A stretch of 64,000 bases of DNA, taken from Solirubrobacterales bacterium. GTDB lineage: Bacteria; Actinomycetota; Thermoleophilia; Solirubrobacterales; Solirubrobacteraceae. The first letter of the stretch is position 1, and every line of letters starts with the position of its first letter. The stretch spans positions 1 through 64,000 of the forward strand of contig JAFAYV010000056.1 in the NCBI GenBank assembly GCA_019240115.1. The letters are read 5' to 3'. Shown here piece by piece: positions 1-64,000 of this stretch. The translations under genes were made by a program, and so were the position numbers. The notes beneath the pieces were generated by a model. The model was not told the DNA's origin, searched no databases, and worked only from the letters and a program-made list of their open reading frames with translations.

Positions 1-167
1 CCGCGCTGCGTCCCCTCCTGCAGCGCATCAACCTCTACCTGAGGCGCTGGACAGCACGGAAATACAAGCGACTGCGGACCTATAAGCGGTTCGAGCGGTG
101 GCGGGCCGGGCTCCTCGCGCGAGATCCCAGCCTGTTCGCCCACTGGCAATGGATCCGCTGGTCCTAA
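1..167 (+). CDS. Group II intron reverse transcriptase/maturase, C-terminal end (partial)
   Basis: The frame beginning at base 3 is open into the left window edge and ends at TAA 165-167. It encodes about 54 residues rich in Arg, Lys and Trp, including INLYLRRWTARKYKRL and a terminal LFAHWQWIRWS. This matches the maturase (domain X) tail of bacterial group II intron-encoded proteins, which bind intron RNA to assist splicing and retrotransposition. Intron domain V/VI-like RNA follows 15 bases after the stop, as expected for an ORF housed in intron domain IV. The reverse transcriptase domain lies outside the window, so intactness cannot be judged. Confidence 0.85.
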   Translation, partial: ALRPLLQRINLYLRRWTARKYKRLRTYKRFERWRAGLLARDPSLFAHWQWIRWS

Positions 168-181
168 ACGCCTGATCAGAA

Positions 182-253
182 GAGCCCGGTGACGGGAGAC
201 TGTCACGCCGGGATCTGAGGGAGCCCGGGGGTGCAACCCCCCCGGGCCACCCG
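182..253 (+). ncRNA. Group II intron domains V and VI, 3' end of intron
   Basis: Bases 182-216 fold as a domain V-like hairpin. GAGCCCGG pairs with CCGGG-ATCT, and an inner TGAC pairs with GTCA around a GGGAGACT-type loop; the catalytic AGC triad would be A183-C185. Bases 218-250 form a second strong hairpin (GCCCGGGGG paired with CCCCCCGGGC) that fits domain VI, with an unpaired A near 235-236 as candidate branch point. The intron boundary is placed at about 250-254 from family resemblance and is not exact. Confidence 0.7.
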
Positions 254-734
254 ACTCCCAAGTCGTCCCCGGCGCAATCGCTGCGGCGCCACGACTTGCG
301 CTGACGACGATCGAATCTCCAACAACGGCGGACGTTTCGGCGGTGCGGGACGTCTTCGGGGACGTCTTCAGCACGCGAGTGCGTGGAGTGTATGTCTGTC
401 GCTGGATGTCTGTCGCTGGCAGACGGATGACTGGGGAGGCCTGGGTGGCTGCAGCGACGAGCGACGTCCAGGTTTCCACGAGCAGCGGCAGTTCGGAGCG
501 GCCTGGCACCGATCTCAACGCGCGTCAGCTTCATCGAAGCCGGATGCGAGATCAGAGCGCTGGGATCAACGCGCGTCATTCTTCTTCATGCTGAGCTCGC
601 TCTTGACGTGCGCGGTGTGTGCTCAGCCGGGCACGGACGCCCGGCCCGGTCTCCGCGCCCGACCGCCCGCGCTCGCGCCACCGGCCCCTCGCTCCCCTTC
701 GTTGCCCGTTCCGTGATCCGGATCGACTGACCTG
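254..734. other. Gene-free stretch downstream of the intron, with short direct repeats
   Basis: No convincing gene is seen on either strand; long frames here have no recognisable domains. A 13-bp direct repeat, TCAACGCGCGTCA, occurs at about 516-528 and again near 564-577. A 19-bp word, AAGCCGGATGCGAGATCAG (537-555), recurs exactly at 5100-5118 beside a hicA fragment. The stretch is best read as intron target DNA plus remnants of mobile or accessory sequence. Confidence 0.5.
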
Positions 735-935
735 ATGCCGAAGAAGTACCGCGAGGTCCGGGCCGCGCTCGAGGCCGCCGGCTGGTAGGTCGTCCGCCAG
801 CGCGGCTCGCACGAGGTCTGGGCGCATCCCGACCATGACGCGCGCGTCGTCGTCGCCGGCAAGAACAGCGACACGGTCCCGGTCGGCACCCTGGGTAGCA
901 TCCGCAAGGCAGGCGGTCTGGAGCACCTTCGATGA
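735..935 (+). pseudogene. hicA: HicA-type mRNA interferase toxin with in-frame amber codon
   Basis: The frame from ATG 735 reads MPKKYREVRAALEAAGW, then TAG at 786-788, then continues in the same frame with VVRQRGSHEVWAHPD and on to DTVPVGTLGSIRKAGGLEHLR before TGA 933-935. The GSH(E/R)xxxHP pattern carrying the catalytic His, and the VPVG...L..I tail, are HicA hallmarks; HicA is a small double-stranded-RNA-binding-fold toxin that cleaves mRNA. The length (66 codons) is normal. Only the amber codon breaks it, so the toxin is probably inactive unless TAG is read through or is a sequence error. The TGA overlaps the hicB start (ATGA). Confidence 0.75.
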
Positions 936-1144
936 GCGAGTACGTCGTGATCTACGAGCAGGCCGAGGACGGTGCCTGGGGTGCCTACATCCCTGACCTG
1001 CCCGGCGTCGTCGCTCTCGGCGCCACTCGTCAAGAGGCCGCCGATCGCATCCACGAGGCGTTCGAGGCCTACACCGAGGATCTGCACGATCGATCGCAGT
1101 CGCTCCCGGCGCCGCGGCACGCCGCCGAGGTCATCTCGGCCTAA
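932..1144 (+). CDS. hicB: HicB-family antitoxin
   Basis: This 70-residue protein starts MSEYVVIYEQAEDGAWGAY and contains PDLPGVVALGATRQEA, the partial RNase H-like HicB fold that neutralises HicA. Family members bind the toxin and often repress their own operon through a C-terminal DNA-binding domain. Here the protein ends soon after the core, so it is the short HicB-like form without an obvious HTH or RHH tail. The start overlaps the toxin stop by 4 bases. The intact antitoxin next to an interrupted toxin suggests a decaying module. Confidence 0.85.
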   Translation: MSEYVVIYEQAEDGAWGAYIPDLPGVVALGATRQEAADRIHEAFEAYTEDLHDRSQSLPAPRHAAEVISA

Positions 1145-1760
1145 CTACTTGCGGCTTGCGCTGCGGTCCTCGCAGACGTAGCCGAGGAGCCGTCGGCGAA
1201 CGCCAGGCGGCACCGGCTCAAGCTGGCTCGGGATCCTTCGGCGCGCTCACGGGCCGGTTGCCGTCAGTTCTCGCAAGTCTCGATTGCGGAGACCATCCGA
1301 CGAAGCGCAGGTCCGTTACGCGCTCGTCCCGTAGCGTCAGGCGAGCGCGCCGTCGCCGAAGCACTCGTGAGTGGCGCTCCAGGTCGAAGGCGAAAGCGAT
1401 CGCGCCCTTGCGTCCTCGGAGGCTCCGCACGAGATGCGGAATCAGACATCTAGCTTAGCTAGGTGGGCCGGGCGGCAGCCTCGGCCCTGATCGCTCTCAC
1501 GCGATAGCAAGCGCGGCATCCAGCGCCGGCGACGGTCAAGGCCGTCCGTGCATAAGCACTCGGGGCAACGGTCGCCGATCCCGCCGTCCCTCTTTCCGCG
1601 CGTCGGAGGGTCCGTGCCTCAAACAGAGCACAGACGCGCTCTCGAATTTTGCGGGGCACTGGTGAGGCGCGCCCCGCTTTCATCAAATCGCGCTACTCCA
1701 TGTCGGCGGTTTCGACGACGCTCGCAGCGCGCTGAGCGCGACTGGCGCCGAGAGTCGCTG
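1145..1760. other. Gene-poor stretch with a dispersed repeat
   Basis: No gene is assigned. A minus-strand frame at 1218-1430 (70 codons, with LTLRDERVTDLRFVGW in its middle) has a plausible composition but no recognisable family and no good ribosome-binding site. Bases 1421-1534 are copy 1 of a repeat shared with 9077-9185. The rest carries nothing I recognise. Confidence 0.4.
1421..1534 (+). repeat. Dispersed ~110-bp repeat, copy 1
   Basis: The block resembles 9077-9185 over its whole length, with the last 36 bases (1499-1534) identical to 9150-9185. In copy 2 the plus strand reads openly as ANRAAASALIARDAIASAAS, similar in style to the small helical (HEPN-like) proteins common in actinobacteria that carry a Leu/Ile-Ala-x-x-Asp-Ala-Ile core. 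In copy 1 the same reading is interrupted by stops (TAG, TAA) and a shift. Both copies may be remnants of one small-protein family; that assignment is inference. Confidence 0.6.
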
Positions 1761-2240
1761 TTACACGAGGAGGCCGTCGATTTGGCCGACGGCCTGTTGC
1801 AAGCCGTCGACCGTGCCCAGGTCCACCATCCTCTCCATGTCTTCGCGCGATTCGAACCGCGAGCGCATCTCCATCCGTGTGCCGCCGTCGCGCTCGGTAA
1901 GCAGCACGCTGACCGTGAAGATCGGCATGTGCGCGACCGGCGTCCCGTCCGGGTCGGCGTAGGCGTTGATGAATTCAAGCGACGTCGGTGGAACGACGGC
2001 GTTGATACGCCAGGCGCCCCGCATGGGACCCTCCGGGCCGGTCATGTAGTAGGTGGCCTCGCCGCCCGCGGTGAGGTCGTATGTCTCGAAGGTCGCGGGA
2101 TGGGTCGGCGGGCCCCACCAGCGTTCGAGTTTGCGTGGATCCGACCAAAGGTCCCACACCCGTTCGATCGAAGCGTCAAAGTCGGCGATCAGGGTGATGG
2201 TCAGGTTGTCGTAGTCGGCGTCGACGCTGGTGACGCTCAT
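1761..2240 (-). CDS. SRPBCC/AHSA1-domain protein
   Basis: This 159-residue protein opens with a beta-strand and FDASIERVWDLWSDPRKLERWWGPP, the signature of the AHSA1 (activator of Hsp90 ATPase homologue) branch of the START-like SRPBCC fold, a hydrophobic ligand-binding barrel. The tail (REDMERMVDLGTVDGLQQAV) is the typical C-terminal helix. It overlaps the upstream ArsR-type regulator by ATGA, so the two are co-translated. ArsR-AHSA1 pairs are common in soil actinobacteria; the ligand is unknown. Confidence 0.9.
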   Translation of the reverse strand: MSVTSVDADYDNLTITLIADFDASIERVWDLWSDPRKLERWWGPPTHPATFETYDLTAGGEATYYMTGPEGPMRGAWRINAVVPPTSLEFINAYADPDGTPVAHMPIFTVSVLLTERDGGTRMEMRSRFESREDMERMVDLGTVDGLQQAVGQIDGLLV

Positions 2241-2611
2241 CCCGTTCCCCTAATCGTTGAGGTCTTCCGTTCGGGCTCAGTGCCCGCGGCGAGCAGGGCG
2301 GACATTCGGTCGACGCGCCCGCGCCAGGTGCTCTCGAGGTCGTCGAGAGCCAGCCGCGCGCGGCCGACAGCGCCGACATCGGTGCGCACGAGCTGCTCGC
2401 GCCCGCGGGACTCCTTGGTGACCAGGCCGGCCCGCTCGAGCACGGCCACATGCTTCTGCACGGCCGCGAAGCTCATCGGATAAGCCCGCGCGAGGCGCGA
2501 CACCGAAGGCTCGTCGGCGGCGCAGCGGCGAAGGATGTCGCGACGGGTCGGATCGGCGAGGGCGTGGAACAGCCCGTCAACCGCATCCTCAGTTAGCTCA
2601 CCTACAACCAT
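2237..2611 (-). CDS. ArsR-family winged-helix repressor
   Basis: Started at ATG 2611 the protein is 124 residues. It carries LFHALADPTRRDILRRC and a winged HTH with MSFAAVQKHVAVLERAGLV as recognition region. The longer frame back to 2701 adds a Pro/Gly-rich stretch unlike the family, and the 2611 start matches family length. No Cys metal-sensing motif is visible in helix alpha-3, so it belongs to the metal-independent PadR/ArsR type often paired with AHSA1. Two palindromes (2601-2622 and 2636-2657) cover its start and the upstream region, implying autorepression and possible control of the divergent DHFR-like gene. Confidence 0.88.
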   Translation of the reverse strand: MVVGELTEDAVDGLFHALADPTRRDILRRCAADEPSVSRLARAYPMSFAAVQKHVAVLERAGLVTKESRGREQLVRTDVGAVGRARLALDDLESTWRGRVDRMSALLAAGTEPERKTSTIRGTG

Positions 2612-2622
2612 TTGGTGGTAGG
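2601..2622. promoter_or_regulatory. Candidate ArsR operator, proximal copy
   Basis: A 22-bp inverted repeat, CCTACAACCA-TT-TGGTGGTAGG, with one mismatch between the arms. It overlaps the start codon of the ArsR gene (ATG complement 2609-2611), so binding would also block a leaderless or short-leader transcript. Confidence 0.75.
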
Positions 2623-2635
2623 TTAGCGGCGAAAA

Positions 2636-2657
2636 CCTACAACCACCTGGTGGTAGG
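2636..2657. promoter_or_regulatory. Candidate ArsR operator, distal copy
   Basis: A second 22-bp inverted repeat, CCTACAACCA-CC-TGGTGGTAGG, with the same arms as the proximal copy and a different centre. The two start 35 bp apart. It lies between the divergent ArsR (minus) and DHFR-like (plus, start 2719) genes, and so could control both. Confidence 0.75.
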
Positions 2658-2718
2658 AAGGCCGGTCCAGTCGGTGCCGCCATGACCAGACAGACCACCA
2701 CGAGAGAAAGAACGACCC

Positions 2719-3324
2719 ATGAAACTGACGATCAACATGCAGGTCTCAGTCGACGGAGTAGCCCAGGGGAACGGCGGGCCGGAGGAGGAGGACCTCCGCC
2801 GCGGGTTCAGGCGTGGCGGGTGGGCCAGGCCGCTATTTGATAGCGAGGCCATGACGTTCGTCAACGAGTTCTACGATCGCGCCGACGCGTTCCTGTTCGG
2901 CCGGCGGACGTACGAGTTGTTCGCCGACTACTGGGGCGCGATGAAGAACCCGGACAGCCCCATTACAGATGCTTTGAACACCAAGCCCAAGTACGTGGCA
3001 TCGAACACGCTCACAGAAGGGCGCTGGGCAGAGACGACCGTCATCTCCGGTGACGTCGCCGCGGCCATCGGTGAGCTCAAGGCCAAAAAGGAGGGTGAGT
3101 TGCAGGTGCACGGCAGCGTCTCCTTCGCCCGGTGGCTGATCGAGAACAACCTCGCTGACGAGATCGCCCTATTGGTCTGCCCCGTGGTCGTTGGCGAGGG
3201 CACGCGGCTGTTCCCCGACACCGGCCCCGACATCGCGCTTGACCTCGTCGACTCCCGAGCGTTCCCGAAGGGCATAACGCTCCAGGTCTACCGTCCGGCG
3301 GGATGCCCGCGGTATGCGACGTGA
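2719..3324 (+). CDS. Dihydrofolate reductase-like (RibD C-terminal domain) protein
   Basis: This 201-residue protein starts MKLTINMQVSVDGVAQGNGG and has FLFGRRTYELFADYW and LQVHGSVSFARWLIEN, then LLVCPVVVGEGTRLF. These are the NADPH-binding strand-helix elements of the DHFR/RibD-C superfamily. Most such stand-alone actinobacterial proteins are uncharacterised reductases rather than true folate enzymes. An AGAGAAAG purine stretch about 8-15 bases upstream can serve as ribosome-binding site. The divergent ArsR operators lie within 60-120 bp upstream, suggesting co-regulation with the ArsR-AHSA1 pair. Confidence 0.9.
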   Translation: MKLTINMQVSVDGVAQGNGGPEEEDLRRGFRRGGWARPLFDSEAMTFVNEFYDRADAFLFGRRTYELFADYWGAMKNPDSPITDALNTKPKYVASNTLTEGRWAETTVISGDVAAAIGELKAKKEGELQVHGSVSFARWLIENNLADEIALLVCPVVVGEGTRLFPDTGPDIALDLVDSRAFPKGITLQVYRPAGCPRYAT

Positions 3325-3409
3325 CGCGCGCGACACAGGTGCCCCCAGTCAGTGCTGGTGGATCACGCGTGCGTGAGACGACAGTGGTGATGATGCGGGG
3401 AGCACAGCG

Positions 3410-4483
3410 ATAAACGGCGAGTCGCTGTGGCCGCGACTCGCGGGGCTGCCGCTCGTCATCGCGGCCTGCGAGTACGAGCGCCTGCACGCGGTCCTCGCCC
3501 ACGAGTTCGAGCGGATCACAACGCACTTGCGGCTCGTCGGTGCTGGCGTTGACGGCCTGGGTGAGGACGTCTCGGTGTTCCGGGAGGACGGCACCGCGCT
3601 GCATGAGACCCGACCGGCGCTGCCACTCGAGGGAGAATGGACGCTGGCCGGCTTCTGTGAGCATCTCGCGACGCTCGAGCTCTGGCGGCAGCCGCCGGAG
3701 TACGAGGGGGCGCTGCGCTTCCGCCAGTGGGCGTTCGAGTCCGCGGCGCTCGACCTCGCGCTCCGCCAGGCCGGCCGTGCCCTGCATGACGTGCTCGGGC
3801 TGGAGCCGCGGCCGGTGCGGTTCGTCAACTCGCTCGGCCTGGGAAAGGAGCCCTCGATCGAGCCGGTGCACCGGCGGCTGACTCGCTCACCCGGTGTGCG
3901 CTTCAAGCTCGACGCGGAGGCGAGCTGGCCACCCGAGCTGGTCGAGGAGGTCGCGGCGACCGGCGCGGTCGACACGATCGACTTCAAGGGCCAGTACGGC
4001 TTCGAGGTCAAGGATCCGGACGCGCTAGGTGCGCTTTACGACCACGTGCTCGCCGCGTTCCCGGAGGCCTATCTGGAGGACCCGCACGACCGGCCCGAGA
4101 TCGCGCAGCGCCTTGGCGACCACCTCGCGCGCGTGTCCTACGACGCGCCGATCCGAAGCTCCGGCGCCATCGGCGCGACGCCCCTGGCCGCCCGCGTGGT
4201 CAACGTCAAGCCGTCGCGCATCGGCAGCCTGCGCGAGCTGCTTGAGGTCTACGCTCGCTGTGGATGCGAGCAGCGGCCGATGTACGGGGGTGGGATGGGC
4301 GAGCTGGGCGTCGGCCGCGGGCAAATCGAGCTCCTCGCAGCACTGTTCCACGCCAATGCGCCCAACGACGTCGCGCCGAGTGCCTACAACGAGGACGACC
4401 CACAGGGCGAGCTGCCCGCCAGCCCGCTAGCACCGCGCCCCGACGTCACCGGCTTTCGCTGGGCGACGGAGACACACGCGTGA
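3410..4483 (+). CDS. Enolase-superfamily protein; apparent ATA in place of a standard start codon
   Basis: From TTG 3527 the readable protein has 318 residues, but the same frame continues upstream without a stop and with family-like sequence (GESLWPRLAGLPLVIAACEY). The only position that fits the expected N terminus is ATA 3410-3412, with GGGGAG 7 bases upstream (3397-3402); the in-frame stop is near 3373. The body has the enolase/muconate cycloisomerase barrel pattern: FKLDAEASW, DTIDFKGQYG, YLEDPHDRPE, RVVNVKPSRIGS and a glycine-rich MYGGGMGELGVGRGQIE. Ligands at barrel strand ends (D, E, D, K) suggest a Mg-dependent member, but the substrate is unknown. Either ATA is used weakly, TTG 3527 yields a truncated protein, or the gene is newly inactivated. 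Confidence 0.75.
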   Translation: MNGESLWPRLAGLPLVIAACEYERLHAVLAHEFERITTHLRLVGAGVDGLGEDVSVFREDGTALHETRPALPLEGEWTLAGFCEHLATLELWRQPPEYEGALRFRQWAFESAALDLALRQAGRALHDVLGLEPRPVRFVNSLGLGKEPSIEPVHRRLTRSPGVRFKLDAEASWPPELVEEVAATGAVDTIDFKGQYGFEVKDPDALGALYDHVLAAFPEAYLEDPHDRPEIAQRLGDHLARVSYDAPIRSSGAIGATPLAARVVNVKPSRIGSLRELLEVYARCGCEQRPMYGGGMGELGVGRGQIELLAALFHANAPNDVAPSAYNEDDPQGELPASPLAPRPDVTGFRWATETHA

Positions 4484-4489
4484 ACGCCC

Positions 4490-5098
4490 CGCAACGTGCT
4501 CCGACCCGGCCGCTGCCCGCGTTCGGCGACCGCCCGCTCAAGGCGATCACGCCGAAGGACATCGAGCAGTGCGCCGCTCGCTCGTCGGCCTCTCGAACCG
4601 GTCGAAGAACAAGCTCCTGATTTAGCTGCACGGCATCTTCCGCCGGGCACAGACGGTGTGGGGCGTCGGCGCCAACCCGCTCGCGCGCGTCGAGAAGCAC
4701 CGATGCGCTCCAGCGGCGACATCCAGGTCTTCTCGCCCGAGGAGGTCCGGGCGCTCGTCCGGACCGCCGCGCTGGAGCTTGACGGCGCGATCTTCCTGAC
4801 CGCGGCGTTCACCGGCCTGCGCCTCGGCGAGCTGCTGGCGCTGCACTGGCGCGACGTCGACTTCGCCGGCGCGACGATCCGCGTGCGGGGCTCGTGGTCC
4901 GGCGGCGTTCTGACCACCCCGAGGTCCGGCAAGGTCCGCCGTGCTACTGGCGACCGCGCTTGCCCAGCTCGGCCGCCGCGAGCATTGGACCGGCGGCGAC
5001 GACCTGGTCTTCGCCTCGGAGACCGGTTCGTACCTGGACGGTTTGGCACTGCGCCGCCGCTACAAGCCCGCCCTCGCTGCCGCCGGCCCAACTCCATC
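4490..5098 (+). pseudogene. Tyrosine recombinase (phage/ICE-type integrase), decayed
   Basis: Integrase pieces follow one another in the right order but in different frames. FGDRPLKAITPKDIEQ (N-terminal DNA-binding part) comes first, then GIFRRAQTVWGVGANPLARVEKH after a TAG/frame break. Next is IFLTAAFTGLRLGELLALHW, with the box I catalytic Arg, then WRDVDFAGATIRVRGSWSGG. A last piece, LVFASETGSYLDGLALRRRY, lies beyond a frameshift near 4940. The C-terminal HxxR/Tyr boxes are absent; the sequence instead runs into a hicA fragment at 5119. It is a relic of the element that probably brought in this region. Confidence 0.75.
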
Positions 5099-5118
5099 AA
5101 AGCCGGATGCGAGATCAG

Positions 5119-5148
5119 GACACCGTCCCGGTCGGCACCCTGGGTAGC
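5119..5148 (+). repeat. Orphan hicA fragment fused to integrase relic
   Basis: Thirty bases encode DTVPVGTLGS and match hicA at 870-899 with one difference. They begin exactly where the 19-bp word AAGCCGGATGCGAGATCAG (5100-5118, also at 537-555) ends. The remaining bases up to 5345 hold no recognisable gene. Confidence 0.75.
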
Positions 5149-5345
5149 GATCGGAACCCGCCGGCGAGCCGGCCGGGCTCCGCGCCGGGGACTCCGACCA
5201 CGTCCGCGATGCCGCTCGCCTGGTCGCACGCCCAGTTCATCCGACTGGCGGCCTCGGTCGCCGCCGGGCATCCCGTCGAACAACCCCCCGTGGTCGCCTG
5301 CCGGTTACGCCCGCACCCGCTGTCCCTGACCCCGAGACCGAGTCG

Positions 5346-6626
5346 CTAACGCCGCTCGCCGAAGGCGATGATCAGCTCCTCCGGCCCCCGGTTACCCGCG
5401 TTTCGGTACCAGCGGACCTGTGCCTCTTCGGCCACGCTGATGTTCGTGCCGACGCGCTTGAAGAGCGTGTCAAGCGCGATCAGCGACACCTCGATCGCCA
5501 GTCTCGCGCCCAAACAGCCGTGCGGGCCATGGCCAAAACTGAGCACGCCACGTGGGTTGCGCGAGGCGTCGAAGCGGTCGGGGTCCGGAAAGCGTTCGGG
5601 GTCCCGGTTGGCGGCCGCAATCGACAACTGGACGATGTCGCCGGGACGGATCCTCTGTCCGCGGAGCTCGATCGGCTCCACGGCAATTCGCGGGATCAAC
5701 GTGATCGGAGGCTCCACACGCAGCGACTCCTCGACGACGCTTCGCAGCAGCCTGGGCTCCTCGCGCAGGCGCTGGAACTCGCGGGGATGCCCTATCAACA
5801 GCCAGACCACGTTGCCGATGACATTTCGGACGGCGACATGCCCGGCAATTAACAAGAGCAGCGTGTTTCCCAGGATTTCGTCATCGCTGATCTCACCGGC
5901 GCGGACCGCGGCCGCCATCAGGCCAAGGAAGTCGTCGTCCTCAAACGCTGCGTGGTGCCGGGCCATCAGAAGCTCGCGCGTATACGCGGTCATCTCGATC
6001 GCGCTGCGGACCATGCGCCTGGTGGTGTCCTCGGTGATCGGGATCACGTTGAAGAAATCGACGAAGTCGACCGACCACTGCACGACGCGGTCGCGGTCCT
6101 CGGGCCGGATGCCCATGAAGTCGGACAGCACATACGCAGGCAACAGGAATGCGAACTTCGACGCGACATCGATCCGATCTTCATGGATGTGTCGGTCGAG
6201 CAGAGCCTGGGCCGCCCGCTCGATCGGCGCTCGCATTGCTTCGATTGCCGTGGTGTTGAAACCTCTGTGCAGCACGCTGCGAAGCTGTGCGTGGGTGGCC
6301 CCGTCCGTCATCAGCAGCCACTTCTCAAGGTACGGGACCAGGCTACGAAGCTCGTCGCGCACGGATGGCGGCGCCGCGTCCACGAAGCCCGCCATCCTGT
6401 TGGCGCTCAGGCGTCGATCAGCGAACAGCCCGCGCACGTCGTCGTACCGAAACACGAACCACTGCCGAATCGGCTCGTGCCAATGCACGGGACGGTGCTC
6501 ACGAAGCCACGCCAGGTCGGCGAATGGATCGTCGAGCTTCGCCGGGCTGTCGAGAAAGAAATCCGCGAGCGGATCGCTGGCGGTGGAGGAATCTGCGGTG
6601 CTCACGATGGAGTTTCGTCGTGTCAC
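5346..6626 (-). CDS. Cytochrome P450
   Basis: This 426-residue bacterial P450 has the heme loop FGHGPHGCLGARLA with Cys371 as thiolate ligand, the K-helix EESLR (E300, R303), and RDPERFPDPDRFD in the meander. The I-helix reads LLLLIAGHVAVRNVIGN (A261-R267). The usual acid/alcohol pair (E/D-T, as in AGHETT) that delivers protons to bound oxygen is replaced by Val264-Ala265. It is a soluble class I-type enzyme needing external ferredoxin and reductase; none is encoded nearby. GTG 6626 is used as start, and GTG 6605 is an alternative. The substrate is unknown. Flanking genes are relics, so it looks acquired. Confidence 0.93.
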   Translation of the reverse strand: MTRRNSIVSTADSSTASDPLADFFLDSPAKLDDPFADLAWLREHRPVHWHEPIRQWFVFRYDDVRGLFADRRLSANRMAGFVDAAPPSVRDELRSLVPYLEKWLLMTDGATHAQLRSVLHRGFNTTAIEAMRAPIERAAQALLDRHIHEDRIDVASKFAFLLPAYVLSDFMGIRPEDRDRVVQWSVDFVDFFNVIPITEDTTRRMVRSAIEMTAYTRELLMARHHAAFEDDDFLGLMAAAVRAGEISDDEILGNTLLLLIAGHVAVRNVIGNVVWLLIGHPREFQRLREEPRLLRSVVEESLRVEPPITLIPRIAVEPIELRGQRIRPGDIVQLSIAAANRDPERFPDPDRFDASRNPRGVLSFGHGPHGCLGARLAIEVSLIALDTLFKRVGTNISVAEEAQVRWYRNAGNRGPEELIIAFGERR

Positions 6627-6654
6627 GACGTGGGAGTATGCAGCACCATCGCCA

Positions 6655-7500
6655 GGCGATCATTGGCCGTCGGGCGGGCGGCACCGCTGGTGGCGCTCCG
6701 GGTCCTGCAGGGCGCGGGGGCGGCGGTCATCTTCCCGGTCGGGATAGCCGCGATCAGCAACCCGTATCCGGATACAAAGCGGGCCCGTGCCCTCGGCCTG
6801 GTATTCGCGATCGCGAACCTCGGTACCGTTCTCGGCCCGTTCGTCGGCGGAAGTCCGGCCGGCGGCCCTGGCCGGCGGTGGATCTTCTCGCTGCTGACCC
6901 CGGTATGTGCGGGTGCGCTCGTGGTAGCGACTGCGACGATGAGCGACTCGCAAGAACCGCATGCCGCGCGCCGCCCGGACTCATCGGCACTGGACTGATC
7001 GGCGGCTGCGTCGCTGCTGTGAGCATCCTGGCCGATCAGGGCGGAACCTGGGGCTGGCGCACCGACGATAGCGTGTCCGTATGTTCTTGGGCCCGCGGTC
7101 GGCGCGATGTCCAACGTCGCCTACGCGGGGACCGTCTTCGCGGCAAGCCTGCATCCGCGGCGGGTCAGCGGGCTTGCGCCGCTGTCTGCAGGGCTCTACT
7201 TCATCGCCCCGTCGCTGTGGGTGGCAGTGTCCGAGCCGCTCGGTGCGCGGCTCGGGCGGCACGTTCATCCCAGCACCTGGTCAGCGTGGAGCGGGCCGGC
7301 GAGGCTCGGGCGTGGTGCTGACGATCGTCGTGACCATCGGCGGGATCGGCGTGCCGCCGTTGGCAGCGCGATCGGCGTCCTCCAGCGATCGGGGACGCAG
7401 CGTACGCGATACACAGCACTCTCCGCCGCGTCGCGGCCCCGATCATCACCGCGGCCGTGTGATGGCGATTCGGCATGCTGGTACGTCGGGGGCTGATGGC
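6655..7500 (+). pseudogene. MFS (DHA2-type) drug/multidrug transporter, frameshifted remnant
   Basis: Transporter pieces occur in order but in several frames. VALRVLQGAGAAVIFPVGIA and VFAIANLGTVLGPFVGG (motif around TM4-5) come first, then GLIGGCVAAVSILADQGGTW, then MSNVAYAGTVFAASLHPRR with LSAGLYFIAPSLWVAVSEPL, and near the end VVLTIVVTIGGIGVPPLAA. The N-terminal helices 1-3 are missing. Frame breaks occur near 6995, 7080 and 7290. The gene cannot give a functional 14-TM pump. It lies divergent to the P450 gene. Confidence 0.75.
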
Positions 7501-7605
7501 GCCGCTGTCGATGAATGAGCCGTGGCCGCCGGTCGCCTCGACGTGAGCTAACCGACGAGTGGACCCCCGGGCCGCCGCGCGGGTTCCAAACGTTAGGCTG
7601 GCCGG

Positions 7606-8469
7606 GTGACAGCCGCGGGCGGTGCGCTGGCTGGTAAGACCGTCCTGGTGACAGGGGCGACATCCGGTATCGGGCTGGTCACCGCCGAGGCGCTCGCGAA
7701 CAAGGGCGCCAGGACGATTCTCGGCGCACGCACCGAAGAGCGAGCCGAGCAGGCTCGACGTCGGGTGTCGGCCCTCAACGAAGACGTGCACGCAGTGGTC
7801 GCAGACCTGTCATCGCGTTCCGCGGTGCTCGAGATGGCCCGTGAGGTGGCGGCCCGGTTCGATCGGCTCGATGTGCTGATCAACAACGCCGGCATCGACG
7901 TCGGCAGACGAGTGGTCACGGCCGACGGCTTGGAGCTGACCTTCGCCGTCAACTACATGGCGCCTTTCCTGCTGACCAACGGGCTGCGCGGGCTGATGCG
8001 TGCCAGCAGTCCCGCCCGGGTCCTGAACGTGGCGTCGAGCGGATACAGAGGAGGAAAGCTCGACTTCGATGATCTCCAGAGCGAGCGCCGCTTCAGCGGC
8101 CAGCGCGCCTACAACAACTCGAAGCTGGCACTGGTGCTGTTCACATACGAGCTGGCTCGCCGACTGGCGGGCAGCGGCGTCACCGCGAACGCCGTTGACC
8201 CAGGGTTCGTCCGTGGCACCGCCATCGGTCGCACCCTGCCCATCGGCTACAGGGTCCTGGGGACGCTCATGTGGCCGTTGATGGCCTCGATGGAGAAGGG
8301 CGCGGAGACCGTGGTGTGGGCGGCAAGCGACCCCTCGCTCGCCGACGCCACGGGCCGCTACTTCAAGCGTAGTCGTGAGATCTCGACGGGCCCGCCAACG
8401 CATGATGAGGATCTCGCGCAGCGACTGTGGCGGGCAAGCGAGCGGTTAGCGGGCTATGGCGCGGCGTGA
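7606..8469 (+). CDS. Short-chain dehydrogenase/reductase (retinol dehydrogenase-like)
   Basis: The 287-residue protein starts at GTG. It has the cofactor motif TGATSGIG, NNAG, a catalytic Ser in NVASSGYRGG, and YNNSK in place of the usual YxxxK (Tyr and Lys retained). An Arg in LGARTEERAEQARRR just after beta-2 suggests NADP(H). The length and the C-terminal extension fit the RDH/WW-oxidoreductase-like branch, which acts on large hydrophobic alcohols or carbonyls. It is a single gene with relics on both sides, so no pathway can be inferred. Confidence 0.92.
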   Translation: MTAAGGALAGKTVLVTGATSGIGLVTAEALANKGARTILGARTEERAEQARRRVSALNEDVHAVVADLSSRSAVLEMAREVAARFDRLDVLINNAGIDVGRRVVTADGLELTFAVNYMAPFLLTNGLRGLMRASSPARVLNVASSGYRGGKLDFDDLQSERRFSGQRAYNNSKLALVLFTYELARRLAGSGVTANAVDPGFVRGTAIGRTLPIGYRVLGTLMWPLMASMEKGAETVVWAASDPSLADATGRYFKRSREISTGPPTHDEDLAQRLWRASERLAGYGAA

Positions 8470-9261
8470 CCCAGGCAGGATGTAGCAGTGGGTGCCTACA
8501 CGACAGCGGCGAACGACTGCAACGGTCGTCGAAAGGCCGGGTATCTCTCGCTCTGCTCGAGTGGACCTATCCGGCCAGTCCCGTGATAGGCCCACGGCGG
8601 TTACGCGCCGGCCAGGGCGGGATAACCGACCGTCGGCACCGGACGGGCGGTAGCGCTCTGCACGGCCACGCCAGCGGGCGAGTGCGGCGCGCGGGGGGGA
8701 CCCGACGGTCTCGCCCGGGCCGGCGGTGATCGGCTTGACGCCCAGCTTGAACCTCATCGTCCCGGACTTCACCTCGAAGCGCTCGGTCGCCCAGCGGCAC
8801 CCGTCGCCGGTGCTGCCGCTCTCGACCCGGTCCAAGAGTCGGCGCGCGAGTTGGTCAGAAGTCACGCCGTGAGGTGCAAGCGGGACACGTGGCCCGCGCG
8901 AAGTCTTTCCTCCTCGTCGCTCAGTGAGAGGCTGACGCTGGATCGGTGCTGTCCGGCCGGTCGGTTTGGCTCGCGGCCGGTGGCGGGCTGGCTCTCTTTG
9001 TCGCCCCCCACACGCATGCGCGGCGTGCCGACCGCGCATAGCGAAGCGAGCGGACGACGCTGCAGACGGTCTCGGCGGCTCCGCAGCAGATGCGGAACCG
9101 ACATCCAGCTCGGCGAACCGGGCGGCGGCCTCGGCCCTGATCGCTCGCGACGCGATAGCAAGCGCGGCATCCAGCGCCGGCGACGATCGGTTCGCGAGCT
9201 GTCCGAGGCGTCCGGCGAATGGGGCCGCCCGGCGTCTGCGGGCGGCCCTTGCGTGCTGATC
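8470..9261. other. Gene-free stretch with relic sequence
   Basis: No gene is supported in these ~790 bp. A minus-strand frame (8446-9039) contains SDQLARRLLDRVESGSTGDG and EVKSGTMRFKLGVKPITAGP, with a fairly protein-like look but no recognisable family. The second copy of the dispersed repeat lies at 9077-9185. The stretch is interpreted as decayed accessory DNA. Confidence 0.4.
9077..9185 (+). repeat. Dispersed ~110-bp repeat, copy 2
   Basis: This is the partner of 1421-1534; the last 36 bases are identical. Here the plus-strand reading stays open through ANRAAASALIARDAIASAAS and continues to about 9259. The copy is followed directly by the end of the MFS gene on the opposite strand. Confidence 0.6.
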
Positions 9262-10665
9262 TCAGGCGGTCGCCGGCTGCGTCGCCATCAGTGCCGTCCG
9301 GCGTCGCGAGACGAGGAGCGCGATCGCCGCCCCGGCGAGCGACAGTCCGGCCGCGACCGCCAGCGCCGGGCGGAAGCCGGCCTGGAACGCGGCTGGCAGG
9401 CCGAGGCGACCGTTGGCGGTGAACACCGCGGTCACGATGGCCACGCCGAATGCGCCGCCAAAGCGCTGGAGCGTCGTGTTGGCGCCGGAGGCTTTGCCGA
9501 GGTCCGCTGGCTGGACGGCTCCCAGCGCCGCGGCGGACACGGTCGGAAGCGCCATCGAGATCCCGACTCCGGCCACGATCAGCGGCAGAACGAGCTTCCC
9601 ATAGCTTGGCTGGCCCGTCGCCTGAAGGACGAACCAGCCGAGCCCCGTCGCCTGGAGCGCTAGTCCGGATGCCATCAGTGGCCGCGTGCCGATGCGGTCA
9701 GAGAGCGCTCCCGCCGCGGGCGATACGAGCAGCGGCGTCGCGGTCCACGGCAGCAGCCGCAGCCCGGTCTGAAGCGGCGAGTCGCCAAGCGCGATCTGGA
9801 AGTACTGGGTGACGAGGAAGGCGGCACCCATGATCGCGGCGGTCATCAGGAACGCAGTGGCGTTGGCCGCGGAGAACGTGCGGCTCTCAAACAGCGCCGG
9901 CGGTAGGATCGGCGTCTCGGCGCGCCGCTCCCAGCGAACGAACCCGGCCAGCAGGGCGCCGCCGGCGGCCAGTGCGATCAGCACCTCGGCGCTCCCCCAG
10001 CCTGCGGCTCCCGACCGTACGAGCGCCCACACGAGTGCGACCGCGCCGCCGCTCAAGAGCACCAGCCCAGGCAGGTCCAGGCGGACGCGAGGCCCGCGCG
10101 ACTCCGCGAGGCGCGCGCGAGAGAGGAGCGCCGCGGTCACGCCGATCGGCACGTTGACCCAGAAGATCCAGTGCCAGTCGACACCTTGGGTGATCGCGCC
10201 GCCGATCACAGGTCCTGAGGCGACTCCCAGCCCGGCGACGCCGCCCCAGATTCCGACGATTGCGCCGCGGCGCTCGGGTGGGAAGGCGGCGGTGAGGATC
10301 GTCAGCGAAAGCGGCATCACCGCTGCGGCGCCGAGGCCCTGTACGGCCCGCGCGGCGAGCAGGAGTCCGGCGGTTGGGGCCAGCGCGCACGCCGCCGACG
10401 CCGCGGTGAACAGGGCCAAGCCGGTGCAGAAGACGCGGCGGCGACCGAGCCGGTCGCCGAGCGCGGCGGCGGTGACGATCCCGGACGCATACGTGAGCGC
10501 GTAGGCGTTGACGGTCCAGTCGAGCGTCTGCACGCCGACCTTCAGGTCATGACCGATCGCAGGCAGCGCGGTCGTGACGACCAGCGCATCGAGTGTCACC
10601 ATGAAAAAGGCGATCGACGTTAGGCCGATCGTCCAGCGGGGAGAGGCGTGAGTGGTGGTAATCAT
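9262..10665 (-). CDS. MFS transporter, DHA2 (14-TM) drug:H+ antiporter family
   Basis: Start ATG 10665 gives 467 residues; the longer frame to 11151 is antisense to the sigma factor and is not used. The protein begins with TM1 (WTIGLTSIAFFMVTLDALVV), then LDWTVNAYALTYA, and the loop 2-3 motif GDRLGRRRVF characteristic of MFS. Motif C-like SGPVIGG follows. About 14 hydrophobic segments are seen. DHA2 members export drugs, dyes or antibiotics using the proton gradient at the cytoplasmic membrane. It is divergent from an ECF sigma factor 36 bp away, so that sigma factor may control it. Confidence 0.92.
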   Translation of the reverse strand: MITTTHASPRWTIGLTSIAFFMVTLDALVVTTALPAIGHDLKVGVQTLDWTVNAYALTYASGIVTAAALGDRLGRRRVFCTGLALFTAASAACALAPTAGLLLAARAVQGLGAAAVMPLSLTILTAAFPPERRGAIVGIWGGVAGLGVASGPVIGGAITQGVDWHWIFWVNVPIGVTAALLSRARLAESRGPRVRLDLPGLVLLSGGAVALVWALVRSGAAGWGSAEVLIALAAGGALLAGFVRWERRAETPILPPALFESRTFSAANATAFLMTAAIMGAAFLVTQYFQIALGDSPLQTGLRLLPWTATPLLVSPAAGALSDRIGTRPLMASGLALQATGLGWFVLQATGQPSYGKLVLPLIVAGVGISMALPTVSAAALGAVQPADLGKASGANTTLQRFGGAFGVAIVTAVFTANGRLGLPAAFQAGFRPALAVAAGLSLAGAAIALLVSRRRTALMATQPATA

Positions 10666-10701
10666 GTCCGTCCAGACACCGGTCGGTGCGGAAATTGAGC
10701 G

Positions 10702-11706
10702 ATGAATTTCGACCGCGGCCGGGTTCGTATCGATATGCATGACGAACAGGCATTTAGCGAGCTCGTCGAGCCCTATCACCGCGAGCTTCAGCTGCACTGC
10801 TACAGGATGCTCGGCTCGCTCCAAGACGCCGAGGACGCCGTTCAGGAGACGCTGGTGTCCGCCTGGCGCGGAATCGAACGCTTTCAGGAGAAGTCGTCTT
10901 TGCGCGCCTGGCTGTACCGCATCGCCACCAACCGCTGCCTGAACATGATCCGCGACCACCGCCGCCGGCCATCTGGACGCCTGCCGTTCGTCCCCCCGCC
11001 ACCGAGCCGGACAGACGAGGTGACGTGGCTTGAGCCTTACCCCGACGATCTGCTTCCGGACACCGAGCCCGAGCCAGAATCGCGCTACGAGCTCAAGGAG
11101 GCGGTTGGGCTTGCGTTCATCACGGCGCTTCAGCGCCTGCCGGTCACTCAACGCACGGTGCTGGTCCTGCGCGATGTGCTCGGCTTCAAATCATCAGAGG
11201 TCGCGAACATGCTCGACACGACCGAAGCGACAGTCAACAGCGCCCTCCAGCGGGCGCGCTCAGCGCTCGCGACTCGGATGCCGGCCGCTCGCGAACGAGC
11301 GCCGGTCCCAGACTCTCCCGAGGAGCGCAAACTGGCCGAGGAGTTCGCCGACGCGTTCGAACTCGGTGACATGGACCGGGTCGTCTCGCTGCTCTCCGAG
11401 GACGCTTGGGTGACGATGCCGCCCGAACCGCTTGAGTACCAAGGCCATGCCGCGATCGCGGAGTTCCTGGCGCATGGGCAGGCGTTCCGCCCGCCCGGCG
11501 CCCGCGTCCGCCTCGTGCCGACCCGCGCCAACGCCGCGCCCGCGTTCGGCCACTACATGGAGCAAGAGCCGGGCAGCGGCATCGCGCTCGGACTTGGCGT
11601 GTTCGCACTCGTGCTCGACGGCCACCGAATCGCCCGTGTGACCCGGTTCGGGAGCCCCGAGCTGCTGCCGCGATTCGGGCTACCGCTTGATCTGCGGCTT
11701 GACTGA
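10702..11706 (+). CDS. ECF sigma factor with C-terminal SnoaL-like domain
   Basis: The 334-residue protein has sigma region 2 (FSELVEPYHRELQLHCYRML, then AEDAVQETLVSAWRGIERF) and the SSLRAWLYRIATNRCLN stretch. Region 4 is VTQRTVLVLRDVLGFKSSEV with DTTEATVNSALQRARSAL. From about residue 215 there is an NTF2/SnoaL-like domain (EEFADAFELGDMDRVVSLL), as in the ECF41/SigJ/SigG-like groups, where this domain regulates activity in place of a separate anti-sigma factor. Met at 10702 or 10735 could start. Its divergent partner is a drug-efflux MFS gene. Confidence 0.92.
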   Translation: MNFDRGRVRIDMHDEQAFSELVEPYHRELQLHCYRMLGSLQDAEDAVQETLVSAWRGIERFQEKSSLRAWLYRIATNRCLNMIRDHRRRPSGRLPFVPPPPSRTDEVTWLEPYPDDLLPDTEPEPESRYELKEAVGLAFITALQRLPVTQRTVLVLRDVLGFKSSEVANMLDTTEATVNSALQRARSALATRMPAARERAPVPDSPEERKLAEEFADAFELGDMDRVVSLLSEDAWVTMPPEPLEYQGHAAIAEFLAHGQAFRPPGARVRLVPTRANAAPAFGHYMEQEPGSGIALGLGVFALVLDGHRIARVTRFGSPELLPRFGLPLDLRLD

Positions 11707-11779
11707 CCAGCTACTCGGTCAACGTCGGGGCCAGCCGTCTCAGGCTCTGGTCGCGGATCCCCGTAGCCTGCACCAAGCC

Positions 11780-11886
11780 ATGCACGAGCGTGTCCTGATC
11801 AACCATTTCTACGCCCATCCCGTCGGGCACGCGGTCGAGGTGCCGCACACAAACAGGCCCACCGGGCACTGCGCACCTGACCACCA
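11780..11886 (+). pseudogene. Truncated 5' end of an unidentified gene
   Basis: The frame from ATG 11780 gives MHERVLINHFYAHPVGHAVE, which resembles the N terminus of an actinobacterial glycosyltransferase-like family (LNHFYAHPVGH...). After about 20 residues the similarity stops, and the frame ends at TGA just after the start of the next relic. It looks like a fragment left by a deletion joining two genes. Confidence 0.4.
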
Positions 11887-12479
11887 ATGACGAGCGGGCG
11901 AGGAGTGGTAGTTGTCGGCGGCGGGATCGGGCGTCTGCGGCCTTTCATCTCGCCGAGGCGGGGTCGAGGTCATGCTCGTCGACGAGGCCCGTGAGGGGCG
12001 AGCAACGCACGCGGCGTTTCCGTACCTGGCGCCGGGTCTGGCGGCCCTGCACGTCGGCACCACGGCCCGCGTGGAGGGCGACGCGGTCCGGGACCGTCTG
12101 GTGGACGCCGCGCTGGCGGCTGGTGCTGAGATCATGGCCGGGCGGGCCGAGCTGGGCTTGCGGGGCTGGCGGGGTCGAGGCGGTCACGGTCGATGGGCGG
12201 CGGATCGGTGCCAGTGAGGTGCTCGTCGCGGCCGGGACGTGGTCTGCGCAGCTACTCGCCTCGGCAGGGGTCAGGGTCGCGGTGGCACCGCAGCGGGGTC
12301 AGATCCTGCATCTCGGCGTCAGCCAGGACACCACGACGATGCCGGTCGTCCAACCGTGGGCGACGACCACTACCTGTTGCCGTTTGCCGACCAGCGGGTG
12401 GTGGTCGGTGCCACGCGTGAGACCAGGTTCATCGTGCACCCGACCCTGTGGAAGCTCGAGCACCCAGAGCCCGTTCCGG
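11887..12479 (+). pseudogene. FAD-dependent (DAO-type) oxidoreductase, multiply frameshifted
   Basis: ATG 11887 opens MTSGRGVVVVGGGIG, the Rossmann FAD-binding strand, then the frame breaks and continues as HLAEAGVEVMLVDEA. After another break it reads AVTVDGRRIGASEVLVAAGT and WSAQLLASAGVRVAVAPQRG, and then HYLLPFADQRVVVGATRETR. These blocks are in the order of glycine/D-amino-acid oxidases (DadA/ThiO type). At least three frame changes and a missing C terminus make it nonfunctional. Confidence 0.75.
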
Positions 12480-12485
12480 AGGAAT

Positions 12486-12929
12486 CTACGGTCCGGCCTC
12501 GAGCCGTTGCTTGAGTCGCTTCATGTTCTCGGGCATCTCGCTGGCCGCCTGGCGACGGACGATGAGCGCAACCAACAGCTTCCCGATCCCGTGGCCGGTG
12601 AAGTCCACCCCGATCGTCACCCTCGACCGCGACCCGTCGGCGAGTGGCTCGACAGTGACGGTGACGATGGCCCGAATTGGGCCGCTGATGCCTCGATCGG
12701 CCCACCGCCGTGGAGGATCGTACTCGGTGATCTCGGTGAGTACCTCGCGCTCACGGCCCCCGATCTTCCGGACCGTCGTGCACTTGGAACCGACGCGGGT
12801 CATGCGACCGTCCATGTGCCCCCTCACGCAGCCCTGCTGCCACTCGGGCATGGTACTCGGATCTATGACATAGGCGAACGCTTCCTCCGCGGGTCGCGCG
12901 ACCTCGGTGCTGGCGGTGATCGGCGCCAT
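12486..12929 (-). CDS. SRPBCC-family (polyketide cyclase/dehydrase-like) protein
   Basis: A 147-residue single-domain protein. The N-terminal strand MAPITASTEVARPAEEAFAY and IDPSTMPEWQQG, the central strands WADRGISGPIRAIVTVTVEP and the C-terminal helix EMPENMKRLKQRLEA fit the START-like hydrophobic pocket fold. The ligand is unknown. The gene is monocistronic, between two relic regions; the converging FAD-oxidoreductase relic ends 6 bases away. Confidence 0.88.
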   Translation of the reverse strand: MAPITASTEVARPAEEAFAYVIDPSTMPEWQQGCVRGHMDGRMTRVGSKCTTVRKIGGREREVLTEITEYDPPRRWADRGISGPIRAIVTVTVEPLADGSRSRVTIGVDFTGHGIGKLLVALIVRRQAASEMPENMKRLKQRLEAGP

Positions 12930-13061
12930 GGTCCGCGAGGATAAGGAAGTTCCGCCAAGCGGGCCGGATCCGGGCCCAGGCCTGCCCTCTGACGGATCCG
13001 TATTGGATGCGGTGCGATCCGGCTGCCGGCGGGCGGCCCTACGCAGCGCCTGCGACGTGAT

Positions 13062-13346
13062 CTAGGTGCGAATCCAGCGCAGGATTGCGCGGGAGTGGGT
13101 GATGACGGTCCCGTCGGGCAGCTTGAGGGCGGGTAGTTTGGTGTCTCCGGTTGCCTGACGCAGCTCGTCGCGTGAACCCTTACGCAGGAATGGCAATGGG
13201 CTGCCGTGGCCGGCGATCACTTTGTTGTACTGGATGCCGTTGGCGCGCATCGCCTCCTGGACGCGGCGACAGGGATGAACGCGCGGACCGCCGTCATCGC
13301 CGTGGCAGACGAAGAGGGTCGGGATCTGGGCGGCTTCGGGCATCAT
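13062..13346 (-). CDS. Glutaredoxin/GST N-terminal-domain-like small protein
   Basis: From the double Met at 13346/13343 the product is 94 residues. IPTLFVCHGDDGGPRVHPC is strand 1 with a Cys-rich loop, ANGIQYNKVIAG is strand 2, and LPALKLPDGTVITHSRAIL is the thioredoxin-fold cis-Pro plus 'S-R-A-I' motif of glutathione S-transferases. There is no C-terminal helical GST domain, so it is a stand-alone GST_N-like protein. Its start overlaps the end of a truncated AHSA1 gene, with which it may be translated. Confidence 0.75.
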   Translation of the reverse strand: MMPEAAQIPTLFVCHGDDGGPRVHPCRRVQEAMRANGIQYNKVIAGHGSPLPFLRKGSRDELRQATGDTKLPALKLPDGTVITHSRAILRWIRT

Positions 13347-13534
13347 GCATCCGCGAGCTTGGTGGCGAGCCGGTCCAGCACCGAGCTCGACCCCGGCGTC
13401 ACACGCATACTCCCCGCCGCCAGCCAGCGCTGCAGCAACTCGGGCGCAAGCCACGCCCGGTCGACGCGCGGCGGGGGTGCGGGGATCGTGCGCGTCAGCG
13501 CAACGGTGGTCTGGTCTTGCGTCATCGTCCTCAT
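13343..13534 (-). pseudogene. AHSA1/SRPBCC protein, internally deleted
   Basis: Starting MRTMTQDQTTVALTRTIPAP, the first ~38 residues (to LLQRWLAAGSMRV) match the N terminus of AHSA1 proteins. The sequence then jumps to SSSVLDRLATKLADA, which looks like the extreme C-terminal helix. About 90-100 residues of barrel are missing, so the fold cannot form. It overlaps the upstream ArsR gene by 4 bases, preserving the same ArsR-AHSA1 arrangement as at 1761-2611. Confidence 0.75.
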
Positions 13535-13878
13535 CCCTCCTGCTCCTGGGGTGTTTGCTCGGCGCCGAACATCGCCTCCAGCGCGTCCAGACTTTGCTGC
13601 CAATGGCGCTCATAGAACTCAAGCCAGGCCGAGGCTGAGGTCAGCGGCGCGGGATCCAGACGGCACACGTGACGACGCCCGCGCACCGTGCGTCTGACCA
13701 GGCCGGCGCGCTCAAGCACCTTGACGTGCTTGGAGGCGGCCGCCAGGGACATCGCCAGAGGCTCGGCCAGCTCGCCTATCGTCAGCGGCTTATCGGACAA
13801 CCGCGCGACCATCTCGCGGCGGGCGCCGTGCGCGAGGGCGTGAAACACGGCGTCCATCACCCATGGATCCTCAACCAT
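13531..13878 (-). CDS. ArsR-family winged-helix repressor
   Basis: ATG 13878 gives a 115-residue protein starting MVEDPWVMDAVFHALAHGAR. It has HTH elements LTIGELAEPLAMSLAAASKH and VKVLERAGLVRRTVRGRRHV. The longer frame to 14259 is antisense to the DGPF gene and is not used. A palindrome, TCAACCA-TC-TGGTTGA, spans the start codon (13871-13886), indicating autoregulation. Its AHSA1 partner downstream is internally deleted, so the regulator may now control little beyond itself. Confidence 0.88.
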   Translation of the reverse strand: MVEDPWVMDAVFHALAHGARREMVARLSDKPLTIGELAEPLAMSLAAASKHVKVLERAGLVRRTVRGRRHVCRLDPAPLTSASAWLEFYERHWQQSLDALEAMFGAEQTPQEQEG

Positions 13879-13886
13879 CTGGTTGA
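13871..13886. promoter_or_regulatory. Candidate ArsR operator
   Basis: A perfect 16-bp inverted repeat, TCAACCA-TC-TGGTTGA, covers the ArsR start codon. The core AACCA-NN-TGGT is shared with the two operators of the first ArsR-AHSA1 locus (2601-2622, 2636-2657). Confidence 0.75.
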
Positions 13887-14035
13887 GCCTAGACCCTACG
13901 TGGCGCACCGTCAACCAGACGCCCACCACCCATCCACGCAGGATCCTGCGCGAGGTGTGGGCTGTTGTCGAAACTGATGCTGTGAGATCGTCGTGTTTGG
14001 CAGACGGCACCAACGACCCCAAGGAGGACGCCGCC

Positions 14036-14458
14036 ATGCCCCGATTCATGCTCTTCATGCTTCCCGGCATCACGCCGCAGGAGTACGCCGAAGGCCCCAC
14101 CGTGGAGGCCGTCGAGGCGATGAGCCGGTTTAACCAGCAGCTGACCGACGCCGGCGTGCTGTTGGCGCTTGATGGCCTGCACCCGCCCGAGCGCGGCCGC
14201 CGGATTCGCGTGGACGGCGGCGAGAAGGTCGTCACCGACGGACCGTTCGCCGAGGCCAAGGAGGTGGTCGGGGGCTACTGGATCATCCAGGCTCGTGACC
14301 TGGACGAGGCCACGGAGTGGGCCAAGCGGGTGCCGCTGGGCCCGGGTCCGCAGGTCGAGGTCCGCGAGATCTGGGAGATGGCGGACATGCCCGAGGCGGT
14401 GCAGGACGCCGGCCGGCTGTCCAAGGCGCCGCCCGCCCAGACCACGACGAGCGAGTAG
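14036..14458 (+). CDS. YCII/DGPF-domain protein
   Basis: This 140-residue protein starts MPRFMLFMLPG after a strong AAGGAGG site. It has the DGPF signature VTDGPFAEAKEVVGGYWIIQ and a C-terminal strand (VEVREIWEMAD). YCII-like proteins adopt a ferredoxin-like alpha/beta fold; in actinobacteria DGPF proteins are characteristically encoded beside ECF42 sigma factors, as here with a 7-base gap. Their biochemical role is not established, though a few YCII enzymes are dehalogenases or hydrolases. Confidence 0.92.
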   Translation: MPRFMLFMLPGITPQEYAEGPTVEAVEAMSRFNQQLTDAGVLLALDGLHPPERGRRIRVDGGEKVVTDGPFAEAKEVVGGYWIIQARDLDEATEWAKRVPLGPGPQVEVREIWEMADMPEAVQDAGRLSKAPPAQTTTSE

Positions 14459-14465
14459 CGCCAGC

Positions 14466-15800
14466 GTGAGTGCGTCGGATGCCCTGTGGCGGATCGAGTC
14501 GCCCAAGCTCGTGGCCGCACTCACCCGCATGGTCGGGGATGTCGGCCTGGCCGAGGATCTCGCTCAGGATGCTCTGCTGGCCGCGCTGGAGACCTGGCCG
14601 CGGACGGGCGTGCCCGACGTTCCGGGCGCCTGGCTGATGACGGCGGCGAAGCGCAGGGCGATCGACGCTCTGCGCCGCCGCCGGGTCGGCGAGCACGCGC
14701 ACGCCACGCTGGTCGTGGAGGCCACGCGCGCGGCGCCCGAGGAGCTGCCCGACCCCGAGGACATGGGTGATGACCTGCTGCGCCTGGCCTTTCTCACCTG
14801 TCATCCGATCCTGTCGACCGAGAGCCGGATCGCGCTGACCCTGCGGCTCTTCGGCGGTCTGACGACCGAAGAGATCGCCCGCGCGTTTCTCGTCTCGGTC
14901 CCGACGGTCGCCCAGCGGATCTCGCGCGCGAAGCGGACACTCACCGAGGCGAGGGTGCCGTTTGAGATCCCGGGTCCGGGCGCCGGACGCCAGGAGCGCC
15001 TGGCCTCGGTGCTGGAGGTCGTCTACCTGATCTTCAACGAGGGCTACGCGGCGACTGCCGGCCGGGCCTGGATGCGCCCGGCGCTGTGCGAGGACGCGCT
15101 GCGCCTGGCCCGGATCCTGGCGCGGCTTGAGCCCGAGGAGCCCGAGGTCCATGGGCTGGCCGCGCTGCTCGAGCTGCAGGCCTCACGCACCCGCGCGCGG
15201 ACGGGGCCTGACGGCCAGCCGGTGCTGCTGGCAGACCAGGACCGCTCCCGCTGGGACCGGCTGCTGATCGCCCGCGGACTTGAGCAGCTGCGACACGCCG
15301 CCGCATTGGGGGCGGGCCTGGGGCCGTACGGGATCCAGGCGGCGATCGCCGCCTGCCACGCCGAGGCCGCCCGCGCCCAAGACACCGACTGGGTCCGGAT
15401 CGCCGCGCTCTACGACGGCCTGGCCCAGCTGGCGCCCTCACCCGTCGTCGAGCTCAACCGCGCGGTCGCCGTCGGCCGCGCGCACGGCGCCGAGCACGGC
15501 CTGCAGGTGCTCGACGCGCTGCACGACGACCCGCGCATGACTCCGTCGCACCTGCTCCCCAGCGTCCGGGCCGACCTCCTGGTCAAGCTCGGACGGACCA
15601 ACGAGGCGCGCACCGAGCTCGAGCGCGCCGCCGCCCTGAGCCGAAACCTGCCCGAGCGACGCATGCTGCGCGAGCGGGCCGCCGCACTCCAGGTCGACGG
15701 CCGCGCCGATCCACACGCCCGCCAAGCCACCGGCATCTCGGTGGTCGACCTCACGCCCCCGGAACCGCCAAGCGACGCGGCCGCCCAGTCAGCGAACTGA
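14466..15800 (+). CDS. ECF42-type RNA polymerase sigma factor with long C-terminal TPR-like extension
   Basis: GTG 14466 gives 444 residues. The N-terminal half has sigma region 2 (AEDLAQDALLAALETWPRTG, then AWLMTAAKRRAIDALRRRR) and region 4 (LTTEEIARAFLVSVPTVAQR). A C-terminal helical extension of about 250 residues contains VVYLIFNEGYAATAG, PYGIQAAIAACHAEA and VELNRAVAVGRAHG, the TPR-like domain typical of ECF42 and needed for activity in studied members. It is co-transcribed with the DGPF gene. No anti-sigma factor is present, as is usual in this group. Confidence 0.93.
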   Translation: MSASDALWRIESPKLVAALTRMVGDVGLAEDLAQDALLAALETWPRTGVPDVPGAWLMTAAKRRAIDALRRRRVGEHAHATLVVEATRAAPEELPDPEDMGDDLLRLAFLTCHPILSTESRIALTLRLFGGLTTEEIARAFLVSVPTVAQRISRAKRTLTEARVPFEIPGPGAGRQERLASVLEVVYLIFNEGYAATAGRAWMRPALCEDALRLARILARLEPEEPEVHGLAALLELQASRTRARTGPDGQPVLLADQDRSRWDRLLIARGLEQLRHAAALGAGLGPYGIQAAIAACHAEAARAQDTDWVRIAALYDGLAQLAPSPVVELNRAVAVGRAHGAEHGLQVLDALHDDPRMTPSHLLPSVRADLLVKLGRTNEARTELERAAALSRNLPERRMLRERAAALQVDGRADPHARQATGISVVDLTPPEPPSDAAAQSAN

Positions 15801-15822
15801 ATCGGTCGGAGGCGTCTCGGTC

Positions 15823-16233
15823 TCAGTCGGTCCACCACCCGGAGACGATCTCGGCGTCGGATGGGACAACCGCTTCGTCACCGTCGACGCGTGCTCCGAA
15901 GGCCAACACCTCGAGGCCGTCCGGGCCGGCTTCCCACGTGCGCAGCACCTGCGGGGCGACGCGAAACGCGTCGAGCGGCGCCAGGTCGAGGATGTCGTCA
16001 TCGAGCTTGAGCCGGCCGGAGCCCGACAGCACGACGTAGAACTCCTCCGCCTGCTCATGGCGGTGCGCGAACCCCTGGCGCTTTCCCGGCAAGAAGCGGT
16101 GATGGGTGAAACCGATGTCGGTCGACGCGAAATCCTGGGACGCAAACCGCGATTGCTGCCAGTCGGCCGCTCCGAGATCCGGCGCGGAGTCCGCTACCTG
16201 CTGGAGGTTCTTGTGGATGTAGCGCTCGGGCAT
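15823..16233 (-). CDS. Cupin-domain protein
   Basis: Start ATG 16233 is chosen because AAAGGAG lies 5-6 bases upstream. The 136-residue product has cupin motif 1 (FAHRHEQAEEFYVVLSGSG, with His-His-Glu metal ligands) and motif 2 (LDLAPLDAFRVAPQVLRTW), where the usual His is lost. Single-domain cupins of this type are often binding or sugar-modifying proteins; the substrate is unknown. It converges on the ECF42 gene with a 22-bp gap. Confidence 0.88.
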   Translation of the reverse strand: MPERYIHKNLQQVADSAPDLGAADWQQSRFASQDFASTDIGFTHHRFLPGKRQGFAHRHEQAEEFYVVLSGSGRLKLDDDILDLAPLDAFRVAPQVLRTWEAGPDGLEVLAFGARVDGDEAVVPSDAEIVSGWWTD

Positions 16234-16319
16234 CGCCGCTCCTTTCATGCGCGGACCGCCCCGGCCGCGCGCTGGGACGTGGGGTTGTCAAGCGCATCCT
16301 GCCATTCCGTCGCCGGCGG

Positions 16320-16345
16320 GGCTGCGGGGCCGTAGCCCCGCAGCC
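16320..16345 (-). terminator. Hairpin terminator-like element after the ferritin-like gene
   Basis: A perfect 11-bp inverted repeat, GGCTGCGGGGC / GCCCCGCAGCC, with a CGTA loop lies 10 bases past the stop of the minus-strand gene at 16356. No U tract follows on either strand, as is common in very GC-rich actinobacteria. Confidence 0.65.
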
Positions 16346-16355
16346 GGATCCTGAT

Positions 16356-17378
16356 CTAGGCCGTGGTGACGGCGCGCTCGGTCGCGCGCAGCACGCCGGC
16401 ACGATCCTTGTGCGAACGCTCGTACTCGCGAACCGCCTTGAGGCGATCCTCGTCGGCATCAGACAGGCGCGCCTGCACGTCGGCCGCGTTCTGCTCGTCG
16501 TAGCCGGGCCACGGCTCCTCGCCCTGCAGGGACTCCACCCGGCTGAGCACCGTGGTGCGGTTCTGGCCGCGGCGCTCGTAGGCCTGCACCTTGGCGAGAT
16601 CGACCTGCGAGAGGCCGGGCAGTCGGTGGGTGATCTCCTCCGCGGTGAGCCCGTCATAGCCGGAGAGGGGGAGGTCATCCTCGCTGGCCGCCGCTGCCTT
16701 GACCGCGCCTTCGGCCTGAGCGACCCCCGGAACCTGTCGCGCCTGGCGTGCCACGCGGCGGGTGGCCCCGGCCGTCTTGCGCGCGGCGTCGCGCGCCGTC
16801 TCGCCCGCCTCGCGGGCCGCGTCCGCGGCGCCGGTCTCGGTCACGTCGTAGGAGGGCTTCCCCTCGACGTCGGCGGCGACGACGCTCTCGGCCAAGCGCG
16901 GGATTTCATCGATCACGCGGGCGAGCATGCGCTCCTCCTCCTCGCGGATCTGCGTGGCCAGTTCGGCTGTCTTCTCGTCACCGAGACGTCGAGAGACCCG
17001 CTCGATCGCGGTGTAGGTCGCGATCTCGAGCGATTCGGTGGCGCAGGTGTCCTTGGCGTTCTTGAGCACCTTCTCCTCGCCGCCGGTCCCGCGCAGCAGG
17101 TCGAGTGGCATCTTGCCCAGCGCGAGCGTCTGACCGAGCATGTCCTCCCAGACCCCCACGAACGCCGTCATCGGATCGGATCCGGCGCCGAGCGCCTTGA
17201 GGCGATCGCCGACGCGCGCGGCGTGGTCGCGGGTCTCGTCGAGATGACCCTCCAGCAGCGATCGGTACGAGCCGCGCGGGGTCATGGCGATCTGTGACTG
17301 CAACACGCGCACGAGCGCGTGCTCCGAGGCCCGAGCCTCCACGAGGTACTGCACCAGCTTGTGTTCAGCTTTGTTCAT
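16356..17378 (-). CDS. Ferritin-like (DUF892/YciE-type) protein with duplicated C-terminal motif
   Basis: ATG 17378 gives 340 residues beginning MNKAEHKLVQYLVEARASEH. Residues ~1-165 form long amphipathic helices with Glu/His at ferritin-like positions (ASEHALVRVL, LDETRDHAARV, ESLEIATYTAIER, EEEERMLARVIDE), fitting a YciF-like di-iron bundle. A charged Ala/Arg linker (~185-235) follows. The end has two ~45-residue copies: YDGLTAEEITHRLPGLSQ...LAKVQAYERRG...TVLSRVESL, and YDEQNAADVQARLSDADE...LKAVREYERSH...GVLRATERA. The family is often stress- or stationary-phase-linked. It is divergent from the riboswitch-EamA unit. Confidence 0.85.
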   Translation of the reverse strand: MNKAEHKLVQYLVEARASEHALVRVLQSQIAMTPRGSYRSLLEGHLDETRDHAARVGDRLKALGAGSDPMTAFVGVWEDMLGQTLALGKMPLDLLRGTGGEEKVLKNAKDTCATESLEIATYTAIERVSRRLGDEKTAELATQIREEEERMLARVIDEIPRLAESVVAADVEGKPSYDVTETGAADAAREAGETARDAARKTAGATRRVARQARQVPGVAQAEGAVKAAAASEDDLPLSGYDGLTAEEITHRLPGLSQVDLAKVQAYERRGQNRTTVLSRVESLQGEEPWPGYDEQNAADVQARLSDADEDRLKAVREYERSHKDRAGVLRATERAVTTA

Positions 17379-17572
17379 ACGACAATCCCAATCAGATCGA
17401 GGAACACATCGGCAGCGCACGGACGGCGCGGTGGCGAGACCGTCGAGCTGCCAATCGGTTCTACCCCACGATAGACCGCCCGTCGCCCTCATCACGACAC
17501 GAACACATTCCCGCCGATCGGGCCGGACGCGATCGCATGCCGGATCCCCGCTAAGCTCAGGTTCAGCACGAG

Positions 17573-17716
17573 GATGCGCCTAGGGTTCCGCTCCCGCCCG
17601 CGCCGCTGCCGCGGCCACGCACATTGAGGGTCGGGAGGACCGAGACCAAGCGGCGACAGGGCGGCCCGGTTGGGGTGGTCCAGACCTGAAGGGATAAAAG
17701 CCCGGAGGGCTCCGTT
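17573..17716 (+). promoter_or_regulatory. ykkC-family riboswitch candidate (guanidine-I most likely)
   Basis: Three conserved blocks of ykkC RNAs occur in order and spacing: CTAGGGTTCCGC (17580-17591), GTCGGGAGGACCGAGAC (17630-17646) and GGGATAAAAGCCCGG (17691-17705). The known class senses guanidine (subtype 1); related subtypes sense ppGpp, PRPP or nucleotides. The ACACGG block I expect just before GGGATAAAAGCCC in guanidine-I RNAs is not clearly present, so the ligand is uncertain. A GCCCGC-AGCG-GCGGGC hairpin (17722-17737) then sits directly upstream of the AAGGGAG ribosome-binding site and could be the expression platform. It lies in the leader of an EamA transporter. Confidence 0.8.
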
Positions 17717-17751
17717 GTCGTGCCCGCAGCGGCGGGCGGAAGGGAGCCTTC

Positions 17752-18615
17752 ATGTCGCTTGATGTCCTCGCCCTGGTGGTGGTCGCCGCCTTCGCCCATG
17801 CCGGGTGGAATCTCATCGCCAAGCCGGCGGGTGGAGGCGCGGCTTTCGTATGGCTGTGCGCCGCGGCGGGCACCGTGCTCTACACGCCACTCCTGGTCGT
17901 GGCCCTCGCTGTCGATCCGGGACGCCTGGGTTGGTCCGCGATCGGCCTGATGGCCGGGAGCGGGCTGCTGCATGCCCTGTACTTCGTGCTGTTGCAGCGC
18001 GGGTACGCCACCGGGGACCTGTCGTTGGTCTACCCCTTGGCTCGCGGCACGGGACCGCTGCTGTCGGCCACGGCGGCCATCATCTTCCTGGGCGAGCGCC
18101 CCAGTCTCGTGGCGGGCGTCGGGGCGGCGATCATCGTCATCGCCGTGTTCTCGCTGAGCCGGCGCGTCGACCGGACCGCCTCGGGATGGCTCGGTCGCGG
18201 CACGGTGTATGCGCTGCTCACGGGCGCGGCGATCGCCAGCTACACGCTCTGGGACAAGCACGCGGTGAGCGCCGCCGCCCTCTCGCCGATCGTCTACTAC
18301 TGGGGCACCAACCTGGCCAATGCGCTGCTCCTCTCCCCGGTCGCCCTGCGACAGCGCGCCGATCTGCGCGACGCCTGGAGATCGTCGCGGCGGCGTGCCG
18401 TCGGCGTCGGGCTGCTGAGTCCGCTGGCCTACATCCTCATCCTCTACGCCCTCGTCCGCGCGCCGGTCACCTACGTGGCCCCCGCGCGGGAGAGCAGCAT
18501 CGTCGTCGGGACACTGCTCGGCGCGCTCGTGCTGCACGAGGGCGACACCCGCCGACGGCTGGTCGCCGCCATCGGGATCCTGATCGGCGTCGTCATCCTC
18601 ACCGTGGGCTATTGA
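17752..18615 (+). CDS. EamA/DMT-superfamily transporter under a ykkC-type leader
   Basis: The 287-residue membrane protein has about 10 hydrophobic helices in two halves (EamA repeat), starting MSLDVLALVVVAAFAHAGWN. It has GDLSLVYPLARGTGPLLSA in the first half and ILYALVRAPVTYVAPARESS then VVGTLLGALVLHEGDTRRR in the second, the standard EamA half-repeat ends with a Glu. DMT transporters move small metabolites across the cytoplasmic membrane. The ykkC-family leader suggests export of guanidine or a related toxic small molecule, as SMR-type DMT proteins do; that function is inferred. Confidence 0.9.
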   Translation: MSLDVLALVVVAAFAHAGWNLIAKPAGGGAAFVWLCAAAGTVLYTPLLVVALAVDPGRLGWSAIGLMAGSGLLHALYFVLLQRGYATGDLSLVYPLARGTGPLLSATAAIIFLGERPSLVAGVGAAIIVIAVFSLSRRVDRTASGWLGRGTVYALLTGAAIASYTLWDKHAVSAAALSPIVYYWGTNLANALLLSPVALRQRADLRDAWRSSRRRAVGVGLLSPLAYILILYALVRAPVTYVAPARESSIVVGTLLGALVLHEGDTRRRLVAAIGILIGVVILTVGY

Positions 18616-18690
18616 GGGCTGCTCGCGGGCGCGTGAGTCCGTCCCCATCGAGTGAACTGGTGTGGGCGAAACAGCCCGAGCAGCCGCCGC

Positions 18691-19566
18691 TCAGGTGGCT
18701 CGGAGCGGATGTCGGGCGAGAAACGCCGGAAAGTCGATGAGCTCTCCCACGAGCGCGCGGGTGCGCTCCATGTCGGCCAGATAGGCCGGCAGCTCGGTGA
18801 ACCAGCGGAACATCGCCTCGGCGTCGTCATCCCCGACGGCGTCGATCGGCAGCGGCTCGAAGCGCGCGGGCAGCTTCTGTTCGGCGCCGACCGCGTCGGC
18901 GATCGCCTCCGGCGTGCGCTCGTCCCCGGCGATCTCGACGGCGCCGCCGGGCACCGCCGCGGATTGGAGCAGTGCAGTGGCGGCGGCCTTGCCGATGTCC
19001 TCGACCGCGATCATCTGCAGCGGGACGCCCGGCACGAGCGGCGCGCGCACGACGACGCTGTCGCCCTCGGTCGCTGGGGTGAACAAGCTCAGGAAGTTGT
19101 CCATGAAGAACGTCGGACGGATGACGACCGTCGGCACGCCGGCCTCGTGCAGGGACTGCTCGACCTGCCACTTGCTCTCGAAGTGTGGGATGCCCGTGTT
19201 GCGCTCGGCGCCGCCGACGGAGCTGTACACGAGGTGCGGGACCCGTGCCGCGCGCGCCGCGTCGGCGATGGCGCGACCGTGCGCGACCTCTCCGTCGGTG
19301 CCCGATGGGCCCGTCATGGTCGTCATGGCGAACACGGCGGCGACGCCGTCGAAGGCGCGCCGGAGCGCCTCGCGGTCATCGAGGTCGGCCACGGCGAGCT
19401 CGGCGCCGCGCTCGCCGATCCCGGCGACCTTGCCGGGGTCGCGCGCGATGGCGCGCACCGGAGCACCGCGGTGGCGCAGTGCGGCGACGACCGCGCCACC
19501 CTGCTGGCCGGTGGCCCCGATGACGGCGATGGGCGCTGCAGGGATCGTCGGCGGCTGGTCGGTCAT
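18691..19566 (-). CDS. NmrA-like NAD(P)-binding (atypical SDR) protein
   Basis: ATG 19566, with AAGGAG upstream, gives 291 residues. The N-terminal AVIGATGQQGGAVVAALRHRG is the GxxGxxG nucleotide-binding motif of NmrA/HSCARG-like atypical SDRs, followed by VRAIARDPGKVAGI. YSSVGGAERNTGIPHFESKW carries the usual Ser and Lys but no catalytic Tyr. Such proteins are redox sensors or weak NADPH:quinone reductases. It is transcribed away from a TetR gene across a 114-bp region with two palindromic operators. Confidence 0.9.
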   Translation of the reverse strand: MTDQPPTIPAAPIAVIGATGQQGGAVVAALRHRGAPVRAIARDPGKVAGIGERGAELAVADLDDREALRRAFDGVAAVFAMTTMTGPSGTDGEVAHGRAIADAARAARVPHLVYSSVGGAERNTGIPHFESKWQVEQSLHEAGVPTVVIRPTFFMDNFLSLFTPATEGDSVVVRAPLVPGVPLQMIAVEDIGKAAATALLQSAAVPGGAVEIAGDERTPEAIADAVGAEQKLPARFEPLPIDAVGDDDAEAMFRWFTELPAYLADMERTRALVGELIDFPAFLARHPLRAT

Positions 19567-19613
19567 AGCCGGGCTCCTTCGTGAAGACGGGTTCGAGATC
19601 ACATCCACCAAAA

Positions 19614-19630
19614 GTGGACGACGCGTCCAC
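19614..19630. promoter_or_regulatory. Candidate TetR operator 1
   Basis: A 17-bp palindrome, GTGGACG-ACG-CGTCCAC, lies between the divergent NmrA-like and TetR genes. Its core TGGACG-N3-CGTCCA recurs at 19643-19657, 28 bp away centre to centre, close to a multiple of the helical repeat. This arrangement suits two TetR dimers on one DNA face. Confidence 0.78.
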
Positions 19631-19642
19631 TAATAGCAGAAA

Positions 19643-19657
19643 TGGACGCTTCGTCCA
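19643..19657. promoter_or_regulatory. Candidate TetR operator 2
   Basis: TGGACG-CTT-CGTCCA is a perfect 6-bp-arm palindrome sharing both arms with operator 1. It sits 23 bp before the TetR start codon at 19681, so it would give autorepression. Confidence 0.78.
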
Positions 19658-19680
19658 CTAGTTGTGGCATCATCCGAGCG

Positions 19681-20307
19681 ATGCCTGGCCAACCCGTTGA
19701 CGGCTCGGCCCTGCGGCGCCGTCGCGGGCGGGGCCGGCGGCCGAGCGAGCAGGTGCGCGCCGAGATCCTCGCCGCGGCCGGCCGGTTGCTGCTGAGCGAA
19801 GGCATGGGCGCCTTCACCATCGAGCGCGTCGCCGCGCTCGCCGGCGCCAGCAAGATGACGATCTACAAGTGGTGGCCGTCCAAGGGGGTCCTTGCGTTGG
19901 AGGGCTATGCCTCCACCGTCGATGCCGCCCTCGCCATCCCCGACACCGGTGACATCGAGGCCGACCTCACGACCCAGCTGCTCACCTACGTCCGCCTGCT
20001 GCGCGACACCCCGGCCGGCCGTGTCACCGCCGAGCTGCTCGGCGCCGCGCAGACCGACCCCGAGCTTGCCACCGCCCTGCGGCGCAGCTACTCCGACCCG
20101 CGCCGCGCCGTCGGCCTCGCCGCGCTGCGCACCGCCCAGGAGCGCGGCCAGATCCGCGCGGACGCCGACCCCGAGGTGCTCATCGACCAGCTCTGGGGCT
20201 CGTGCATCTATCGGCTGGTCATGCCCGGCCAGTCGCTCACCGACGCCTTCGCCCGCATCCTGGTCGAGAACCTCATGGATGGGGTCCGCGCGGCCGCCGC
20301 ACGCTAG
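19681..20307 (+). CDS. TetR/AcrR-family repressor
   Basis: ATG 19681 gives 208 residues. An ATG at 19642 lies inside the operator and is not favoured. The HTH is VRAEILAAAGRLLLSEGMGA...TIERVAALAGASKMTIYKWW, and the C-terminal ligand domain contains TTQLLTYVRLLRDTPAGRVT and DQLWGSCIYRLVMPGQSL, as in TetR_C_16-like proteins. It probably represses itself and the divergent NmrA-like oxidoreductase through the TGGACG-N3-CGTCCA sites. The inducer is unknown. Confidence 0.93.
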   Translation: MPGQPVDGSALRRRRGRGRRPSEQVRAEILAAAGRLLLSEGMGAFTIERVAALAGASKMTIYKWWPSKGVLALEGYASTVDAALAIPDTGDIEADLTTQLLTYVRLLRDTPAGRVTAELLGAAQTDPELATALRRSYSDPRRAVGLAALRTAQERGQIRADADPEVLIDQLWGSCIYRLVMPGQSLTDAFARILVENLMDGVRAAAAR

Positions 20308-20425
20308 CTCGGTCCTCGGCATCCAGCCTCGTGTCGGATCGGCAGGCGGACAGATTGACGACCGTGGCCCGGCCCCGATCAGCGTGAACCGACGCCGGAG
20401 CACCGGGCCGCTACCGTCGACGATC

Positions 20426-21274
20426 ATGTGTCGCCTGTTCGGAATGAGCGGCGGCCCGGAACCGGTGCGTGCCACCTTCTGGCTGCTCCAGGCGCCCGAC
20501 TCGCTGTCGGATCAGAGCCGGCGCGAGCCGGACGGAACCGGCCTGGGCGCCTTCGACGCCGCCGGGCGCCCGGACGTCTCCAAGCAGCCGCTCGCCGCCT
20601 TCGAGGATCGCGCGTTCGCGCACGCGGCCCGCGAGATCTCGTCGCGCACGTTCGTCGCGCACGTCCGCTACGCGTCGACGGGCGCCCTCGAACTGCGCAA
20701 CACGCATCCGTTCGAGCTCGACGACCGGCTGTTCGCCCACAACGGGGTCGTCGAGGACCTGCCCGCGCTCGAGCGCGAGCTGGGGACCGACCGCGCACGG
20801 GTGCGGGGCGACACCGACTCCGAGCGGTTCTTCGCGCTCATCACCCGCGAGATCGAGCGCCTCGGTGCCGTCGGCGACGGGATCGCCGCGGCGGCGCGGT
20901 GGGTGGCGGGCAACCTGCGCCTGCTGTCGCTCAACTTCGTGCTGGTCGACGCGACCGACCTGTGGGCGCTGCGGTATCCCGACGTCCACGACCTCTACGT
21001 CCTCGAGCGCGCCGACGACCAGGGCACGCTGCAACATGCCGCCGGCGGACGGATCGGGGTCAGCTCCGAGGCGCTCGCCGATCGGCCCGCCGTCGTCGTC
21101 GCCACCGAGCGCATGGACGGCGATCCGGCGTGGAGCCCGCTGGGCTCCGGCGAGCTGCTCCATGTCGACAGCGAGCTGTCGGCGACCCGACATCGCATCC
21201 TCGACGGCCCTCCGGCGCATCCACTGCGCCTCGCGGATCTCGACCCTCGGGCCGCCACCTCCCAGGGCGCCTGA
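20426..21274 (+). CDS. Class II (Ntn-type) glutamine amidotransferase domain protein
   Basis: The 282-residue protein begins MCRLFGMSGG; Cys2 becomes the N-terminal nucleophile after Met removal. HVRYASTGALELRNTHPFEL and RLFAHNGVVEDLPALER, then RGDTDSERFF, are the conserved glutamine-binding elements of the GATase_6/YafJ/EgtC group. Relatives hydrolyse gamma-glutamyl amides, for example in ergothioneine synthesis (EgtC), but no ergothioneine genes adjoin it. The substrate is therefore unknown. A 118-bp gap separates it from tetR. Confidence 0.9.
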   Translation: MCRLFGMSGGPEPVRATFWLLQAPDSLSDQSRREPDGTGLGAFDAAGRPDVSKQPLAAFEDRAFAHAAREISSRTFVAHVRYASTGALELRNTHPFELDDRLFAHNGVVEDLPALERELGTDRARVRGDTDSERFFALITREIERLGAVGDGIAAAARWVAGNLRLLSLNFVLVDATDLWALRYPDVHDLYVLERADDQGTLQHAAGGRIGVSSEALADRPAVVVATERMDGDPAWSPLGSGELLHVDSELSATRHRILDGPPAHPLRLADLDPRAATSQGA

Positions 21275-21422
21275 CCAAGCTCACGCCGAGCCCGCCGGCG
21301 GCGGGTCACCCGCCGCCCGACGGGCCGCCGCGTTCGCGGTGAGGCGCACGCCCGCGCCATCATGAGCGCCCGTTCATGCAATCGTTCACCGTGCCGCCCG
21401 TGCGTGCGCCAGAATCCACCTC

Positions 21423-22184
21423 GTGGGACGGCTCGAGGGCAAACGGACGATCGTGACCGGCGCCGGGTCCGGCCTGGGGCTGGAGTCGGCCGTCCGCTTC
21501 GCGGCCGAGGGCGCCCGCGTCGTCGTGGTCGACATCGACGAGGACCGCGTGCGGGACGCCGTCGCCGGGGTCGGCGAGCGGGCGAGCGGTCACGTCTGCG
21601 ACGTCACCGACGAGGCCGCCGTCGGCGCGCTGGTCGACTCGGCCGTCGAGGAGATGGGCGGAGTGGACTGCTACTTCAACAATGCCGGGATCGCGCACGG
21701 GATGACCCCGCTGGCCGAGCTGACGCTCGAGACCTGGGAGCGCGTCATGGCGGTCAACACGACCGCGATCTTCCTCGCCGCCAAGGCGATCGCCCCGGTG
21801 ATGTCCGACCAGCCCGACGGCGGCGTGCTGCTCGTCACCAGCTCGATCTCGGGCCGGCGTCCCCGGCCGGGCCTGACCGCGTACACGACCTCCAAGGGCG
21901 CGGCGATCACCCTGACCTCGGCGCTGGCGGTCGAGCTCGCGCCGAAGATCCGCGTCAACGGCATCGCGCCGCTGGCCGCCGCGACTCCGATGTTCGCGGA
22001 GTTCGGGTTCGCCGCCGAGGGCGAATCGCCGGAGGAGACCGAGCGTCGGGTCGGGGAGGCGGTTCCCCTCGGACGGCTCACCGAGCCCTCCGATGTCGCC
22101 TCGGCCGCCGTCTTCCTCGCCTCCGACGAGGCGGCCTACATCACCGGCGAGACGCTGAACGTCGACGGCGGCCGGCACCTGTAG
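21423..22184 (+). CDS. Classical short-chain dehydrogenase/reductase
   Basis: GTG 21423 gives 253 residues. It has TGAGSGLG, an Asp after beta-2 (VVVVDIDEDR, NAD preference), NNAG, Ser in VTSSISGRRP and YTTSKGA, with LNVDGGRHL at the end. The Y-K pair and FabG-like tail are complete. It converges with the gamma-glutamyltransferase gene 18 bp downstream. It resembles the other FabG-like SDRs at 42720 and 51491 but is not adjacent to a pathway that would reveal its substrate. Confidence 0.93.
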   Translation: MGRLEGKRTIVTGAGSGLGLESAVRFAAEGARVVVVDIDEDRVRDAVAGVGERASGHVCDVTDEAAVGALVDSAVEEMGGVDCYFNNAGIAHGMTPLAELTLETWERVMAVNTTAIFLAAKAIAPVMSDQPDGGVLLVTSSISGRRPRPGLTAYTTSKGAAITLTSALAVELAPKIRVNGIAPLAAATPMFAEFGFAAEGESPEETERRVGEAVPLGRLTEPSDVASAAVFLASDEAAYITGETLNVDGGRHL

Positions 22185-22202
22185 GCGCGTCGGGGCGAGG
22201 CG

Positions 22203-23690
22203 CTACAGCACCCCCGCCCACCCCTCTCGACGGGGATCGGACGCCGCGAACACCGTGCCTGCGCTGAGCTCGAGGCCGGCCGCGGCGACGGTCCCGAACG
22301 CCTCGCCGGGAGCGAGCGCGACGACATCGTGGCCGCGAGCCGTCAGCGCGTCGCTCCAGGCCGGCGCCGCGTCGCGCTCGATCGCCAACCGGCCGTTGCC
22401 GACGCGGAAGCGGGGCGCGTCGAGCGCCGCCGGCAGCGACCGGCCGTCGAGCGCGACGGCACACAGCAGCTGGGCGAGCGTCTGGACCTGGCCGTCGGCG
22501 CCCGGGGTGCAGAGGGCGAACGCCCGCTCACCGTCGTCCACGAGCGTCGGCGAGAGAGTGTGGACGGGACGCCGAGCGGGACCCGGGGCGTTGGCGCCGG
22601 CGGTGAAGCCGCGCGCGCGGTTGTTGAGCAGGAAGCCGCCCTCGGGAACGAGGAGGCCCGAGCCGAACGGGTCGAACACGCTGACGAGCATCGAGACGCA
22701 GCGACCCTCGCCGTCCGCGGTCGTCACTGCGGTCGTGTGCGCGCCGATCGTCGGCCCGGCCGCCCGCGGCGCGTGCCGATCAGGGATAGCGAGGTCGAGG
22801 TCGGGCAGGCCGGGCGCGGACGCGGGATCGGCGATCGCATCGCGGTGGGCGAACGCGGCTTCGAGCGCCTCGGCGAGGACGTGGATCCGGTCCAGCCCGC
22901 CGGGCGTCCCCGCTCGCTGCAACGCGCGCAGGGCGGTCAGCAGCAGGCTCGCCTGCGAGATCGGCGGCTGCACCGCGAGGCTCACCCCGAGCCGCTCGCG
23001 CTGCACCGGCGCGAGCACGCTGGTGACGTGCCGGGCGAGATCGTCAGTCGACAGCCACCCGCCGTCGCCCCGGTCCGCTCGCTCGATCGCCGCCGCGATC
23101 TCGCCACGGTAGAACGCGTCCGGACCGGCGCCGGCGATGCGACGCAGCACCGCCGCGAGCGCCGGCTGACGCACGAGGACGCCGGGTCGCAGGTCCGCCG
23201 CCAGCGGCGGCCATCCGCGGCAGCGGTCGCGCAGCCGATCCCCGACGTCGCGCAGCAGCGAGGCGAGGTCCTCGGTCAGCGGCATCCCGCCGTCGGCGAG
23301 CTCGATCGCAGGGGTCAGAACGCGCTCCCAGGCCAGCGCACCGGCGCGGTGGAGCTCCGCGAGCCCGGCGACCGCTCCGGGCACCGTCGCCGTCCCGCCG
23401 CCGACCTCGGGAATCGGCCCCCGAAGCCCCGCCGGCGACTCGCCCGAGCCGTTGATCGCCGTCACGGTGCCGTCGCCGGAGCGCAGCAGCGCGAGCGCGT
23501 CGCCGCCGAGCCCGCACGCGTCGGGCAGCGCGACGCAGATGGTGAACGCCGCCGCGACCGCGGCGTCAACCGCGTTGCCGCCGCCGGCGAGCATGCGCAG
23601 TCCCGCCTCGGCGGCGAGCGGATGGCCGCAGGCGACCGCCCCGCGGGTTCCGCGCAGCAGGGGGCGGGGCAGGCGCTCGGTAGGCGACAC
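22203..23690 (-). CDS. Gamma-glutamyltransferase-family Ntn hydrolase
   Basis: This 495-residue protein starts at GTG. It has AGGGNAVDAAVAAAFTICVA (N-terminal motif of GGT), the autocleavage/nucleophile region GAHTTAVTTADGEG with Thr at about residue 317, and a SGLLVPEGGFLLNNRARGFT stretch equivalent to the oxyanion region. No signal peptide is seen, whereas classic GGTs are exported, so it is probably one of the cytoplasmic GGT-like acylases. It is followed (minus strand) by nothing coupled. The BKACE gene lies 95 bp beyond on the same strand, upstream. Confidence 0.92.
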   Translation of the reverse strand: MSPTERLPRPLLRGTRGAVACGHPLAAEAGLRMLAGGGNAVDAAVAAAFTICVALPDACGLGGDALALLRSGDGTVTAINGSGESPAGLRGPIPEVGGGTATVPGAVAGLAELHRAGALAWERVLTPAIELADGGMPLTEDLASLLRDVGDRLRDRCRGWPPLAADLRPGVLVRQPALAAVLRRIAGAGPDAFYRGEIAAAIERADRGDGGWLSTDDLARHVTSVLAPVQRERLGVSLAVQPPISQASLLLTALRALQRAGTPGGLDRIHVLAEALEAAFAHRDAIADPASAPGLPDLDLAIPDRHAPRAAGPTIGAHTTAVTTADGEGRCVSMLVSVFDPFGSGLLVPEGGFLLNNRARGFTAGANAPGPARRPVHTLSPTLVDDGERAFALCTPGADGQVQTLAQLLCAVALDGRSLPAALDAPRFRVGNGRLAIERDAAPAWSDALTARGHDVVALAPGEAFGTVAAAGLELSAGTVFAASDPRREGWAGVL

Positions 23691-23785
23691 GACGGACTCG
23701 GGGGTGAACGTAGCCTAATTCGGGGCGCGGCTGGCGTGGCCCCAGGGACCACGGGACGTCCCCTCGCCGCCGGGCCGGTTCAGGC

Positions 23786-24544
23786 TCATCGGTCGCCGCG
23801 GGAAGGCGGTCGGTCGGCGCCCGGGCGCAGCGCGACCATTGCGGCCATCTCGGCGACCTGCCCGGCGTTGTCGGGCGCCGGGCCGCCGTCGCGGGCGAAC
23901 AGCGTGTCCTCGAGGCCGACCCGGATGTCGACATCGTCGGCGAGACCGGCGTCGACGACCGCCCAGTTCGCGCGCCCGTCGCCGTGCCACAGCCGCGGAC
24001 GGCCCAGCAGCGCGACCCGGGCGTCGATGGCCCGCGCGAGTTGTACCGCGGCGGCATCGTCGTGCTCGAAGATGGCCTCCACGAGCACCCGGTGGACCTG
24101 GTGCGCCCAGTCGGCCTCGAGCAGCGCGGCGGCGTCGGAGAGGGTCCAGACGCCGGCCTCGATCCCGATCCCGCGCTCGATGAGCGCGCGGCCGAGCTCG
24201 AGCATCCCGGCCTCGGAGACGTTCAGCGAGACGACGTCGGGCGGCTCGGTCCAGGCGCCGATCGCCGCCACCCGATCGACCGCCCCGCCCAGATCGATGT
24301 TCTCCCGGGTCGAGCAGGAGATCTCCAGCCCGGGAGCCGCGTCGCGGATCGCGCGCACCGTCGCGTCGTGCACGTCGGCGGCGAGCGTCTCGCGCTGATC
24401 GCCAGGACGCCGCGGATGCATATGCACCGAGCCGGCCCCCGCGGCAGCGCAGGCGGCGGCATCGGCCACCAGCGCCTCCCGGGTCTCCGGCACCGCGGGG
24501 TGATCGCCGTGGCCGTAGGCGCCGTTCAGCGCGCACTGGATCAT
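23786..24544 (-). CDS. BKACE-family beta-keto acid cleavage enzyme
   Basis: The 252-residue DUF849 protein has a TIM-barrel pattern: MIQCALNGAYGHGDHPAVPE at the start, VHMHPRR with metal ligands His41 and His43, and IRVGLEDTLF near the end supplying the Glu ligand. BKACE enzymes condense a beta-keto acid with acetyl-CoA (or similar) to give acetoacetate and a new CoA ester. At 252 residues it is shorter than the usual 270-310. Its start overlaps the stop of the frameshifted SnoaL-like gene upstream (ATGA). A second, longer BKACE is at 57317. Confidence 0.88.
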   Translation of the reverse strand: MIQCALNGAYGHGDHPAVPETREALVADAAACAAAGAGSVHMHPRRPGDQRETLAADVHDATVRAIRDAAPGLEISCSTRENIDLGGAVDRVAAIGAWTEPPDVVSLNVSEAGMLELGRALIERGIGIEAGVWTLSDAAALLEADWAHQVHRVLVEAIFEHDDAAAVQLARAIDARVALLGRPRLWHGDGRANWAVVDAGLADDVDIRVGLEDTLFARDGGPAPDNAGQVAEMAAMVALRPGADRPPSRGDR

Positions 24545-24971
24545 CCGGTCACGCTACCCGACCGGATCTCGTCGAACGCCGCCTGGTCGAGCGCGAGCAG
24601 CCAGCACGCGGCGATCCGGTGCAGCTCGTCGATCTCGTACAGGCCGACCGTCGACCACCGGCGCTCGTGGCCGCCGATCGTCGCCGTGCCGTCGGTCAGC
24701 GCCGCGATTCGCCGGCTGTCGCCGACGAGGACGTCGCCTCGGTGCATGCGAGACGTCCCGTCCGCCAGGGCGCGGCGCCGGCCGCAGTATCGAAGCACCT
24801 CGTCGATCCCTCTATAGGTCCCGGCGATGACATTGGAGCCCGGGACCACCCACACGACTCCAGGGGCCAGCAGGTCGCGCAGGGCCGTGTCTTCGCCGCC
24901 GCCGTAGAACGCGTCTGCGCTTCGTGGAGCGCGTCGAGGAGCTCGATCGCGCGCCAGCGGTCGATCGCCAT
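24541..24971 (-). pseudogene. SnoaL/NTF2-like protein with probable frameshift
   Basis: ATG 24971 opens MAIDRWRAIELLDALHEAQT. After about 21 codons the family-like sequence jumps frame: FYGGGEDTALRDLLAPGVVW (another frame) leads into VVPGSNVIAGTYRGIDEVLR and runs to the stop at 24541. A one-base deletion near 24909-24914 would explain this. The second frame alone starts only at GTG 24855 and would lack helix 1. The intact ATGA overlap with the BKACE gene suggests either a very recent mutation or a sequence error. Confidence 0.65.
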
Positions 24972-25563
24972 CGCCCCAGGATCCCGATCGGGCCGAGGTC
25001 GTGCCGTGCCGGAGCGCGGGACTCGATCAATCCCGGTGATAGTCGGGAGCGGGGGTCCTGCGACTCCGACCGGCCTCCGCCGGCCTGCGAGTCGCCCGGC
25101 CCCCGCTTTCCGGGGGCTAGGCGACATCCACACCCGATCCGCCGCCCCCGCGTCGCATCACCCCCGCCCGTCACGGCAGAGCGCCGGACAGCGGCCACAC
25201 GTCGACGTTGCGGCGCAGCACCGGCGGTCGGGCATCGTCGCGCATCGGTGACGGTGGAGGAACTCATGGGTCCGGGCGCGGGAATCGAATCCGCCGACGC
25301 GCGGCCCGCGGCGGAGACGACCGCGGCCGGCGCGCGCTACGGGCGACAGCTTGGTAGGCGCGACGTCCACTTGGGGTGCAGCGAGAACGGGATCAGGTGA
25401 CCCCGGCGCCGGACGTCGGCCCGACGCGCGCGTCAGCTCGGCTCGGCGGCGGTCGGCTGGGCGGGCAGCGCCACCGGGCAACTCTCGGCGTCGACCGCCT
25501 CGGAGATCCACGCCTCGAGGTCGGTGTGGGCTCCGGCACGGCTCGACGCCGCGCCCGCGTGAG
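24972..25563. other. Gene-free stretch
   Basis: Nothing convincing is seen. Open frames here lack recognisable domains and good starts. A minus-strand frame upstream of the acyl-CoA dehydrogenase stop (HTDLEAWISEAVDAE...) is short and unassigned. The 25283-25300 region (GCGGG-AATCGAAT-CCGCC) resembles a T-arm but no tRNA body surrounds it. Confidence 0.4.
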
Positions 25564-26682
<1,119 letters not shown>

Positions 26683-26685
26683 GAT

Positions 26686-27501
26686 TCAGGGATCGAGGAA
26701 GATGTCGAGCTGCAGCTCGTCGCCTTCGGGGTGGGCGCGATAGGCCTCGAGGTCGGCATCGGCGCCGAGCACCTCGTCGTCGATGACGCACTGCCCGGTC
26801 TGCTCGCCGCAGAGGATCGCGTGGGCGGCGTCGGCGACGATCTCCGGCGAACGGGCCTTGGCGGTCGCGGCGTCGCCGCCGAGCAGGTTGCGCACCGCCG
26901 CGGTGGCGATGATCGTCCGCGGCCACAGGCAGTTGGCGCGCACCCCGTCATCGGCGAGCTCGGCGGCGAAGCCCAGCGTCAGCAGCGTCATCCCGTACTT
27001 GGCGAGCATGTAGCCGGGGTGGGCGCCGAGCCACCGCGGCGCGAGGTTCAGCGGCGGCGACAGGGTCAGGATCTGCCCGCGGCGCGACGCGCGCAGGTGG
27101 GGGAGGCACGCCTGGGACAGCACGAACGTCCCCCGGGCGTTGACCGCTTGCATGAGGTCGAACCGCTTGACCGCCAGCTCGGCGGTCGCCGAGAGGTTGA
27201 GCACGCTCGCGTTGTTGACGCAGGCGTCGATGCCGCCGAAGCGCTCGGCCGCCCGGTCGACCGCCGCCCGCACGGCGTCGGCGTCGCGCACGTCGCCGAC
27301 GATGGGCAGCGCCTGCCCGCCCGCAGCCTCGATCTCGGCGGCCGCGGTGTGCACCGTGCCCGGCAACCGCGGATCGGGCTCGTCGGTCTTGGCCAGGAAG
27401 GCGATGTTGGCCCCGTCGCGGGCGGCACGGACCGCGATCGCCAACCCGATGCCCCGGCTGGCGCCCGAGATGAACAGGGACCGTCCGCGCAGATCGGTCA
27501 C
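26686..27501 (-). CDS. SDR-family oxidoreductase (HSDL2-like)
   Basis: GTG 27501 gives 271 residues with SGASRGIG, a distinctive insert after beta-2 (FLAKTDEPDPRLPGTVHTAA), CVNNAS, and YMLAKYGMTLLTLGFAAELA. This long form resembles hydroxysteroid dehydrogenase-like 2 proteins implicated in fatty or branched acyl metabolism. The usual catalytic Ser lies in TLSPPLN. Sitting between an acyl-CoA ligase and an acyl-CoA dehydrogenase, it fits 3-hydroxyacyl or alcohol oxidation in the same route. Confidence 0.9.
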   Translation of the reverse strand: MTDLRGRSLFISGASRGIGLAIAVRAARDGANIAFLAKTDEPDPRLPGTVHTAAAEIEAAGGQALPIVGDVRDADAVRAAVDRAAERFGGIDACVNNASVLNLSATAELAVKRFDLMQAVNARGTFVLSQACLPHLRASRRGQILTLSPPLNLAPRWLGAHPGYMLAKYGMTLLTLGFAAELADDGVRANCLWPRTIIATAAVRNLLGGDAATAKARSPEIVADAAHAILCGEQTGQCVIDDEVLGADADLEAYRAHPEGDELQLDIFLDP

Positions 27502-27529
27502 GCCAGGCCCTCTCGGAGGCGGTTGGCCA

Positions 27530-29185
27530 CTATCGCTGGCGCAGCTCGCGGCGCAGGATCTTGCCGGTGGCGGTCTTGGGCAGGTCGTCGAGCAGCTCGA
27601 CCTGGCGCGGGTACTTGTAGGCGGCCATCCGCGCCTTGCAGAACTCGATCAGCTCGCGCGCGTCGGCTGACTTGCCGCCCTGGAGGCTGACGAACGCCTT
27701 GACCGTCTCGCCGCGATAGGCGTCGGGGACCCCGACGACCGCGGCCTCGCGGACCGCGGCGTGCTCGTAGAGGACGTCCTCGACCTCGCGCGGCCAGATC
27801 TTGTAGCCGGCGGCGTTGATCTGGTCCTTCTTGCGGTCGACGACGTAGAACCAACCGTCGCCGTCCATGAAGCCGACGTCGCCGGTGCGCAGCTCGCCGC
27901 CGGGCATCGCGTTCGCGGTCTCCTCGGGGTTGTTCCAGTAGCCGGCGACGATCTGCGGGCCCCGGACCGCGATCTCGCCGACCTCGCCGACGGGCAGCTC
28001 GTGGCCATCGTCGTCGAGTACGCGGGCGATCGTGCTCTGCACCGGAACCCCCACGGCGAGCGTGCCCGTCTTCGCATCGACCGGCGCGCGGCGCGTGCGC
28101 GGGACGACGTGCGCGGGCGAGGTCGTCTCGGTCAGGCCGTAGGCGCCGTGGATGTAGGCGCCGAAGCCCTCCTCGAAGCGCCGGGTGACCGAGACCGGGA
28201 TCGGCGCGCCGCCGCTCCAGACCTTGCGCAGCGAGGACAGGTCGCGGGTGGCGGCGTCGGGATGCTCCATCAGCGCGATGAACGCCGTGATCGCCCCGAT
28301 CGTCGTTGTCGCGCGGTGGCGCTCGATCAGCCGCAGCGTCTCGGCGGCATCGAAGCGATAGCCGAGGACGAGCGGCACCGGAGTCAGCAGCGCGATCCCG
28401 ATGTGCCCGATGAGGCCGGTGATGTGAAACAGCGGCGCGATCCCGAACGCGACGTCGCGGTCGGGCTCGAGGTCCATCCAGTCGCGATAGATCGCGCTCG
28501 TGAAGGCGACGTTGGCGTGCGTGTTCATCGCGCCCTTCGGCGGTCCGGTCGTGCCCGAGGTGTAGGTCAAGAACGCGACGTCGTCGCCGTGCAGCGCCGG
28601 CGGATCCAAGCGCTGGCCGTCGTGCCGGGAGACGAGCTCCACGAGGTCGTGGGTGTCGGGATGGCGCTCGCGCCTGACCTGGGCAAGCAGGTCGGGCACC
28701 GCGCCGTCGAGGAAGTCGAGCTCGGAGGTCGTGACCACGGCCCGCACGTCGGTCTCGGGCACGACCGACGCCGCGACCTCGCCGTACAGGGACTCGTGCG
28801 TCACGAGCGCGCTCGCCCGCGAGTCGGCGAACACGATCCCGATCTCGCGCTCGCGCCACATCGGGTTGATCGAGACCATGATCGCGCCCGCCTTCCAGGC
28901 GGCGAGCATCGTCAACAGGAACTGGGGAACGTTCTGCAGATACGCCGCGACCCGGTCGCCCGGCGCCACGCCGAGATCGCGCAGCGCCACAGCGAGTGCG
29001 TCGGCGATCCGATCGACCTCGCCAAGGGTCAGCGTCGACTCGAAGTAGTGGATGAGCGGGCGTTCGGCGCCGCGCGCGAGCGCCGCCTCGAACATCGCCA
29101 GGCCCGTCGGGTGCTCGACCTCGGCCTCGGCGGGGATCCCGTCGTCGTAGGCCGTCAGCCACGGGCGATCCGAGTAGGCGACCAC
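27530..29185 (-). CDS. Long-chain acyl-CoA synthetase (AMP-dependent ligase)
   Basis: The 551-residue ANL enzyme has the P-loop motif TYTSGTTGPPKGAMNTH, the A5 motif YGLTETTSP, the A7/A8 hinge LRTGDVGFMDGDGWFYVVDR with KKDQINAAGYKIWPREVEDV, and the C-terminal PKTATGKILRRELRQR with the catalytic Lys. It activates a carboxylic acid to acyl-AMP and then acyl-CoA. As second gene of the operon it supplies the substrate for the downstream SDR and ACAD. GTG is the start. Confidence 0.94.
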   Translation of the reverse strand: MVAYSDRPWLTAYDDGIPAEAEVEHPTGLAMFEAALARGAERPLIHYFESTLTLGEVDRIADALAVALRDLGVAPGDRVAAYLQNVPQFLLTMLAAWKAGAIMVSINPMWREREIGIVFADSRASALVTHESLYGEVAASVVPETDVRAVVTTSELDFLDGAVPDLLAQVRRERHPDTHDLVELVSRHDGQRLDPPALHGDDVAFLTYTSGTTGPPKGAMNTHANVAFTSAIYRDWMDLEPDRDVAFGIAPLFHITGLIGHIGIALLTPVPLVLGYRFDAAETLRLIERHRATTTIGAITAFIALMEHPDAATRDLSSLRKVWSGGAPIPVSVTRRFEEGFGAYIHGAYGLTETTSPAHVVPRTRRAPVDAKTGTLAVGVPVQSTIARVLDDDGHELPVGEVGEIAVRGPQIVAGYWNNPEETANAMPGGELRTGDVGFMDGDGWFYVVDRKKDQINAAGYKIWPREVEDVLYEHAAVREAAVVGVPDAYRGETVKAFVSLQGGKSADARELIEFCKARMAAYKYPRQVELLDDLPKTATGKILRRELRQR

Positions 29186-29198
29186 GAACTGCGGTCTA

Positions 29199-30317
29199 TC
29201 AGATGTCGTACGCCTCGAGGATCCGACGCGCCGTTCGCGGCCACGAGAAGCGCCGAGCCGACTCGGTCGCGGCGGCGGCCATCGCCCGGCGCCGGGGCGA
29301 GGTCAGCACGTCGAGCAAGCGCGGGGCGAACGCCTCCGCGCGACCCGGCACGAGGTAGCCGCTCTCGCCCTCGGCGACGAAGCTCGGCAGACCGCCGACC
29401 GCGGTGCCGACGATCGGCAGCCCGCATGCGATGGCCTCGAGCGCGGCGAGGCAGAACGACTCCGACCGCGAGCACACGACGGCGGCGTCGGCGGCCCCGA
29501 GCAGCACGGGCAGCGCCCGATGCGCGCAGCGCCCGACGAAGCGGACCTCGATGCCGTCGGGCAGGCGGTGCGCCTCGTCGCGCAGCGTCGCGAGCGTCCG
29601 CCGCCCCCGAGGACCGCTCGGGCCGCCGGCGACGACGAGCGCGCACCGCCGCGGCAGCTCGCCGCCGAGCTGAGCCAGCGCCCGGATGCCGGTGGCGATC
29701 CCCTTCAGCGGCTGGATCCGCCCGACGTGGACGACGACGCGGTGGTCGCGCAACCCGAGCGCGGCCCGCGCCGGGAAGGCGTCGCGCGGCGTGAAGCGGC
29801 GCGTATCGACGCCCGGCGGGATCACGTGCACGCGGCCGGGCTCGGCCTGCAGGCGCGACACCGTCTGGGCGCGCTCGTCCTCGGTGGAGACGATGACCGC
29901 GTCGACGTCGCGGACGATCTCGCGCTCGGTGCGCAGCCGGCGATCGGGCTCGGCGACGTCCTCCGGCGCCAGCGACGCATTCTTGGCGTGGCCCGAGGTG
30001 TGGAAGGTGTGCACGTGGCGCGCCCCCGAGCGCTCGGCGAGGACGTGCCCCGGCGCGGCCGACTGCCAGTAGTGGGAGTGCACGACGTCGTAGCGCGGCA
30101 GCGCCACTTCGAGCCCGCCGTCGCGCGGGAGCGTCAGCACTCGGACCCGCTCGTGCAACGCGGTGACGAGCGGGACCACGACGTCGGGTCGGGCGGTGAG
30201 GATGTCGACTCGCGCGCCCGCGTCCCCGAGCGCGCGTGCGATCTCCCGCACGTAGACGTTCATCCCGCCGGCGTCGCCCGAGCCCGGCGCCGCCAGCGGC
30301 GACGTGTGCCAGGACAC
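29199..30317 (-). CDS. GT4-family glycosyltransferase (MshA-like)
   Basis: The 372-residue readable product begins SWHTSPLAAPGSGDAGGMNV, the donor/acceptor loop seen in MshA and sucrose-phosphate-synthase relatives. It has VHVGRIQPLKGIATGIRALA and the ESFCLAALEAIACGLPIVGT E-x7-E motif of GT4 retaining enzymes. GTG 30317 falls inside the first beta-strand (TIALVSWHT); the frame is open upstream with no ATG/GTG, so the true N terminus is unclear. It lies 13 bp upstream of the acyl-CoA ligase gene, and may lead the operon. Confidence 0.88.
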   Translation of the reverse strand: MSWHTSPLAAPGSGDAGGMNVYVREIARALGDAGARVDILTARPDVVVPLVTALHERVRVLTLPRDGGLEVALPRYDVVHSHYWQSAAPGHVLAERSGARHVHTFHTSGHAKNASLAPEDVAEPDRRLRTEREIVRDVDAVIVSTEDERAQTVSRLQAEPGRVHVIPPGVDTRRFTPRDAFPARAALGLRDHRVVVHVGRIQPLKGIATGIRALAQLGGELPRRCALVVAGGPSGPRGRRTLATLRDEAHRLPDGIEVRFVGRCAHRALPVLLGAADAAVVCSRSESFCLAALEAIACGLPIVGTAVGGLPSFVAEGESGYLVPGRAEAFAPRLLDVLTSPRRRAMAAAATESARRFSWPRTARRILEAYDI

Positions 30318-30419
30318 GAGGGCGATCGTCGGGGCGCGGCCGGGAATGGCGGCGAGCTTAGCCCGGGAACTGTGGGACGCATCGGTGCGCCGAGGGAGGC
30401 GACGCGACCGCGACCGCGC

Positions 30420-30615
30420 GCAGCTCGGACGTAACCCTGCGGCCGCGGGCGCTCGCCGCGGCCGTCGAGCCGGTCGTCGGCTCGGTGTACTTCTTGCCCG
30501 AGGCCCGCGACGCCGAATCGCCGGCTCGGCTTCGAGCCGTCCCCGGGCGCGGGCGATCTGCCATCAGCTCGGGGTGCCGCCGCTCGGCCACACCAGGGCG
30601 CGACGCCTGTCCGGC
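30420..30615 (+). pseudogene. Short remnant resembling the SCO6745 protein family
   Basis: VTLRPRALAAAVEPVVGSVY followed by FLPEARDA, then in another frame RRLGFEPSPGAGDLPSARGA, resembles the first 45-50 residues of actinobacterial SCO6745-like proteins (ALEPL...YF.PE....F..LG). There is a frameshift near 30510 and nothing recognisable after 30615. The similarity is from memory of the family pattern and is tentative. Confidence 0.4.
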
Positions 30616-31248
30616 GTCAGGTCTGCGGCTCGCCGTGGGTGATCTGGCTGGTGGACGACGACTCGCGGGCGCTGACGGGCTGGGCGATCTCGCTGTAGCC
30701 CCGGCCGAGGCGGGTGCCGGCGATATCGGCGGCCTGTCGCGCTCGAATATGCAGATGCCGTTGTGGCTCCTCCGATGCTGGGGACGCCGACGGCGATCGC
30801 GTGGCGGCGCACGAGCCGGTAGACGGCCTCTGCGGACTGTCGCCGCGGTGAGCCCGGCACCGCCCTGACGCTGAAGGCTGGTTCGCCGAGAACGATCGAC
30901 CAGTTCTCACGCGAGGGGTTGACAGTGACGCATGGTGGCCTATTACAGCGCTCGGAGAGTTTGACATAGAAGCAGCGGCTCATCTGATGGGTGGAGGCCC
31001 GAGGCCCGTAGCGCGAGGTTTGCCTGACAGTTCGGCACCTACCGCCTTGGATCAAGGCTCAGTTGGCGGTCCCGCGCCTCCACCTCCCTCGCGGTCTCTC
31101 CAGCCCCGCGGGTGGACGACCGGCAAGGAGGTGAAGCGTTCGTATGTCTGTTCGTCGTCGTTGGCGGATCGGCTGGGTGCGGCGGGGATTGATCTCGCCG
31201 GCGCATCGCGCGGTCGTGTTGCCCCAGGTCCGGCCGGGCGCCTGAACG
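30616..31248. other. Long gene-free region upstream of the sigma factor, containing a promoter
   Basis: No gene is supported. A minus-strand frame (30617-30967) includes RQAADIAGTRLGRGYSEIAQ but is unrecognised. A promoter-like element lies at 30919-30946, and a second TTGACA occurs at about 30960 without a matching -10. The remaining ~300 bp up to the sigma factor could be a long leader. Confidence 0.4.
30919..30946 (+). promoter_or_regulatory. Promoter-like element, TTGACA-16-TATTAC
   Basis: TTGACA (30919-30924), a 16-bp spacer ending in CC, and TATTAC (30941-30946). The same hexamers and spacing recur before hsp20 (33139-33166), and a close variant before the small membrane protein gene (32335-32362). 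It is about 300 bp upstream of the sigma factor frame. Confidence 0.6.
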
Positions 31249-32316
31249 ATGCTCGTGCGAACATCGTGCTCGGCCGGCGGCGCGCCGGCCGAGGCACTGG
31301 ATCGTGAGCGGGTGGCGGTCATGTTGGGCGGGGTCGCGAACGGCGCCGCGCTGCACATGCTGCACGACCTAGACGAGATGGCCGCACAACCCGACCAGAT
31401 CACCCACGAGGAGAGCGAGCTGCTGCAGGCCCAGTCGCTTGAGGCCCGTGAGCTTGACCAGGATCTGGCGGTCGGGCTGGCTGAGCGCCGGCCCGGGGGC
31501 GAGACGAGCTCGGCCGGCTACCTGCGCGAGCTGGGTGACCGCCCGCGGCTTCCGGCGGCGGTTGAGCGGCGGCTGATCGAGGCCGCGCAGGCCGGGGACC
31601 GCCGTGCGCGAGAGGAGCTGGTCGAGGCGTTCCTGCCGCTGATCGCCGGGATCGCGCGCGTGTACCGCGGGTCGCAGACGATCACGCGCCTGGAGCTGAT
31701 GCAGGAGGGCGTCGTCGGGCTGCTGCGTGCCCTGGAGCGCTATGACCCGAGCGTGGGGGTGCCGTTCTGGGGGTATGCGGCGTGGTGGGTGCGCCAGGCG
31801 ATGCAGCAGCTGATCGCCGAGCTGACCCGGCCCATGGTGCTCTCAGACCGGGCGCTGCGACAGCTCTCGCAGCTCAAGCGCGTCCACGGCGACTATCTCG
31901 CCGAGCACGGCCGCGAGCCCACCGGGGACGAGCTGGCCGCCGGCACCGGCGTCACCCACGCCCAGGTCGGGGAGATGCTCGCGCTCGAGCGCGTCCCCAA
32001 ATCGATGGAAGAACCCGTCCAGGGCGCCGAGGGCGAGCTCGGCGCATTCGGTGAGCTGCTTGCCGACCCGTTGGCGGCCGACGCCTACGCGCAGTTGCTG
32101 GATCATTCCGAGATCGAGCAGATCCGGGCGCTGCTGGGAAGTCTCAACGGTCGCGAGCGGATGATCCTGCGCGCCCGCTACGGCCTCGGCGGCCCCGAGC
32201 AATCATTGCGTGACCTCGGCGAGCAGATCGGGCTCAGCGGCGAGCGGGTGCGACAGATCGAGCAGCGCGCGCTCGGCAAGCTTCGCGCCGCTGCCAGCCG
32301 CGACAGGCACGATTAA
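31249..32316 (+). CDS. RpoD/SigA-like (group 2/3) sigma factor
   Basis: The frame has up to 355 residues; Met codons at 31321, 31360 or 31378 may be the true start, since the first ~40 residues look non-conserved. It has region 1.2-like QAGDRRAREELVEAFLPLIA, region 2 (LELMQEGVVGLLRALERYDP, then VPFWGYAAWWVRQAMQQLIA), region 3 (LAEHGREPTGDELAAGTGVT) and region 4 (LRDLGEQIGLSGERVRQIEQ). It lacks the long region 1.1 of the housekeeping factor, so it is an alternative sigma. The chaperone genes downstream share one promoter type, suggesting they are its regulon. Confidence 0.9.
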   Translation: MLVRTSCSAGGAPAEALDRERVAVMLGGVANGAALHMLHDLDEMAAQPDQITHEESELLQAQSLEARELDQDLAVGLAERRPGGETSSAGYLRELGDRPRLPAAVERRLIEAAQAGDRRAREELVEAFLPLIAGIARVYRGSQTITRLELMQEGVVGLLRALERYDPSVGVPFWGYAAWWVRQAMQQLIAELTRPMVLSDRALRQLSQLKRVHGDYLAEHGREPTGDELAAGTGVTHAQVGEMLALERVPKSMEEPVQGAEGELGAFGELLADPLAADAYAQLLDHSEIEQIRALLGSLNGRERMILRARYGLGGPEQSLRDLGEQIGLSGERVRQIEQRALGKLRAAASRDRHD

Positions 32317-32334
32317 CTGCCGGCCCGTCCCGGG

Positions 32335-32362
32335 TTGACGGGCGGCCGCTGCGGCCTATTGA
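32335..32362 (+). promoter_or_regulatory. Promoter-like element, TTGACG-16-TATTGA
   Basis: TTGACG (32335-32340), 16-bp spacer, TATTGA (32357-32362), 40 bp before the small membrane protein start. Its flanks GGTTGAC...CCTATT are the same as those of the 30919-30946 element. Confidence 0.6.
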
Positions 32363-32401
32363 GCCGACCAGAGAACAAATGCCGGGCTGGAGGTGAACGG
32401 C

Positions 32402-32656
32402 ATGCACGCACTCCCTCGTCCTCATCTTCCCCGCGCCGCGACCGTCACGGTCCTCGGCGCCGTGCTGGCGACCTTCCTTACCCTCGCCCTCGCGAGCGGG
32501 CTGAACGATCTCGCCTTGGCCCCCGGGCAGAGCGGGGCCGCTGGCACGCCACCCACGCTTCAGGCAAGGAGCGCGCAGCCAGGATGGGCGCTGAGCCCGT
32601 TTGCGCCACTGCTACATGCGCCCGTGAGGATGCCGTGGGCGCCGGCCCGACCATAG
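32402..32656 (+). CDS. Small membrane or secreted protein of unknown function
   Basis: ATG 32402 with GGAGGTGA 6 bases upstream gives 84 residues. After MHALPRPHLPRA a hydrophobic segment (ATVTVLGAVLATFLTLALAS) forms one transmembrane helix or an uncleaved signal, followed by a Pro/Ala-rich polar tail that ends WALSPFAPLLHAPVRMPWAP. I do not recognise the family. Its placement between a sigma factor and chaperone genes, with its own stress-type promoter, suggests an envelope-stress role, which is inference only. Confidence 0.6.
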   Translation: MHALPRPHLPRAATVTVLGAVLATFLTLALASGLNDLALAPGQSGAAGTPPTLQARSAQPGWALSPFAPLLHAPVRMPWAPARP

Positions 32657-32689
32657 CGTTGGTCGGGACCGCGCTCGCGGCGGTCGGTG

Positions 32690-33142
32690 ATGGGCGACGA
32701 TCACTACGCGATGCTCGAAATCCCAAGCAGCGCGTCCGCGCGCGAGATCCGCCGGGCATACCGGCGCCTCGCGCGCCGGCATCACCCCGATCTGAACTCC
32801 CGCCCCGATGGGGCCAAGCGCTTCGCCGAGCTCGCCCGCGCCTACGCGATCCTCAACGACCCCAGCCGGCGAGCCCGCTATGACCAGACCCTCCAGCAAC
32901 CGGCACCGGGCCGCCCGCCCACCAGGGCGCGCTCCTCGGGCGTGCAGCGATCCGCCCAGCGCGGGATTCTGGAACTCTCACCCAGCGAGGGCCGGCACCT
33001 CGCACGCCGCCCGCTCACGCTGACAGACGGCGACGGACGAACGATCGTGCTCCCCGCAGGGCTCGAGCACATGGACGAGATCACCCTGCTCTACAACGGC
33101 CGCGCCGTCACTCTCAGAGTCCGCGTCCAAGGGAAGACTTGA
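32690..33142 (+). CDS. J-domain (DnaJ-like) protein, short form
   Basis: The 150-residue protein has an N-terminal J-domain: DDHYAMLEIPSSASAREIRR, then RRLARRHHPDLNSRPDGAKR with the essential HPD tripeptide, and FAELARAYAILNDPSRRARY. The C-terminal ~70 residues (ILELSPSEGRHLARRPLTLT ... DEITLLYNGRAVTLRVRVQG) form a small beta domain rather than the Gly/Phe and zinc-finger regions of DnaJ. It would stimulate DnaK ATPase for specific clients. It lies directly upstream of hsp20. Confidence 0.9.
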   Translation: MGDDHYAMLEIPSSASAREIRRAYRRLARRHHPDLNSRPDGAKRFAELARAYAILNDPSRRARYDQTLQQPAPGRPPTRARSSGVQRSAQRGILELSPSEGRHLARRPLTLTDGDGRTIVLPAGLEHMDEITLLYNGRAVTLRVRVQGKT

Positions 33143-33166
33143 CAGCCGCCGACTGAGATCTATTAC
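33139..33166 (+). promoter_or_regulatory. Promoter-like element before hsp20, TTGACA-16-TATTAC
   Basis: TTGACA (33139-33144) overlaps the J-domain stop codon. A 16-bp spacer and TATTAC (33161-33166) follow, 40 bp before the hsp20 start. Both hexamers equal those at 30919-30946. Confidence 0.65.
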
Positions 33167-33206
33167 CCATGGTGAACAACATTCGTTCTCGTCAAGGGAG
33201 GTTCGC

Positions 33207-33743
33207 ATGGCACTGATTCGCTGGGAGCCGGCCGCTGAGCTCAACACGATCCAGAACGAGATGAACCGGCTCTTCAACACGTTCTTCGATCAGCCCGCCC
33301 CGGCTGGCCACGGCGGCGCGCCCAGCCGGCGCTGGGTCCCGGCGATGGACCTCGTCGAGACCGGCGACCACTACGTTCTCCGCGCCGACCTGCCCGGCCT
33401 CTCCGACGAGGAGGTCAACATCCAGCTCGAAAACAACGTGCTCACCATCTCCGGGGAGCGCAAGGCCCAGCACGATCAGCACGAGGAGGGCTACTACCGG
33501 ATCGAGCGCGCGTTCGGCAGCTTCGCCCGCTCGCTCACCCTCCCCGACGGCGTCGACCCCGACAACGTGCAGGCCCACTTCGACCGCGGGGTGCTCGAGA
33601 TCAGGATCCCCAAGCCCGAGCAGAAGAAGCCCCGCCACGTCCAGATCACCCTCGGCACCGACAAAGACACCAAGACGATCGAGAGCACCCAGACCGGCGA
33701 CCCCAACGCCAACAGCCGCGACCCGGTGCCAGCCTCCGCCTGA
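33207..33743 (+). CDS. Hsp20/alpha-crystallin small heat-shock protein
   Basis: The 178-residue protein starts MALIRWEPAAELNTIQNEMN after a GGGAGG site. The alpha-crystallin domain (about residues 45-145) has VPAMDLVETGDHYVLRADLP, then NNVLTISGERKAQHDQHEEG and the terminal-strand motif HFDRGVLEIRIPKPE. The C-terminal tail is long, charged and disordered (GTDKDTKTIESTQTGDPNAN). Small Hsps form oligomers that hold unfolded proteins for DnaK. It shares promoter hexamers with the nearby sigma factor region. Confidence 0.95.
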   Translation: MALIRWEPAAELNTIQNEMNRLFNTFFDQPAPAGHGGAPSRRWVPAMDLVETGDHYVLRADLPGLSDEEVNIQLENNVLTISGERKAQHDQHEEGYYRIERAFGSFARSLTLPDGVDPDNVQAHFDRGVLEIRIPKPEQKKPRHVQITLGTDKDTKTIESTQTGDPNANSRDPVPASA

Positions 33744-33793
33744 TCCCCAGCCCCGCCTGATCCCGAACTGCCATCCGGGATCCTCCCCCCGAA

Positions 33794-33836
33794 GGTCGCG
33801 GACCGCGCGCAGACCCGCCGCGGCCCGCGACCGTTT
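33794..33836 (+). terminator. Hairpin terminator after hsp20
   Basis: GGTCGCGG (33794-33801) and CCGCGACC (33825-33832) form an 8-bp stem with a GC-rich loop that can extend pairing, followed by GTTTCTCG. It lies 50 bp past the hsp20 stop. Confidence 0.6.
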
Positions 33837-34129
33837 CTCGCACGCGACTGTGGCTCACGCCGATCAAGTCGTCACCGGGTCGGGCAGGCGTGCTCGGCTG
33901 AGCCTGTCGCCGGGGTGCCGGCCAGCCGGGCTCCCGCGCGCGTAAAGGATCCGCTGTCCGGTGGTGATGGTGTAGCGGCCCGGCTCGGTGCGCTGGCCGA
34001 CCTGCGGGGTGCGGCGCTGTTCATGCGGCGAGTGCCGCAGGCGTCGGATGGGCCGAAACCCGAGCACAGCGAGGGCGCGTCAGCGAGCCCCGAAGGGCTT
34101 GTCCCAGCGCCGTGGCAACGGGCCGCTCT

Positions 34130-34235
34130 TCGCACCTCGTCGTACTGCGGGGCGCCGACCCGGCTGATCGTGCCGCCGTCGCGGACCACCTTGAGCGCCG
34201 GGCGCAGCCCGACACGCTCCAGCACCCGACTCGGC
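34130..34235 (-). pseudogene. Fragment resembling a zinc alcohol dehydrogenase
   Basis: The minus strand reads LERVGLRPALKVVRDGGTIS followed by RVGAPQYDEV. This resembles the cofactor-domain strand of zinc alcohol dehydrogenases (A...VRDGGTISRVGVPQY). No more of the gene is present, and downstream the frame loses similarity. The rest of 33837-34397 holds nothing I recognise. Confidence 0.4.
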
Positions 34236-34397
34236 GGGCAACACCGACGGCCTGCTCGCCACCCCGCAGCCCTGATCGCCCGCGGGTTTTCAGAGCATCC
34301 ACCGCAGGGGCCGGGACGCCACCGGGCGTCCTGGCCCCGGCCCTGGACCCCAGCCTCGGCGCTGGCGATCGGGACCCGGATAATCAGCGAGGCCGTG

Positions 34398-35057
34398 ATG
34401 CTTGACTCTGACTCGCATCTGCCCGAGGACCCCGAGCCTGCCCCGGCGCTCGGTCCCCGCCGCGCCGGGCTGGCGGTGGTGGCGGTCGTGGCGGTGGTGA
34501 TCGTCGGCTATGGCGGCTACGCCCGCCATTGGCGTTGGGTGGGCATCGACGGAGACACCGCGACGCTGTGGGATTGGCTGCATCTGCTGCTGTTGCCCGT
34601 GGCCGCGATCCTGCTCACGCTGTGGGCGCGACACCGGCCCGCGCTCGGCCGTCGCAGCCTGACCGCCGTCGGCGTGCTGCTGGCATGCTTTGTGGGGGTG
34701 GTGGTCGCCGGCTACACGATCCCGTGGGCGTGGACCGGCTTTGTCGGCAACAAGCTGTGGGACTGGCTGAACCTGGCCGCGTTGCCGCTGGCGGTAGCGC
34801 TCACGCCGGTGCTCTTGGAACGCCAGTCACCGTGGCAACGCCGCCACGCCGTGGCGGCTGGGGCCGCGGGCAGCGCATTGCTCGTCGCGGTGCTCGGCGG
34901 CTATCTGGCGGGCTGGAGCTGGACGGGCTTTCCCGGCAACACCCTGTGGGACTGGCTGCATCTGCTCCTGCTCCCGCTGCTGGTGCCCGCCGTGATCGCC
35001 CCAGCGATCAAGCCACAGCTGACAGCGTGGTTTGAGAACCACCCGCAGGAACGCTGA
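34398..35057 (+). CDS. Integral membrane protein made of three tandem repeats
   Basis: ATG 34398 gives 219 residues; the frame upstream is not family-like. Three copies of one unit are visible: GYGGYARHWRWVGIDGD..LWDWLHLLLLP, GYTIPWAWTGFVGNKLWDWL..LALPL, and GYLAGWSWTGFPGNTLWDWL..LLLPL. Each has a transmembrane helix, an aromatic loop with W-x-W-x-G and GN-x-LWDWL, then another hydrophobic segment, giving about six helices. Invariant Trp and Asp suggest a functional site. The function is unknown; it follows the chaperone module but has its own start. Confidence 0.8.
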   Translation: MLDSDSHLPEDPEPAPALGPRRAGLAVVAVVAVVIVGYGGYARHWRWVGIDGDTATLWDWLHLLLLPVAAILLTLWARHRPALGRRSLTAVGVLLACFVGVVVAGYTIPWAWTGFVGNKLWDWLNLAALPLAVALTPVLLERQSPWQRRHAVAAGAAGSALLVAVLGGYLAGWSWTGFPGNTLWDWLHLLLLPLLVPAVIAPAIKPQLTAWFENHPQER

Positions 35058-35532
35058 GAGCCCGAGGGCCGCCGCTCACGCCGCCCGCCTCGCGCCGCGA
35101 TCACCGCAGACGACCACCGTGCGGGCGTGCGGACCGCCCGGTCGTGAAGCTCGTCGTGCGGCACGCCCGAGCGCTCCGAGTCCCGCCGAGCGCGCCGGCC
35201 GCGCCGCCTGAGCCGTCCGCTCCGGTGGCCAGCCCGCAGCCGACTGCGGCGGCCCCGGTCATGCAGCCCTCCGCACCCGCCTCGTGGGTCCCGATCCCGG
35301 GGCCGGCTGCGCCGCGCCCGCCGTCCGCGGCGCCGAGCGCTCCGGCGCCGCAGCCACACCGCCCGGCGCGGGCCCCGGCCGCGTCGGCGCCGGCCCTGAG
35401 CCCGGCGCCCGTCGTGCCGCCGGTCAAGCTTCCCGCTCCCGTCCACGTCGCGCCGCCGGTCACGGTGAGGACGCCGGTCATGGTCATCCCGCCCGTGACC
35501 GTCAGAATGCCCGTCGGCGCGCCGCCGGTCTC
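35058..35532. other. Low-complexity region, open on both strands
   Basis: The plus strand reads a Pro/Ala/Val-rich frame from GTG 35144 (APVHVAPPVTVRTPVMVIPP), and the minus strand a Gly/Thr-rich frame (GILTVTGGMTMTGVLTVTGG). Both have high GC at third positions, so coding strand cannot be decided by eye. In the plus frame the low-complexity part runs directly into the methyltransferase remnant. No domain is recognisable. Confidence 0.4.
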
Positions 35533-35919
35533 GCTGACCCGGCTGCGCTTCGAAGTCACCGCCGCCGACGGATCCCCCGGCTCGGAATATGACCTGGTCA
35601 CCTGCTTTGACTGCCTGCACGACATTGGGCGACCCGGTGGCCGTCGCCCGCCACGTTCGCCAAGCCCTCGCCGAGGACGGGGCGTGGATGATCGTCGAAC
35701 CCCAGGCCGGCGACCGCGTCGAGGACAACCTCAACCCGGTCGGCCGCGCCTACTACGCGTTCTCGACGATGCTCTGCACCCCGAACTCGCTCTCTCAGAA
35801 CGGCCGTCTCGCGCTCGGCGCCCAGGCCGGAGAGGCGCGGCTTCGCGAGGTCGTCACCGCAGGCGGCTTCACCCGGTTCCGCCGCCCCGTTCAACATCGT
35901 GCTCGAGGCGCGGCCATGA
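35533..35919 (+). pseudogene. Class I SAM-dependent methyltransferase, C-terminal remnant
   Basis: RLRFEVTAADGSPGSEYDLV and TCFDCLHDIG (motifs around the acidic strand 4) are followed, after a +1 shift near 35622, by GDPVAVARHVRQALAEDGAW and MIVEPQAGDRVEDNLNPVGR. AGEARLREVVTAGGFTRFRR follows; another small deletion precedes NIVLEARP and TGA 35917-35919. The SAM-binding N-terminal motif I is missing. The stop overlaps the start of the next gene (ATGA), so this was once a coupled pair. Confidence 0.7.
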
Positions 35920-36206
35920 TCGTCACCCTCACGGCCCGGCGCCTAAAGCCGGGCCTCTACGACACATTTCGCGCGGCTTGGGATCCTGGCCACGCGCCAA
36001 CCGGTTGGACGCGGATCTACCACTGCCGCGACATCTCCGACCCCGACGTGGTGATCTCGTTCGGCCTCCTCGACGGCACCCTTGAGCAACTACGCGACGC
36101 CCAGCAGCGCCTCGCCCGCGGCGCCCAGGTCAAGCGCATCGACCCGCACGTCCACGAGGTGCTGCTCGACGGCTCCTACGAAGTCGTGGAGGAACTGTCT
36201 CCATGA
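35916..36206 (+). CDS. Small dimeric alpha/beta-barrel (ABM-like) protein
   Basis: The 96-residue protein starts MIVTLTARRLKPGLYDTFRA and continues with RIYHCRDISDPDVVISFGLL and an end LLDGSYEVVEELSP. The pattern of two strands, helix, strand matches ferredoxin-like dimeric barrels (antibiotic biosynthesis monooxygenase or EthD type). The catalytic residues cannot be placed. It overlaps the decayed methyltransferase stop by 4 bases. The function is unknown. Confidence 0.65.
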   Translation: MIVTLTARRLKPGLYDTFRAAWDPGHAPTGWTRIYHCRDISDPDVVISFGLLDGTLEQLRDAQQRLARGAQVKRIDPHVHEVLLDGSYEVVEELSP

Positions 36207-36382
36207 CCGATCACGTCCTGGTGAGCCGTGAGCACGACCCGAGCGCGAGCGGACGTCCGCATTGCGTGGATCCGGCAGTCCGGTGCTGCTTCGGCCCGTT
36301 GCGAGGAGCGAGTCTGCGGGCAGTTGAGCGGGTTCCGCGCCTGGCCGATGCGTTGGCCGCGAGGGGGAGGGACGTCGGCCGG

Positions 36383-37039
36383 CTAGTTCGTGTTGGCGCT
36401 TTTCTTGTGCTGGCGCGCTAGGAGCGCCCGGGATAGCGCGTCGACGAGCCAGTCTTCGGCCGGACCCCAGTCAAGAGCAAAGCCGCGGATGAGCTCTCGC
36501 CACGCTTCATGGCTGGTGGTGAGCGCGAACAACGCTTGCGCTCGCTCGGGCGGTACGTCGTGTCTCAGTCCCTCTAGCTCTTGGATGTGGTCGATGATGA
36601 TGCGGGCTCCCTCCCGGTGGCGTCGTTGTCCCTCAGAGACGGCATCCGTGAGTTCGGGCTCGGCACCGGCGGCGGTGGTGAGCGCTTCGATAATGTCCCC
36701 GCATCGCTCGTGGAGGCTTCTGGTCACGCGCACGCCTGCTCGTAGCGTCGCAAGCGCGGTCCTGGCACTCGTGACTTCCTCGGCGAGCGGCCCGACGCCT
36801 GCCTCCTCGTCGATCAGGTCGATGAGGGCCAGCAGCATGCCGCGCTTTGAGCCGAGCCGAGCGTAGATCGTCTGGATCGCGACACCGGCCTCGTCGGCTA
36901 TGTCGTCGATCGACGTGGCGGCGTAACCACGCTCAGCGAACAAGCCGCGGGCGGCGCGGAGAATGTCCCCGCGGGTCTGCTGGGCCATCCGTTCGCGGCG
37001 ATCGATACGCGCTCTAGGCACGCTTGACAGAATAGCCAT
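36383..37039 (-). CDS. TetR/AcrR-family regulator
   Basis: The 218-residue protein has an N-terminal HTH: GDILRAARGLFAERGYAATS, then IDDIADEAGVAIQTIYARLG and SKRGMLLALIDLID. The ligand domain includes TRSLHERCGDIIEALTTAAG and ALTTSHEAWRELIRGFALDW, typical of TetR proteins of the TetR_C_37-like type. Its start lies inside the promoter of the divergent cupin gene (37024-37053), so binding near its own start would silence both. The region 36207-36382 downstream holds no gene. Confidence 0.92.
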   Translation of the reverse strand: MAILSSVPRARIDRRERMAQQTRGDILRAARGLFAERGYAATSIDDIADEAGVAIQTIYARLGSKRGMLLALIDLIDEEAGVGPLAEEVTSARTALATLRAGVRVTRSLHERCGDIIEALTTAAGAEPELTDAVSEGQRRHREGARIIIDHIQELEGLRHDVPPERAQALFALTTSHEAWRELIRGFALDWGPAEDWLVDALSRALLARQHKKSANTN

Positions 37040-37053
37040 ACTTTGGGTAGAAT
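37024..37053 (+). promoter_or_regulatory. Promoter for the cupin gene
   Basis: TTGACA (37024-37029), 18-bp spacer, TAGAAT (37048-37053), about 48 bp before the cupin start. It overlaps the first codons of the divergent TetR gene (start 37039). Confidence 0.6.
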
Positions 37054-37101
37054 CAGCTTATAGCAACCGAAATATGCATCCACCGACCCGAGGGGAGCAG
37101 C

Positions 37102-37719
37102 ATGTCATCCATCGTCACCAGCAACGCCGACGCCGCCTTGCGTAGGGAGAGCGCGACCAACACGAACGCAAGCGGCTACCCGCGCGCGATCGACAACGGC
37201 GCCGGCGAGCTGCTCACGTTCCTTGGCGTGCGACACGACGCGGACGGTCGTCAGCTGCTCGAGCTCGAAAATCGCGTGCAGCCGGGCAGCGGTCCGCCGA
37301 TGCACGTGCATTACCTCCAGGAGGAAAGCCTGACGGTGCAGGAGGGCCGCATGGGCTATTGCGTCGCCGGTGGGCCGGACTGCTTCGCTGGACCGGGAGA
37401 AATGGTCACCTTCGCTCGGGGGCAGATGCATCGCTTTTGGAACGCCGGCAACGGGGAACTTCGATGCTCGGGATGGGTGAGTCCTCCAGCCAACCTCGAG
37501 TACGTCCTCACCGAGGCATTTGCATCGATGCGGCGGGGCCGCGGCCGCCCGAATCCGTTCGACGTGGCTTACCTGCTCGCCCGCTACCGGACCGAGTTCG
37601 CGCAGGGCGACCTACCGGCACCCGTCCGCGTGGTGGTGTTCCCAATTCTCCGCGCCGTGGGTCGACTCCTGGGCCAGGACCGACGCTACGCGAACGCACC
37701 CCCGCCAATCAGGCGCTGA
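37102..37719 (+). CDS. Cupin-domain protein, divergent from TetR
   Basis: The 205-residue protein has a GGGGAG site upstream. Cupin motif 1 is PPMHVHYLQEESLTVQEGRM, with metal-binding His-x-His and Glu, and motif 2 is GPGEMVTFARGQMHRFWNAG with His. These give a complete 3-His/1-Glu site, unlike the cupin at 15823. The C-terminal ~70 residues (FDVAYLLARYRTEFAQGDLP, then VVFPILRAVGRLLG) form a helical extension seen in cupins linked to quercetinase-like proteins. It is probably repressed by the divergent TetR. The substrate is unknown. Confidence 0.88.
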   Translation: MSSIVTSNADAALRRESATNTNASGYPRAIDNGAGELLTFLGVRHDADGRQLLELENRVQPGSGPPMHVHYLQEESLTVQEGRMGYCVAGGPDCFAGPGEMVTFARGQMHRFWNAGNGELRCSGWVSPPANLEYVLTEAFASMRRGRGRPNPFDVAYLLARYRTEFAQGDLPAPVRVVVFPILRAVGRLLGQDRRYANAPPPIRR

Positions 37720-37891
37720 GCCCCAGCGGGCGGGAAGTCAGAGCCCGAGCGGGGACGTGCTCACGCCGCCTAACGTAGACATCGCGCAGACGACATCTCA
37801 CCCTACGAAAGCTCAACGTCAACCGCCGCCGCGAGGCCGTCACCGCCGCCGGGCAACCTCGCCGCCAGGACGTGAGCAGCGGCCAGCGCTC

Positions 37892-37947
37892 GCTCGCCGC
37901 CTGACCTCGGTGCCGCTCGCCGCCTGACCTCGGTGCAGCTCGCCGCC
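37892..37947 (+). repeat. 23-bp tandem repeat, 2.4 copies
   Basis: The unit GCTCGCCGCC-TGACCTCGGTGC(C/A) occurs at 37892-37914 and 37915-37937, followed by a partial copy (GCTCGCCGCC). It lies in the gene-free 37720-37986 interval, where nothing else is recognised. Confidence 0.8.
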
Positions 37948-37986
37948 GCCTGGGGGTCGTCGAGGAGTAAACCGGCGCCGCGACGA

Positions 37987-38325
37987 TCAGCCGCCGAGCG
38001 CGGTAGCGACCTGGTCGGCGATGCGCCGCGCCGAGCGCGAGGCCAGACCGAGGAGGTCTGGTCGGTCCGCGTCAGCCAGGATCCTGACGCTGGACGTCTC
38101 GTCCTGCGCCGTGACCGTCAGGGTGACCTGACGCCAGGGCGCCTCGAACAGGAGCCGTTTCTGCCCCGACACGGTTCCAACGCCCGTCTGGATGTTGATG
38201 AAGCCGGCCTCCCGGAGAGCCTGAGCACCGGTCTTCACCGCGTTGTCCGGGGACCCGTACAGGATCACGTGACGTTCGGCGGTTGCCACAGCTGCGTTGC
38301 TCTCGTGGTGATCCGGGCCCATCAT
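37987..38325 (-). CDS. Conserved-looking hypothetical protein
   Basis: This 112-residue protein starts MMGPDHHESNAAVATAERHV. Predicted strands (ILYGSPDNAVKTGAQALREA, then GFINIQTGVGTVSGQKRLLF, and QVTLTVTAQDETSSVRILAD) alternate with one helix and end in a C-terminal helix (LASRSARRIADQVATALGG). This resembles a small alpha-beta sandwich fold. I do not recognise the family. It is divergent from the HyuA gene with 100 bp between starts, so it may share its promoter region. Confidence 0.6.
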   Translation of the reverse strand: MMGPDHHESNAAVATAERHVILYGSPDNAVKTGAQALREAGFINIQTGVGTVSGQKRLLFEAPWRQVTLTVTAQDETSSVRILADADRPDLLGLASRSARRIADQVATALGG

Positions 38326-38425
38326 GCCGTAATCGCGCGGCGGTGTTAGCGACCGCAGCGATCGACGCGTCCGTGGTCGCGCATACTTCGCAACCTGCCC
38401 GCTTCAACCAGGAGGCAGATCGTCC

Positions 38426-40540
38426 ATGACCCCGCTGTTCGTCGCCTCGGATATCGGCGGCACGTTCACCGACACCGTGATGATCGAGTCCGACGGGTCG
38501 ATCCGTCGCTACAAGGCCGCGACGGTGCCCGACGATCCCGCCGCCGGGGTGCTGGCCACGCTTGAGCTCGCCGCCCAGGACGCCGGCGCGCCGGTCGGCG
38601 ACCTCCTGCGCCGGGCCGCGCGCTTTGCCCACGGCACGACGGTCGCCACCAACGCGATGCTCGAGCGCACGACCGCTCGGGTGGGGCTCATCCAGACGCG
38701 CGGCTTCGGCGACACGCTGGCGATCATGCGGGGGTTCAAGTCGCTCGGGCTCGACGAGGACGCGATCAAGAACTTCCGCTCGATGGTCAAGCAGGACCGC
38801 GTCGTCTCCAAGCCGATGATCCGCGAGGTCTCCGAGCGCGTCGACTACCGAGGTCGGGTCGTGCAGCCGCTCGACGAGGACGGCGCCCGGGCCGCAGTGC
38901 GCGAGCTCGCCGACGCCGGCGCCGAGGTGATCGCGGTATCGCTGCTGTGGGCGTTCAAGAACCCCGCGCACGAGCGCCGGATCGGTGAGCTCGTCGCCGA
39001 GGAGCTGCCCGGGGTCCCGTGCACGCTGTCGAGCGAGCTGCTGCCCCGGCTCGGCGAGTACCAGCGCACGGTCACGGTGGCGGTCAACGCGAGCCTGCGG
39101 CCGGTGCTGCGCCGCGCGGTACGCAGCCTCGAGACGACCCTGCGCGACCACGGCCTCGCCGGCGAGCCGCTGCTGATGCAGTCCAACGGCGGCCTGGCGC
39201 GCGTCGCCGAGATCGACCGCGAGGCCGCCTCGACGATCATGTCCGGACCGGTCGGCGGCATCGTCGCCTGCCAGCACCTCGGCGAGCTGCGCGGCAACGA
39301 GAACATCATCGCCACCGACATGGGCGGCACGAGCTTCGAGGTCGGCCTCGTCCTCGACGGGGCCGCGCACATCGCCAACTCGACCTGGGTCGGGCGCCAC
39401 GAGCTCGCGCTGCCCTCGGTCTCGGTGCGGACCGTCGGCGCCGGCTCGGGCTCGATCGCGAGCGTCGCCCACGGTCTGCTCAGCGTCGGGCCGCAGAGCG
39501 CAGGGGCGGTGCCCGGGCCGGCGTGCTACGCGCGCGGCGGCGCGCTGCCGACGGTCGCCGACGCCGACCTCGTGCTCGGGTACATCAATCCCGAGAACTT
39601 CCTCGCCGGCCGTCTGGCGCTCGACGTGGAGGCGGCGCGCGAGGCGATCGCCGTCCACGTCGCCCGTCCGCTTGGGCTCGAGGTCGAGGCGGCCGCCGAG
39701 GGGATCAAGACGATCATCGACGCCCGCATGGCCGACCTCATCCGCACCGCGACGATCGAGCAGGGCTATGACCCGACCGACTTCGTCCTCTACGCCTATG
39801 GCGGGGCGGGCCCGAGCCACGCGTTCTCCTACGGCGCCGAGCTCGCGACCGCCGAGATCGTCGTGCCGCTGACCGCCGCGGTGCACTCGGCGTTCGGGAT
39901 CGCCGTGTGCGATCTGACCGCCGCCGAGGAGGTCTCGGATCCGCTCATCAGCCCGCCGGGGACCGAGGACTATGCCACCGCGCTGTCGGCGGCGGAGATC
40001 AACGCGCGCTTCGCGCGGCTCGCCGAGCGCGCGCAGGCGCGGTTGCGCGAAGCCGGGGGCGAGATGGAGCGGGTGGGGATGGCCCGCTTCGTCGAGATGC
40101 GCTTCCGCTTCCAGATCCACGTGCTGAGCGTGCCGGTGCCGGATGGCCCGGTCGATGACGACGGCGTTCGCGCGCTCGTCGGGCGGTTCATCGAGAGCTA
40201 CGAGGCGCGGTTCGGCGAGGGATCGGCCTTTCAGGCCGCCGGGGTCGAGCTGACGACCTTCCGCGTCGTGGCCACCGTGCCGACCGAGCGCCCGCGGCCG
40301 CGCCCGCTCGGCGCGGGGTCGGGTGACGGGGGCGGCGGCGAGTCGCGGCGCCGGGTCTTCCAGGACGGCGAGTGGCATGATGCGCGCGTCGTGACCCACG
40401 CCGCGCTCGGTCCCGGGCTGGAGCTCGCGGGCCTGTCGATCATCGAGATGCCCGACACCACGGTCGTCGTCGGGCGCGAGCAGTCGGCCGTCGTCGATGA
40501 CTACGGCGACGTCGTCATCACCCCGCGGAGGGCAGCATGA
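38426..40540 (+). CDS. hyuA: HyuA-type ATP-dependent hydantoinase/carboxylase subunit
   Basis: The 704-residue protein starts MTPLFVASDIGGTFTDTVMI after AGGAGG. DIGGTFTD is the ASKHA phosphate-binding motif. TVATNAMLERTTARVGLIQT follows, and GPVGGIVACQHLGE and ATDMGGTSFEVGLV are the second ATPase motifs. Members act with HyuB in N-methylhydantoinase, 5-oxoprolinase, acetone carboxylase and acetophenone carboxylase, phosphorylating the substrate. The stop overlaps HyuB by ATGA, and the HyuB extension described next favours the carboxylase type. Confidence 0.93.
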   Translation: MTPLFVASDIGGTFTDTVMIESDGSIRRYKAATVPDDPAAGVLATLELAAQDAGAPVGDLLRRAARFAHGTTVATNAMLERTTARVGLIQTRGFGDTLAIMRGFKSLGLDEDAIKNFRSMVKQDRVVSKPMIREVSERVDYRGRVVQPLDEDGARAAVRELADAGAEVIAVSLLWAFKNPAHERRIGELVAEELPGVPCTLSSELLPRLGEYQRTVTVAVNASLRPVLRRAVRSLETTLRDHGLAGEPLLMQSNGGLARVAEIDREAASTIMSGPVGGIVACQHLGELRGNENIIATDMGGTSFEVGLVLDGAAHIANSTWVGRHELALPSVSVRTVGAGSGSIASVAHGLLSVGPQSAGAVPGPACYARGGALPTVADADLVLGYINPENFLAGRLALDVEAAREAIAVHVARPLGLEVEAAAEGIKTIIDARMADLIRTATIEQGYDPTDFVLYAYGGAGPSHAFSYGAELATAEIVVPLTAAVHSAFGIAVCDLTAAEEVSDPLISPPGTEDYATALSAAEINARFARLAERAQARLREAGGEMERVGMARFVEMRFRFQIHVLSVPVPDGPVDDDGVRALVGRFIESYEARFGEGSAFQAAGVELTTFRVVATVPTERPRPRPLGAGSGDGGGGESRRRVFQDGEWHDARVVTHAALGPGLELAGLSIIEMPDTTVVVGREQSAVVDDYGDVVITPRRAA

Positions 40541-42723
40541 CCACCGAGGTCGCGGCCACGATCGATCCGGTCACCTTTGAGGTGATCCGCCACAAGCTCT
40601 GGTCGATCAACGAGGAGGGCTCGGCGACGATGATCCACGTCTCGGGCTCCCCAGTCGTGCACGCCACCGACTACAACTTCGGCCTGTACACCGCCGAGGG
40701 GGAGATGGCGGTGATCGGCGTCTACCTGCTCGTCCCGGTCTACACCGGCTCGATGGCCATCCGCGAGTTCCTGCGGCGCTTCGATGACATCGCCGACGGC
40801 GACGTGTTCATCATCAACGATCCCTACATCGCCGCCGAGCACCAGAACGACGTCCAGTTCTGTGCGCCGTTTCACCACGACGGCCGGTTCGTCGCCTGGA
40901 TCGGCTGCATGGCCCACCAGGTCGACCTCGGCGGGACCGATGTCGGCTCCTGGTGCCCGACCGCCAGCGACACCTTCCAGGAGGGGCTGCGGATCCCGCC
41001 CGGGCGGATCGTGCGTCGGGGCACGCTGAACCAGGAGCTATGGGACATGATCACCAACAACACGCGGATGCCGTTCACGGTGGCCAACGACATGACCGCG
41101 TTCCTGTCGGGTCTGCGGGTGGCCACCGAGCGCCTGCACGAGCTCTGCGACCGCTACGGCGCGGACGCCGTCGCCGGCGTCATGAGCCAGTCGATCGACG
41201 CCTCCGAACGCGCCCTGCGCGAGATCCTGACCACGCTGCCCGACGGGGAGTTCGAGCACATCGCGTGGCTCGACCGCCCGGCCGGCGCCGACTCCAGGGA
41301 GTCCGAGCTGCTGACGATCAGCTGCCGGATGACGAAGGCCGGCGACCGGCTCGTGTTCGACTTCGACGGGTCAGACCCGGAATCGGCGGGGTACGGGATG
41401 GCCACTCGGGCGGGCACGGTCGGCGCCGTGGCGACGCTGATGCTCTGCCTGTTCGGCTCCGAGGTGCCGTGGAACCACGGCCTGATGCGACCCGTCGAGG
41501 TCGTCGCGCAGGATGGGCGATGCGTGACCGCCGTCTCGCCGATGCCGGTCTCGGGCGGCGCCGCGGCCGCCAACTGGGTCGCGATGAACGCCGCCGCGGG
41601 CGCCATCACGAAGATGGTCTCGTTCTCCGAGCGCTACGGCGGGCTCGCCTTCGGTCCCGGGGACGGCTCGTGGCAGCTCGCGCAGTTCGGCGGGCTCAAC
41701 CAGTACGACGAGCCGTTCGCCGCGATGTACCTCGACTCGCTGCTGTGGGGCGGCCCGGCGTTCTGCGATCGCGACGGCGTCGACTCCGGCGGCGCGATGG
41801 TCATCCTCGGCGGCGGCACCCAGGACGTCGAGCAGCAGGAGGTCGGCCAGCCGCTGCTGTACCTGTGGCGGCGCGAGGTGCCCGACTCCGGCGGCGCCGG
41901 GCGCCACCGCGGCGGCAACGGGATCGAGTTCGCGATGACGCCGATCGACACCGACGAGGTCTCGGGGGTCATGGCCACCCACGGGACCAAGCTGCCCAAT
42001 CGCACCGGGATCTTCGGCGGCCTGCCCGGCTCCTGCGCGCGGTTCGAGATCGTGCGCGGCGCCGACGCGCTCTCAGAGCTCGGGCGGGGTACGACGATCG
42101 AACGTCTTGACGCGGTGCGCGGTGACTACGAGGAGCTGCCGGGGGTCAACGCCGGCCTGGTCATCAGGCCCGGCGAGATCGTCAACGTCCGACTGCAGAA
42201 CGGCGGCGGCTACGGCGACCCGATTCTGCGCGACCCCGACGCCGTCCGCGAGGACCTGCGCACCGGCGCGGTCTCCGACGACGTCGCTCGGCGCATCTAC
42301 GGCGTCGTCGTCAGCGACGGCACGGTCGATGCGGACGGGACCGAGCGGCGCCGCGACGAGATCCGCTCGGCACGCCGCGCCGCGATGGTCGCCCCTGCGG
42401 GCTCACCAGACCCGCCCACCCCGCCGATGCCGATCGCCGCCGACCGGTGGGGGGAGAGCCTGCGCTTCCGCCCGGCAAACGATCCCACCGCCCCGCCGGG
42501 GGCGTATTGCGCCCACTGCGACGCCGAGCTCGGCGCGGTTCGCGGCGACTGGCGCGCGCTGGCGGGCACGGTCGCGCTCGCCGCCCGGGATCTCGGCCCG
42601 CTCGTCCAGCTGCCCGACGAGCTCGTCGCCCGCCAGTACGTCTGTCCGCATTGCGTGGCCGCCCTGTGGGTGGAGATCCTGCCCGCGGACGCGCCCCCGT
42701 GGCGCGACTTCGAGTTGCGATGA
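40537..42723 (+). CDS. hyuB: HyuB-type subunit with fused C-terminal zinc-ribbon (acetone carboxylase gamma-like)
   Basis: The 728-residue protein has a normal HyuB body: DPVTFEVIRHKLWSINEEGS, FIINDPYIAAEHQNDVQFCA, and near residue 540 LNAGLVIRPGEIVNVRLQNG-like sequence with GGGYGDP. After about residue 610 comes an extension with two Cys pairs, YCAHCDAELG and YVCPHCVAALWVEILP, a CxxC...CxxC ribbon like the gamma subunit of acetone carboxylase. HyuA plus HyuB plus gamma-like domain suggests an ATP-dependent ketone or aromatic-ketone carboxylase rather than a hydantoinase. The substrate is unknown. Confidence 0.88.
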   Translation: MTTEVAATIDPVTFEVIRHKLWSINEEGSATMIHVSGSPVVHATDYNFGLYTAEGEMAVIGVYLLVPVYTGSMAIREFLRRFDDIADGDVFIINDPYIAAEHQNDVQFCAPFHHDGRFVAWIGCMAHQVDLGGTDVGSWCPTASDTFQEGLRIPPGRIVRRGTLNQELWDMITNNTRMPFTVANDMTAFLSGLRVATERLHELCDRYGADAVAGVMSQSIDASERALREILTTLPDGEFEHIAWLDRPAGADSRESELLTISCRMTKAGDRLVFDFDGSDPESAGYGMATRAGTVGAVATLMLCLFGSEVPWNHGLMRPVEVVAQDGRCVTAVSPMPVSGGAAAANWVAMNAAAGAITKMVSFSERYGGLAFGPGDGSWQLAQFGGLNQYDEPFAAMYLDSLLWGGPAFCDRDGVDSGGAMVILGGGTQDVEQQEVGQPLLYLWRREVPDSGGAGRHRGGNGIEFAMTPIDTDEVSGVMATHGTKLPNRTGIFGGLPGSCARFEIVRGADALSELGRGTTIERLDAVRGDYEELPGVNAGLVIRPGEIVNVRLQNGGGYGDPILRDPDAVREDLRTGAVSDDVARRIYGVVVSDGTVDADGTERRRDEIRSARRAAMVAPAGSPDPPTPPMPIAADRWGESLRFRPANDPTAPPGAYCAHCDAELGAVRGDWRALAGTVALAARDLGPLVQLPDELVARQYVCPHCVAALWVEILPADAPPWRDFELR

Positions 42724-43478
42724 TCCGGGGACGCCTCGCCGGCAAGGCGGCGATCATCACCGGCGCCGGCAGCGGCTTCGGACGGGCCGCGGCACGCCGG
42801 TTCGTGGCCGAGGGCGCGCGCGTCGTCGTCGCGGATCTCAGCGCCGACGCGGCGCGCGAGACATGCGCCGGTCTCGGCGACGCGGCGGTCGCGGCGCACG
42901 TCGACGTCGCCGATCCGGACGCCGTGGCGCGGATGGTCGAGGTTGGGGTGCAGCGGCTCGGCTCGCTCGACGTCCTGTTCTCCAACGCGGGCGTGCCCGA
43001 GGCGGTGACCCCGCTGGCGAAGATCACCGTCGCCGAGTGGGACCGGATCATCGACGTCAACCTGAAGGCGCTGTTCCTCTGTGCCCAGGCGGCGGCGCCG
43101 GCGATGCGCGCGGGCGGCGGCGGCTCGATCATCGCCACCGGCTCGATCGCCGCGCGGCGGGCGCGGCCGGGCCTCGTCGCCTACGTCGCCTCCAAGGCGG
43201 GCGTCAACGGCCTCGCGCGGGCGCTCGCGCTCGAGCTCGCCCCCGACCGGATCCGCGTCAACGTCATCAACCCCGGACCGTCGGCGACCCCGATGCTGCA
43301 GGAGTTCCACTTCGCCGAGCCGGGGTCAGACGTGGTCGCCCAACTGAGCTCGCAGCTGCCGCTGGGGGCGACGATCGAACCCGACGACATCGCCTCGGCG
43401 GCCGTGTACCTCGCGAGCGACGAGGCGGCGCGGGTGACCGGTCTGATCATGAACGTCGACGCGGGTCGCGACCTGTAA
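42720..43478 (+). CDS. Short-chain dehydrogenase in the hyu operon
   Basis: The 252-residue protein overlaps HyuB by ATGA. It has TGAGSGFG, an Asp after beta-2 (VVVADLSADA, NAD-type), SNAG in place of NNAG, Ser in IATGSIAARR and YVASKAG, with LIMNVDAGRDL at the end. Translational coupling to HyuAB suggests it oxidises the alcohol precursor to the ketone that the carboxylase uses, as secondary-alcohol dehydrogenases do in acetophenone degradation. That step is inferred. Confidence 0.93.
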   Translation: MIRGRLAGKAAIITGAGSGFGRAAARRFVAEGARVVVADLSADAARETCAGLGDAAVAAHVDVADPDAVARMVEVGVQRLGSLDVLFSNAGVPEAVTPLAKITVAEWDRIIDVNLKALFLCAQAAAPAMRAGGGGSIIATGSIAARRARPGLVAYVASKAGVNGLARALALELAPDRIRVNVINPGPSATPMLQEFHFAEPGSDVVAQLSSQLPLGATIEPDDIASAAVYLASDEAARVTGLIMNVDAGRDL

Positions 43479-43524
43479 GCGCCTTCGTCGCGGTCGATCC
43501 GGCGACCCGGGAGGGGTTCGCGGG

Positions 43525-43779
43525 TCAGAGACGAGTCGCTTCGATCCAGCCGAGGGCGAGCTTGCGCAGGCGGCCCTGACGCACGCCCTCGCGGACCGCC
43601 TCCTCGAACGTGCCCTCGCGCCACCGCTCGGCCTGCACCGCCTCGGCCAGCTTGGCCTCGGACATCGGACCGATCTGCAGCAGGCGCCGCTCGAGCCGGC
43701 GCATGTCGGCCACGACCGTCGCCCGATGACGATCGGTCACGAGCGGATGGGCGGGATCGCGACTGCGATCATCGGTCAT
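43525..43779 (-). CDS. Small hypothetical protein, possible winged helix
   Basis: ATG 43779 gives 84 residues; the frame before it is not protein-like. MRRLERRLLQIGPMSEAKLA and RWREGTFEEAVREGVRQGRL, ending RKLALGWIEATRL, form four helices with a final strand, similar to the helix-turn-helix/wing layout. I do not recognise the family. It converges on the SDR gene and lies before the Lrp gene on the same strand, with a 130-bp gap. Confidence 0.55.
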   Translation of the reverse strand: MTDDRSRDPAHPLVTDRHRATVVADMRRLERRLLQIGPMSEAKLAEAVQAERWREGTFEEAVREGVRQGRLRKLALGWIEATRL

Positions 43780-43909
43780 GCGACACGCATACCATACGCC
43801 GATCCTCGCCGCCGACCCTCGGCCGCCGCAGACCATCGAGCTCAGGCTGACGATCGTCCCGCGCGTGTCGTTGCCGCCGCTCGGCGTTCGCCCGAGGTGG
43901 CGTCTCGGC

Positions 43910-44365
43910 TCAGGGCGGCGTCGGGCGGGTCCAGTGGTCGAGGACCATCAGCGTCTTGGTCGCCGTGACGCTGCCGACGCGGCGCACGACGTTGACGACC
44001 TCCTTGAGATGCGGGACGTCCTGCACCCGGATGCGCAGCAGCGCATCGGGATCGCCGGCGATCGTGAACACGTCGGAGACCTCGGGCACCCGGCTCAGGG
44101 CGGCGACGATGTCCTCGAGGTCGGTGTCACCGGAGAAGCGCAGTTCGGTGAACGCGTCGATCGTGGGGCCGATCTGGGCCTCATCCACCTCGATCGAGTA
44201 GCCGGTGATCACGCCCGTGCGCTCGAGGCGGTCGATCCGGCGCTTGACCGGCGCGGGGGAGAGGTTGACGTGCTCGGCGATGTCGGCGACCGTGCGTCGC
44301 GCGTTCTCGCGCAACAGCGCCAGGATCCGCCGGTCGACGTCGTCGATGGTGACGCGTTCCGCCAT
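43910..44365 (-). CDS. Lrp/AsnC-family regulator
   Basis: ATG 44365 gives 151 residues; the frame to 44629 is antisense to the next gene's leader and is not used. The N-terminal HTH is IDDVDRRILALLRENARRTV with LSPAPVKRRIDRLERTGVIT. The RAM ligand domain reads VPEVSDVFTIAGDPDALLRI and VNVVRRVGSVTATKTLMVLD. Lrp proteins sense amino acids or keto acids. It is divergent from the indolepyruvate oxidoreductase gene (178 bp between), which it very likely controls. Confidence 0.93.
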   Translation of the reverse strand: MAERVTIDDVDRRILALLRENARRTVADIAEHVNLSPAPVKRRIDRLERTGVITGYSIEVDEAQIGPTIDAFTELRFSGDTDLEDIVAALSRVPEVSDVFTIAGDPDALLRIRVQDVPHLKEVVNVVRRVGSVTATKTLMVLDHWTRPTPP

Positions 44366-44543
44366 CGGCGCGACGATACGTCGCTTCCGCGCGCCGCGCA
44401 ACTTTCCGCGCTCTGACCGGCATGTCGGCGCAGGTATCATGCGCGCTGTGAACGATTGCTGCGACATGCTTGCGCGGCCATCGGAGCGGTCAGAACATAT
44501 GGCGTCGGCGATCTGCCGTTGGGACCGGAAATCGGAGGGCCTC

Positions 44544-47500
44544 ATGAGCATCGCTGAGCTTGCGCATCCGCAGACCACGCTCGAGGACAAGTACACGGCC
44601 GAGTCGGGCCAGATCCTGATCAACGGCATCCAGGCGCTCGTCCGCCTGACGCTCGACCAGCGGCGCCTCGACGCCGGCCGCGGCTACGACACCGGCGTCT
44701 ACGTCAGCGGCTACCAGGGCTCGCCGCTCGCCGGCCTGGACCGCGAGTTCCAGCGCGCCCAGCGCCACCTCGCGCCCGCCGACGTCGTCTTCCAGCCCGC
44801 TGTCAACGAGGAGTTGGCCGCGACCGCGGTCGGCGGCACCCAGCTGCTGCATCAGCTCGCCGGCGCCCGCAAGGAGGGCGTGACCGGCTTCTGGTACGGC
44901 AAGAACCCGGGCTTCGATCGCGCCGCGGACGCGATCCGCCACGCCAATCTCTCGGGCACGCAGCCGCTCGGCGGCGTCGTGGCGCTCATCGGCGACGATC
45001 CGACGAGCAAGTCCTCGACGGTGCCGAGCTCGTGCGAGCCGATCTGCCGCAGCCTCGTCATGCCTCTGCTCGCGCCCGCCGACGTCGGCGACATCCTCCG
45101 CCTCGGACTGCACGCGGTCGCGATCTCGCGCTGCGCCGGCCTGTGGACGGGCCTCAAGCTCGTCGCCGACATCGCCGATGCCTCGGCGACGGTCGCCGCC
45201 GGCGTTGCCGCCGACGAGATCCCGGACCTCGGCGACACGGCGGCGCGCCAGGCGCCGGTCCTGCTGCCGCCCTCCAACCTCGACGCCGAGCTCGCGCTCA
45301 TGACCGACCGGCTCGAGCTCGTGCACGAGTACGCCCGGCGGACCGGCCTGAACCGGATCGACTTCGAGCCTGCGCGGCCCCGGATCGGGCTCGCCGCGGC
45401 GGGCTTGGGCTATGCGTCGCTGCAGCGCGCGCTCGCCGATCTCGGCTTCGACGCGGCGGCGCTCGACGCCGCGGGCATCAGGCTCATCCGCCTCGGCATG
45501 CCGTGGCCGATCGAGCGCGACGCTGCGCGCGACCTGTGCGCCGACCTCGAGACGGTGCTCGTCATCGAGGACAAGCTGCCGTTCGTCGAGACCCAGCTCA
45601 AGGAGGCGCTCTACCGCCAGCCGCACGAGCCGCTCATCGTCGGCAAGGAGGACGCCGACGGCCGCCCGCTGCTGTCGGCCCGCAGCGCCCTGACCGCCGA
45701 CGACGTCGCCGACGCGCTGGTGACGATTTTGCACCCGGGATCGATCCCCGACGTCTCGCGGCGGCGCCCCGGACCCGCACTCCCGGCTCCGGTCAACGGC
45801 GACGCCCGGCGCACGCCGTACTTCTGCTCGGGCTGCCCGCACAACGTCTCGACCCGGGCCACCGCCGACCAGCTGGTCGGGGTCGGCATCGGCTGCCATG
45901 CCATGGTGGTCGTCGACACCGCCGAGCGCCGGGGGCAGCGCCTCGGCATGACCCAGATGGGCGGTGAGGGCGTGCAGTGGCTCGGGCTGGCGCCGTTCTG
46001 CGCCGAGCCCCACTTCATCCAGAACATCGGCGACGGCACCTTCCACCATTCGGGCTCGCTCGCGATCCGGGCCGCGATCGCCGCCGGGGTCAACCTGACC
46101 TATCGCCTGCTCTACAACGACGCCGTCGCGATGACCGGCGGCCAGACCCCGGCCGGCAAGCTGCCGGTGCCGGCGCTGATCGACGAGCTCGCGACCGAGG
46201 GCGTCAAGCGCGTCATCGTCACCACCCCCGAGCCCGAGCGCTACCGCGGGGTGACGCTGAACCCGATCGCCGAGGTCCGCCATCGTGACGAGTTCGACGC
46301 CGCCCAGCGCGAGCTCGCGCAGATCGCCGGCGTCACCGTCCTGCTTCACGATGACCGCTGCGCGACCGAGAAGCGCCGCCTGCGCAAGCGCGGCAAGCTC
46401 GAGACCCCGCCGGAGCGCGTCTGGATCAACGAGCGCGTCTGCGAGGGCTGCGGTGACTGCGGCGAGCAGTCCTCGTGCCTGTCGGTGCAGCCGGTGCAGA
46501 CCGAGTTCGGGCGCAAGACCCGCATCCAGCAGAGCTCCTGCAATCAGGACAGGACCTGCCTGAAGGGGGATTGCCCGTCGTTCGTCATGGTCACCCCGAA
46601 GGATGGCGATGCGCCCCGACGCACCGCTCCCGCCCCGCCGACCGACCTCCCGCTCCCCGAGGTCCGCGTCGGCCCGGACGTGCTCGTCCGGATGCCCGGC
46701 GTCGGCGGCACCGGCGTCGTAACCGTCTCGGCGATCCTGCAGATGGCCGCGCATCTGCAGGGCGGCGCCGCCGCCGGACTCGAGCAGATCGGCCTCGCCC
46801 AGAAGGGCGGCCCGGTCGTCTCGGACCTGCGGATCGCCGACGCCGCGATCGCCGGCCAGCTGCGCGCCACCCGGCGCAGCGTCGACGTCCTGCTCGGCTT
46901 CGACCTGCTCGGCGCGGTCGCCGCCGATACCCTCGCCGCGCTCGACGACGCCCGCACGATCGCCGTGCTCAACGCCGATGTCACGCCGACCGCCGAGATG
47001 ATCACCGACCCCCGCGCGGCCATCCCCGAGAGCGAGCGGATGGTGCAGCGCGTCCGTCGTGCGACCCGGGGCGACGAACTCATCTCACTGCCGGCCGAGA
47101 CGATCGCCGAGACGCTGTTCGGCGATCACATGGCGGCCAACATGTTGATCGTCGGCGCCGCCTATCAGCACGGCTGCCTGCCGCTGCACCTCGAGGCGAT
47201 CGAGCGCGCGATCGAGCTCAACGGCGCCGCGGTGAAGACCACCCTCGCCGCGTTTGCGTGGGGCCGCGCCGCGGTCGCCGATCCCGCGGCGCTGCACGCC
47301 GCGCTCGCGGCCGCCGGTCCGGCGGCCGCCCGGCCCGCCGCGCAACCGCCGCCCCCGCAACCGTCCGCCGCCCCGGATTCCTTCAACGCGGTCGTCGCGC
47401 GCCGAGTCGCCGAGCTGACCGCCTACCAGAACGCCGCCTACGCCGCCGAATACGAGCGCGAGGTCCAGCGCGTCGCCGCGATCGAGCGCGAGCGCGCCGG

Positions 47501-48050
47501 CGACGGCTCCCAGGCGGTGGCGATCGCGTACGCCGAGGGCCTATACAAGCTCATGGCCTACAAGGACGAGTACGAGGTCGCCCGCCTGCACCTCGACACG
47601 ATCGAGCAGGCCAAGCGCGAGGCGGAGTTCGGGCCCGACGCCAAGGTCCAGATCCTGCTGCACCCGCCGGTCCTGCGCTCTCTGGGGATGAAGCGCAAGC
47701 TCGCGCTCGGCCGCTCGGCGCGGCCGCTGTTCGGCGCCCTGCACGGCGCCCGCGGGCTGCGCGGCACCGCGCTCGACCCGTTCGGGCGCACCGAGCTGCG
47801 CCGACTCGAGCGCGCGCTCGTCGGCGAGTACCGCGCGCTCGTTGAGCGGGCGCTCGGCCGCCTGAACGAGCGGACCCGCGCCCAGGTCACCGAGATCGCG
47901 CGCCTGCCCGACATGGTCCGCGGCTACGAGCAGATCAAGCTCGACAGCGTCGAGCGGATGCGCGAGCGCGCGCGCGAGCTCCAAGCCGATCTCGAGACCG
48001 CCGCGTCACGACTGCCCGAGGTTCCGGCGCTCGTCGTCACCCACGTCTGA
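44544..48050 (+). CDS. Fused indolepyruvate:ferredoxin oxidoreductase
   Basis: ATG 44544, after CGGAGGG, gives 1168 residues; the upstream frame is not conserved. The N-terminal pyrimidine-binding domain contains [20 protein letters not shown]. The TPP domain (~425-500) has [20 protein letters not shown] and [21 protein letters not shown] Cys-rich region at 633-680 ([13 protein letters not shown], then [15 protein letters not shown]) binds Fe-S. The gamma domain starts near 714 with [20 protein letters not shown], and a long C-terminal DUF6537-type region follows. The enzyme decarboxylates aryl-pyruvates to aryl-acetyl-CoA with ferredoxin, in aromatic or branched amino acid catabolism. Confidence 0.95.
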
Positions 48051-48842
48051 GCTCGCGGCCGCCTGCGCGCGGCGCATCCCGCTCAGCCAGTGCTCGTAGT
48101 CCTCGGCCTTGCGCTGGAAGTAGGTCGCCACCTCGGGGTGGGGGAGGATGAGGAAGCGCTCGTCGTCCAGCGCGCGCAGCGTCTCGGCGGCGACCGCGTC
48201 GGGGTCGAGCACCTCGCCGGCCGCGCGCACGACCCGGGCCCCGAGCGCGCCGAGCGCGTCGCGGTCCCCCGCGGCGAGCATCGCGGTGTCGACCCCCATC
48301 GGGCACAGGCAGCTGACCCGCAGCCCCCGGTCGCCGTAGGTGATCGACAGCCACTCGGCGAAGGCGACCGCGGCGTGCTTGGTCACCGAATAGGGCGCCG
48401 AGCCGATCTGGGTCAGCAGCCCGGCGGCCGAGGCGGTGACGACGAAGCAGCCCTCGCCCCGCTGCAGCCATCCCGGGAGCAGCAGCCGCGCGAGCAGCAC
48501 GTGCTGGCGGACGTTGACCGCGAACGCGAGATCCCAGGTCGCATCGGTGGTCTGCAGCGGATCGGAGCCGACGGCGACGCCCGCGTTGGCCAGGCAGACC
48601 CCGATCTCGCCGAGGCCATCGCGCGCGGCGGCGACCATCGCCTCGACCGCCGCCGGATCGGTGAGGTCGCAGGGGATCGCCAGGTGCCCTTCGCCGAGCG
48701 CCGACCGGGTCGCGTCGAGCTCGTCGGCGAGCACGTCGGTGAGGGCGACGCGCGCGCCCGCGCCGGCGCACGCGCGGGCGAGCGCCCGGCCGATCCCGCG
48801 CCCGGCGCCGGTCACCAGCACGGTGCGCCCGGCGAGCTGCAC
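48006..48842 (-). CDS. Short-chain dehydrogenase/reductase
   Basis: GTG 48842 gives 278 residues; the longer frame reads through the LuxR gene in another frame and is not used. It has [28 protein letters not shown] (Asp, NAD-type), an ANAG variant in [10 protein letters not shown], Ser in [12 protein letters not shown] and YSVTKH. The C terminus is long ([20 protein letters not shown]). It lies 5 bp after the LuxR stop and overlaps the end of the oxidoreductase gene by 45 bp antiparallel. Confidence 0.92.
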
Positions 48843-48847
48843 GCGGC

Positions 48848-49501
48848 TCAGACGAGCAGGCCCATCGCCTGGGCGCGCCCGATCGCGTCGGCCCGGTTGC
48901 GAGCGTGGAGCTTGCGGTACAGCGCGCTGGCGTGCTGCTTGACCGTGTTCGGCGAAACGTGCAGGGTGCGCGCGATCTCGTCGTTGGTCGCGCCGTCGGC
49001 GAGCAGCTGGAGGATCTCGTGCTGACGATCGGTGAGCTCGTTCGCTCGACGCCCGGCGCGCGGGCGCGCGAGCTGTCCGCGGCTGGCCAGCCGAACCGCC
49101 TCGAGGATCTGCCGCGAGGGCCACGCCTTGCTGATGAAGCCACTCGCTCCCAGGCCGGCTACGGTGCGCGACGGCAGGTGGATGGCGGCGGTCAGCAGCA
49201 GGACGCGCGCCGCGGGCGCGGCGGCGCGGATCCCCAGGCATGCGGCCTCGGGGCCCGGTGGCCCGAGCTTGATGTCGACGAGCGCGATCGTCGGCGCCCG
49301 CCGCCCGGCCAGCGCGATCGCGCTCTCGGCGTCCCGCGCCGGAATGCAGCGCGCGATGGGTGGCGAGCCTCCGAGCATCAGCGCCAGCCCGTAGTGGACG
49401 AGCTCGTGCGGGGCGGCCACGAGTACCGTCGCCGCCCGCGGCAGCTCCGGCTCGGCAACGACTCCGCCGCCACCCCCCAGCGGCGCTGGTTCTCCTGCCA
49501 T
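48848..49501 (-). CDS. NarL/LuxR-type response regulator
   Basis: ATG 49501 (or GTG 49507) gives 217 residues. The receiver-like domain has [20 protein letters not shown] with the phospho-acceptor Asp, [20 protein letters not shown], and Lys in [16 protein letters not shown]. The output HTH is [20 protein letters not shown] with [20 protein letters not shown]. No sensor kinase is encoded nearby. The N-terminal DD pair of typical receivers is not evident ([13 protein letters not shown]), so it may be phosphorylation-independent. It precedes an SDR in the same operon. Confidence 0.9.
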
Positions 49502-49520
49502 CCACACCTCGCGGTTCCAG

Positions 49521-49544
49521 ACCCTACTGACCAGTAAGTAGGGT
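49521..49544. promoter_or_regulatory. 24-bp palindromic operator before the LuxR-SDR operon
   Basis: The arms ACCCTACT-N-AC and GT-N-AGTAGGGT match in reverse complement over 20 of 24 positions around a CC/A centre. It lies 20 bp before the LuxR start, just downstream of the TetR gene (stop 49559). The ACT-N-AC-NN-GT-N-AGT core is of the size and form bound by TetR proteins. Confidence 0.7.
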
Positions 49545-49558
49545 ACCGGAGCGCCGGA

Positions 49559-50167
49559 TCAGACGGCGCCCTGAGCCACCGGATCGACCGCGATGCTCCG
49601 CATCGTGAAGCGCCAGAACGACTCGGCCACCTCGGCGGCGGTGCGCGACTCCGGGCGCAGCCACTGATACGTCCAGTTGCACATCCCGAGCACCGCCAGG
49701 GTCGTCATCTCCACGTCCTGGACGATGAACTCGCCGCTCTCCATGCCCGAGCGCACGACCTCGCGGACGATCGAGCGAAACCGGTCGCGCTTGGCGCGGA
49801 TCCGGGGCTTGAACTCGCGCGACAGCTCACGGTAGTGCTCGAAGGAGATCAGCAGGTGCCCGGGATGTGTCTCGGTCAGCGCGACCACGTCGCGCATCAG
49901 CCCCTCGAGCGCGGCGCTGTGGCTGGCAAAGCCCTCCCGCGCGCGCGCCTCGTGGCGGGAGAGCACGAGGTCGAGCATCTCGTCGTGGATCAGATAGAGG
50001 AGCTCGTGCTTGCTGCGGAAGTAGTAGTAGACGGTCGGCTTGGAGACGCCCACCGCGGCGGCGATGTCGTCGATCGTGGTGTTGTGATAGCCGGAGGCGT
50101 CGAAGCAGCGCGCGGCAGCGGCGAGGATCTCGCTGCGGCGATCGGTGTCGGCGCTCGTCCGCGGCAT
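49559..50167 (-). CDS. TetR/AcrR-family regulator (KstR2-like)
   Basis: The 202-residue protein has HTH sequence RRSEILAAAARCFDASGYHN with TTIDDIAAAVGVSKPTVYYY and FRSKHELLYLIHDEMLDLVL. The C-terminal domain (HPGHLLISFEHYRELSREFK, NWTYQWLRPESRTAAEVAES) matches the type that senses acyl-CoA thioesters of lipids or sterols (KstR2/FadR-like). It lies 9 bp after the 3-hydroxyacyl-CoA dehydrogenase gene, which supports such a ligand. A candidate operator lies downstream of it before the LuxR-SDR operon. Confidence 0.93.
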   Translation of the reverse strand: MPRTSADTDRRSEILAAAARCFDASGYHNTTIDDIAAAVGVSKPTVYYYFRSKHELLYLIHDEMLDLVLSRHEARAREGFASHSAALEGLMRDVVALTETHPGHLLISFEHYRELSREFKPRIRAKRDRFRSIVREVVRSGMESGEFIVQDVEMTTLAVLGMCNWTYQWLRPESRTAAEVAESFWRFTMRSIAVDPVAQGAV

Positions 50168-50176
50168 CGGTCCGCG

Positions 50177-51334
50177 TCAGCCGGACGTCGCGTGCCTGCG
50201 CCGCGCGGCCTCGTCGGGCCGCGCAAGGTAGTCGTGGAAGCCGCGGCCGGTCTTGCGCCCGAGCCGGCCGGCGGCCACCCGCCGCCGCAGCCCGTCGGCG
50301 GGGGCCAGGCGCGCGTCGCCCGGGTTGGCGGCGGCGAGCACCTCCTCGGCGGCGAGCGAGATGTCGAGGCCGATGAGGTCGAGCAGGGCCAGCGGGCCGA
50401 TCGGGTGCCCGCCGACGAGCGGCAGCAGCTCGTCGACCTCCTCCACGGTGAACAGGCCCTCGTCGACGGTCCGGACGGCGTCGTTGAGCATCGGGAAGAG
50501 CAGCCGGTTGACGATGAACCCGCTGCGATCGGCGGAGCGCACCGGGACCTTGCGCAGGCGTCGCGCCCACGCCGCCAGGGCGGCCACGGTCGCGTCCGGG
50601 AGCGACTCGGGCACGATCACCTCGACGAGGCGCATCGCCGCCACCGGACTGAAGAAGTGCAGCCCGGCGACGCGTTCGGGACACCGGGTGGCCGCCGCGA
50701 TCTCGGCGACGCGCAGCGACGAGGTGTTCGTCGTCAGCAGCGCGTCGGACGCGGTGATCTGCTCGAGCTCGGCGAACAGCTGCCGCTTGAGCGCGAGGTC
50801 CTCGGCGACCGACTCGATGACGAGACGATCGGCGATGCCGTCCGACGCGTCGGTGGCGATCGTCAGTCGCGCCGCCGCGGCGTCGGCCTGCGCCGCCGTC
50901 AACCGCTCGCGCGCCACCGCGCCGTCGAGATCGCGCCGGACCGCCGCTCGGGCGCGCTCGCCGGCGGCCGCCGAGCGGGCGAGCAGCGTCGTCGGCACCC
51001 CGGCGACGACCGCGACGTACGCGATCCCCGCGCCCATGAACCCGCTGCCCACGACCGTCACCCCGCCCTCGGGCTCGTCGTCCGAGGCCGGCGCGGCGCC
51101 GTCGACGGAGACCGACGCCCAGCTCGGCGGCGGCTCGCCGAGCAGCGCCTCGGCCTCGCCGCGCGTCAGGCCGGCGAGGATCGTGAGCGGCCCCTCGCGG
51201 TGGCGCGCGCCGAGACGCATCGCGAGGTCGATGTCGACGGCGGTGGCCACGCCGGCGGCGGCGAGCGCCACCGCGTCACGCAGCATCGGCGCCAGCACGC
51301 GCTCGCGCACCCTCGCCTCGGCGTCCGTGCCCAT
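50177..51334 (-). CDS. 3-Hydroxyacyl-CoA dehydrogenase with an extra N-terminal helical domain
   Basis: The 385-residue protein has the NAD-binding domain at about residues 90-270: VTVVGSGFMGAGIAYVAVVA, then TTNTSSLRVAEIAAATRCPE and GLHFFSPVAAMRLVEVIVPE with catalytic His and Glu. The 3HCDH C-terminal domain is at 275-370 (GFIVNRLLFPMLNDAVRTVD, GPLALLDLIGLDISLAAEEV). Before these, residues 1-65 (AVALAAAGVATAVDIDLAMR, GARHREGPLTILAGL) look like part of a second 3HCDH domain. It catalyses NAD-dependent oxidation of 3-hydroxyacyl-CoA in beta-oxidation. The paired TetR probably regulates it. Confidence 0.92.
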   Translation of the reverse strand: MGTDAEARVRERVLAPMLRDAVALAAAGVATAVDIDLAMRLGARHREGPLTILAGLTRGEAEALLGEPPPSWASVSVDGAAPASDDEPEGGVTVVGSGFMGAGIAYVAVVAGVPTTLLARSAAAGERARAAVRRDLDGAVARERLTAAQADAAAARLTIATDASDGIADRLVIESVAEDLALKRQLFAELEQITASDALLTTNTSSLRVAEIAAATRCPERVAGLHFFSPVAAMRLVEVIVPESLPDATVAALAAWARRLRKVPVRSADRSGFIVNRLLFPMLNDAVRTVDEGLFTVEEVDELLPLVGGHPIGPLALLDLIGLDISLAAEEVLAAANPGDARLAPADGLRRRVAAGRLGRKTGRGFHDYLARPDEAARRRHATSG

Positions 51335-51490
51335 CGCCCTCTCAGGCGCCCGCGCGCGTCATCCGCCTCGCCATCGTCCGGCGACGCTAGAAGCGCCGAC
51401 CGGCGCGGTCAAGCGCCAGCAGGCGGCTACGCACCACATCGGGCGTGTCGGACGGGCGGCAGACCGGCCGCGCTGCGATGATCGCGGCCC

Positions 51491-52312
51491 ATGGGCGACG
51501 CCGCGACCGACACCCCCGCTTCCGCCGACGACGAGCTGCACCGGTTCCGTCTCGCCGGCCGCGTCGCCATCGTCACCGGCGGCACGGGCGGGATCGGCAG
51601 CCGGATCTGCCAGGCGCTCGGCCGCGTCGGGGCGAGCGTCGTCGTCCACGGCCGCGACGAGCGACGGACCGGCGCCGTCTGCGACGGCCTACGCGCTGAG
51701 GGCATCGCCGCCGTCCCGGTGCTCGGCGACCTCACCCGCCTCACCGACGCCGACCGGCTCGCCGACGCAGCGCTCGCGGCCTTCTCCCGCGTCGATGTCC
51801 TGGTCACGACGGTCGGCGGCGGCGCCGGGTCCGCGCTGTATCCCGCCGAGTCCTACCCCGAGGACGAGTGGGATCGGATGCTCGACCTCAACCTCCGCGC
51901 CGCGCTGCTGCCGACCCAGGCCGCGGCGCGGGCGATGATCACCGGCGGGCGGGGCGGACGGGTGCTGCACCTCTCCTCGGTCCGCGGGCAGCTCGGCATC
52001 GACAACGGATTCTCGGCCTACGTGGCGGCCAAGGGCGCGCTCGACGCGCTGACCCGCCAGCAGGCGACCGAGTGGGCCAAGCACGGGATCACCGTCAACG
52101 CGATCTCGCCGACCTTCGTGGCCACCGAGCAGACGGCCGAGCTGCTCGCCGACGAGGACTTCCGCGCCGGCCTCGAGGAGCGCATCCCGTTGCATCGGAT
52201 CGCCGACACCGACGACATCGTGGGCGCGGCGCTGCTGCTCTGCACCGACGCGTCGTCGTTCATCACCGGGCAGGTCCTGACCCTCGACGGCGGGCTGACC
52301 GCCTGCCAGTGA
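51491..52312 (+). CDS. FabG-like short-chain dehydrogenase
   Basis: The 273-residue protein has a 20-residue N-terminal extension, then VAIVTGGTGGIGSRICQALG, VVVHGRDERRTGAVCDGLRA (Arg after beta-2, NADP-type), a TTVGGGAGS stretch where NNAG is usual, Ser in HLSSVRGQLG and YVAAKGA, ending VLTLDGGLTACQ. It starts divergent from the 3-hydroxyacyl-CoA dehydrogenase (156 bp between). It is followed at 28 bp by a cyclase-family hydrolase, which suggests a shared substrate. Confidence 0.93.
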   Translation: MGDAATDTPASADDELHRFRLAGRVAIVTGGTGGIGSRICQALGRVGASVVVHGRDERRTGAVCDGLRAEGIAAVPVLGDLTRLTDADRLADAALAAFSRVDVLVTTVGGGAGSALYPAESYPEDEWDRMLDLNLRAALLPTQAAARAMITGGRGGRVLHLSSVRGQLGIDNGFSAYVAAKGALDALTRQQATEWAKHGITVNAISPTFVATEQTAELLADEDFRAGLEERIPLHRIADTDDIVGAALLLCTDASSFITGQVLTLDGGLTACQ

Positions 52313-52339
52313 CATGCACCCGACCGAGGAGGCGACGCC

Positions 52340-53059
52340 GTGAGGCGCATCATCGATCTGTCCATGCCCGTGCACATGGACATGCTGACCTTCCCGCGCG
52401 TCCCCCCGCCGGCGATCACCGTCTACGAGAGCCACACCGACTTCGCCGATCGGATCGGCGCCAGCGAGTACGGCGTGACCTCGCTGACCGCGAGCTACCT
52501 GGTCGTCCAAAACGACCACGTCGGAACCCACCTCGACGCCCGCAAGCACATCGTTCCCGACGCCGGCGGCCCCGAGACGATCCCGCTCGAGTACTGCATC
52601 TCCGACGGGGTGCTGCTCGACTTCACCGCCAAGGACCCCGGCGAGGTGATCTCCGAGGACGATATCCGCCGCGAGCTCGATCGCATCGAGTACACGCTGC
52701 GGGAACGCGACATCGTCCTCAACCACACCGGCGCCGGCGCCTACAACACCGAGGAGCGCTACCGCACCGATCATCCCGGGATGAGCGCCGCCGCCACGCG
52801 GTGGCTGATCGGCCAGGGCGTGCGCCTGATGGGCGTCGACGCGATCACCTACGACCCCCCGGTATGGGCGATGTTCGAGAAACGGCTGTTCTGGGAGGCC
52901 CACCGCGTCATGTGGGACGAGGAGTACTGGCATCTCGAGAACCTCATGAACCTCGAGCAGATCGGACGTCCCCACGGGTTCCAGCTCTGTGTCCTGCCGG
53001 TCAAGTGGGTCGGTACGACCGCGGCCCCGGTGCGCGCGGTCGCGATCGTCGACGATTGA
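52340..53059 (+). CDS. Cyclase-family (PF04199, kynurenine formamidase-like) metal-dependent hydrolase
   Basis: GTG 52340 gives 239 residues. The metal motif HVGTHLDARKHI is the HxGTHxDxxxH signature, and VYESHTDFADRIGASEYGVT and GVDAITYDPPVWAMFEKRLF follow the family pattern. Members hydrolyse aryl formamides, ring imides or cyclic amides using Zn or Mn. There is a second family member (53110-54039) on the opposite strand, with different sequence, converging at 50 bp. The true substrate is unknown. Confidence 0.9.
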   Translation: MRRIIDLSMPVHMDMLTFPRVPPPAITVYESHTDFADRIGASEYGVTSLTASYLVVQNDHVGTHLDARKHIVPDAGGPETIPLEYCISDGVLLDFTAKDPGEVISEDDIRRELDRIEYTLRERDIVLNHTGAGAYNTEERYRTDHPGMSAAATRWLIGQGVRLMGVDAITYDPPVWAMFEKRLFWEAHRVMWDEEYWHLENLMNLEQIGRPHGFQLCVLPVKWVGTTAAPVRAVAIVDD

Positions 53060-53109
53060 CTTGACCTCCTCGCGCAGGACGGTGCGCCGGATCGTCGTCC
53101 GCGGCGCGG

Positions 53110-54039
53110 TCACGTGATCGCTACCGGGTCGATCATCGAGCCCGTCGCCCCGCGGATGGCCAGCGGCAGCGCCACGAACAGGAACTCGTGCACGCCCGCC
53201 GCGGCGATCCCCTCGAGATCGAGGCTCTCGATCAGGTAGATCCCGTGCTCGATGAGCAGCAGCGTGTGGACGGGCTGCGGGTTGGCGGGGGTGCCCCGGT
53301 CGGGGGCGGGCTGGACCTCATAGGTCTCGGTGTCCGAACCGGTGGCCACGACGCCGCGCGCCAGCAGCAGCTGCGCCGCCGAGATGTCGGGCCCGGCGCC
53401 GCGGCTCGCCGCCAGGTGCTCGGGATCGGGCCAGCCGGCCAGGTAACCGGTCCGCACGAGCGCGACGTCGCCGGAGCCCGCGGCCACGCCGGTGTCGGCC
53501 TCGATCGCCTGAAGGTCGGCGCCGGTCACCGGCTCGCCCGCGCTCAGCGCGGTGACGCCGCGATGGCCGGGCACGTCGTAGAGCACCCCGCGCCGCCACA
53601 GCGGCGGGATCTCGGTCGCGTCGCCGCGGACGGGCCCGAAGTCGCCGAGCTCGGTGCGCGCCGAGCCGCCGTGCCAGCGGTCCTCGTCGCCGACGGTCAT
53701 GTGCGCGTGGGCGTCGATGTGCGCGCCGGTGTGCGTCGTCCCGATGACCAGCTCGGACATAAAGCCGAGGCAGGCGTCGTTGGGCAGGCCCCAGTGGTGG
53801 TCGCCGGTCACCCGGCTGCCCTGCGGGGTGCGATAGGAGACGACCTCGAACGTCGGATGGCCCGCGAACAGCGGCATCTTCGGGAACCGCTCGCGCGCCA
53901 GGCGGAACATCCGGCCGTCGCGGATGAGGGCCGCTGCGGCGCGGACGTGCTCTGGGGTCGGCGCGGCGGCGCGCGCGGCCGGCTGCCCGGGCGAGACGAT
54001 GCCACCCTCGCCGGGCAGGCGGTCGCGCCCGCCGGTCAT
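53110..54039 (-). CDS. Second cyclase-family metal-dependent hydrolase
   Basis: ATG 54039 gives 309 residues. The HxGxHxDxxxH motif is HTGAHIDAHAHMTV, and family-like features are FRLARERFPKMPLFAGHPTF, LWRRGVLYDVPGHRGVTALS and HTLLLIEHGIYLIESLDLEG. It resembles the longer branch found with imidase- or tRNA-modifying-like enzymes. Its start lies in the last unit of a 23-bp tandem repeat, 40 bp after the HD gene, so it is probably the last gene of the ADH-BKACE-dikinase operon. It shares only the motif with the 52340 paralog. Confidence 0.9.
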   Translation of the reverse strand: MTGGRDRLPGEGGIVSPGQPAARAAAPTPEHVRAAAALIRDGRMFRLARERFPKMPLFAGHPTFEVVSYRTPQGSRVTGDHHWGLPNDACLGFMSELVIGTTHTGAHIDAHAHMTVGDEDRWHGGSARTELGDFGPVRGDATEIPPLWRRGVLYDVPGHRGVTALSAGEPVTGADLQAIEADTGVAAGSGDVALVRTGYLAGWPDPEHLAASRGAGPDISAAQLLLARGVVATGSDTETYEVQPAPDRGTPANPQPVHTLLLIEHGIYLIESLDLEGIAAAGVHEFLFVALPLAIRGATGSMIDPVAIT

Positions 54040-54106
54040 CGGGCGGGCGCTGCCGCGCTCATCGGGCGGGCGCGGCCGCGCTCATCGGGCGGGCGCTGCC
54101 GCGGTT
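54038..54106 (-). repeat. 23-bp tandem repeat, three copies, at a gene junction
   Basis: Units at 54038-54060, 54061-54083 and 54084-54106 (plus strand ATCGGGCGGGCGC-TGCCGCGCTC) differ at a few positions. On the minus strand the CGATGA of one unit is the HD stop and another supplies the ATG of the cyclase-type gene. Duplication has separated a stop-start pair that would have overlapped. Confidence 0.85.
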
Positions 54107-54657
54107 GCCTGCCGCACCTCGGCGAGCCCACGCTCGAGCATCGGCCGGCCGAGCTCGCGCGCGCGACCGAGCTCTGGATGGATGCGATCGAGCGAGCTCT
54201 GCAGCTTGGCGATCGCGGTGCGCGGCCCGTCACCGCCCCGCCGCGCCCAGCCGACGACGAGCCCGATCATGGTGTCCAGGAACGACAGCGAGTCGGCGGC
54301 CTGCAGCAGGTCGGCCCGCGGCCACCCTCCATCCTCGTGGACGGCGATGAGACCGGCGACCTCGGCCACGAGATCCTCGGGGGCGTCCTGCGCGCGCAGC
54401 CAGTCGGCGGCGATGCGCGCGCAGCGGTCCTGATGCCAGCGGTTGTAGACGGGCGAAGCCCAGTCGCGGAAGCTGTCCCAGCCGGCATCGGGGTCGGGGA
54501 ACGCGCGCTCGATGTCATGCAGCACCGCGGCGATGCGCAGCCGCGGCGCGGCGTCGGACGCGATCGCCTCGAGCCAGGCCTCGGTCGCGAGCAGGTGGTG
54601 GGCGTCGGGATGGACCTCGGAGACCCACTCCCGGGCGGCGGGCAGCAGCTCGCTCAC
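54082..54657 (-). CDS. HD-domain protein
   Basis: GTG 54657, overlapping the previous gene by GTGA, gives 191 residues. Motif residues include DAHHLLATEAW, IAAVLHDIERAF (the HD pair) and GLIAVHEDGGWPRADLLQ, which supply the usual H...HD...D metal set. The helix-rich ~190-residue size suits a small stand-alone HD hydrolase. Substrates of such proteins include nucleotides and phosphoesters; here coupling to a PEP-synthase-like pair suggests hydrolysis of a phosphorylated intermediate, which is inference. Confidence 0.85.
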   Translation of the reverse strand: MSELLPAAREWVSEVHPDAHHLLATEAWLEAIASDAAPRLRIAAVLHDIERAFPDPDAGWDSFRDWASPVYNRWHQDRCARIAADWLRAQDAPEDLVAEVAGLIAVHEDGGWPRADLLQAADSLSFLDTMIGLVVGWARRGGDGPRTAIAKLQSSLDRIHPELGRARELGRPMLERGLAEVRQATAAAPAR

Positions 54658-55559
54658 GTCGTCACCGGCCGCGCCTGCAGAACGTAGAGCTCGCCGTCCT
54701 GCACCGCCCACTCGATGTCCTGGGGCGCGCCCAGCTGCTGCTCGAGCTCGTCGCCGATCCGGGCCAGCTGCGCGAGCAGGTCGTCGCCGACCTTGCGGGC
54801 GCCTCCCTCGTCGGGGGCCAGCTCGCGCCGCATCACGCCGCCGGCCTCGTCGGCGACGATCGCGTAGGGCTGCTCGTGGACCCGCGCCCTGCGCACCCGG
54901 CCGTCGCGCCGCAGCACGTAGTGGTCGGGGGTGACCGCGCCCGAGACGGCCGCCTCGCCGAGGCCGATGACCGCCTCGACGACCATGCGGTCGCGGCGGT
55001 TGTGGACGGGATCGCAGGTGAACAGCACGCCCGCGGCGTCGGCCTGCACCATGCGCTGGACGACGACGGCCATCCCGAGGTCGTCGAGCGAGCCCTTCTC
55101 AGCGCGGTAGAACAGCGCCCGCTCGGAGAAGAACGACGCCCAGCAGTCGCGGATCCGGGCGCGCACCTGATCGCCGCCGCGGACATGCAGGAAGGTCTCC
55201 TGCTGGCCGGCGAAGCTCGCCGCGTCGGAGTCCTCGGCGCACGCGCTCGAGCGCACGGCGACCGGCGCATCGTCCTCGCCGAGCGCGGCGTAGGCCGCGA
55301 GCACCGCCTCGCGCAGCGCTGGGTGCAGCTCGACCTCGGTGACCAGCTTGCGCGCGCCCTCGGCGTCCCGGCGCCGGGCGAGGGCGTGCAGCTCGGCCCC
55401 ATCGTCGGGCAGCGCGTCGGCGAGCGCGTTAGCTGGGATGACGAACCCCGGCGGCACCGGCAGCCCGGCGCCGGCCAGACGCGCCAGCGACGCGCCCTTG
55501 CCGCCCGCGCGCCGCACCTCGGCGCAGTCGGCGTCCGCGAACTGCAGGACGAGGCTCAC
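54654..55559 (-). CDS. PEP synthase-type ATP-grasp (PPDK N-terminal) subunit
   Basis: GTG 55559, overlapping the preceding gene by GTGA, gives 301 residues. It has the PPDK N-terminal signature: GGKGASLARLAGAGLPVPPG, then PVAVRSSACAEDSDAASFAG and QQETFLHVRG, with LGMAVVVQRMVQADAAGVLF and DIEWAVQDGELYVLQARPV at the end. It is only the ATP-binding module; the phospho-His swivel domain is in the upstream gene. Together they resemble phenylphosphate synthase or rifampin phosphotransferase split in two, in the order substrate/His module then ATP module. Confidence 0.93.
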   Translation of the reverse strand: MSLVLQFADADCAEVRRAGGKGASLARLAGAGLPVPPGFVIPANALADALPDDGAELHALARRRDAEGARKLVTEVELHPALREAVLAAYAALGEDDAPVAVRSSACAEDSDAASFAGQQETFLHVRGGDQVRARIRDCWASFFSERALFYRAEKGSLDDLGMAVVVQRMVQADAAGVLFTCDPVHNRRDRMVVEAVIGLGEAAVSGAVTPDHYVLRRDGRVRRARVHEQPYAIVADEAGGVMRRELAPDEGGARKVGDDLLAQLARIGDELEQQLGAPQDIEWAVQDGELYVLQARPVTT

Positions 55560-57289
55560 GTCTCGAGGATCTCGACCACGCCGGTGGCGCCGTTGACCCG
55601 CACGCGATCGCCGGTGGCGATCCGCTCGCCGGCGTTGCCGGTCCCGACGACCGCCGGGATCCCGAACTCGCGCGCGACGACCGCCGGGTGCGAGACCGCG
55701 CCGCCGGCCTCGGTGACCAGACCCTTGATCTTCGTGAACAGCACCACCCAGGCGGGGTTGGTCATCCGACAGACGAGGATGTCGCCCTCCTGGACCTTGT
55801 CGAACTCGTCGAGCTCGGCGACGTAGCGGGCGGTTCCCTCGACGACGCCGGGCGACGCGGGCAACCCCTTGATCTCCCCGCTCGTCGTGGGCTCGCCGGC
55901 GTAGAAGCGATCCGGGAAGCCCCACAGCCCGCCGTAGGGGAACTCGATCGCCGACTTGGTCGCGGTGCCCAGCCACGCCGGTGCCCGACGCTCGAAGGCC
56001 TCCTCGTGCTCGTCGCGGCGGTCGGAGACGAGCTCGGCCGCGTCGAACGCCCGAGGGTCGGCCATCAGCCGGCGCAGCTCGTTGTAGTGCAGGAACACGA
56101 CATCCTCGGGGTCGTCGAGCGCCCCGGCCTCGACGAGCTTGCGCCCGATCGCGATCACGACGAGCCGCAGGCGCGCGTTCGTCCCCTGATCGACGAAGAA
56201 GTGGTGGTCCGGGGTCAGCGGATTCATCTTCAGCGACAGCTCGAGCGCGCGCGCGAGTCGCTCGCGATCCTCGCCCTCGACGTCCTCCATGACCTCGCGC
56301 TTGGCGGCCTCGAGATCGTCGGAGACCGCGCGCAGGTTCGCCGGATAGTCGTAGTCGGTGGCGACGTAGCCGCGGATCGCCTCGACGATCGGCGCCGGGT
56401 CCTCGACCCACAGCTTGTACATGAGCTCGTGCGACCACAGCGCCTTGTAGCCGAAGGTCCGCTGATGGCTCTCGATCCGCTCGGCGATCAGGCGCCGTCC
56501 GCGGTCAGAGCCGCCGAGCGCCTCCATGACCTCGGCCGCGGTCGCCGCCTCGAACGCCGACTGCAGCTCGGGGTCGGACCTGACTTCCTCCTTGGCCTGC
56601 CAGAGGTCCTCGATCGCGTCCCAGTTGCGGTCCTCGACGCTCGACTGCAGGCGGCCCATGAGCGACGGGTCGCCGCCGACCTCCTCGATCACCTGGTTGA
56701 GGTTCTGGGTCGACGCGAACTGGGCGAAGTTCAGCATCCAGTGGATCTTCCAGTGGCGGTCGTGGATGTCGATCGCGTCCTCGAGCAGCACGGCGAGCTC
56801 GAGCAGGGAGGCGTCGGCGTCGTCGAACTCGTCGAGGTAGGCGAAGTTGCGCTCGATCTCGGGGCGCAGCCGCGCGCGCCACCAGTCGATGAAGTTCGCC
56901 GCGTAGATCGGCAGCACGCCGCCGAGGTAGGCGCCGATCTCGCCCGCGTACTCCGGATCGCGCGGCACCCGCGGCACGTAGCGGTTCTCGTACTCGGTCG
57001 CCTCGGCGTGCAGCTCGGGGTCGCAGGGAACCGCCGCCGTGTACACGTAGCCGTTGACCTCCTTGGCGATCCAGTCGCACGCGAACGGTGTGCCGAAGCG
57101 CCGGAACATGTGGTCACAGCTCAGCCACCAGCCGCCGATGTCGAAGAACAGCGGCGAGACCGGGTTGGGGATGTGCAGGTCGTCGTAGATCCAGAACAGG
57201 TCGCGCTCACCCTCGCGCCACTGGACCGGGAACGCGTCGGTTCCGAAGTTGGTGCCGAGCACCTCGTCGTCGCGCGTCGTCACTGCCAT
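55556..57289 (-). CDS. PEP-utilising enzyme, substrate plus phospho-His (swivel) subunit
   Basis: The 577-residue protein starts MAVTTRDDEVLGTNFGTDAF. Residues ~1-480 form a large alpha-helical domain (IDWWRARLRPEIERNFAYLD, FGYKALWSHELMYKLWVEDP, VVFLHYNELRRLMADPRAFD), unlike PEP synthase itself. Residues ~480-577 are the mobile domain LPASPGVVEGTARYVAEL with the phosphorylatable His in GGAVSHPAVVAREFGIPAVV. The large domain is probably the acceptor-binding part, comparable to the antibiotic-binding domain of rifampin phosphotransferase. The ATP module is the next gene. The acceptor is unknown. Confidence 0.9.
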   Translation of the reverse strand: MAVTTRDDEVLGTNFGTDAFPVQWREGERDLFWIYDDLHIPNPVSPLFFDIGGWWLSCDHMFRRFGTPFACDWIAKEVNGYVYTAAVPCDPELHAEATEYENRYVPRVPRDPEYAGEIGAYLGGVLPIYAANFIDWWRARLRPEIERNFAYLDEFDDADASLLELAVLLEDAIDIHDRHWKIHWMLNFAQFASTQNLNQVIEEVGGDPSLMGRLQSSVEDRNWDAIEDLWQAKEEVRSDPELQSAFEAATAAEVMEALGGSDRGRRLIAERIESHQRTFGYKALWSHELMYKLWVEDPAPIVEAIRGYVATDYDYPANLRAVSDDLEAAKREVMEDVEGEDRERLARALELSLKMNPLTPDHHFFVDQGTNARLRLVVIAIGRKLVEAGALDDPEDVVFLHYNELRRLMADPRAFDAAELVSDRRDEHEEAFERRAPAWLGTATKSAIEFPYGGLWGFPDRFYAGEPTTSGEIKGLPASPGVVEGTARYVAELDEFDKVQEGDILVCRMTNPAWVVLFTKIKGLVTEAGGAVSHPAVVAREFGIPAVVGTGNAGERIATGDRVRVNGATGVVEILET

Positions 57290-57316
57290 GGTTGTCCCTC
57301 TCCTGCGCTCGTGGGT

Positions 57317-58231
57317 TCACTGCGCGCTGCCGAGCCCAAGCGCCCGACGCGCGTCGTCGCCGACCACCGGCTCGCGATCGAGCAGCGGGGCCAGCGTCAT
57401 CGCCTTCTCCACCAGCTCACCGTTGGACTCCGCGCGGTGCCCGCCCGTCACCCGCAGGTTGTCCTCGAGCCCGACGCGAATATGCCCGCCCAGCATGAGC
57501 GACGTCGCCGCGAGGTGGAACTGGCCGGGATACCCGACCCCGGCCGCCGACCAGGTGAAGTCGTCGCCGAACAGCGTCACCGCCGTCTGGTGCATGTGCA
57601 GCAGCTGGCCCAGGGTGGCGGCGTTGGCGCCGAGCACGCCGAGCACGAACTGGATGTGCGCCGGGGTGTCGACGAGCCCCTGGTCGAGCAGGTGACGCAG
57701 GTTGTACAGGTGTCCGACGTCGTAGACCTCGTACTCGGGCTTGGCGCCCGCCTCGCGGAACAGCTCCGAGAGGCGATAGAGGTCGGCAAAGGTGTTGCGG
57801 AAGATGAACTCCCTGGTCGACTCGAGGTACTCGGTCTCCCACTCGGCCATCTCGGGCCGGTGGCGCACCTCGAAGATCCCGAAGTTGAACGAGCCGCAGT
57901 TGAACGTCGCCATCTCGGGCCGGCACTCGGTGACCACCCGGGCGCGATCCTCGATCGTCATCCCGACGCCGCCGCCGGTCGTCGGCTGCACGATCGCCCC
58001 GCAGCGCTCGCCGATCCCGGCGAGCACCTCCTTGAACAGGCCGAGGTCGGCCGATGGCCGGCCCGTCTCGGGCTCGCGGACGTGGACGTGGACGATCGCC
58101 GCCCCCGCCTCGTGGGCGGCCACCGCGGACTCGATGATCTCCTCGGGGGTGACGGGGATGGCGGGACTCTGCCCCGGCACGCTCATGCCTCCGGTGATCG
58201 CGCACGAGCACAGGACCGGGGCTCCGGTCAT
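57317..58231 (-). CDS. BKACE-family beta-keto acid cleavage enzyme
   Basis: The 304-residue DUF849 protein has the metal motif HVHVRE (His48, His50), GAIVQPTTGGGVGMTIEDRA, TFNCGSFNFGIF, and IRVGLEDNLRV near the C terminus, all BKACE hallmarks. Enzymes of this family cleave a beta-keto acid plus acetyl-CoA to acetoacetate and an acyl-CoA. The gene overlaps the alcohol dehydrogenase stop by ATGA, indicating that the dehydrogenase forms the beta-keto substrate. It is full-length, unlike the BKACE at 23786. Confidence 0.94.
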   Translation of the reverse strand: MTGAPVLCSCAITGGMSVPGQSPAIPVTPEEIIESAVAAHEAGAAIVHVHVREPETGRPSADLGLFKEVLAGIGERCGAIVQPTTGGGVGMTIEDRARVVTECRPEMATFNCGSFNFGIFEVRHRPEMAEWETEYLESTREFIFRNTFADLYRLSELFREAGAKPEYEVYDVGHLYNLRHLLDQGLVDTPAHIQFVLGVLGANAATLGQLLHMHQTAVTLFGDDFTWSAAGVGYPGQFHLAATSLMLGGHIRVGLEDNLRVTGGHRAESNGELVEKAMTLAPLLDREPVVGDDARRALGLGSAQ

Positions 58232-59289
58232 GCCGCGACCTCCAGGCGTGGCTGGACGATGACCTTCAGGGCGCCGTCGCGGCGCTCGGTGAAGGTGGCG
58301 TACGCGTCGGCGAAGGACTCGAGCGCGAAGCGGTGGGTGATCAGCTCGGACAGGCGGATCCGGCCGCTGGCGGCGAGCGCGATCGCGCGCGGCATCTCCC
58401 CGGCGAGCGCGCGCACGCCGACGACGTCGACCTCGTCGAGCACGGTCCGCGGCATCGGCAGCTGGGCGTCGGCGAGCGGGATCCCGACGACCGCGACGCG
58501 GCCGCCCTTGCGCACCATCTCGACGCTCTGACCGACCGCCTCGGGCGCGCCCGAGCACTCGATGGCGACGTCGGCTCCGGAGCCACCCGTGGCCGCGCGC
58601 ACCGCGGCCACCGGGTCGCCGCGGGTGAAGTCGACGATCTCGTGACCGAGCTCGCGCGCCTTGCGCAGGCGGGCGCCGCGGCCGACGACGAGCACCCGGC
58701 CGGCGCCGAGCGCCCGCGCGCACTCGCCGACGAGCAGGCCCATGACCCCGGGGCCGACGACGACGACGGCGTCGCCCGGCCGCTGTCCGCCGCGGAGCAC
58801 CGTGTGCAGCGCGATCGCGGCCGGATCGAGCATCGCGGCCTCCTCGTCGGAGAGCACGTCGGGAACGGCGAACACGCTGCGGACCGAGTGCACGACGTAC
58901 TCGGCGTAGGCCCCGGGCGCGTTGTGCCCGTACTGGGCGTGCAGATCCTCGATCCCGAAGTTCTCGCAGATGTTGTAGCGGCCCTCGATGCAGCGGGCGC
59001 AGTAGCCGCAGGGCGCGTGGGAGGTCCCGGCCACTCGCGTCCCGACCTCCCAGCCGAGCTGCGCGGCGCCGTCTCCGAGCTCGACGATCTCGCCGCACCA
59101 CTCGTGGCCCGGGGTCAGCGGCCACTCCTTGGGCCAGAAGCCCGGGTACTCCCCGCGGATGATGTGGGGGTCGGTGCCGCAGATCGCGGTCGCGCGCACC
59201 CGGCACAGGACCTCGTAGCGCCGCGGCCGCGGCCGCTCGACGTCCCGGACGGCGAAGTCGTTGGGCGCGACGACGACGAGCGCGCGCAT
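58228..59289 (-). CDS. Zinc-dependent medium-chain alcohol dehydrogenase
   Basis: ATG 59289 gives 353 residues. The catalytic zinc site is CGTDPHII and GHEWCGEIVELG, the structural zinc site is APCGYCARCIEGRYNIC with four Cys, and the NAD-binding turn is VVGPGVMGLLVGECARALGA. It resembles threonine or polyol dehydrogenases. It oxidises a secondary alcohol with NAD(P). Being first in the operon and coupled to BKACE, it probably makes a beta-keto acid from a beta-hydroxy acid. The start is 90 bp from the divergent phosphoesterase. Confidence 0.93.
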   Translation of the reverse strand: MRALVVVAPNDFAVRDVERPRPRRYEVLCRVRATAICGTDPHIIRGEYPGFWPKEWPLTPGHEWCGEIVELGDGAAQLGWEVGTRVAGTSHAPCGYCARCIEGRYNICENFGIEDLHAQYGHNAPGAYAEYVVHSVRSVFAVPDVLSDEEAAMLDPAAIALHTVLRGGQRPGDAVVVVGPGVMGLLVGECARALGAGRVLVVGRGARLRKARELGHEIVDFTRGDPVAAVRAATGGSGADVAIECSGAPEAVGQSVEMVRKGGRVAVVGIPLADAQLPMPRTVLDEVDVVGVRALAGEMPRAIALAASGRIRLSELITHRFALESFADAYATFTERRDGALKVIVQPRLEVAA

Positions 59290-59378
59290 CAGCGCGCCGC
59301 TTGCGACATCGAACGCTGCACCATCCTGCTCTCCCTCCCGGTCGTCGCGGTCGACGACCAATCATAGATAATCGATCA

Positions 59379-60191
59379 ATGGCGGAGAGGGACGCGACGG
59401 TGGTCGCGCTCTACGACATCCATGGCAACGTGCCGGCGCTCGATGCCGTGCTCGCGCAGCTGCGCGACAATCCGCCCGACGTCGTCGTCGTCGGCGGCGA
59501 CGTCTGCGCCGGCCCGATGCCCCGCGAGGTGCTCGCCCGGCTTCGCGAGTTGCCCTGGCCGACGCGCTGGCTGCGCGGCAACGCCGACCGCGCCGTCGTC
59601 ATGGGCTTCGACGGCACGATCGGACCCGAGCTGCTCGATCACCCGCTGTACGCCGGGGACGCGTGGGCGGCGACGTTCCTGGACGCCACCGAGCGCGACT
59701 TCCTCGCCGGCCTGCCGCCCCTGCAGGCGCTCGAGGTTGACGGCCTCGGCGAGGTGCTCTTCTGCCACGGCAGCGCGCGCAGCGACGAAGAGCGGGTGAC
59801 GACCGCGACCCCGGAGGACCGGCTGGCGCGCATCCTGCGCGACGCGGGTGCGCGCGTCCTCGTCGGCGGGCACACCCACCGCCAGTTCGACCGCCGCGCC
59901 GGCCATCGGCGGATGATCAACGCCGGGAGCATCGGCCGGCCCTACGAGCGCGAGCCGGGCGCCTATTGGCTGCGCCTCGGTCCCGACGTGTCGTTGCAGC
60001 GCACTGCCTATGACACCGCGACCGCCGACGCCGCCTTCCACGCCCTCGGCTATCCCGCCGCCGATCTGATCTTCGCGCCCGTCGACCCCGACGTCGTGGC
60101 CGCCGACTTCGAGCGCGCAAGCGCCCGCCCGCTCGCGCCGGCGTCGCTCATCGCCTCAGCCGAGAACCCCCTCTACGATCGCCCGGCATGA
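59379..60191 (+). CDS. Calcineurin-like metallophosphoesterase
   Basis: ATG 59379 gives 270 residues. The metal motifs are ALYDIHGN, VVVVGGDVCAGP, WLRGNAD, and HGSARSDEE, ending with VGGHTHRQFDRRAG. This is the YfcE/MJ0936-like two-metal phosphodiesterase or phosphatase fold. Its stop overlaps the FAD subunit of the molybdenum hydroxylase by ATGA. Such a phosphatase is not a usual partner of these enzymes, so its role (perhaps processing a phosphorylated substrate) is unclear. Confidence 0.92.
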   Translation: MAERDATVVALYDIHGNVPALDAVLAQLRDNPPDVVVVGGDVCAGPMPREVLARLRELPWPTRWLRGNADRAVVMGFDGTIGPELLDHPLYAGDAWAATFLDATERDFLAGLPPLQALEVDGLGEVLFCHGSARSDEERVTTATPEDRLARILRDAGARVLVGGHTHRQFDRRAGHRRMINAGSIGRPYEREPGAYWLRLGPDVSLQRTAYDTATADAAFHALGYPAADLIFAPVDPDVVAADFERASARPLAPASLIASAENPLYDRPA

Positions 60192-61117
60192 GCGCGGTGC
60201 AGTGGCTGGAGCCCCGATCGCTGGCCGAGGCGGGCGAGGTGCGCGCGCAGCGCGGGGCGGAGGCGACGGTGCTCGCCGGCGGCAGCTTCCTCGGCATCCT
60301 CATGAACCAGGGCTTCCTGAGTCCCACGTGCCTGCTGTCGCTGCGCGCCGTCGGTGAGCTGCGCGGCATCACCGTTCGCGACGGGGAGCTGTGCCTCGGC
60401 GCGATGGTCACCCACCGCCAGGTCGAGCGTGACGAGACGGTGCGCCGCGACTGGCCGGCGCTCGCGCGCGCCTTCGGGATCGTCGCCAGCCCCCGGGTCC
60501 GCAATCAGGCGACCGTGGGCGGCGTGCTCGCTGACGCCGACTACGCGTCAGACCCGCCCGCGATGCTCGGCGCGCTCGGCGCGCGGGCGGTACTGCGCGG
60601 TCCTACCGGCGAGCGCGAGGTGGCGATCGACGAGCTCATCCTCGGCTTCTATCAGACGTGCATCGCCGACGACGAGCTGCTGACCGAGGTCCGCGTCCCG
60701 CCGGCCGAACCCGGCGCCGTCTATCGCAAGTTCCGCTCGCGCTCCAGCGAGGACCGGCCGTGTGTCGCGGTCGCTGCCGCGCGGAGCGGCGGCGCACTGC
60801 GCGTCGTGGTCGGCGCCTGCGCCGAGATGCCCCAGCACTACCCCGACATCTGTGCGCTCGCCGCCGAGGGACCGCTCGACGGCGCGATGGCGCGGGAGAT
60901 CGCGCGCCGCTACGCCGAGCGCCTGCAGCCGCTGACCGACGCGCGCGGGAGCGCCGGCTATCGGCGGCGGATCGTCGCGGTCGAGGTGCGTCGCGCGCTG
61001 GAGGAGCTCGGGGGGGTCGGCGGAGAGACGCTCGTGCGGGGTCGGCAGGGAGGGACGCTCGTGCGGGGTCGGCGGGGAGGGACGCTCGTGAGGGGTCGGC
61101 GGAGGGCGGGTCCGTGA
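60188..61117 (+). CDS. FAD-binding (medium) subunit of a molybdenum hydroxylase, with repeat tail
   Basis: The 309-residue protein has AGGSFLGILMNQGFLSPTCL (FAD loop), LGAMVTHRQVERDETVRRDW, GIVASPRVRNQATVGGVLAD and YASDPPAMLGALGARAVLRG, and ends with a DUF-like CO_deh_flav_C domain. It passes electrons from Fe-S clusters to an acceptor. The final ~30 residues are three copies of TLVRGRxGG, encoded by a 27-bp tandem repeat (61027-61107); they are not part of the family fold. The next gene starts 22 bases later at GTG 61140. Confidence 0.9.
   Translation: MSAVQWLEPRSLAEAGEVRAQRGAEATVLAGGSFLGILMNQGFLSPTCLLSLRAVGELRGITVRDGELCLGAMVTHRQVERDETVRRDWPALARAFGIVASPRVRNQATVGGVLADADYASDPPAMLGALGARAVLRGPTGEREVAIDELILGFYQTCIADDELLTEVRVPPAEPGAVYRKFRSRSSEDRPCVAVAAARSGGALRVVVGACAEMPQHYPDICALAAEGPLDGAMAREIARRYAERLQPLTDARGSAGYRRRIVAVEVRRALEELGGVGGETLVRGRQGGTLVRGRRGGTLVRGRRRAGP
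61027..61107 (+). repeat. 27-bp tandem repeat in a coding tail, three copies
   Basis: Units GACGCTCGTGCGG-GGTCGGC... of 27 bp at 61027-61053, 61054-61080 and 61081-61107 encode TLVRGRQGG, TLVRGRRGG and TLVRGRRRA. A fainter continuation is seen in the GC-rich linker to 61140. Confidence 0.85.
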
Positions 61118-61139
61118 GCGTTGGGCGGGGAGCGGGGTC

Positions 61140-63221
61140 GTGAGCGCCAGCGGGCTCGACGCGCGGGTCACCGGGCAGCTGCGCTACGCCGTCGACGCCG
61201 AGCGCCCGGGGATGCTGCACGCCGCGTTCGTGCGCAGCCCCCATGCCCACGCCCGGGTCGTCTCGATCGACGCGACTGCGGTGGGGGCCGACTGCGTGGC
61301 GCTGACCGGCGAGGACGTCGCCGACCTGCGGCGCTACGGCTGCCAGGTGCGCGACGAGCACGTGCTCGCCGCGGTGGCCCGGCACGTCGGCGATGTCGTG
61401 GCCGCGGTCGCGGCGCCGACCCCACGGGCGGCGCGGGAGGCCGCAGACCGGGTCGAGGTGCGCTACGAGGAGCTGCCCGCTGTCTACGACCCGGTGGAGG
61501 CGGTCGAGCCCGGCGCGCCGCTGCTGCATCCCGACGGCGCTCACTCGGCCGGCGAGGCGGTCTCGATCGGGGTGCGCCCGCTCGCCGGCACCAACGCCTG
61601 CCATCGCTTCCGTCTCGTCCACGGCGACGTCGCCGCCGGGTTCGGCGACGCCGAGGTCGTCGTCCAGCGCGCCTACCGGACCCCGAGCGCCGCGCACGCG
61701 CCGATGGAGCCCCACGCGGCGGTCGCCGAGTGGGAGGACGAGCGGTTGACGATCTGGACCGGCACCCAGACGCCGTTCAACCTCCGCGCCGACCTGGCGG
61801 TCGCGTTCGGGCTCGACGAGGAGCGCATCCGGATCGTCGGCGGCACGATGGGCGGGTCGTTCGGGGCCAAGACGTTCGTCCGCCAGGAGGCGGTGCTCGC
61901 GGCGCTGGCTCGCAAGGCCGGCCGACCGGTCAAGGTCGTCCTCGATCGCGCCGAGGAATTCGTGACGCTCAACCGCCATCCGTCGGTCATTCGGGTGCGG
62001 CTCGGCGCCCGGCGCGACGGGTCGCTCGTGGCCAAGGAGCTCGACTGCTGGGTGGACACCGGCGCCTACGCCGACTGCGGCCCCGGCGTGGCGACCAAGC
62101 TCGGCTACGCCGGCGTGGGCCCGTACCGCATCCCGCACGTCCGCGTCGATGCGCTCGCGATCTACACCAACCTGCCGCCGAACGGCGCCTATCGCGGCTA
62201 CGGCGCGATGCAGTCGATCTGGGCCTCCGAGCGCACGATGGACGTGCTCGCCGCCGAGGTCGATCTGAGCCCGCTCGAGCTGCGACGACGCAACCTCCTG
62301 CGCGACGGCGACCGCTTTGCCACCGGCGAGGTCATGCACGACGTCCAGTTCGAGCGCTGCCTACAGGCGGCCGCCGACGCCGTCGACTACGAGCGCGACC
62401 CCCGCGGCAAGGGTCTGTGCGTCCTGCTCAAGGGCATGCAGACCCCCAGCCGCGCCGCCATCTCGGTGCAGCGCGCGCCCGTCGGCTACGTCATCCACAC
62501 CGCGGCCACCGAGATGGGGCAGGGGATGCGCCGGTCGCTGCAGCTTCTGGGCGCCGAGCTGCTCGGGTGCGAGCCGGGGCAGATCGAGATCGCCGCGCCC
62601 GACACCGACACCTCGCCCTACGACACTCGCACGACCTCGAGCCGCACCACCCATATGATGGGCCGCGCGCTCGAGGAGGCGGTGCGCGACCTGCGCACGA
62701 ACAGCAACGAGCGCGGGTACGGCGAGATCCGCAACGAGGGCGGGCTGGACCCCGACAGCGGGCAGGGCATCGCCTCGACCCACTGGCATCAGGGTGCCGC
62801 CGCCGCGCGGGTGACCGTCGACGAGGAGACCGGCAAGCTGACGGTCGACCACCTCCACGGCGTCGCCTACGCCGGGCGGATCGTCAACCCCGAGGGGGCG
62901 GCGCTGCAGAACGAGGGCGCGTTGCTGATGGGGCTGGGCACGACGTTGTTCGAGGCGATCGAGTTCGCCGATGGGCAGGTCGCCAACGCCAACCTGTCGG
63001 ACTACAACCTGCCCGCGACCGGCGATCTCCCGACGCGCTTCACGCACGAGATCATCGAGCGCGAGGGCGCCGACGTGCACGGCCTCGGCGAGACCGTGCT
63101 GCCGCCGGTGCCCGCGGCGATCGGCAACGCGCTGTTCTCGCTCGGGCTGGACGTCGCCGAGCTGCCGATCTCGGCCGAGCGCGTGCTCGCCGCCGTCGAC
63201 GCCCGCCGGGAGCGCTCGTGA
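61140..63221 (+). CDS. Molybdopterin-binding (large) subunit of a molybdenum hydroxylase
   Basis: GTG 61140 gives 693 residues. It has the xanthine dehydrogenase family Mo-pterin pattern: GMLHAAFVRSPHAHARVVSI, GGTMGGSFGAKTFVRQEAVL, and the active-site loop TNLPPNGAYRGYGAMQSIWA. The loop reads AYRGYG, not the AYxCSFR of form I CO dehydrogenase, so it is a xanthine/aldehyde or aromatic-CoA-type hydroxylase. The Glu base near the end (HGLGETVLPPVP) is conserved. The stop overlaps the Fe-S subunit by GTGA. Confidence 0.93.
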   Translation: MSASGLDARVTGQLRYAVDAERPGMLHAAFVRSPHAHARVVSIDATAVGADCVALTGEDVADLRRYGCQVRDEHVLAAVARHVGDVVAAVAAPTPRAAREAADRVEVRYEELPAVYDPVEAVEPGAPLLHPDGAHSAGEAVSIGVRPLAGTNACHRFRLVHGDVAAGFGDAEVVVQRAYRTPSAAHAPMEPHAAVAEWEDERLTIWTGTQTPFNLRADLAVAFGLDEERIRIVGGTMGGSFGAKTFVRQEAVLAALARKAGRPVKVVLDRAEEFVTLNRHPSVIRVRLGARRDGSLVAKELDCWVDTGAYADCGPGVATKLGYAGVGPYRIPHVRVDALAIYTNLPPNGAYRGYGAMQSIWASERTMDVLAAEVDLSPLELRRRNLLRDGDRFATGEVMHDVQFERCLQAAADAVDYERDPRGKGLCVLLKGMQTPSRAAISVQRAPVGYVIHTAATEMGQGMRRSLQLLGAELLGCEPGQIEIAAPDTDTSPYDTRTTSSRTTHMMGRALEEAVRDLRTNSNERGYGEIRNEGGLDPDSGQGIASTHWHQGAAAARVTVDEETGKLTVDHLHGVAYAGRIVNPEGAALQNEGALLMGLGTTLFEAIEFADGQVANANLSDYNLPATGDLPTRFTHEIIEREGADVHGLGETVLPPVPAAIGNALFSLGLDVAELPISAERVLAAVDARRERS

Positions 63222-63685
63222 ACGTTGCGCTCGAGCTCAACGGCCGGTCGGTCGGGCTCGAGTGCGAGCCCGACGAGATGCTGCTCGCGGTGCTGCGCCG
63301 CGAGGGGCTGCGCTCGGTGCGCGCGACCTGCGGCATCGGCGTCTGCGGCGCCTGCACGGTGCTCGTCGACGGCGAGCCGGTCTCGGGCTGTCTGATGCTC
63401 GCGGCGCTGAGCGCCGGGCGACGGGTGACGACGGTCGAAGGGCTCAGCAGCGCCGATCCCGTGCCGCGGGCGTTCGTCGAGGCCCACGCCTACCAGTGCG
63501 GGTGGTGCACGCCCGGGTTCATCCTGACCGCCAAGGCGCTGCTCGCCGACAACCCCGACCCGAGCGAAGCCGAGATCGGCGAGGCGCTCGGCGGCAACCT
63601 CTGCCGCTGCGGGTCCTACGTCGAGATCGTCGCCGCCATCCGTCGCGCCGCGGCCGAGCTCGCCGGGGGCGCGCTGAGGCAATGA
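63218..63685 (+). CDS. [2Fe-2S] (small) subunit of a molybdenum hydroxylase
   Basis: GTG 63218 gives 155 residues. The plant-ferredoxin cluster ligands lie in RATCGIGVCGACTVLVDGEP, with SGCLMLAALS as the fourth. The second cluster is QCGWCTPGFILTAKALL and GGNLCRCGSYVEIV. It completes the three-subunit set (FAD, Mo, Fe-S). Electrons flow from the Mo site through these clusters to FAD. The order FAD-Mo-FeS is one of the common arrangements. Confidence 0.96.
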   Translation: MNVALELNGRSVGLECEPDEMLLAVLRREGLRSVRATCGIGVCGACTVLVDGEPVSGCLMLAALSAGRRVTTVEGLSSADPVPRAFVEAHAYQCGWCTPGFILTAKALLADNPDPSEAEIGEALGGNLCRCGSYVEIVAAIRRAAAELAGGALRQ

Positions 63686-63697
63686 AGGAGACCAACC

Positions 63698-63826
63698 ATG
63701 GCCTATGTCGTCGTCGCCAAGTAGCGCCGTCCCGGCGGGCGGAGCCTGCGCGAGGTCATCGAGGAGCTGACCGCGCAGTCGCGCGCCGAGCGCGAGTTCT
63801 ACGTGACCTTCGGCGGGCGCTCATGA
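63698..63826 (+). pseudogene. ABM-like monooxygenase remnant with amber codon
   Basis: ATG 63698 has GAAGGAGACCAACC just upstream. It reads MAYVVVAK, then TAG at 63722-63724, then RRPGGRSLREVIEELTAQSR, with AEREFYVTFGGRS to TGA 63824. MAYVVxAKW(R)xxPG is the usual start of antibiotic-biosynthesis-monooxygenase-like proteins, so TAG replaces TGG (Trp). The central and C-terminal parts are missing, so it is nonfunctional whatever the codon. Confidence 0.65.
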
Positions 63827-63839
63827 TCGCGACGCCCCC

Positions 63840-64000
63840 GTGAAGCTCCGCAACGCGTTCACCGTCCCGGCGCTCGTCGACGAGGCGTGGGCGGTGCTGC
63901 TCGACCTCGAGCGCGTCGCGCCCTGCATGCCGGGGGCCGAGCTCGATGGCGGCGACGGGGGCGAGTTCACCGGCCGGATGGCGGTCCGCATCGGACCGGT
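63840..64000 (+). CDS. CoxG-like (carbon monoxide dehydrogenase subunit G) SRPBCC protein (partial)
   Basis: GTG 63840 opens MKLRNAFTVPALVDEAWAVL with LDLERVAPCMPGAELDGGDG and FTGRMAVRIGPV, the N-terminal third of the CoxG family. Members are membrane-recruiting or maturation factors encoded with Mo-hydroxylase subunits. The gene runs off the right window edge. It shows that the Mo-hydroxylase operon continues. Confidence 0.9.
   Translation, partial: MKLRNAFTVPALVDEAWAVLLDLERVAPCMPGAELDGGDGGEFTGRMAVRIGP

Follow-up and report, generated by a model that had tools for sequence, protein, structure and literature searches.

A divergent ykkC subtype 2d leader upstream of an EamA transporter gene: evidence for a probable translational ON switch

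Introduction

The leader of an EamA/DMT transporter gene in a Solirubrobacterales bacterium (GenBank assembly GCA_019240115.1) raises the question of which ykkC-family RNA it carries, how that RNA acts on the gene and what it senses. The window analyzed here is the whole stretch of 64,000 nucleotides at positions 1 to 64,000 of contig JAFAYV010000056.1, and all coordinates refer to its + strand. An initial annotation proposed a ykkC-family riboswitch, left its subtype and ligand open, and suggested that EamA would add a transporter type to the guanidine-linked genes. Within the family, subtype 2d is described as an orphan class located on EamA (phn_DUF6) and TauE genes (PMC7266159, PMC5912903). 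Its consensus was judged nearest to guanidine-I in the available text of PMC5912903, whose authors guessed at a small, charged, toxic ligand. A literature search with thin coverage of subscription journals returned no report of a solved 2d ligand. According to PMC6031431, guanidine-I RNAs are sorted by an adenine at position 46, where 2a and 2b carry a pyrimidine, and ykkC switches for guanidine, PRPP and ppGpp all act as ON switches.

Results

The three conserved blocks named in the initial annotation, CTAGGGTTCCGC (17580-17591), GTCGGGAGGACCGAGAC (17630-17646) and GGGATAAAAGCCCGG (17691-17705), match the window exactly, with one + strand occurrence each, in that order. A default Rfam scan reported no family at the leader, and a permissive scan of 17300-17900 returned a single family, Guanidine-I (RF00442), at 17569-17709 with 28.6 bits (E 0.0036 in 601 nt), short of the gathering score of 63. 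No second convincing copy was found in a whole-genome RF00442 scan; the sole other match (15.5 bits, E 4.8) was taken as chance. Among 151 relative genomes searched with RF00442, 12 matched at E 0.1 or better and eight scored above the cut-off, all eight being plain guanidine-I. Three weak matches (L011-L013) preceded EamA or TauE genes, as did a fourth leader (L016) that was found via its EamA protein. A covariance model built from these four leaders alone, with the window left out (R1), scored the window leader at 89.2 bits (E 8.7e-22 in 100 kb); the next-best match in the window scored 14.9 bits. The proposal of a ykkC-family RNA ahead of the EamA gene was thus borne out, at a level beyond chance. 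The ordered core blocks and a three-helix aptamer are those of the ykkC superfamily. In a separate part of the window, positions 180-255 (+) matched a Group II intron domain (RF00029, 48.2 bits).

Further searches covered 396, 349, 39 and 200 genomes and were joined by one pattern scan of named genomes, from which 80 of at least 119 matches were used, all with actinobacterial titles. The resulting set of 105 2d-like leaders comprises 25 from the genome searches, picked by reading and including the window, and those 80 of at least 119; leaders of the guanidine-I type and those ahead of guaA were excluded. Near-duplicates are present, and 93 leaders are distinct, with L167, at a contig edge, left out of this and later counts. 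When the downstream genes were compared by BLAST with four reference proteins, 86 of the 105 leaders preceded an EamA gene like that of the window, 14 a TauE gene and 3 another EamA clade, and 2 had no reading frame at contig ends. Pfam agreed with the assignment in the five proteins tested, the EamA of the window and four others. The initial annotation had asked whether homologous EamA genes carry the same leader; those at these 86 loci do, but not every EamA: in the family of the window a clear 2d leader was present at only 3 of 22 EamA loci, and the closest EamA (64% identity, L015) had none. In one genome (JAFAYQ01), one 2d RNA precedes EamA and the other precedes TauE (L129, L130).

The position equivalent to position 46 is C17651 in the window, and a C is found there in all 93 distinct 2d leaders, the window included; among the guanidine-I controls, 26 of 27 carry A and the remaining one G. 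Likewise, P3 reads CACGG in 27/27 guanidine-I leaders and in no 2d leader, where CACC and CAUC types are found instead. R1 separated the two groups as well, giving 21.3-31.0 bits for 8/8 guanidine-I leaders against 89.2 bits for the window. The expectation of a subtype other than 1 was therefore correct, with a C in place of the marker adenine and an RF00442 score (28.6 bits) that stays under the cut-off of 63.

The gene downstream, at 17752..18615 (+), encodes a 287-aa EamA/DMT transporter, as the initial annotation had it (PF00892, 66.2 bits). Among NCBIfam models, TIGR03340 phn_DUF6 fits the protein best (133.8 bits, below the cut-off of 288). No purine or amino-acid biosynthesis genes of the kind expected for 2b or 2a lie downstream, only EamA. 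Because EamA is nearest to phn_DUF6, the leader is assigned to subtype 2d, a label resting on gene context, the marker base and our own model. The idea that EamA extends the list of guanidine-linked transporter types did not hold, since EamA (phn_DUF6) and TauE are, in the available text of the published descriptions, the context of the non-guanidine subtype 2d, and the marker adenine is absent. The leader is a riboswitch candidate belonging to a known orphan class and provides no new guanidine link.

The genes flanking EamA, which encode a DUF892 protein and an NmrA-like protein, lie on the opposite strand, so EamA is probably transcribed alone. An AlphaFold2 model of the protein (pLDDT 92.5) has the ten-helix DMT fold, and its job would be export. 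Phmmer found no sequence relative of the protein in the PDB. A fold search ranked the choline importer LicB first (Z 30.9) and also returned the triose-phosphate translocator (Z 22.2), giving matches to both cation and anion transporters without deciding between them. Arg98, Asp168, Arg246 and Glu247 are invariant in 76/76 EamA proteins; in the AlphaFold2 model, helix 4 carries Arg98 and the break in helix 9 carries Arg246. At 13 Amycolatopsis-like loci (L065, L066, L068-L071, L073, L077, L078, L104, L140, L156, L162), a small VOC/glyoxalase gene lies 16-45 nt after the 2d-EamA gene.

A -10-like box, TAAGCT, is located at 17552..17557 (+), 22 nt before CTAGG. In 15 of 17 leaders sharing the 5' tail type of the window, TANNNT precedes CTAGG by 21-22 nt, and in 55 of 56 short-tail leaders by 14-15 nt; another 18 leaders are mixed. 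Given this conserved spacing, transcription would probably start near 17564, slightly upstream of position 17573, where the element had been thought to begin.

The aptamer, in its long form, is predicted at 17564..17714 (+; R1 89.2 bits). The 5' strand of P1, GCGCC (17576..17580), pairs with GGCG (17652-17655), with the outermost G17576 facing A17656, so that one P1 pair is broken. The conserved block CTAGGGTTCCG (17580..17590) forms the 5' side of P1a/P1b. The P1b element ACATTGAGGG (17621..17630) is the window version of ACAATCAGGG, a motif of long-form leaders. The core is ACCAAGC (17645..17651), which reads ACCGAGC or TCCGAGC in other leaders and ends in C17651 at the place of the guanidine-I marker. 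The initial annotation had placed the conserved core on the first ACCGAG of its second block; this was rejected, as both model and fold favor the next motif, ACCAAGC, and give P1b a single additional A. The P2 hairpin (17659..17681) was assigned from a fold of the aptamer alone. P3 (17682..17703) is formed by AGACCTGA and GGGATAAAAGCCC, with helix P3b joining 17691-17693 to 17701-17703, and the CCT of P3a (17685-17687) pairs with 17706-17708 in the model or 17707-17709 in the fold.

Folded alone, the window aptamer adopted the consensus structure, with P3a using 17707-17709. An alignment and model were made with 84 of the 104 parsed leaders. Co-variation was found in P1 (CG/UA, CG/GC), and P3a varied little (UG/CG/GC). 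The aptamer pairs contained 143 double-change cells compared to 49 in shuffles, and 0/500 shuffles reached 143; because the alignment was fitted to the structure this count leans towards it, and the permutations keep shared ancestry. Folding energy was not unusual against composition shuffles (z -0.54 for the full leader, +0.93 for the aptamer). A P0 helix between the 5' and 3' tails, of the kind found in PRPP and ppGpp riboswitches, seemed persuasive on visual inspection (AGC pairing with GCT) and showed some double changes in the structure-fitted 84-leader alignment, and it had no pairing excess, with 2063/5000 permutations reaching the observed value. Pairing of the P1b motif with P3, sought by eye, was not consistent.

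The hairpin that the initial annotation had noticed at the ribosome-binding site is present at 17718..17740 (+) in the free fold and is followed by the Shine-Dalgarno sequence (17740-17746) and the ATG at 17752. It serves as a spacer within a longer-range structure. In the unconstrained fold, an anti-Shine-Dalgarno strand, GAGGGCTCC (17705..17713, +), which overlaps the 3' strand of P3a, pairs with 17743-17751 over the spacer hairpin and is predicted to mask the ribosome-binding stretch AAGGGAGCCTT (17740..17750, +) when ligand is absent. This pairing was assessed across 91 leaders, with the two that lack a reading frame left out, by taking the six bases after GA and asking for full pairing anywhere in the next 60 nt. 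Six consecutive pairs were found in 67/91 leaders, compared to a mean of 35 and a maximum of 49 with swapped partners (1000 trials), and the mean duplex energy was below that of all 5000 permutations. The partners change together (GGACCC/GGGUCC, GGAACC/GGUUCC, GGAGCC/GGCUCC, GUAGCC/GGCUAC). This helix with compensatory changes excludes an aptamer helix, as expected for a translational platform. At L042, L044 and L048, where 2d-like RNAs precede a different EamA clade, the 3' strand does not fit this scheme.

Forcing the aptamer fold on the window leader cost 8.5 kcal/mol, a cost that ligand binding would therefore need to pay. Without ligand, 17705-17713 would pair with 17743-17751 and translation would be low. 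With ligand, P3 would close and its outer helix P3a would take AGG (17706-17708); the masking helix would then lose its start and the ribosome site would be free. Some bases belong to both P3a and the masking helix, so a bound ligand would be expected to release the site, making ON the presumed direction of the switch. What is new here is a co-varying helix between the aptamer 3' strand and the ribosome-binding site, which, on sequence evidence, implies a translational ON switch.

Two structural forms were found among the 93 distinct leaders: P1b is long in 36, including the window, and short in 57. The motif AMAWYSRGRG, chosen after looking at the leaders, is present in 31/36 long-form leaders (0.145 expected from shuffles) and 0/57 short-form leaders; it lies on the 3' side of the P1b loop and usually reads ACAATCAGGG. 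Both forms occur with EamA and with TauE genes, which argues for one function. The gene neighborhoods of the two forms differ. PhnD-like genes (TIGR01098) were found in 20 of 75 2d loci of at least 7 kb, and some 2d loci also contain PhnC, PhnE, HpnW (TIGR03364), PhnX-like (TIGR03351) or HpnZ (TIGR03366) genes. Phosphonate genes were present in 22/55 short-form and 0/19 long-form loci (Fisher p = 0.0004), the 22 being the 26 loci with phosphonate-type matches minus L097, L098, L118 and L135, which had only 32-37% ABC or dehydrogenase matches.

These neighborhoods suggest a narrower version of our preferred explanation, in which the ligand of 2d RNAs is a phosphonate or an oxyanion like it, exported by EamA and TauE; we consider this version possible though doubtful. 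Besides the PhnD-like, HpnW, PhnX-like and HpnZ genes, this is consistent with the position of the only PhnD-like copy of two genomes (G424, G466) 1.9 kb from a 2d RNA and of one of two copies in a third (G456) 4.1 kb away. The triose-phosphate translocator is reported to hold phosphate by K204 and K362/R363 (PMC9010763), and the invariant Arg98 and Arg246 of EamA would, in the model, lie on helices 4 and 9, where the translocator holds phosphate. By our own count mapping onto the PRPP aptamer residues given in PMC6031431, 2d RNAs appear to keep the equivalents of G48, C49 and C78 of the phosphate site. An EamA protein is also described within a phosphonate biosynthesis cluster (PMC12871164). 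Against an oxyanion ligand, none of the 19 long-form loci, the form of the window, had phosphonate genes; a TIGR01098 search found none in the genome of the window or in four related 2d genomes; LicB outranked the phosphate translocator in the fold match; and neighboring genes may not share a ligand. In its fullest version, 2d RNAs would detect organophosphonates, or another tetrahedral oxyanion of related kind, with a guanidine pocket reworked for a phosphoryl-like group, and would switch on two unrelated exporters, EamA and TauE, when PhnCDE uptake or internal metabolism fills the cell; this we regard as rather unlikely. Long- and short-form RNAs may read two different such ligands. A phosphonate-like oxyanion is our boldest guess, worth testing and no more.

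The core of the window leader has several oddities. CAAGC in place of CGAGC is found in the window alone (1/93). AGACC in place of ACACC is shared only with L079 among the 93 leaders, both also having A for C after GGCG, and L151 likewise has the additional A in P1b. These features may be either natural variation or early decay. 2d decay seems to occur in nearby lineages: besides the leaderless L015 of the same genus, a further EamA leader of that genus (L026:1389-1500, G009), with a -10 box, a P3-like stem and an anti-SD/SD pair, has lost P1 and P2 and is apparently an eroded 2d riboswitch. The unique CAAGC, the other core changes and these two relatives would fit a decaying riboswitch that has lost ligand sensing in the lineage of the window and only lowers translation. 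The leader nonetheless retains its long-range helices and the masking helix, one P1 pair excepted, two of its odd features are also seen in distant relatives (AGAC plus GGCGA in L079 and, in L151, the additional A), and its score of 86.8 bits is mid-range for the 84 leaders (57-116), the window being in the training set of that model. Decay is improbable.

Discussion

On the computed family membership, subtype marker, gene context and co-varying masking helix, the leader very probably represents a divergent 2d member that controls a single EamA (phn_DUF6-like) gene as a translational ON switch. Most likely, the RNA switches translation on as a small molecule, probably not guanidine, accumulates. 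That the leader is instead a divergent guanidine-I riboswitch, with EamA exporting guanidine and the odd core reflecting mere drift, is highly improbable: RF00442 is the only Rfam family to report it, the authors of PMC5912903 place the 2d consensus closest to guanidine-I and guess a small, charged, toxic ligand, and the bacterial family also has genuine guanidine-I leaders (8/151 genomes above cut-off), but guanidine-I identity was rejected on a score of 28.6 of 63 bits, a C for the marker A and the replacement of CACGG in P3, and the genes after the guanidine-I leaders inspected here resemble, by eye, hydrolases, urea-carboxylase-associated proteins and other transporters, not EamA. Guanidine is thus unlikely to be the ligand of the window RNA.

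With the leader described here, one of the few ykkC classes that are still orphan gains a divergent member. Those seeking the ligand now have a probable start of the RNA, two structural forms, one of them linked to phosphonate genes by neighborhood, and a shared translational read-out backed by naturally occurring compensatory pairs. The ligand question is now directly testable with a short compound list.

Among known systems, the guaA-associated ykkC RNAs (L074-L076, L080, L083) share with the window the C at the A46 position, and they differ in a CACCTCCGGGA-type P3 and in their GMP synthase genes. These five RNAs, which combine a subtype-2 base with a guaA gene named by eye, have a context not named among the 2a-2d contexts in the available text of the published descriptions. 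The PRPP (2b) and ppGpp (2a) riboswitches also have a C at the A46 position, and their gene context differs from that of the window. Guanidine-I (RF00442) has CTAGGGTTCCG, the P1-P2-P3 layout and the GGGAUAAAAGCC loop in common with the window, which in contrast lacks A46, CACGG and a guanidine gene context and reaches only 28.6 of 63 bits. Published 2d, compared by description only, differs from the window in that the window core is divergent (CAAGC, AGACC and the extra A), and the two have in common the ykkC core, the non-guanidine marker base and an EamA gene nearest to phn_DUF6.

What the first reader, a model, noticed from the sequence alone, without database searches (positions are those of the whole stretch)
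53110..59289. Possible new pathway: split dikinase with BKACE, Zn-ADH, HD protein and cyclase
Six minus-strand genes form one coupled run. Zn-ADH/BKACE overlap by ATGA; swivel/ATP and ATP/HD overlap by GTGA; the gaps are 27 bp and 40 bp elsewhere. The 577-residue subunit combines a large helical acceptor-like domain with the phospho-His mobile domain, and the ATP module is a separate 301-residue protein. The order is the reverse of rifampin phosphotransferase. ADH plus BKACE implies beta-hydroxy acid oxidation and keto cleavage; the dikinase implies phosphorylation of an unknown acceptor. No described pathway that I recall joins these parts.
Basis: partly seen in the sequence, partly recalled or inferred. 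Interest (0 to 1): 0.7.

Follow-up and report, generated by a model that had tools for sequence, protein, structure and literature searches.

The report
Dikinase-primed ring-degradation gene cluster
Six neighbouring genes, with a molybdenum enzyme beside them, look like a widespread but undescribed bacterial pathway that tags a small ring-shaped molecule with phosphate, oxidises it, removes the tag and then breaks the ring open for food.

Summary
The six-gene run is real. The split dikinase itself is not new: HpeHI, CreHI and PpsAB are known two-component dikinases with the same domain split. The 577-residue subunit folds like the acceptor-plus-swivel half of rifampin phosphotransferase (model pLDDT 90.9; Z 27.4). 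It forms a separate clade, though, with only 24-27% identity to the PpsA, CreH and HpeH-like references.

Co-occurrence is not limited to this genome. The clade occurs in Actinomycetota, Chloroflexota, Alphaproteobacteria, Bacillota and Spirochaetota. Of 36 well-flanked loci, 34 carry an XDH-type molybdenum hydroxylase and 25 a PF04199 cyclase. The same six families also cluster in a Chloroflexi and a Dormibacterota genome.

The divergent Mo-hydroxylase (60188-63685), a CoxG-like gene and a second cyclase (52340-53059) belong too. The HD protein's closest relatives sit in other dikinase/Mo-hydroxylase clusters, and in two close relatives HD and cyclase are one continuous ORF.

Best reading: phosphorylate, Mo-hydroxylate, dephosphorylate (HD), open the ring hydrolytically (cyclase), oxidise (Zn-ADH), cleave (BKACE). 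Substrate unknown. Each half has a precedent; I found none for the combination.

The parts
58228..59289 (-). Zn-dependent alcohol dehydrogenase (353 aa); proposed oxidation of the hydroxy acid formed by ring opening
   Evidence: Pfam ADH_N and ADH_zinc_N; CGTD, GHE and four-Cys structural-zinc motifs; orthologues at 52-82% identity in 17 SWIV-clade loci, usually directly after CYC
57317..58231 (-). BKACE (PF05853, 304 aa); proposed terminal beta-keto acid cleavage with acetyl-CoA
   Evidence: Pfam 321.5 bits; HVH (48-50) and GLEDN (254-258) metal/catalytic motifs kept; ATGA overlap with ADH; 67-85% identical orthologues beside SWIV in L056, L057, L058, L073, L075
55556..57289 (-). Dikinase acceptor + swivel subunit (577 aa); catalytic His534 in TEAGGAVSH
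   Evidence: PF00391 at 500-570; model pLDDT 90.9 matches RPH 314-867, Z 27.4, 489 residues, rmsd 3.7; His534 invariant in 51 sequences
54654..55559 (-). Dikinase ATP-grasp subunit (PPDK_N, 301 aa)
   Evidence: PF01326 279.8 bits; closest solved relatives PEP synthase and RPH ATP domains; GTGA overlap; about 50-81% identical orthologues adjacent in many loci
54082..54657 (-). HD-superfamily protein (191 aa), proposed phosphohydrolase that removes the phosphate
   Evidence: H21, H47-D48, H75, H107, D122 invariant; model pLDDT 92.5 matches HD hydrolases 2pq7 and YpgQ, Z 14; relatives sit in other dikinase + Mo-hydroxylase loci
53110..54039 (-). PF04199 cyclase/hydrolase CYC (309 aa), proposed hydrolytic ring opening
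   Evidence: PF04199 66.2 bits; HTGAHIDAHAH metal motif; in frame with HD, and one continuous ORF with it in L040 and L041; about 60% identical orthologues in 17 SWIV-clade loci
52340..53059 (+). Second PF04199 hydrolase CYC2 (239 aa), converging on CYC
   Evidence: PF04199 108.8 bits; HVGTHLDARKH motif; 55-92% identical orthologues in 25 SWIV-clade loci, often directly beside SWIV/ATP
51491..52312 (+). SDR oxidoreductase, next to CYC2; probable pathway member
   Evidence: 79-83% identical and in the same place in L040, L041, L042
59379..60191 (+). Calcineurin-like metallophosphoesterase, divergent from ADH; possible alternative phosphatase
   Evidence: PF12850; same place in L041/L057, 72% identity; a haloarchaeal dikinase pair also has a divergent metallophosphoesterase
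60188..61117 (+). Mo-hydroxylase FAD subunit
   Evidence: PF00941 and PF03450; 62-75% identical orthologues in the SWIV-clade loci examined
61140..63221 (+). Mo-hydroxylase molybdopterin subunit (693 aa)
   Evidence: PF02738, PF20256, PF01315; GLGE motif with the presumed catalytic Glu; 58-82% identical orthologues
63218..63685 (+). Mo-hydroxylase 2Fe-2S subunit; a CoxG/SRPBCC gene begins at 63840 and ends at contig position 64829, beyond the window
   Evidence: 60-78% identical orthologues; CoxG PF06240 in L055
54033..54103 (.). Three tandem copies of a 23-bp unit spanning the HD stop and the cyclase start
   Evidence: both genes lie in the same frame, separated by one TGA and 14 codons

Best explanation
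The locus encodes a catabolic pathway for a small hydroxylated ring compound, built on a phosphate bracket. (1) The two-component dikinase uses ATP to phosphorylate its own His534, then passes the phosphate to a hydroxyl group of the substrate held in the helical acceptor domain. (2) The three-subunit Mo-hydroxylase encoded divergently, probably anchored by the CoxG-like protein, hydroxylates the phosphorylated ring with oxygen from water. (3) The HD protein (or the metallophosphoesterase) removes the phosphate. (4) The PF04199 enzyme(s) open the ring hydrolytically. (5) The Zn-ADH oxidises the resulting hydroxy acid to a beta-keto acid. (6) BKACE cleaves it with acetyl-CoA. Shown here: the genes, their families, catalytic motifs, folds and conserved linkage. 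Inferred: every reaction, their order and the substrate.
For: Linkage: in 36 SWIV-clade loci with at least 6 kb on both sides, 34 have an XDH-type Mo-hydroxylase gene, 25 a PF04199 gene, 28 an ATP-grasp partner (PPDK_N or PPDK-like) and 18 a phosphatase-type gene of varying family: HD, histidine phosphatase, PHP and others. Relatives of the six genes cluster together in Chloroflexi L073 and Dormibacterota L075 with similar divergence: SWIV 63-64, BKACE 67, CYC 62, ADH 63-65%. Kinase chemistry: RPH fold and T/SxxGGxxxH motif; HpeHI is a proven two-component dikinase whose H581Q variant is dead (PMC12167813). Bracket logic: phosphorylate, modify, dephosphorylate is shown for Hpe (PMC9618137); Cre has phosphohydrolase CreD (PMC7764795 table), which by gene order is the HD protein in Rhodococcus cre loci. 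HD role: its family is rare (7 of 396 genomes) and the two other strong hits, as well as L054, lie in dikinase clusters; L155 and L054 also have a Mo-hydroxylase and CoxG gene. HD and CYC are one ORF in L040 and L041, arguing for consecutive steps. Lower steps: in phloroglucinol degradation a PF04199 'cyclase' does a retro-Claisen ring opening, a dehydrogenase oxidises the product and a BKACE (TAL) cleaves it (PMC10470551).
Against: No substrate, product or activity was tested. CYC and BKACE are not in every SWIV-clade locus (BKACE in only 6), so steps 5-6 are an extension specific to some lineages. Many Chloroflexi loci lack this ATP-grasp subunit and carry a PPDK-like protein or an unannotated P-loop protein instead. 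Some loci add transaldolase, split transketolase, sugar-type ABC transporters or GAPDH/PGK-like genes, which would fit a polyol or sugar substrate better than an aromatic one. HD resembles CreD only weakly (28.8% over 139 residues, E 0.002 in a tiny database). Orthologues of the FAH and ABM genes found in relatives are not in the next 16 kb of this contig, and the own genome has only distant FAH relatives.
Confidence: 0.5

Rival explanations
1. Sugar/polyol pathway: the dikinase phosphorylates a cyclitol, sugar lactone or similar polyol, the XDH-type enzyme is an aldehyde/sugar oxidoreductase, and the PF04199 protein is a lactonase-like hydrolase.
For: TAL/FSA genes in 20 of 81 loci, sugar-type ABC transporters, split transketolase, Gfo/Idh/MocA-type and type II GAPDH + PGK-like genes in some loci. 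RPH phosphorylates an aliphatic hydroxyl (established knowledge).
Against: These genes are absent from the window locus and from the Solirubrobacter, Rubrobacter, Thermogemmatispora and Rhodobacteraceae neighbourhoods (a transaldolase-like gene does occur in L040). The characterised two-component relatives act on phenols. BKACE and FAH point to beta-keto or diketo acid intermediates.
Confidence: 0.2
2. A variant of the 3-hydroxypyridine (3hpd) pathway: same chemistry on the same or a very similar hydroxypyridine, with PF04199 replacing the NicX-type ring opening.
For: The 3hpd system joins a Mo-hydroxylase with separate SRPBCC to a PEP-utilising protein and dikinase (Wang et al. 2020, recalled; its title, the SRPBCC/CoxG role and its spread in Rubrobacteria and Thermoleophilia are quoted in PMC11962113 and PMC10117386). 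Relatives of the HD protein lie in 3hpd-like clusters with M29-, isochorismatase- and Amdase-type genes.
Against: The 3hpd-like clusters carry CreH/HpeH-clade subunits (42-48% identical to CreH), not the window clade. No M29-type ring dioxygenase or isochorismatase gene was called near the window locus (not scanned by HMM). BKACE and ADH have no place in the maleamate pathway.
Confidence: 0.15
3. Two independent modules merely adjacent: a phloroglucinol-like module (cyclase, ADH, BKACE) and an unrelated dikinase module.
For: CYC-ADH and SWIV-ATP also occur as separate pairs in other loci.
Against: BKACE lies between ADH and SWIV, with ATGA/GTGA overlaps along the run; HD (dikinase-linked) is fused to CYC in two relatives; the same combination occurs in other phyla with similar divergence.
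Confidence: 0.08
4. Antibiotic-inactivating kinase (RPH-like resistance) with unrelated metabolic neighbours.
For: Fold match to rifampin phosphotransferase.
Against: Split subunits, a conserved catabolic neighbourhood in several phyla including anaerobes, and ABC importer and GntR genes nearby.
Confidence: 0.03

Closest known systems
HpeHI / AcvAB hydroxyphenylethanone dikinase (Rhodococcus GD02, Sphingobium SYK-6)
   Same: Two-component dikinase: ATP-grasp subunit plus acceptor+swivel subunit with the catalytic His in T/SxxGGxxxH; phosphate added and later removed by a pathway phosphatase (PMC9618137, PMC12167813)
   Different: 26-27% identity to HpeH-like proteins, separate clade 100/100; no biotin-dependent carboxylase; Mo-hydroxylase and PF04199 instead; phosphatase HD rather than HAD/NagD type
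CreHI / CreD 4-cresol system (Corynebacterium, Rhodococcus)
   Same: Two-component dikinase with an HD-domain protein in the same operon; CreD is annotated as a phosphohydrolase (PMC7764795)
   Different: 24% identity to CreH; P450 replaced by a Mo-hydroxylase; CreD only weakly similar to this HD protein
Phenylphosphate synthase PpsABC
   Same: Split dikinase with acceptor+swivel alpha subunit
   Different: 24% identity to Azoarcus PpsA; no Ppc/UbiD carboxylase genes seen near this operon
3-hydroxypyridine (3hpd) cluster, HpdA
   Same: Mo-hydroxylase with CoxG/SRPBCC tied to a dikinase (Wang et al. 2020, recalled); similar clusters L155 and L054 contain an HD protein of the same family
   Different: Its dikinase-like subunits (in L054, L155) belong to the CreH/HpeH side; ring opening by M29/NicX-type enzymes, not PF04199 + BKACE
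Phloroglucinol pathway (DPGC, TfD, TAL)
   Same: PF04199 hydrolase, then a dehydrogenase, then a BKACE-family enzyme (PMC10470551)
   Different: TfD is of the 3-hydroxyacyl-CoA dehydrogenase type, not Zn-ADH; starts with a reductase and has no dikinase or Mo-hydroxylase; this BKACE scores 319.6 bits, below the 430-bit cut-off of the 3,5-dioxohexanoate equivalog
Rifampin phosphotransferase (RPH)
   Same: Best fold match for the swivel subunit, over RPH residues 314-867 (Z 27.4); ATP-grasp homologous
   Different: Single chain; 22% identity over the aligned part; resistance enzyme rather than catabolic

Membership tests
Two-component small-molecule dikinases (RPH-like) | ATP-grasp (PPDK_N) on its own chain | tested here: met
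   PF01326 over residues 17-301 of a 301-aa protein
Two-component small-molecule dikinases (RPH-like) | Second chain = RPH-type acceptor domain + C-terminal swivel domain | tested here: met
   Model pLDDT 90.9; RPH 5fbt Z 27.4, 489 residues, rmsd 3.7
Two-component small-molecule dikinases (RPH-like) | Catalytic His in T/SxxGGxxxH | tested here: met
   TEAGGAVSH 526-534; His534 invariant in 51 sequences including PpsA, CreH and HpeH-like
Two-component small-molecule dikinases (RPH-like) | ATP to AMP with phosphorylated acceptor | not testable with these tools
   needs assay
Phenolic clade PpsA/CreH/HpeH | About 45% pairwise identity among members (PMC12167813) | tested here: not met
   24-27% to PpsA, CreH and HpeH-like
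Phenolic clade PpsA/CreH/HpeH | Passes an NCBIfam PRK08296-series model that PpsA, CreH and HpeH-like proteins pass | tested here: not met
   189 bits against a 578 cut-off; references score 917-1300 on their best model
Phenolic clade PpsA/CreH/HpeH | Groups inside that clade in a tree | tested here: not met
   Window clade and phenolic group each on one side of a 100/100 branch
PEP synthase | Additional C-terminal PEP/pyruvate-binding barrel domain | tested here: not met
   Only PF00391 found on the swivel chain; ends at the swivel domain
BKACE (PF05853) | Family profile and HxH / E metal ligands | tested here: met
   321.5 bits; HVH 48-50, GLEDN 254-258
3,5-dioxohexanoate-cleaving BKACE (TAL type) | NCBIfam NF053538 cut-off 430 bits | tested here: not met
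   319.6 bits
Phloroglucinol pathway | Phloroglucinol reductase present | not tested
   No PGR sequence was searched
PF04199 hydrolases | HxGxHxDxxxH metal motif | tested here: met
   CYC HTGAHIDAHAH, CYC2 HVGTHLDARKH
HD superfamily | H...HD...D metal ligands and HD fold | tested here: met
   H21, H47-D48, H107, D122 invariant; 2pq7 Z 14.6, 156 residues, rmsd 3.8
DUF4202 (PF13875) | Gathering score 35.1 | tested here: not met
   21.5 bits
3hpd (3-hydroxypyridine) cluster | Mo-hydroxylase + separate SRPBCC + PEP-utilising protein + dikinase (recalled) | tested here: met
   All four present in the locus and its continuation
3hpd (3-hydroxypyridine) cluster | M29/NicX-type ring-opening dioxygenase | tested here: inconclusive
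   None recognised among gene calls in the window or the following 16 kb, but no HMM scan for it was run

The most novel reading that the evidence does not exclude
This dikinase clade defines a widespread, undescribed catabolic pathway in at least five phyla, aerobes and anaerobes alike, in which phosphorylation of a ring hydroxyl primes an oxygen-independent Mo-hydroxylase, a phosphatase (HD here, other families elsewhere) releases the tag, and the ring is opened hydrolytically by PF04199 enzymes rather than by a dioxygenase.
Probability: 0.4. Interest if true: 0.75.

Novelty: new variant of a known kind. Interest (0 to 1): 0.6.

Why it matters
If right, it is a further branch of catabolic two-component dikinases beside the phenol, cresol, hydroxyphenylethanone and hydroxypyridine systems, found in abundant soil Chloroflexi and Actinomycetota, marine Rhodobacteraceae and gut and termite anaerobes. 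It would suggest why some Mo-hydroxylases travel with a dikinase and a phosphatase, and would give an oxygen-independent, hydrolytic route for opening a ring. It also predicts a function for an unassigned HD family and for several PF04199 and BKACE members, and it is directly testable with purified proteins.

Tried and rejected
Orthology to PpsA, CreH or HpeH: rejected. PEP synthase: rejected, no PEP-binding barrel on the chain. 'Reverse order' as a special feature: rejected, swivel-before-ATP is also the Pps and Hpe gene order. 4-Hydroxybenzoyl-CoA reductase for the Mo enzyme: it is the best NCBIfam hit of the Mo subunit but far below cut-off (363.7 against 994.6 bits); the alignment offset of the FAD subunit suggests that it lacks the insertion I recall for that reductase, so oxidative hydroxylation is assumed. 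VceA as a BKACE in acetovanillone catabolism: my recollection could not be checked (one search does not state its family). The library held no paper joining these genes; the 4-cresol paper (PMC4813557) and the 3-hydroxypyridine paper (10.1128/AEM.01313-20) are not held. Promoter and terminator scans gave nothing. An attempt to infer the substrate from neighbouring genes gave conflicting hints (aromatic/heteroaromatic against polyol).

Full report
Observation. The six minus-strand genes are present at the stated places with the stated overlaps. Pfam assigns Zn-ADH, BKACE (PF05853), PEP-utilizers mobile domain, PPDK_N and PF04199; the HD protein scores only weakly, below cut-off, with DUF4202. 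One small correction: the HD-cyclase gap is 42 bp.

What the dikinase is. The swivel subunit was modelled with high confidence (46 sequences, pLDDT 90.9, pTM 0.90). It matches rifampin phosphotransferase residues 314-867, the rifampin-binding and swivel domains (Z 27.4, 489 residues, rmsd 3.7, 22% identity). This is the arrangement reported for HpeH, while HpeI is the ATP-grasp partner (PMC12167813). The catalytic His lies in TEAGGAVSH (His534) and is invariant in 51 sequences including PpsA, CreH and HpeH-like references. So the split dikinase is a known kind of enzyme. It is not an orthologue of the characterised ones: identity to them is 24-27% against about 45% among them (PMC12167813), it stays far below NCBIfam models that they pass, and a maximum-likelihood tree places 32 window-clade sequences on one side of a 100/100 branch, apart from PpsA, CreH and HpeH-like rows.

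Distribution and neighbours. Orthologues at 69-87% occur in three relatives and in five genomes of another actinobacterial family. One scan of named genomes gave 95 relatives, of which 80 loci were kept; a Thermomicrobium roseum plasmid carries one more. They span Solirubrobacterales, Rubrobacteraceae, Acidimicrobiia, many Chloroflexota, Thermogemmatispora, Rhodobacteraceae, Moorella, Bacillus, Oscillibacter and Treponema. Genes were called and clustered with my own caller, so individual starts may be off. In 36 loci with at least 6 kb on both sides, an XDH-type Mo-hydroxylase gene is within 10 kb in 34, GntR in 28, an ATP-grasp partner in 28, a PF04199 gene in 25, ABC transporter genes in 21 and a phosphatase-type gene in 18. 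The own genome has five PF04199 matches in 4.03 Mb, so this is not background.

The six-gene set elsewhere. L073 (Chloroflexi) and L075 (Dormibacterota) carry FAH-ABM-BKACE-SWIV-ATP-HD-CYC-ADH in one run, with SWIV 63-64, BKACE 67, CYC 62 and ADH 63-65% identical to the window. Similar divergence of all parts argues for long association. Many Chloroflexota and Acidimicrobiia loci keep CYC-ADH directly downstream of the Mo-hydroxylase. The window locus should therefore be read as at least 51491-63685, continuing into a CoxG/SRPBCC gene at contig 63840-64829.

The HD protein. All expected HD ligands are conserved, and its model (pLDDT 92.5) matches HD hydrolases such as 2pq7 and YpgQ (Z 14.6 and 14.1; for a helical protein of this size that score alone would be modest, but the named HD motif agrees). 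The family is rare: 7 of 396 Actinomycetota genomes, with only three strong hits. The two strong hits outside the window, and a further copy in L054, all lie in loci with CreH/HpeH-type two-component dikinases; L155 and L054 also contain a Mo-hydroxylase and CoxG together with M29-type, isochorismatase and alpha/beta hydrolase genes, plus an Amdase-type gene in L155. That gene set resembles the 3-hydroxypyridine pathway, in which a dikinase is needed for the Mo-hydroxylase HpdA (Wang et al. 2020; that statement is from memory, the paper is not held; its title and the proposed CoxG role are cited in PMC11962113, and its reported spread, including Rubrobacteria and Thermoleophilia, in PMC10117386). 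In cre loci of Rhodococcus plasmids an HD protein occupies the place of creD, listed as a phosphohydrolase in C. glutamicum (PMC7764795). In the two closest relatives HD and cyclase form one continuous reading frame of about 500 codons. In the window they are in the same frame, separated by one TGA and 14 codons, and the junction consists of three 23-bp tandem copies. I infer that HD acts on the dikinase product and hands it to the cyclase.

Lower pathway. CYC and CYC2 carry the PF04199 metal motif and are related to each other (hhalign probability 99). In Clostridium scatologenes a PF04199-type 'cyclase' performs a retro-Claisen ring opening, a dehydrogenase follows and a BKACE-family lyase ends the sequence (PMC10470551). 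The same order fits CYC, Zn-ADH and BKACE here. This BKACE keeps the metal/catalytic motifs, has Met16 where I align Kce Glu14 (inferred numbering; TAL has Trp there according to PMC10470551), and falls below the TAL-type cut-off, so its beta-keto acid is probably not an amine and need not be triacetate.

Mechanism and confidence. I place about 0.9 on a small-molecule dikinase in a catabolic locus, about 0.65 on HD (or the metallophosphoesterase) as the phosphate-removing enzyme, and about 0.5 on the full order phosphorylate, Mo-hydroxylate, dephosphorylate, hydrolyse the ring, oxidise, cleave. The substrate is open. Hydroxylated heteroaromatics or polyphenols are favoured by the relatives; cyclitols or sugar lactones remain possible because some loci carry transaldolase, transketolase and sugar-transporter genes.

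Novelty. Each half has a precedent; the combination and the clade do not appear in the papers I could search. It is possible that Wang et al. 2020 counted some of these clusters, and subscription papers could not be checked. I therefore file it as a new variant of a known kind.

Noticed in passing
window 54033-54103: Three tandem 23-bp copies at the HD stop/cyclase start; HD and cyclase are in frame here and one ORF in L040/L041, so a fusion may have been split or vice versa.
   Followed up: partly
L081-L127 (Chloroflexota, Acidimicrobiia), L116, L117, L120, L126, L130, L131, L135: A P-loop protein of about 295 aa (GGESNHGKS motif, resembles HPr kinase to the eye, no Pfam or NCBIfam hit) is encoded beside SWIV in 32 loci, often where the ATP-grasp subunit is missing.
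   Followed up: partly
L085, L088, L093, L096, L102, L104-L107, L109, L110, L113 and others: A 714-aa PPDK-like protein (ATP-grasp plus its own swivel motif) replaces or supplements the small ATP-grasp subunit in 17 Chloroflexi-type loci.
   Followed up: no
L054 5298-20000, L154, L155: 3-hydroxypyridine-like clusters in relatives: two CreH/HpeH-type subunits, ATP-grasp, Mo-hydroxylase, CoxG, HD, M29-type and isochorismatase genes (L154 seen only in part).
   Followed up: partly
L144 (Thermomicrobium roseum plasmid): A second, phenolic-clade dikinase pair lies just upstream of a three-subunit XDH-type Mo-hydroxylase.
   Followed up: no
L146 (Natrinema plasmid): Haloarchaeal two-component dikinase with a divergent metallophosphoesterase next to ring-hydroxylating dioxygenase genes.
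   Followed up: no
window 23786-24544: A second, short BKACE-family gene (91.6 bits) in the same window, followed by acyl-CoA dehydrogenase, SDR and other catabolic-looking genes.
   Followed up: no
window 38426-42723 and 44499-48050: A hydantoinase/oxoprolinase-like gene pair and an indolepyruvate oxidoreductase-like gene (read from the sequence only), so the whole region looks rich in catabolic genes.
   Followed up: no
window 61050-61117; L055 4400-4650: In-frame tandem repeats at the end of the Mo-hydroxylase FAD subunit (GGTLVRGR) and in the CoxG protein (AAAGAGR), like the junction repeats near HD.
   Followed up: no
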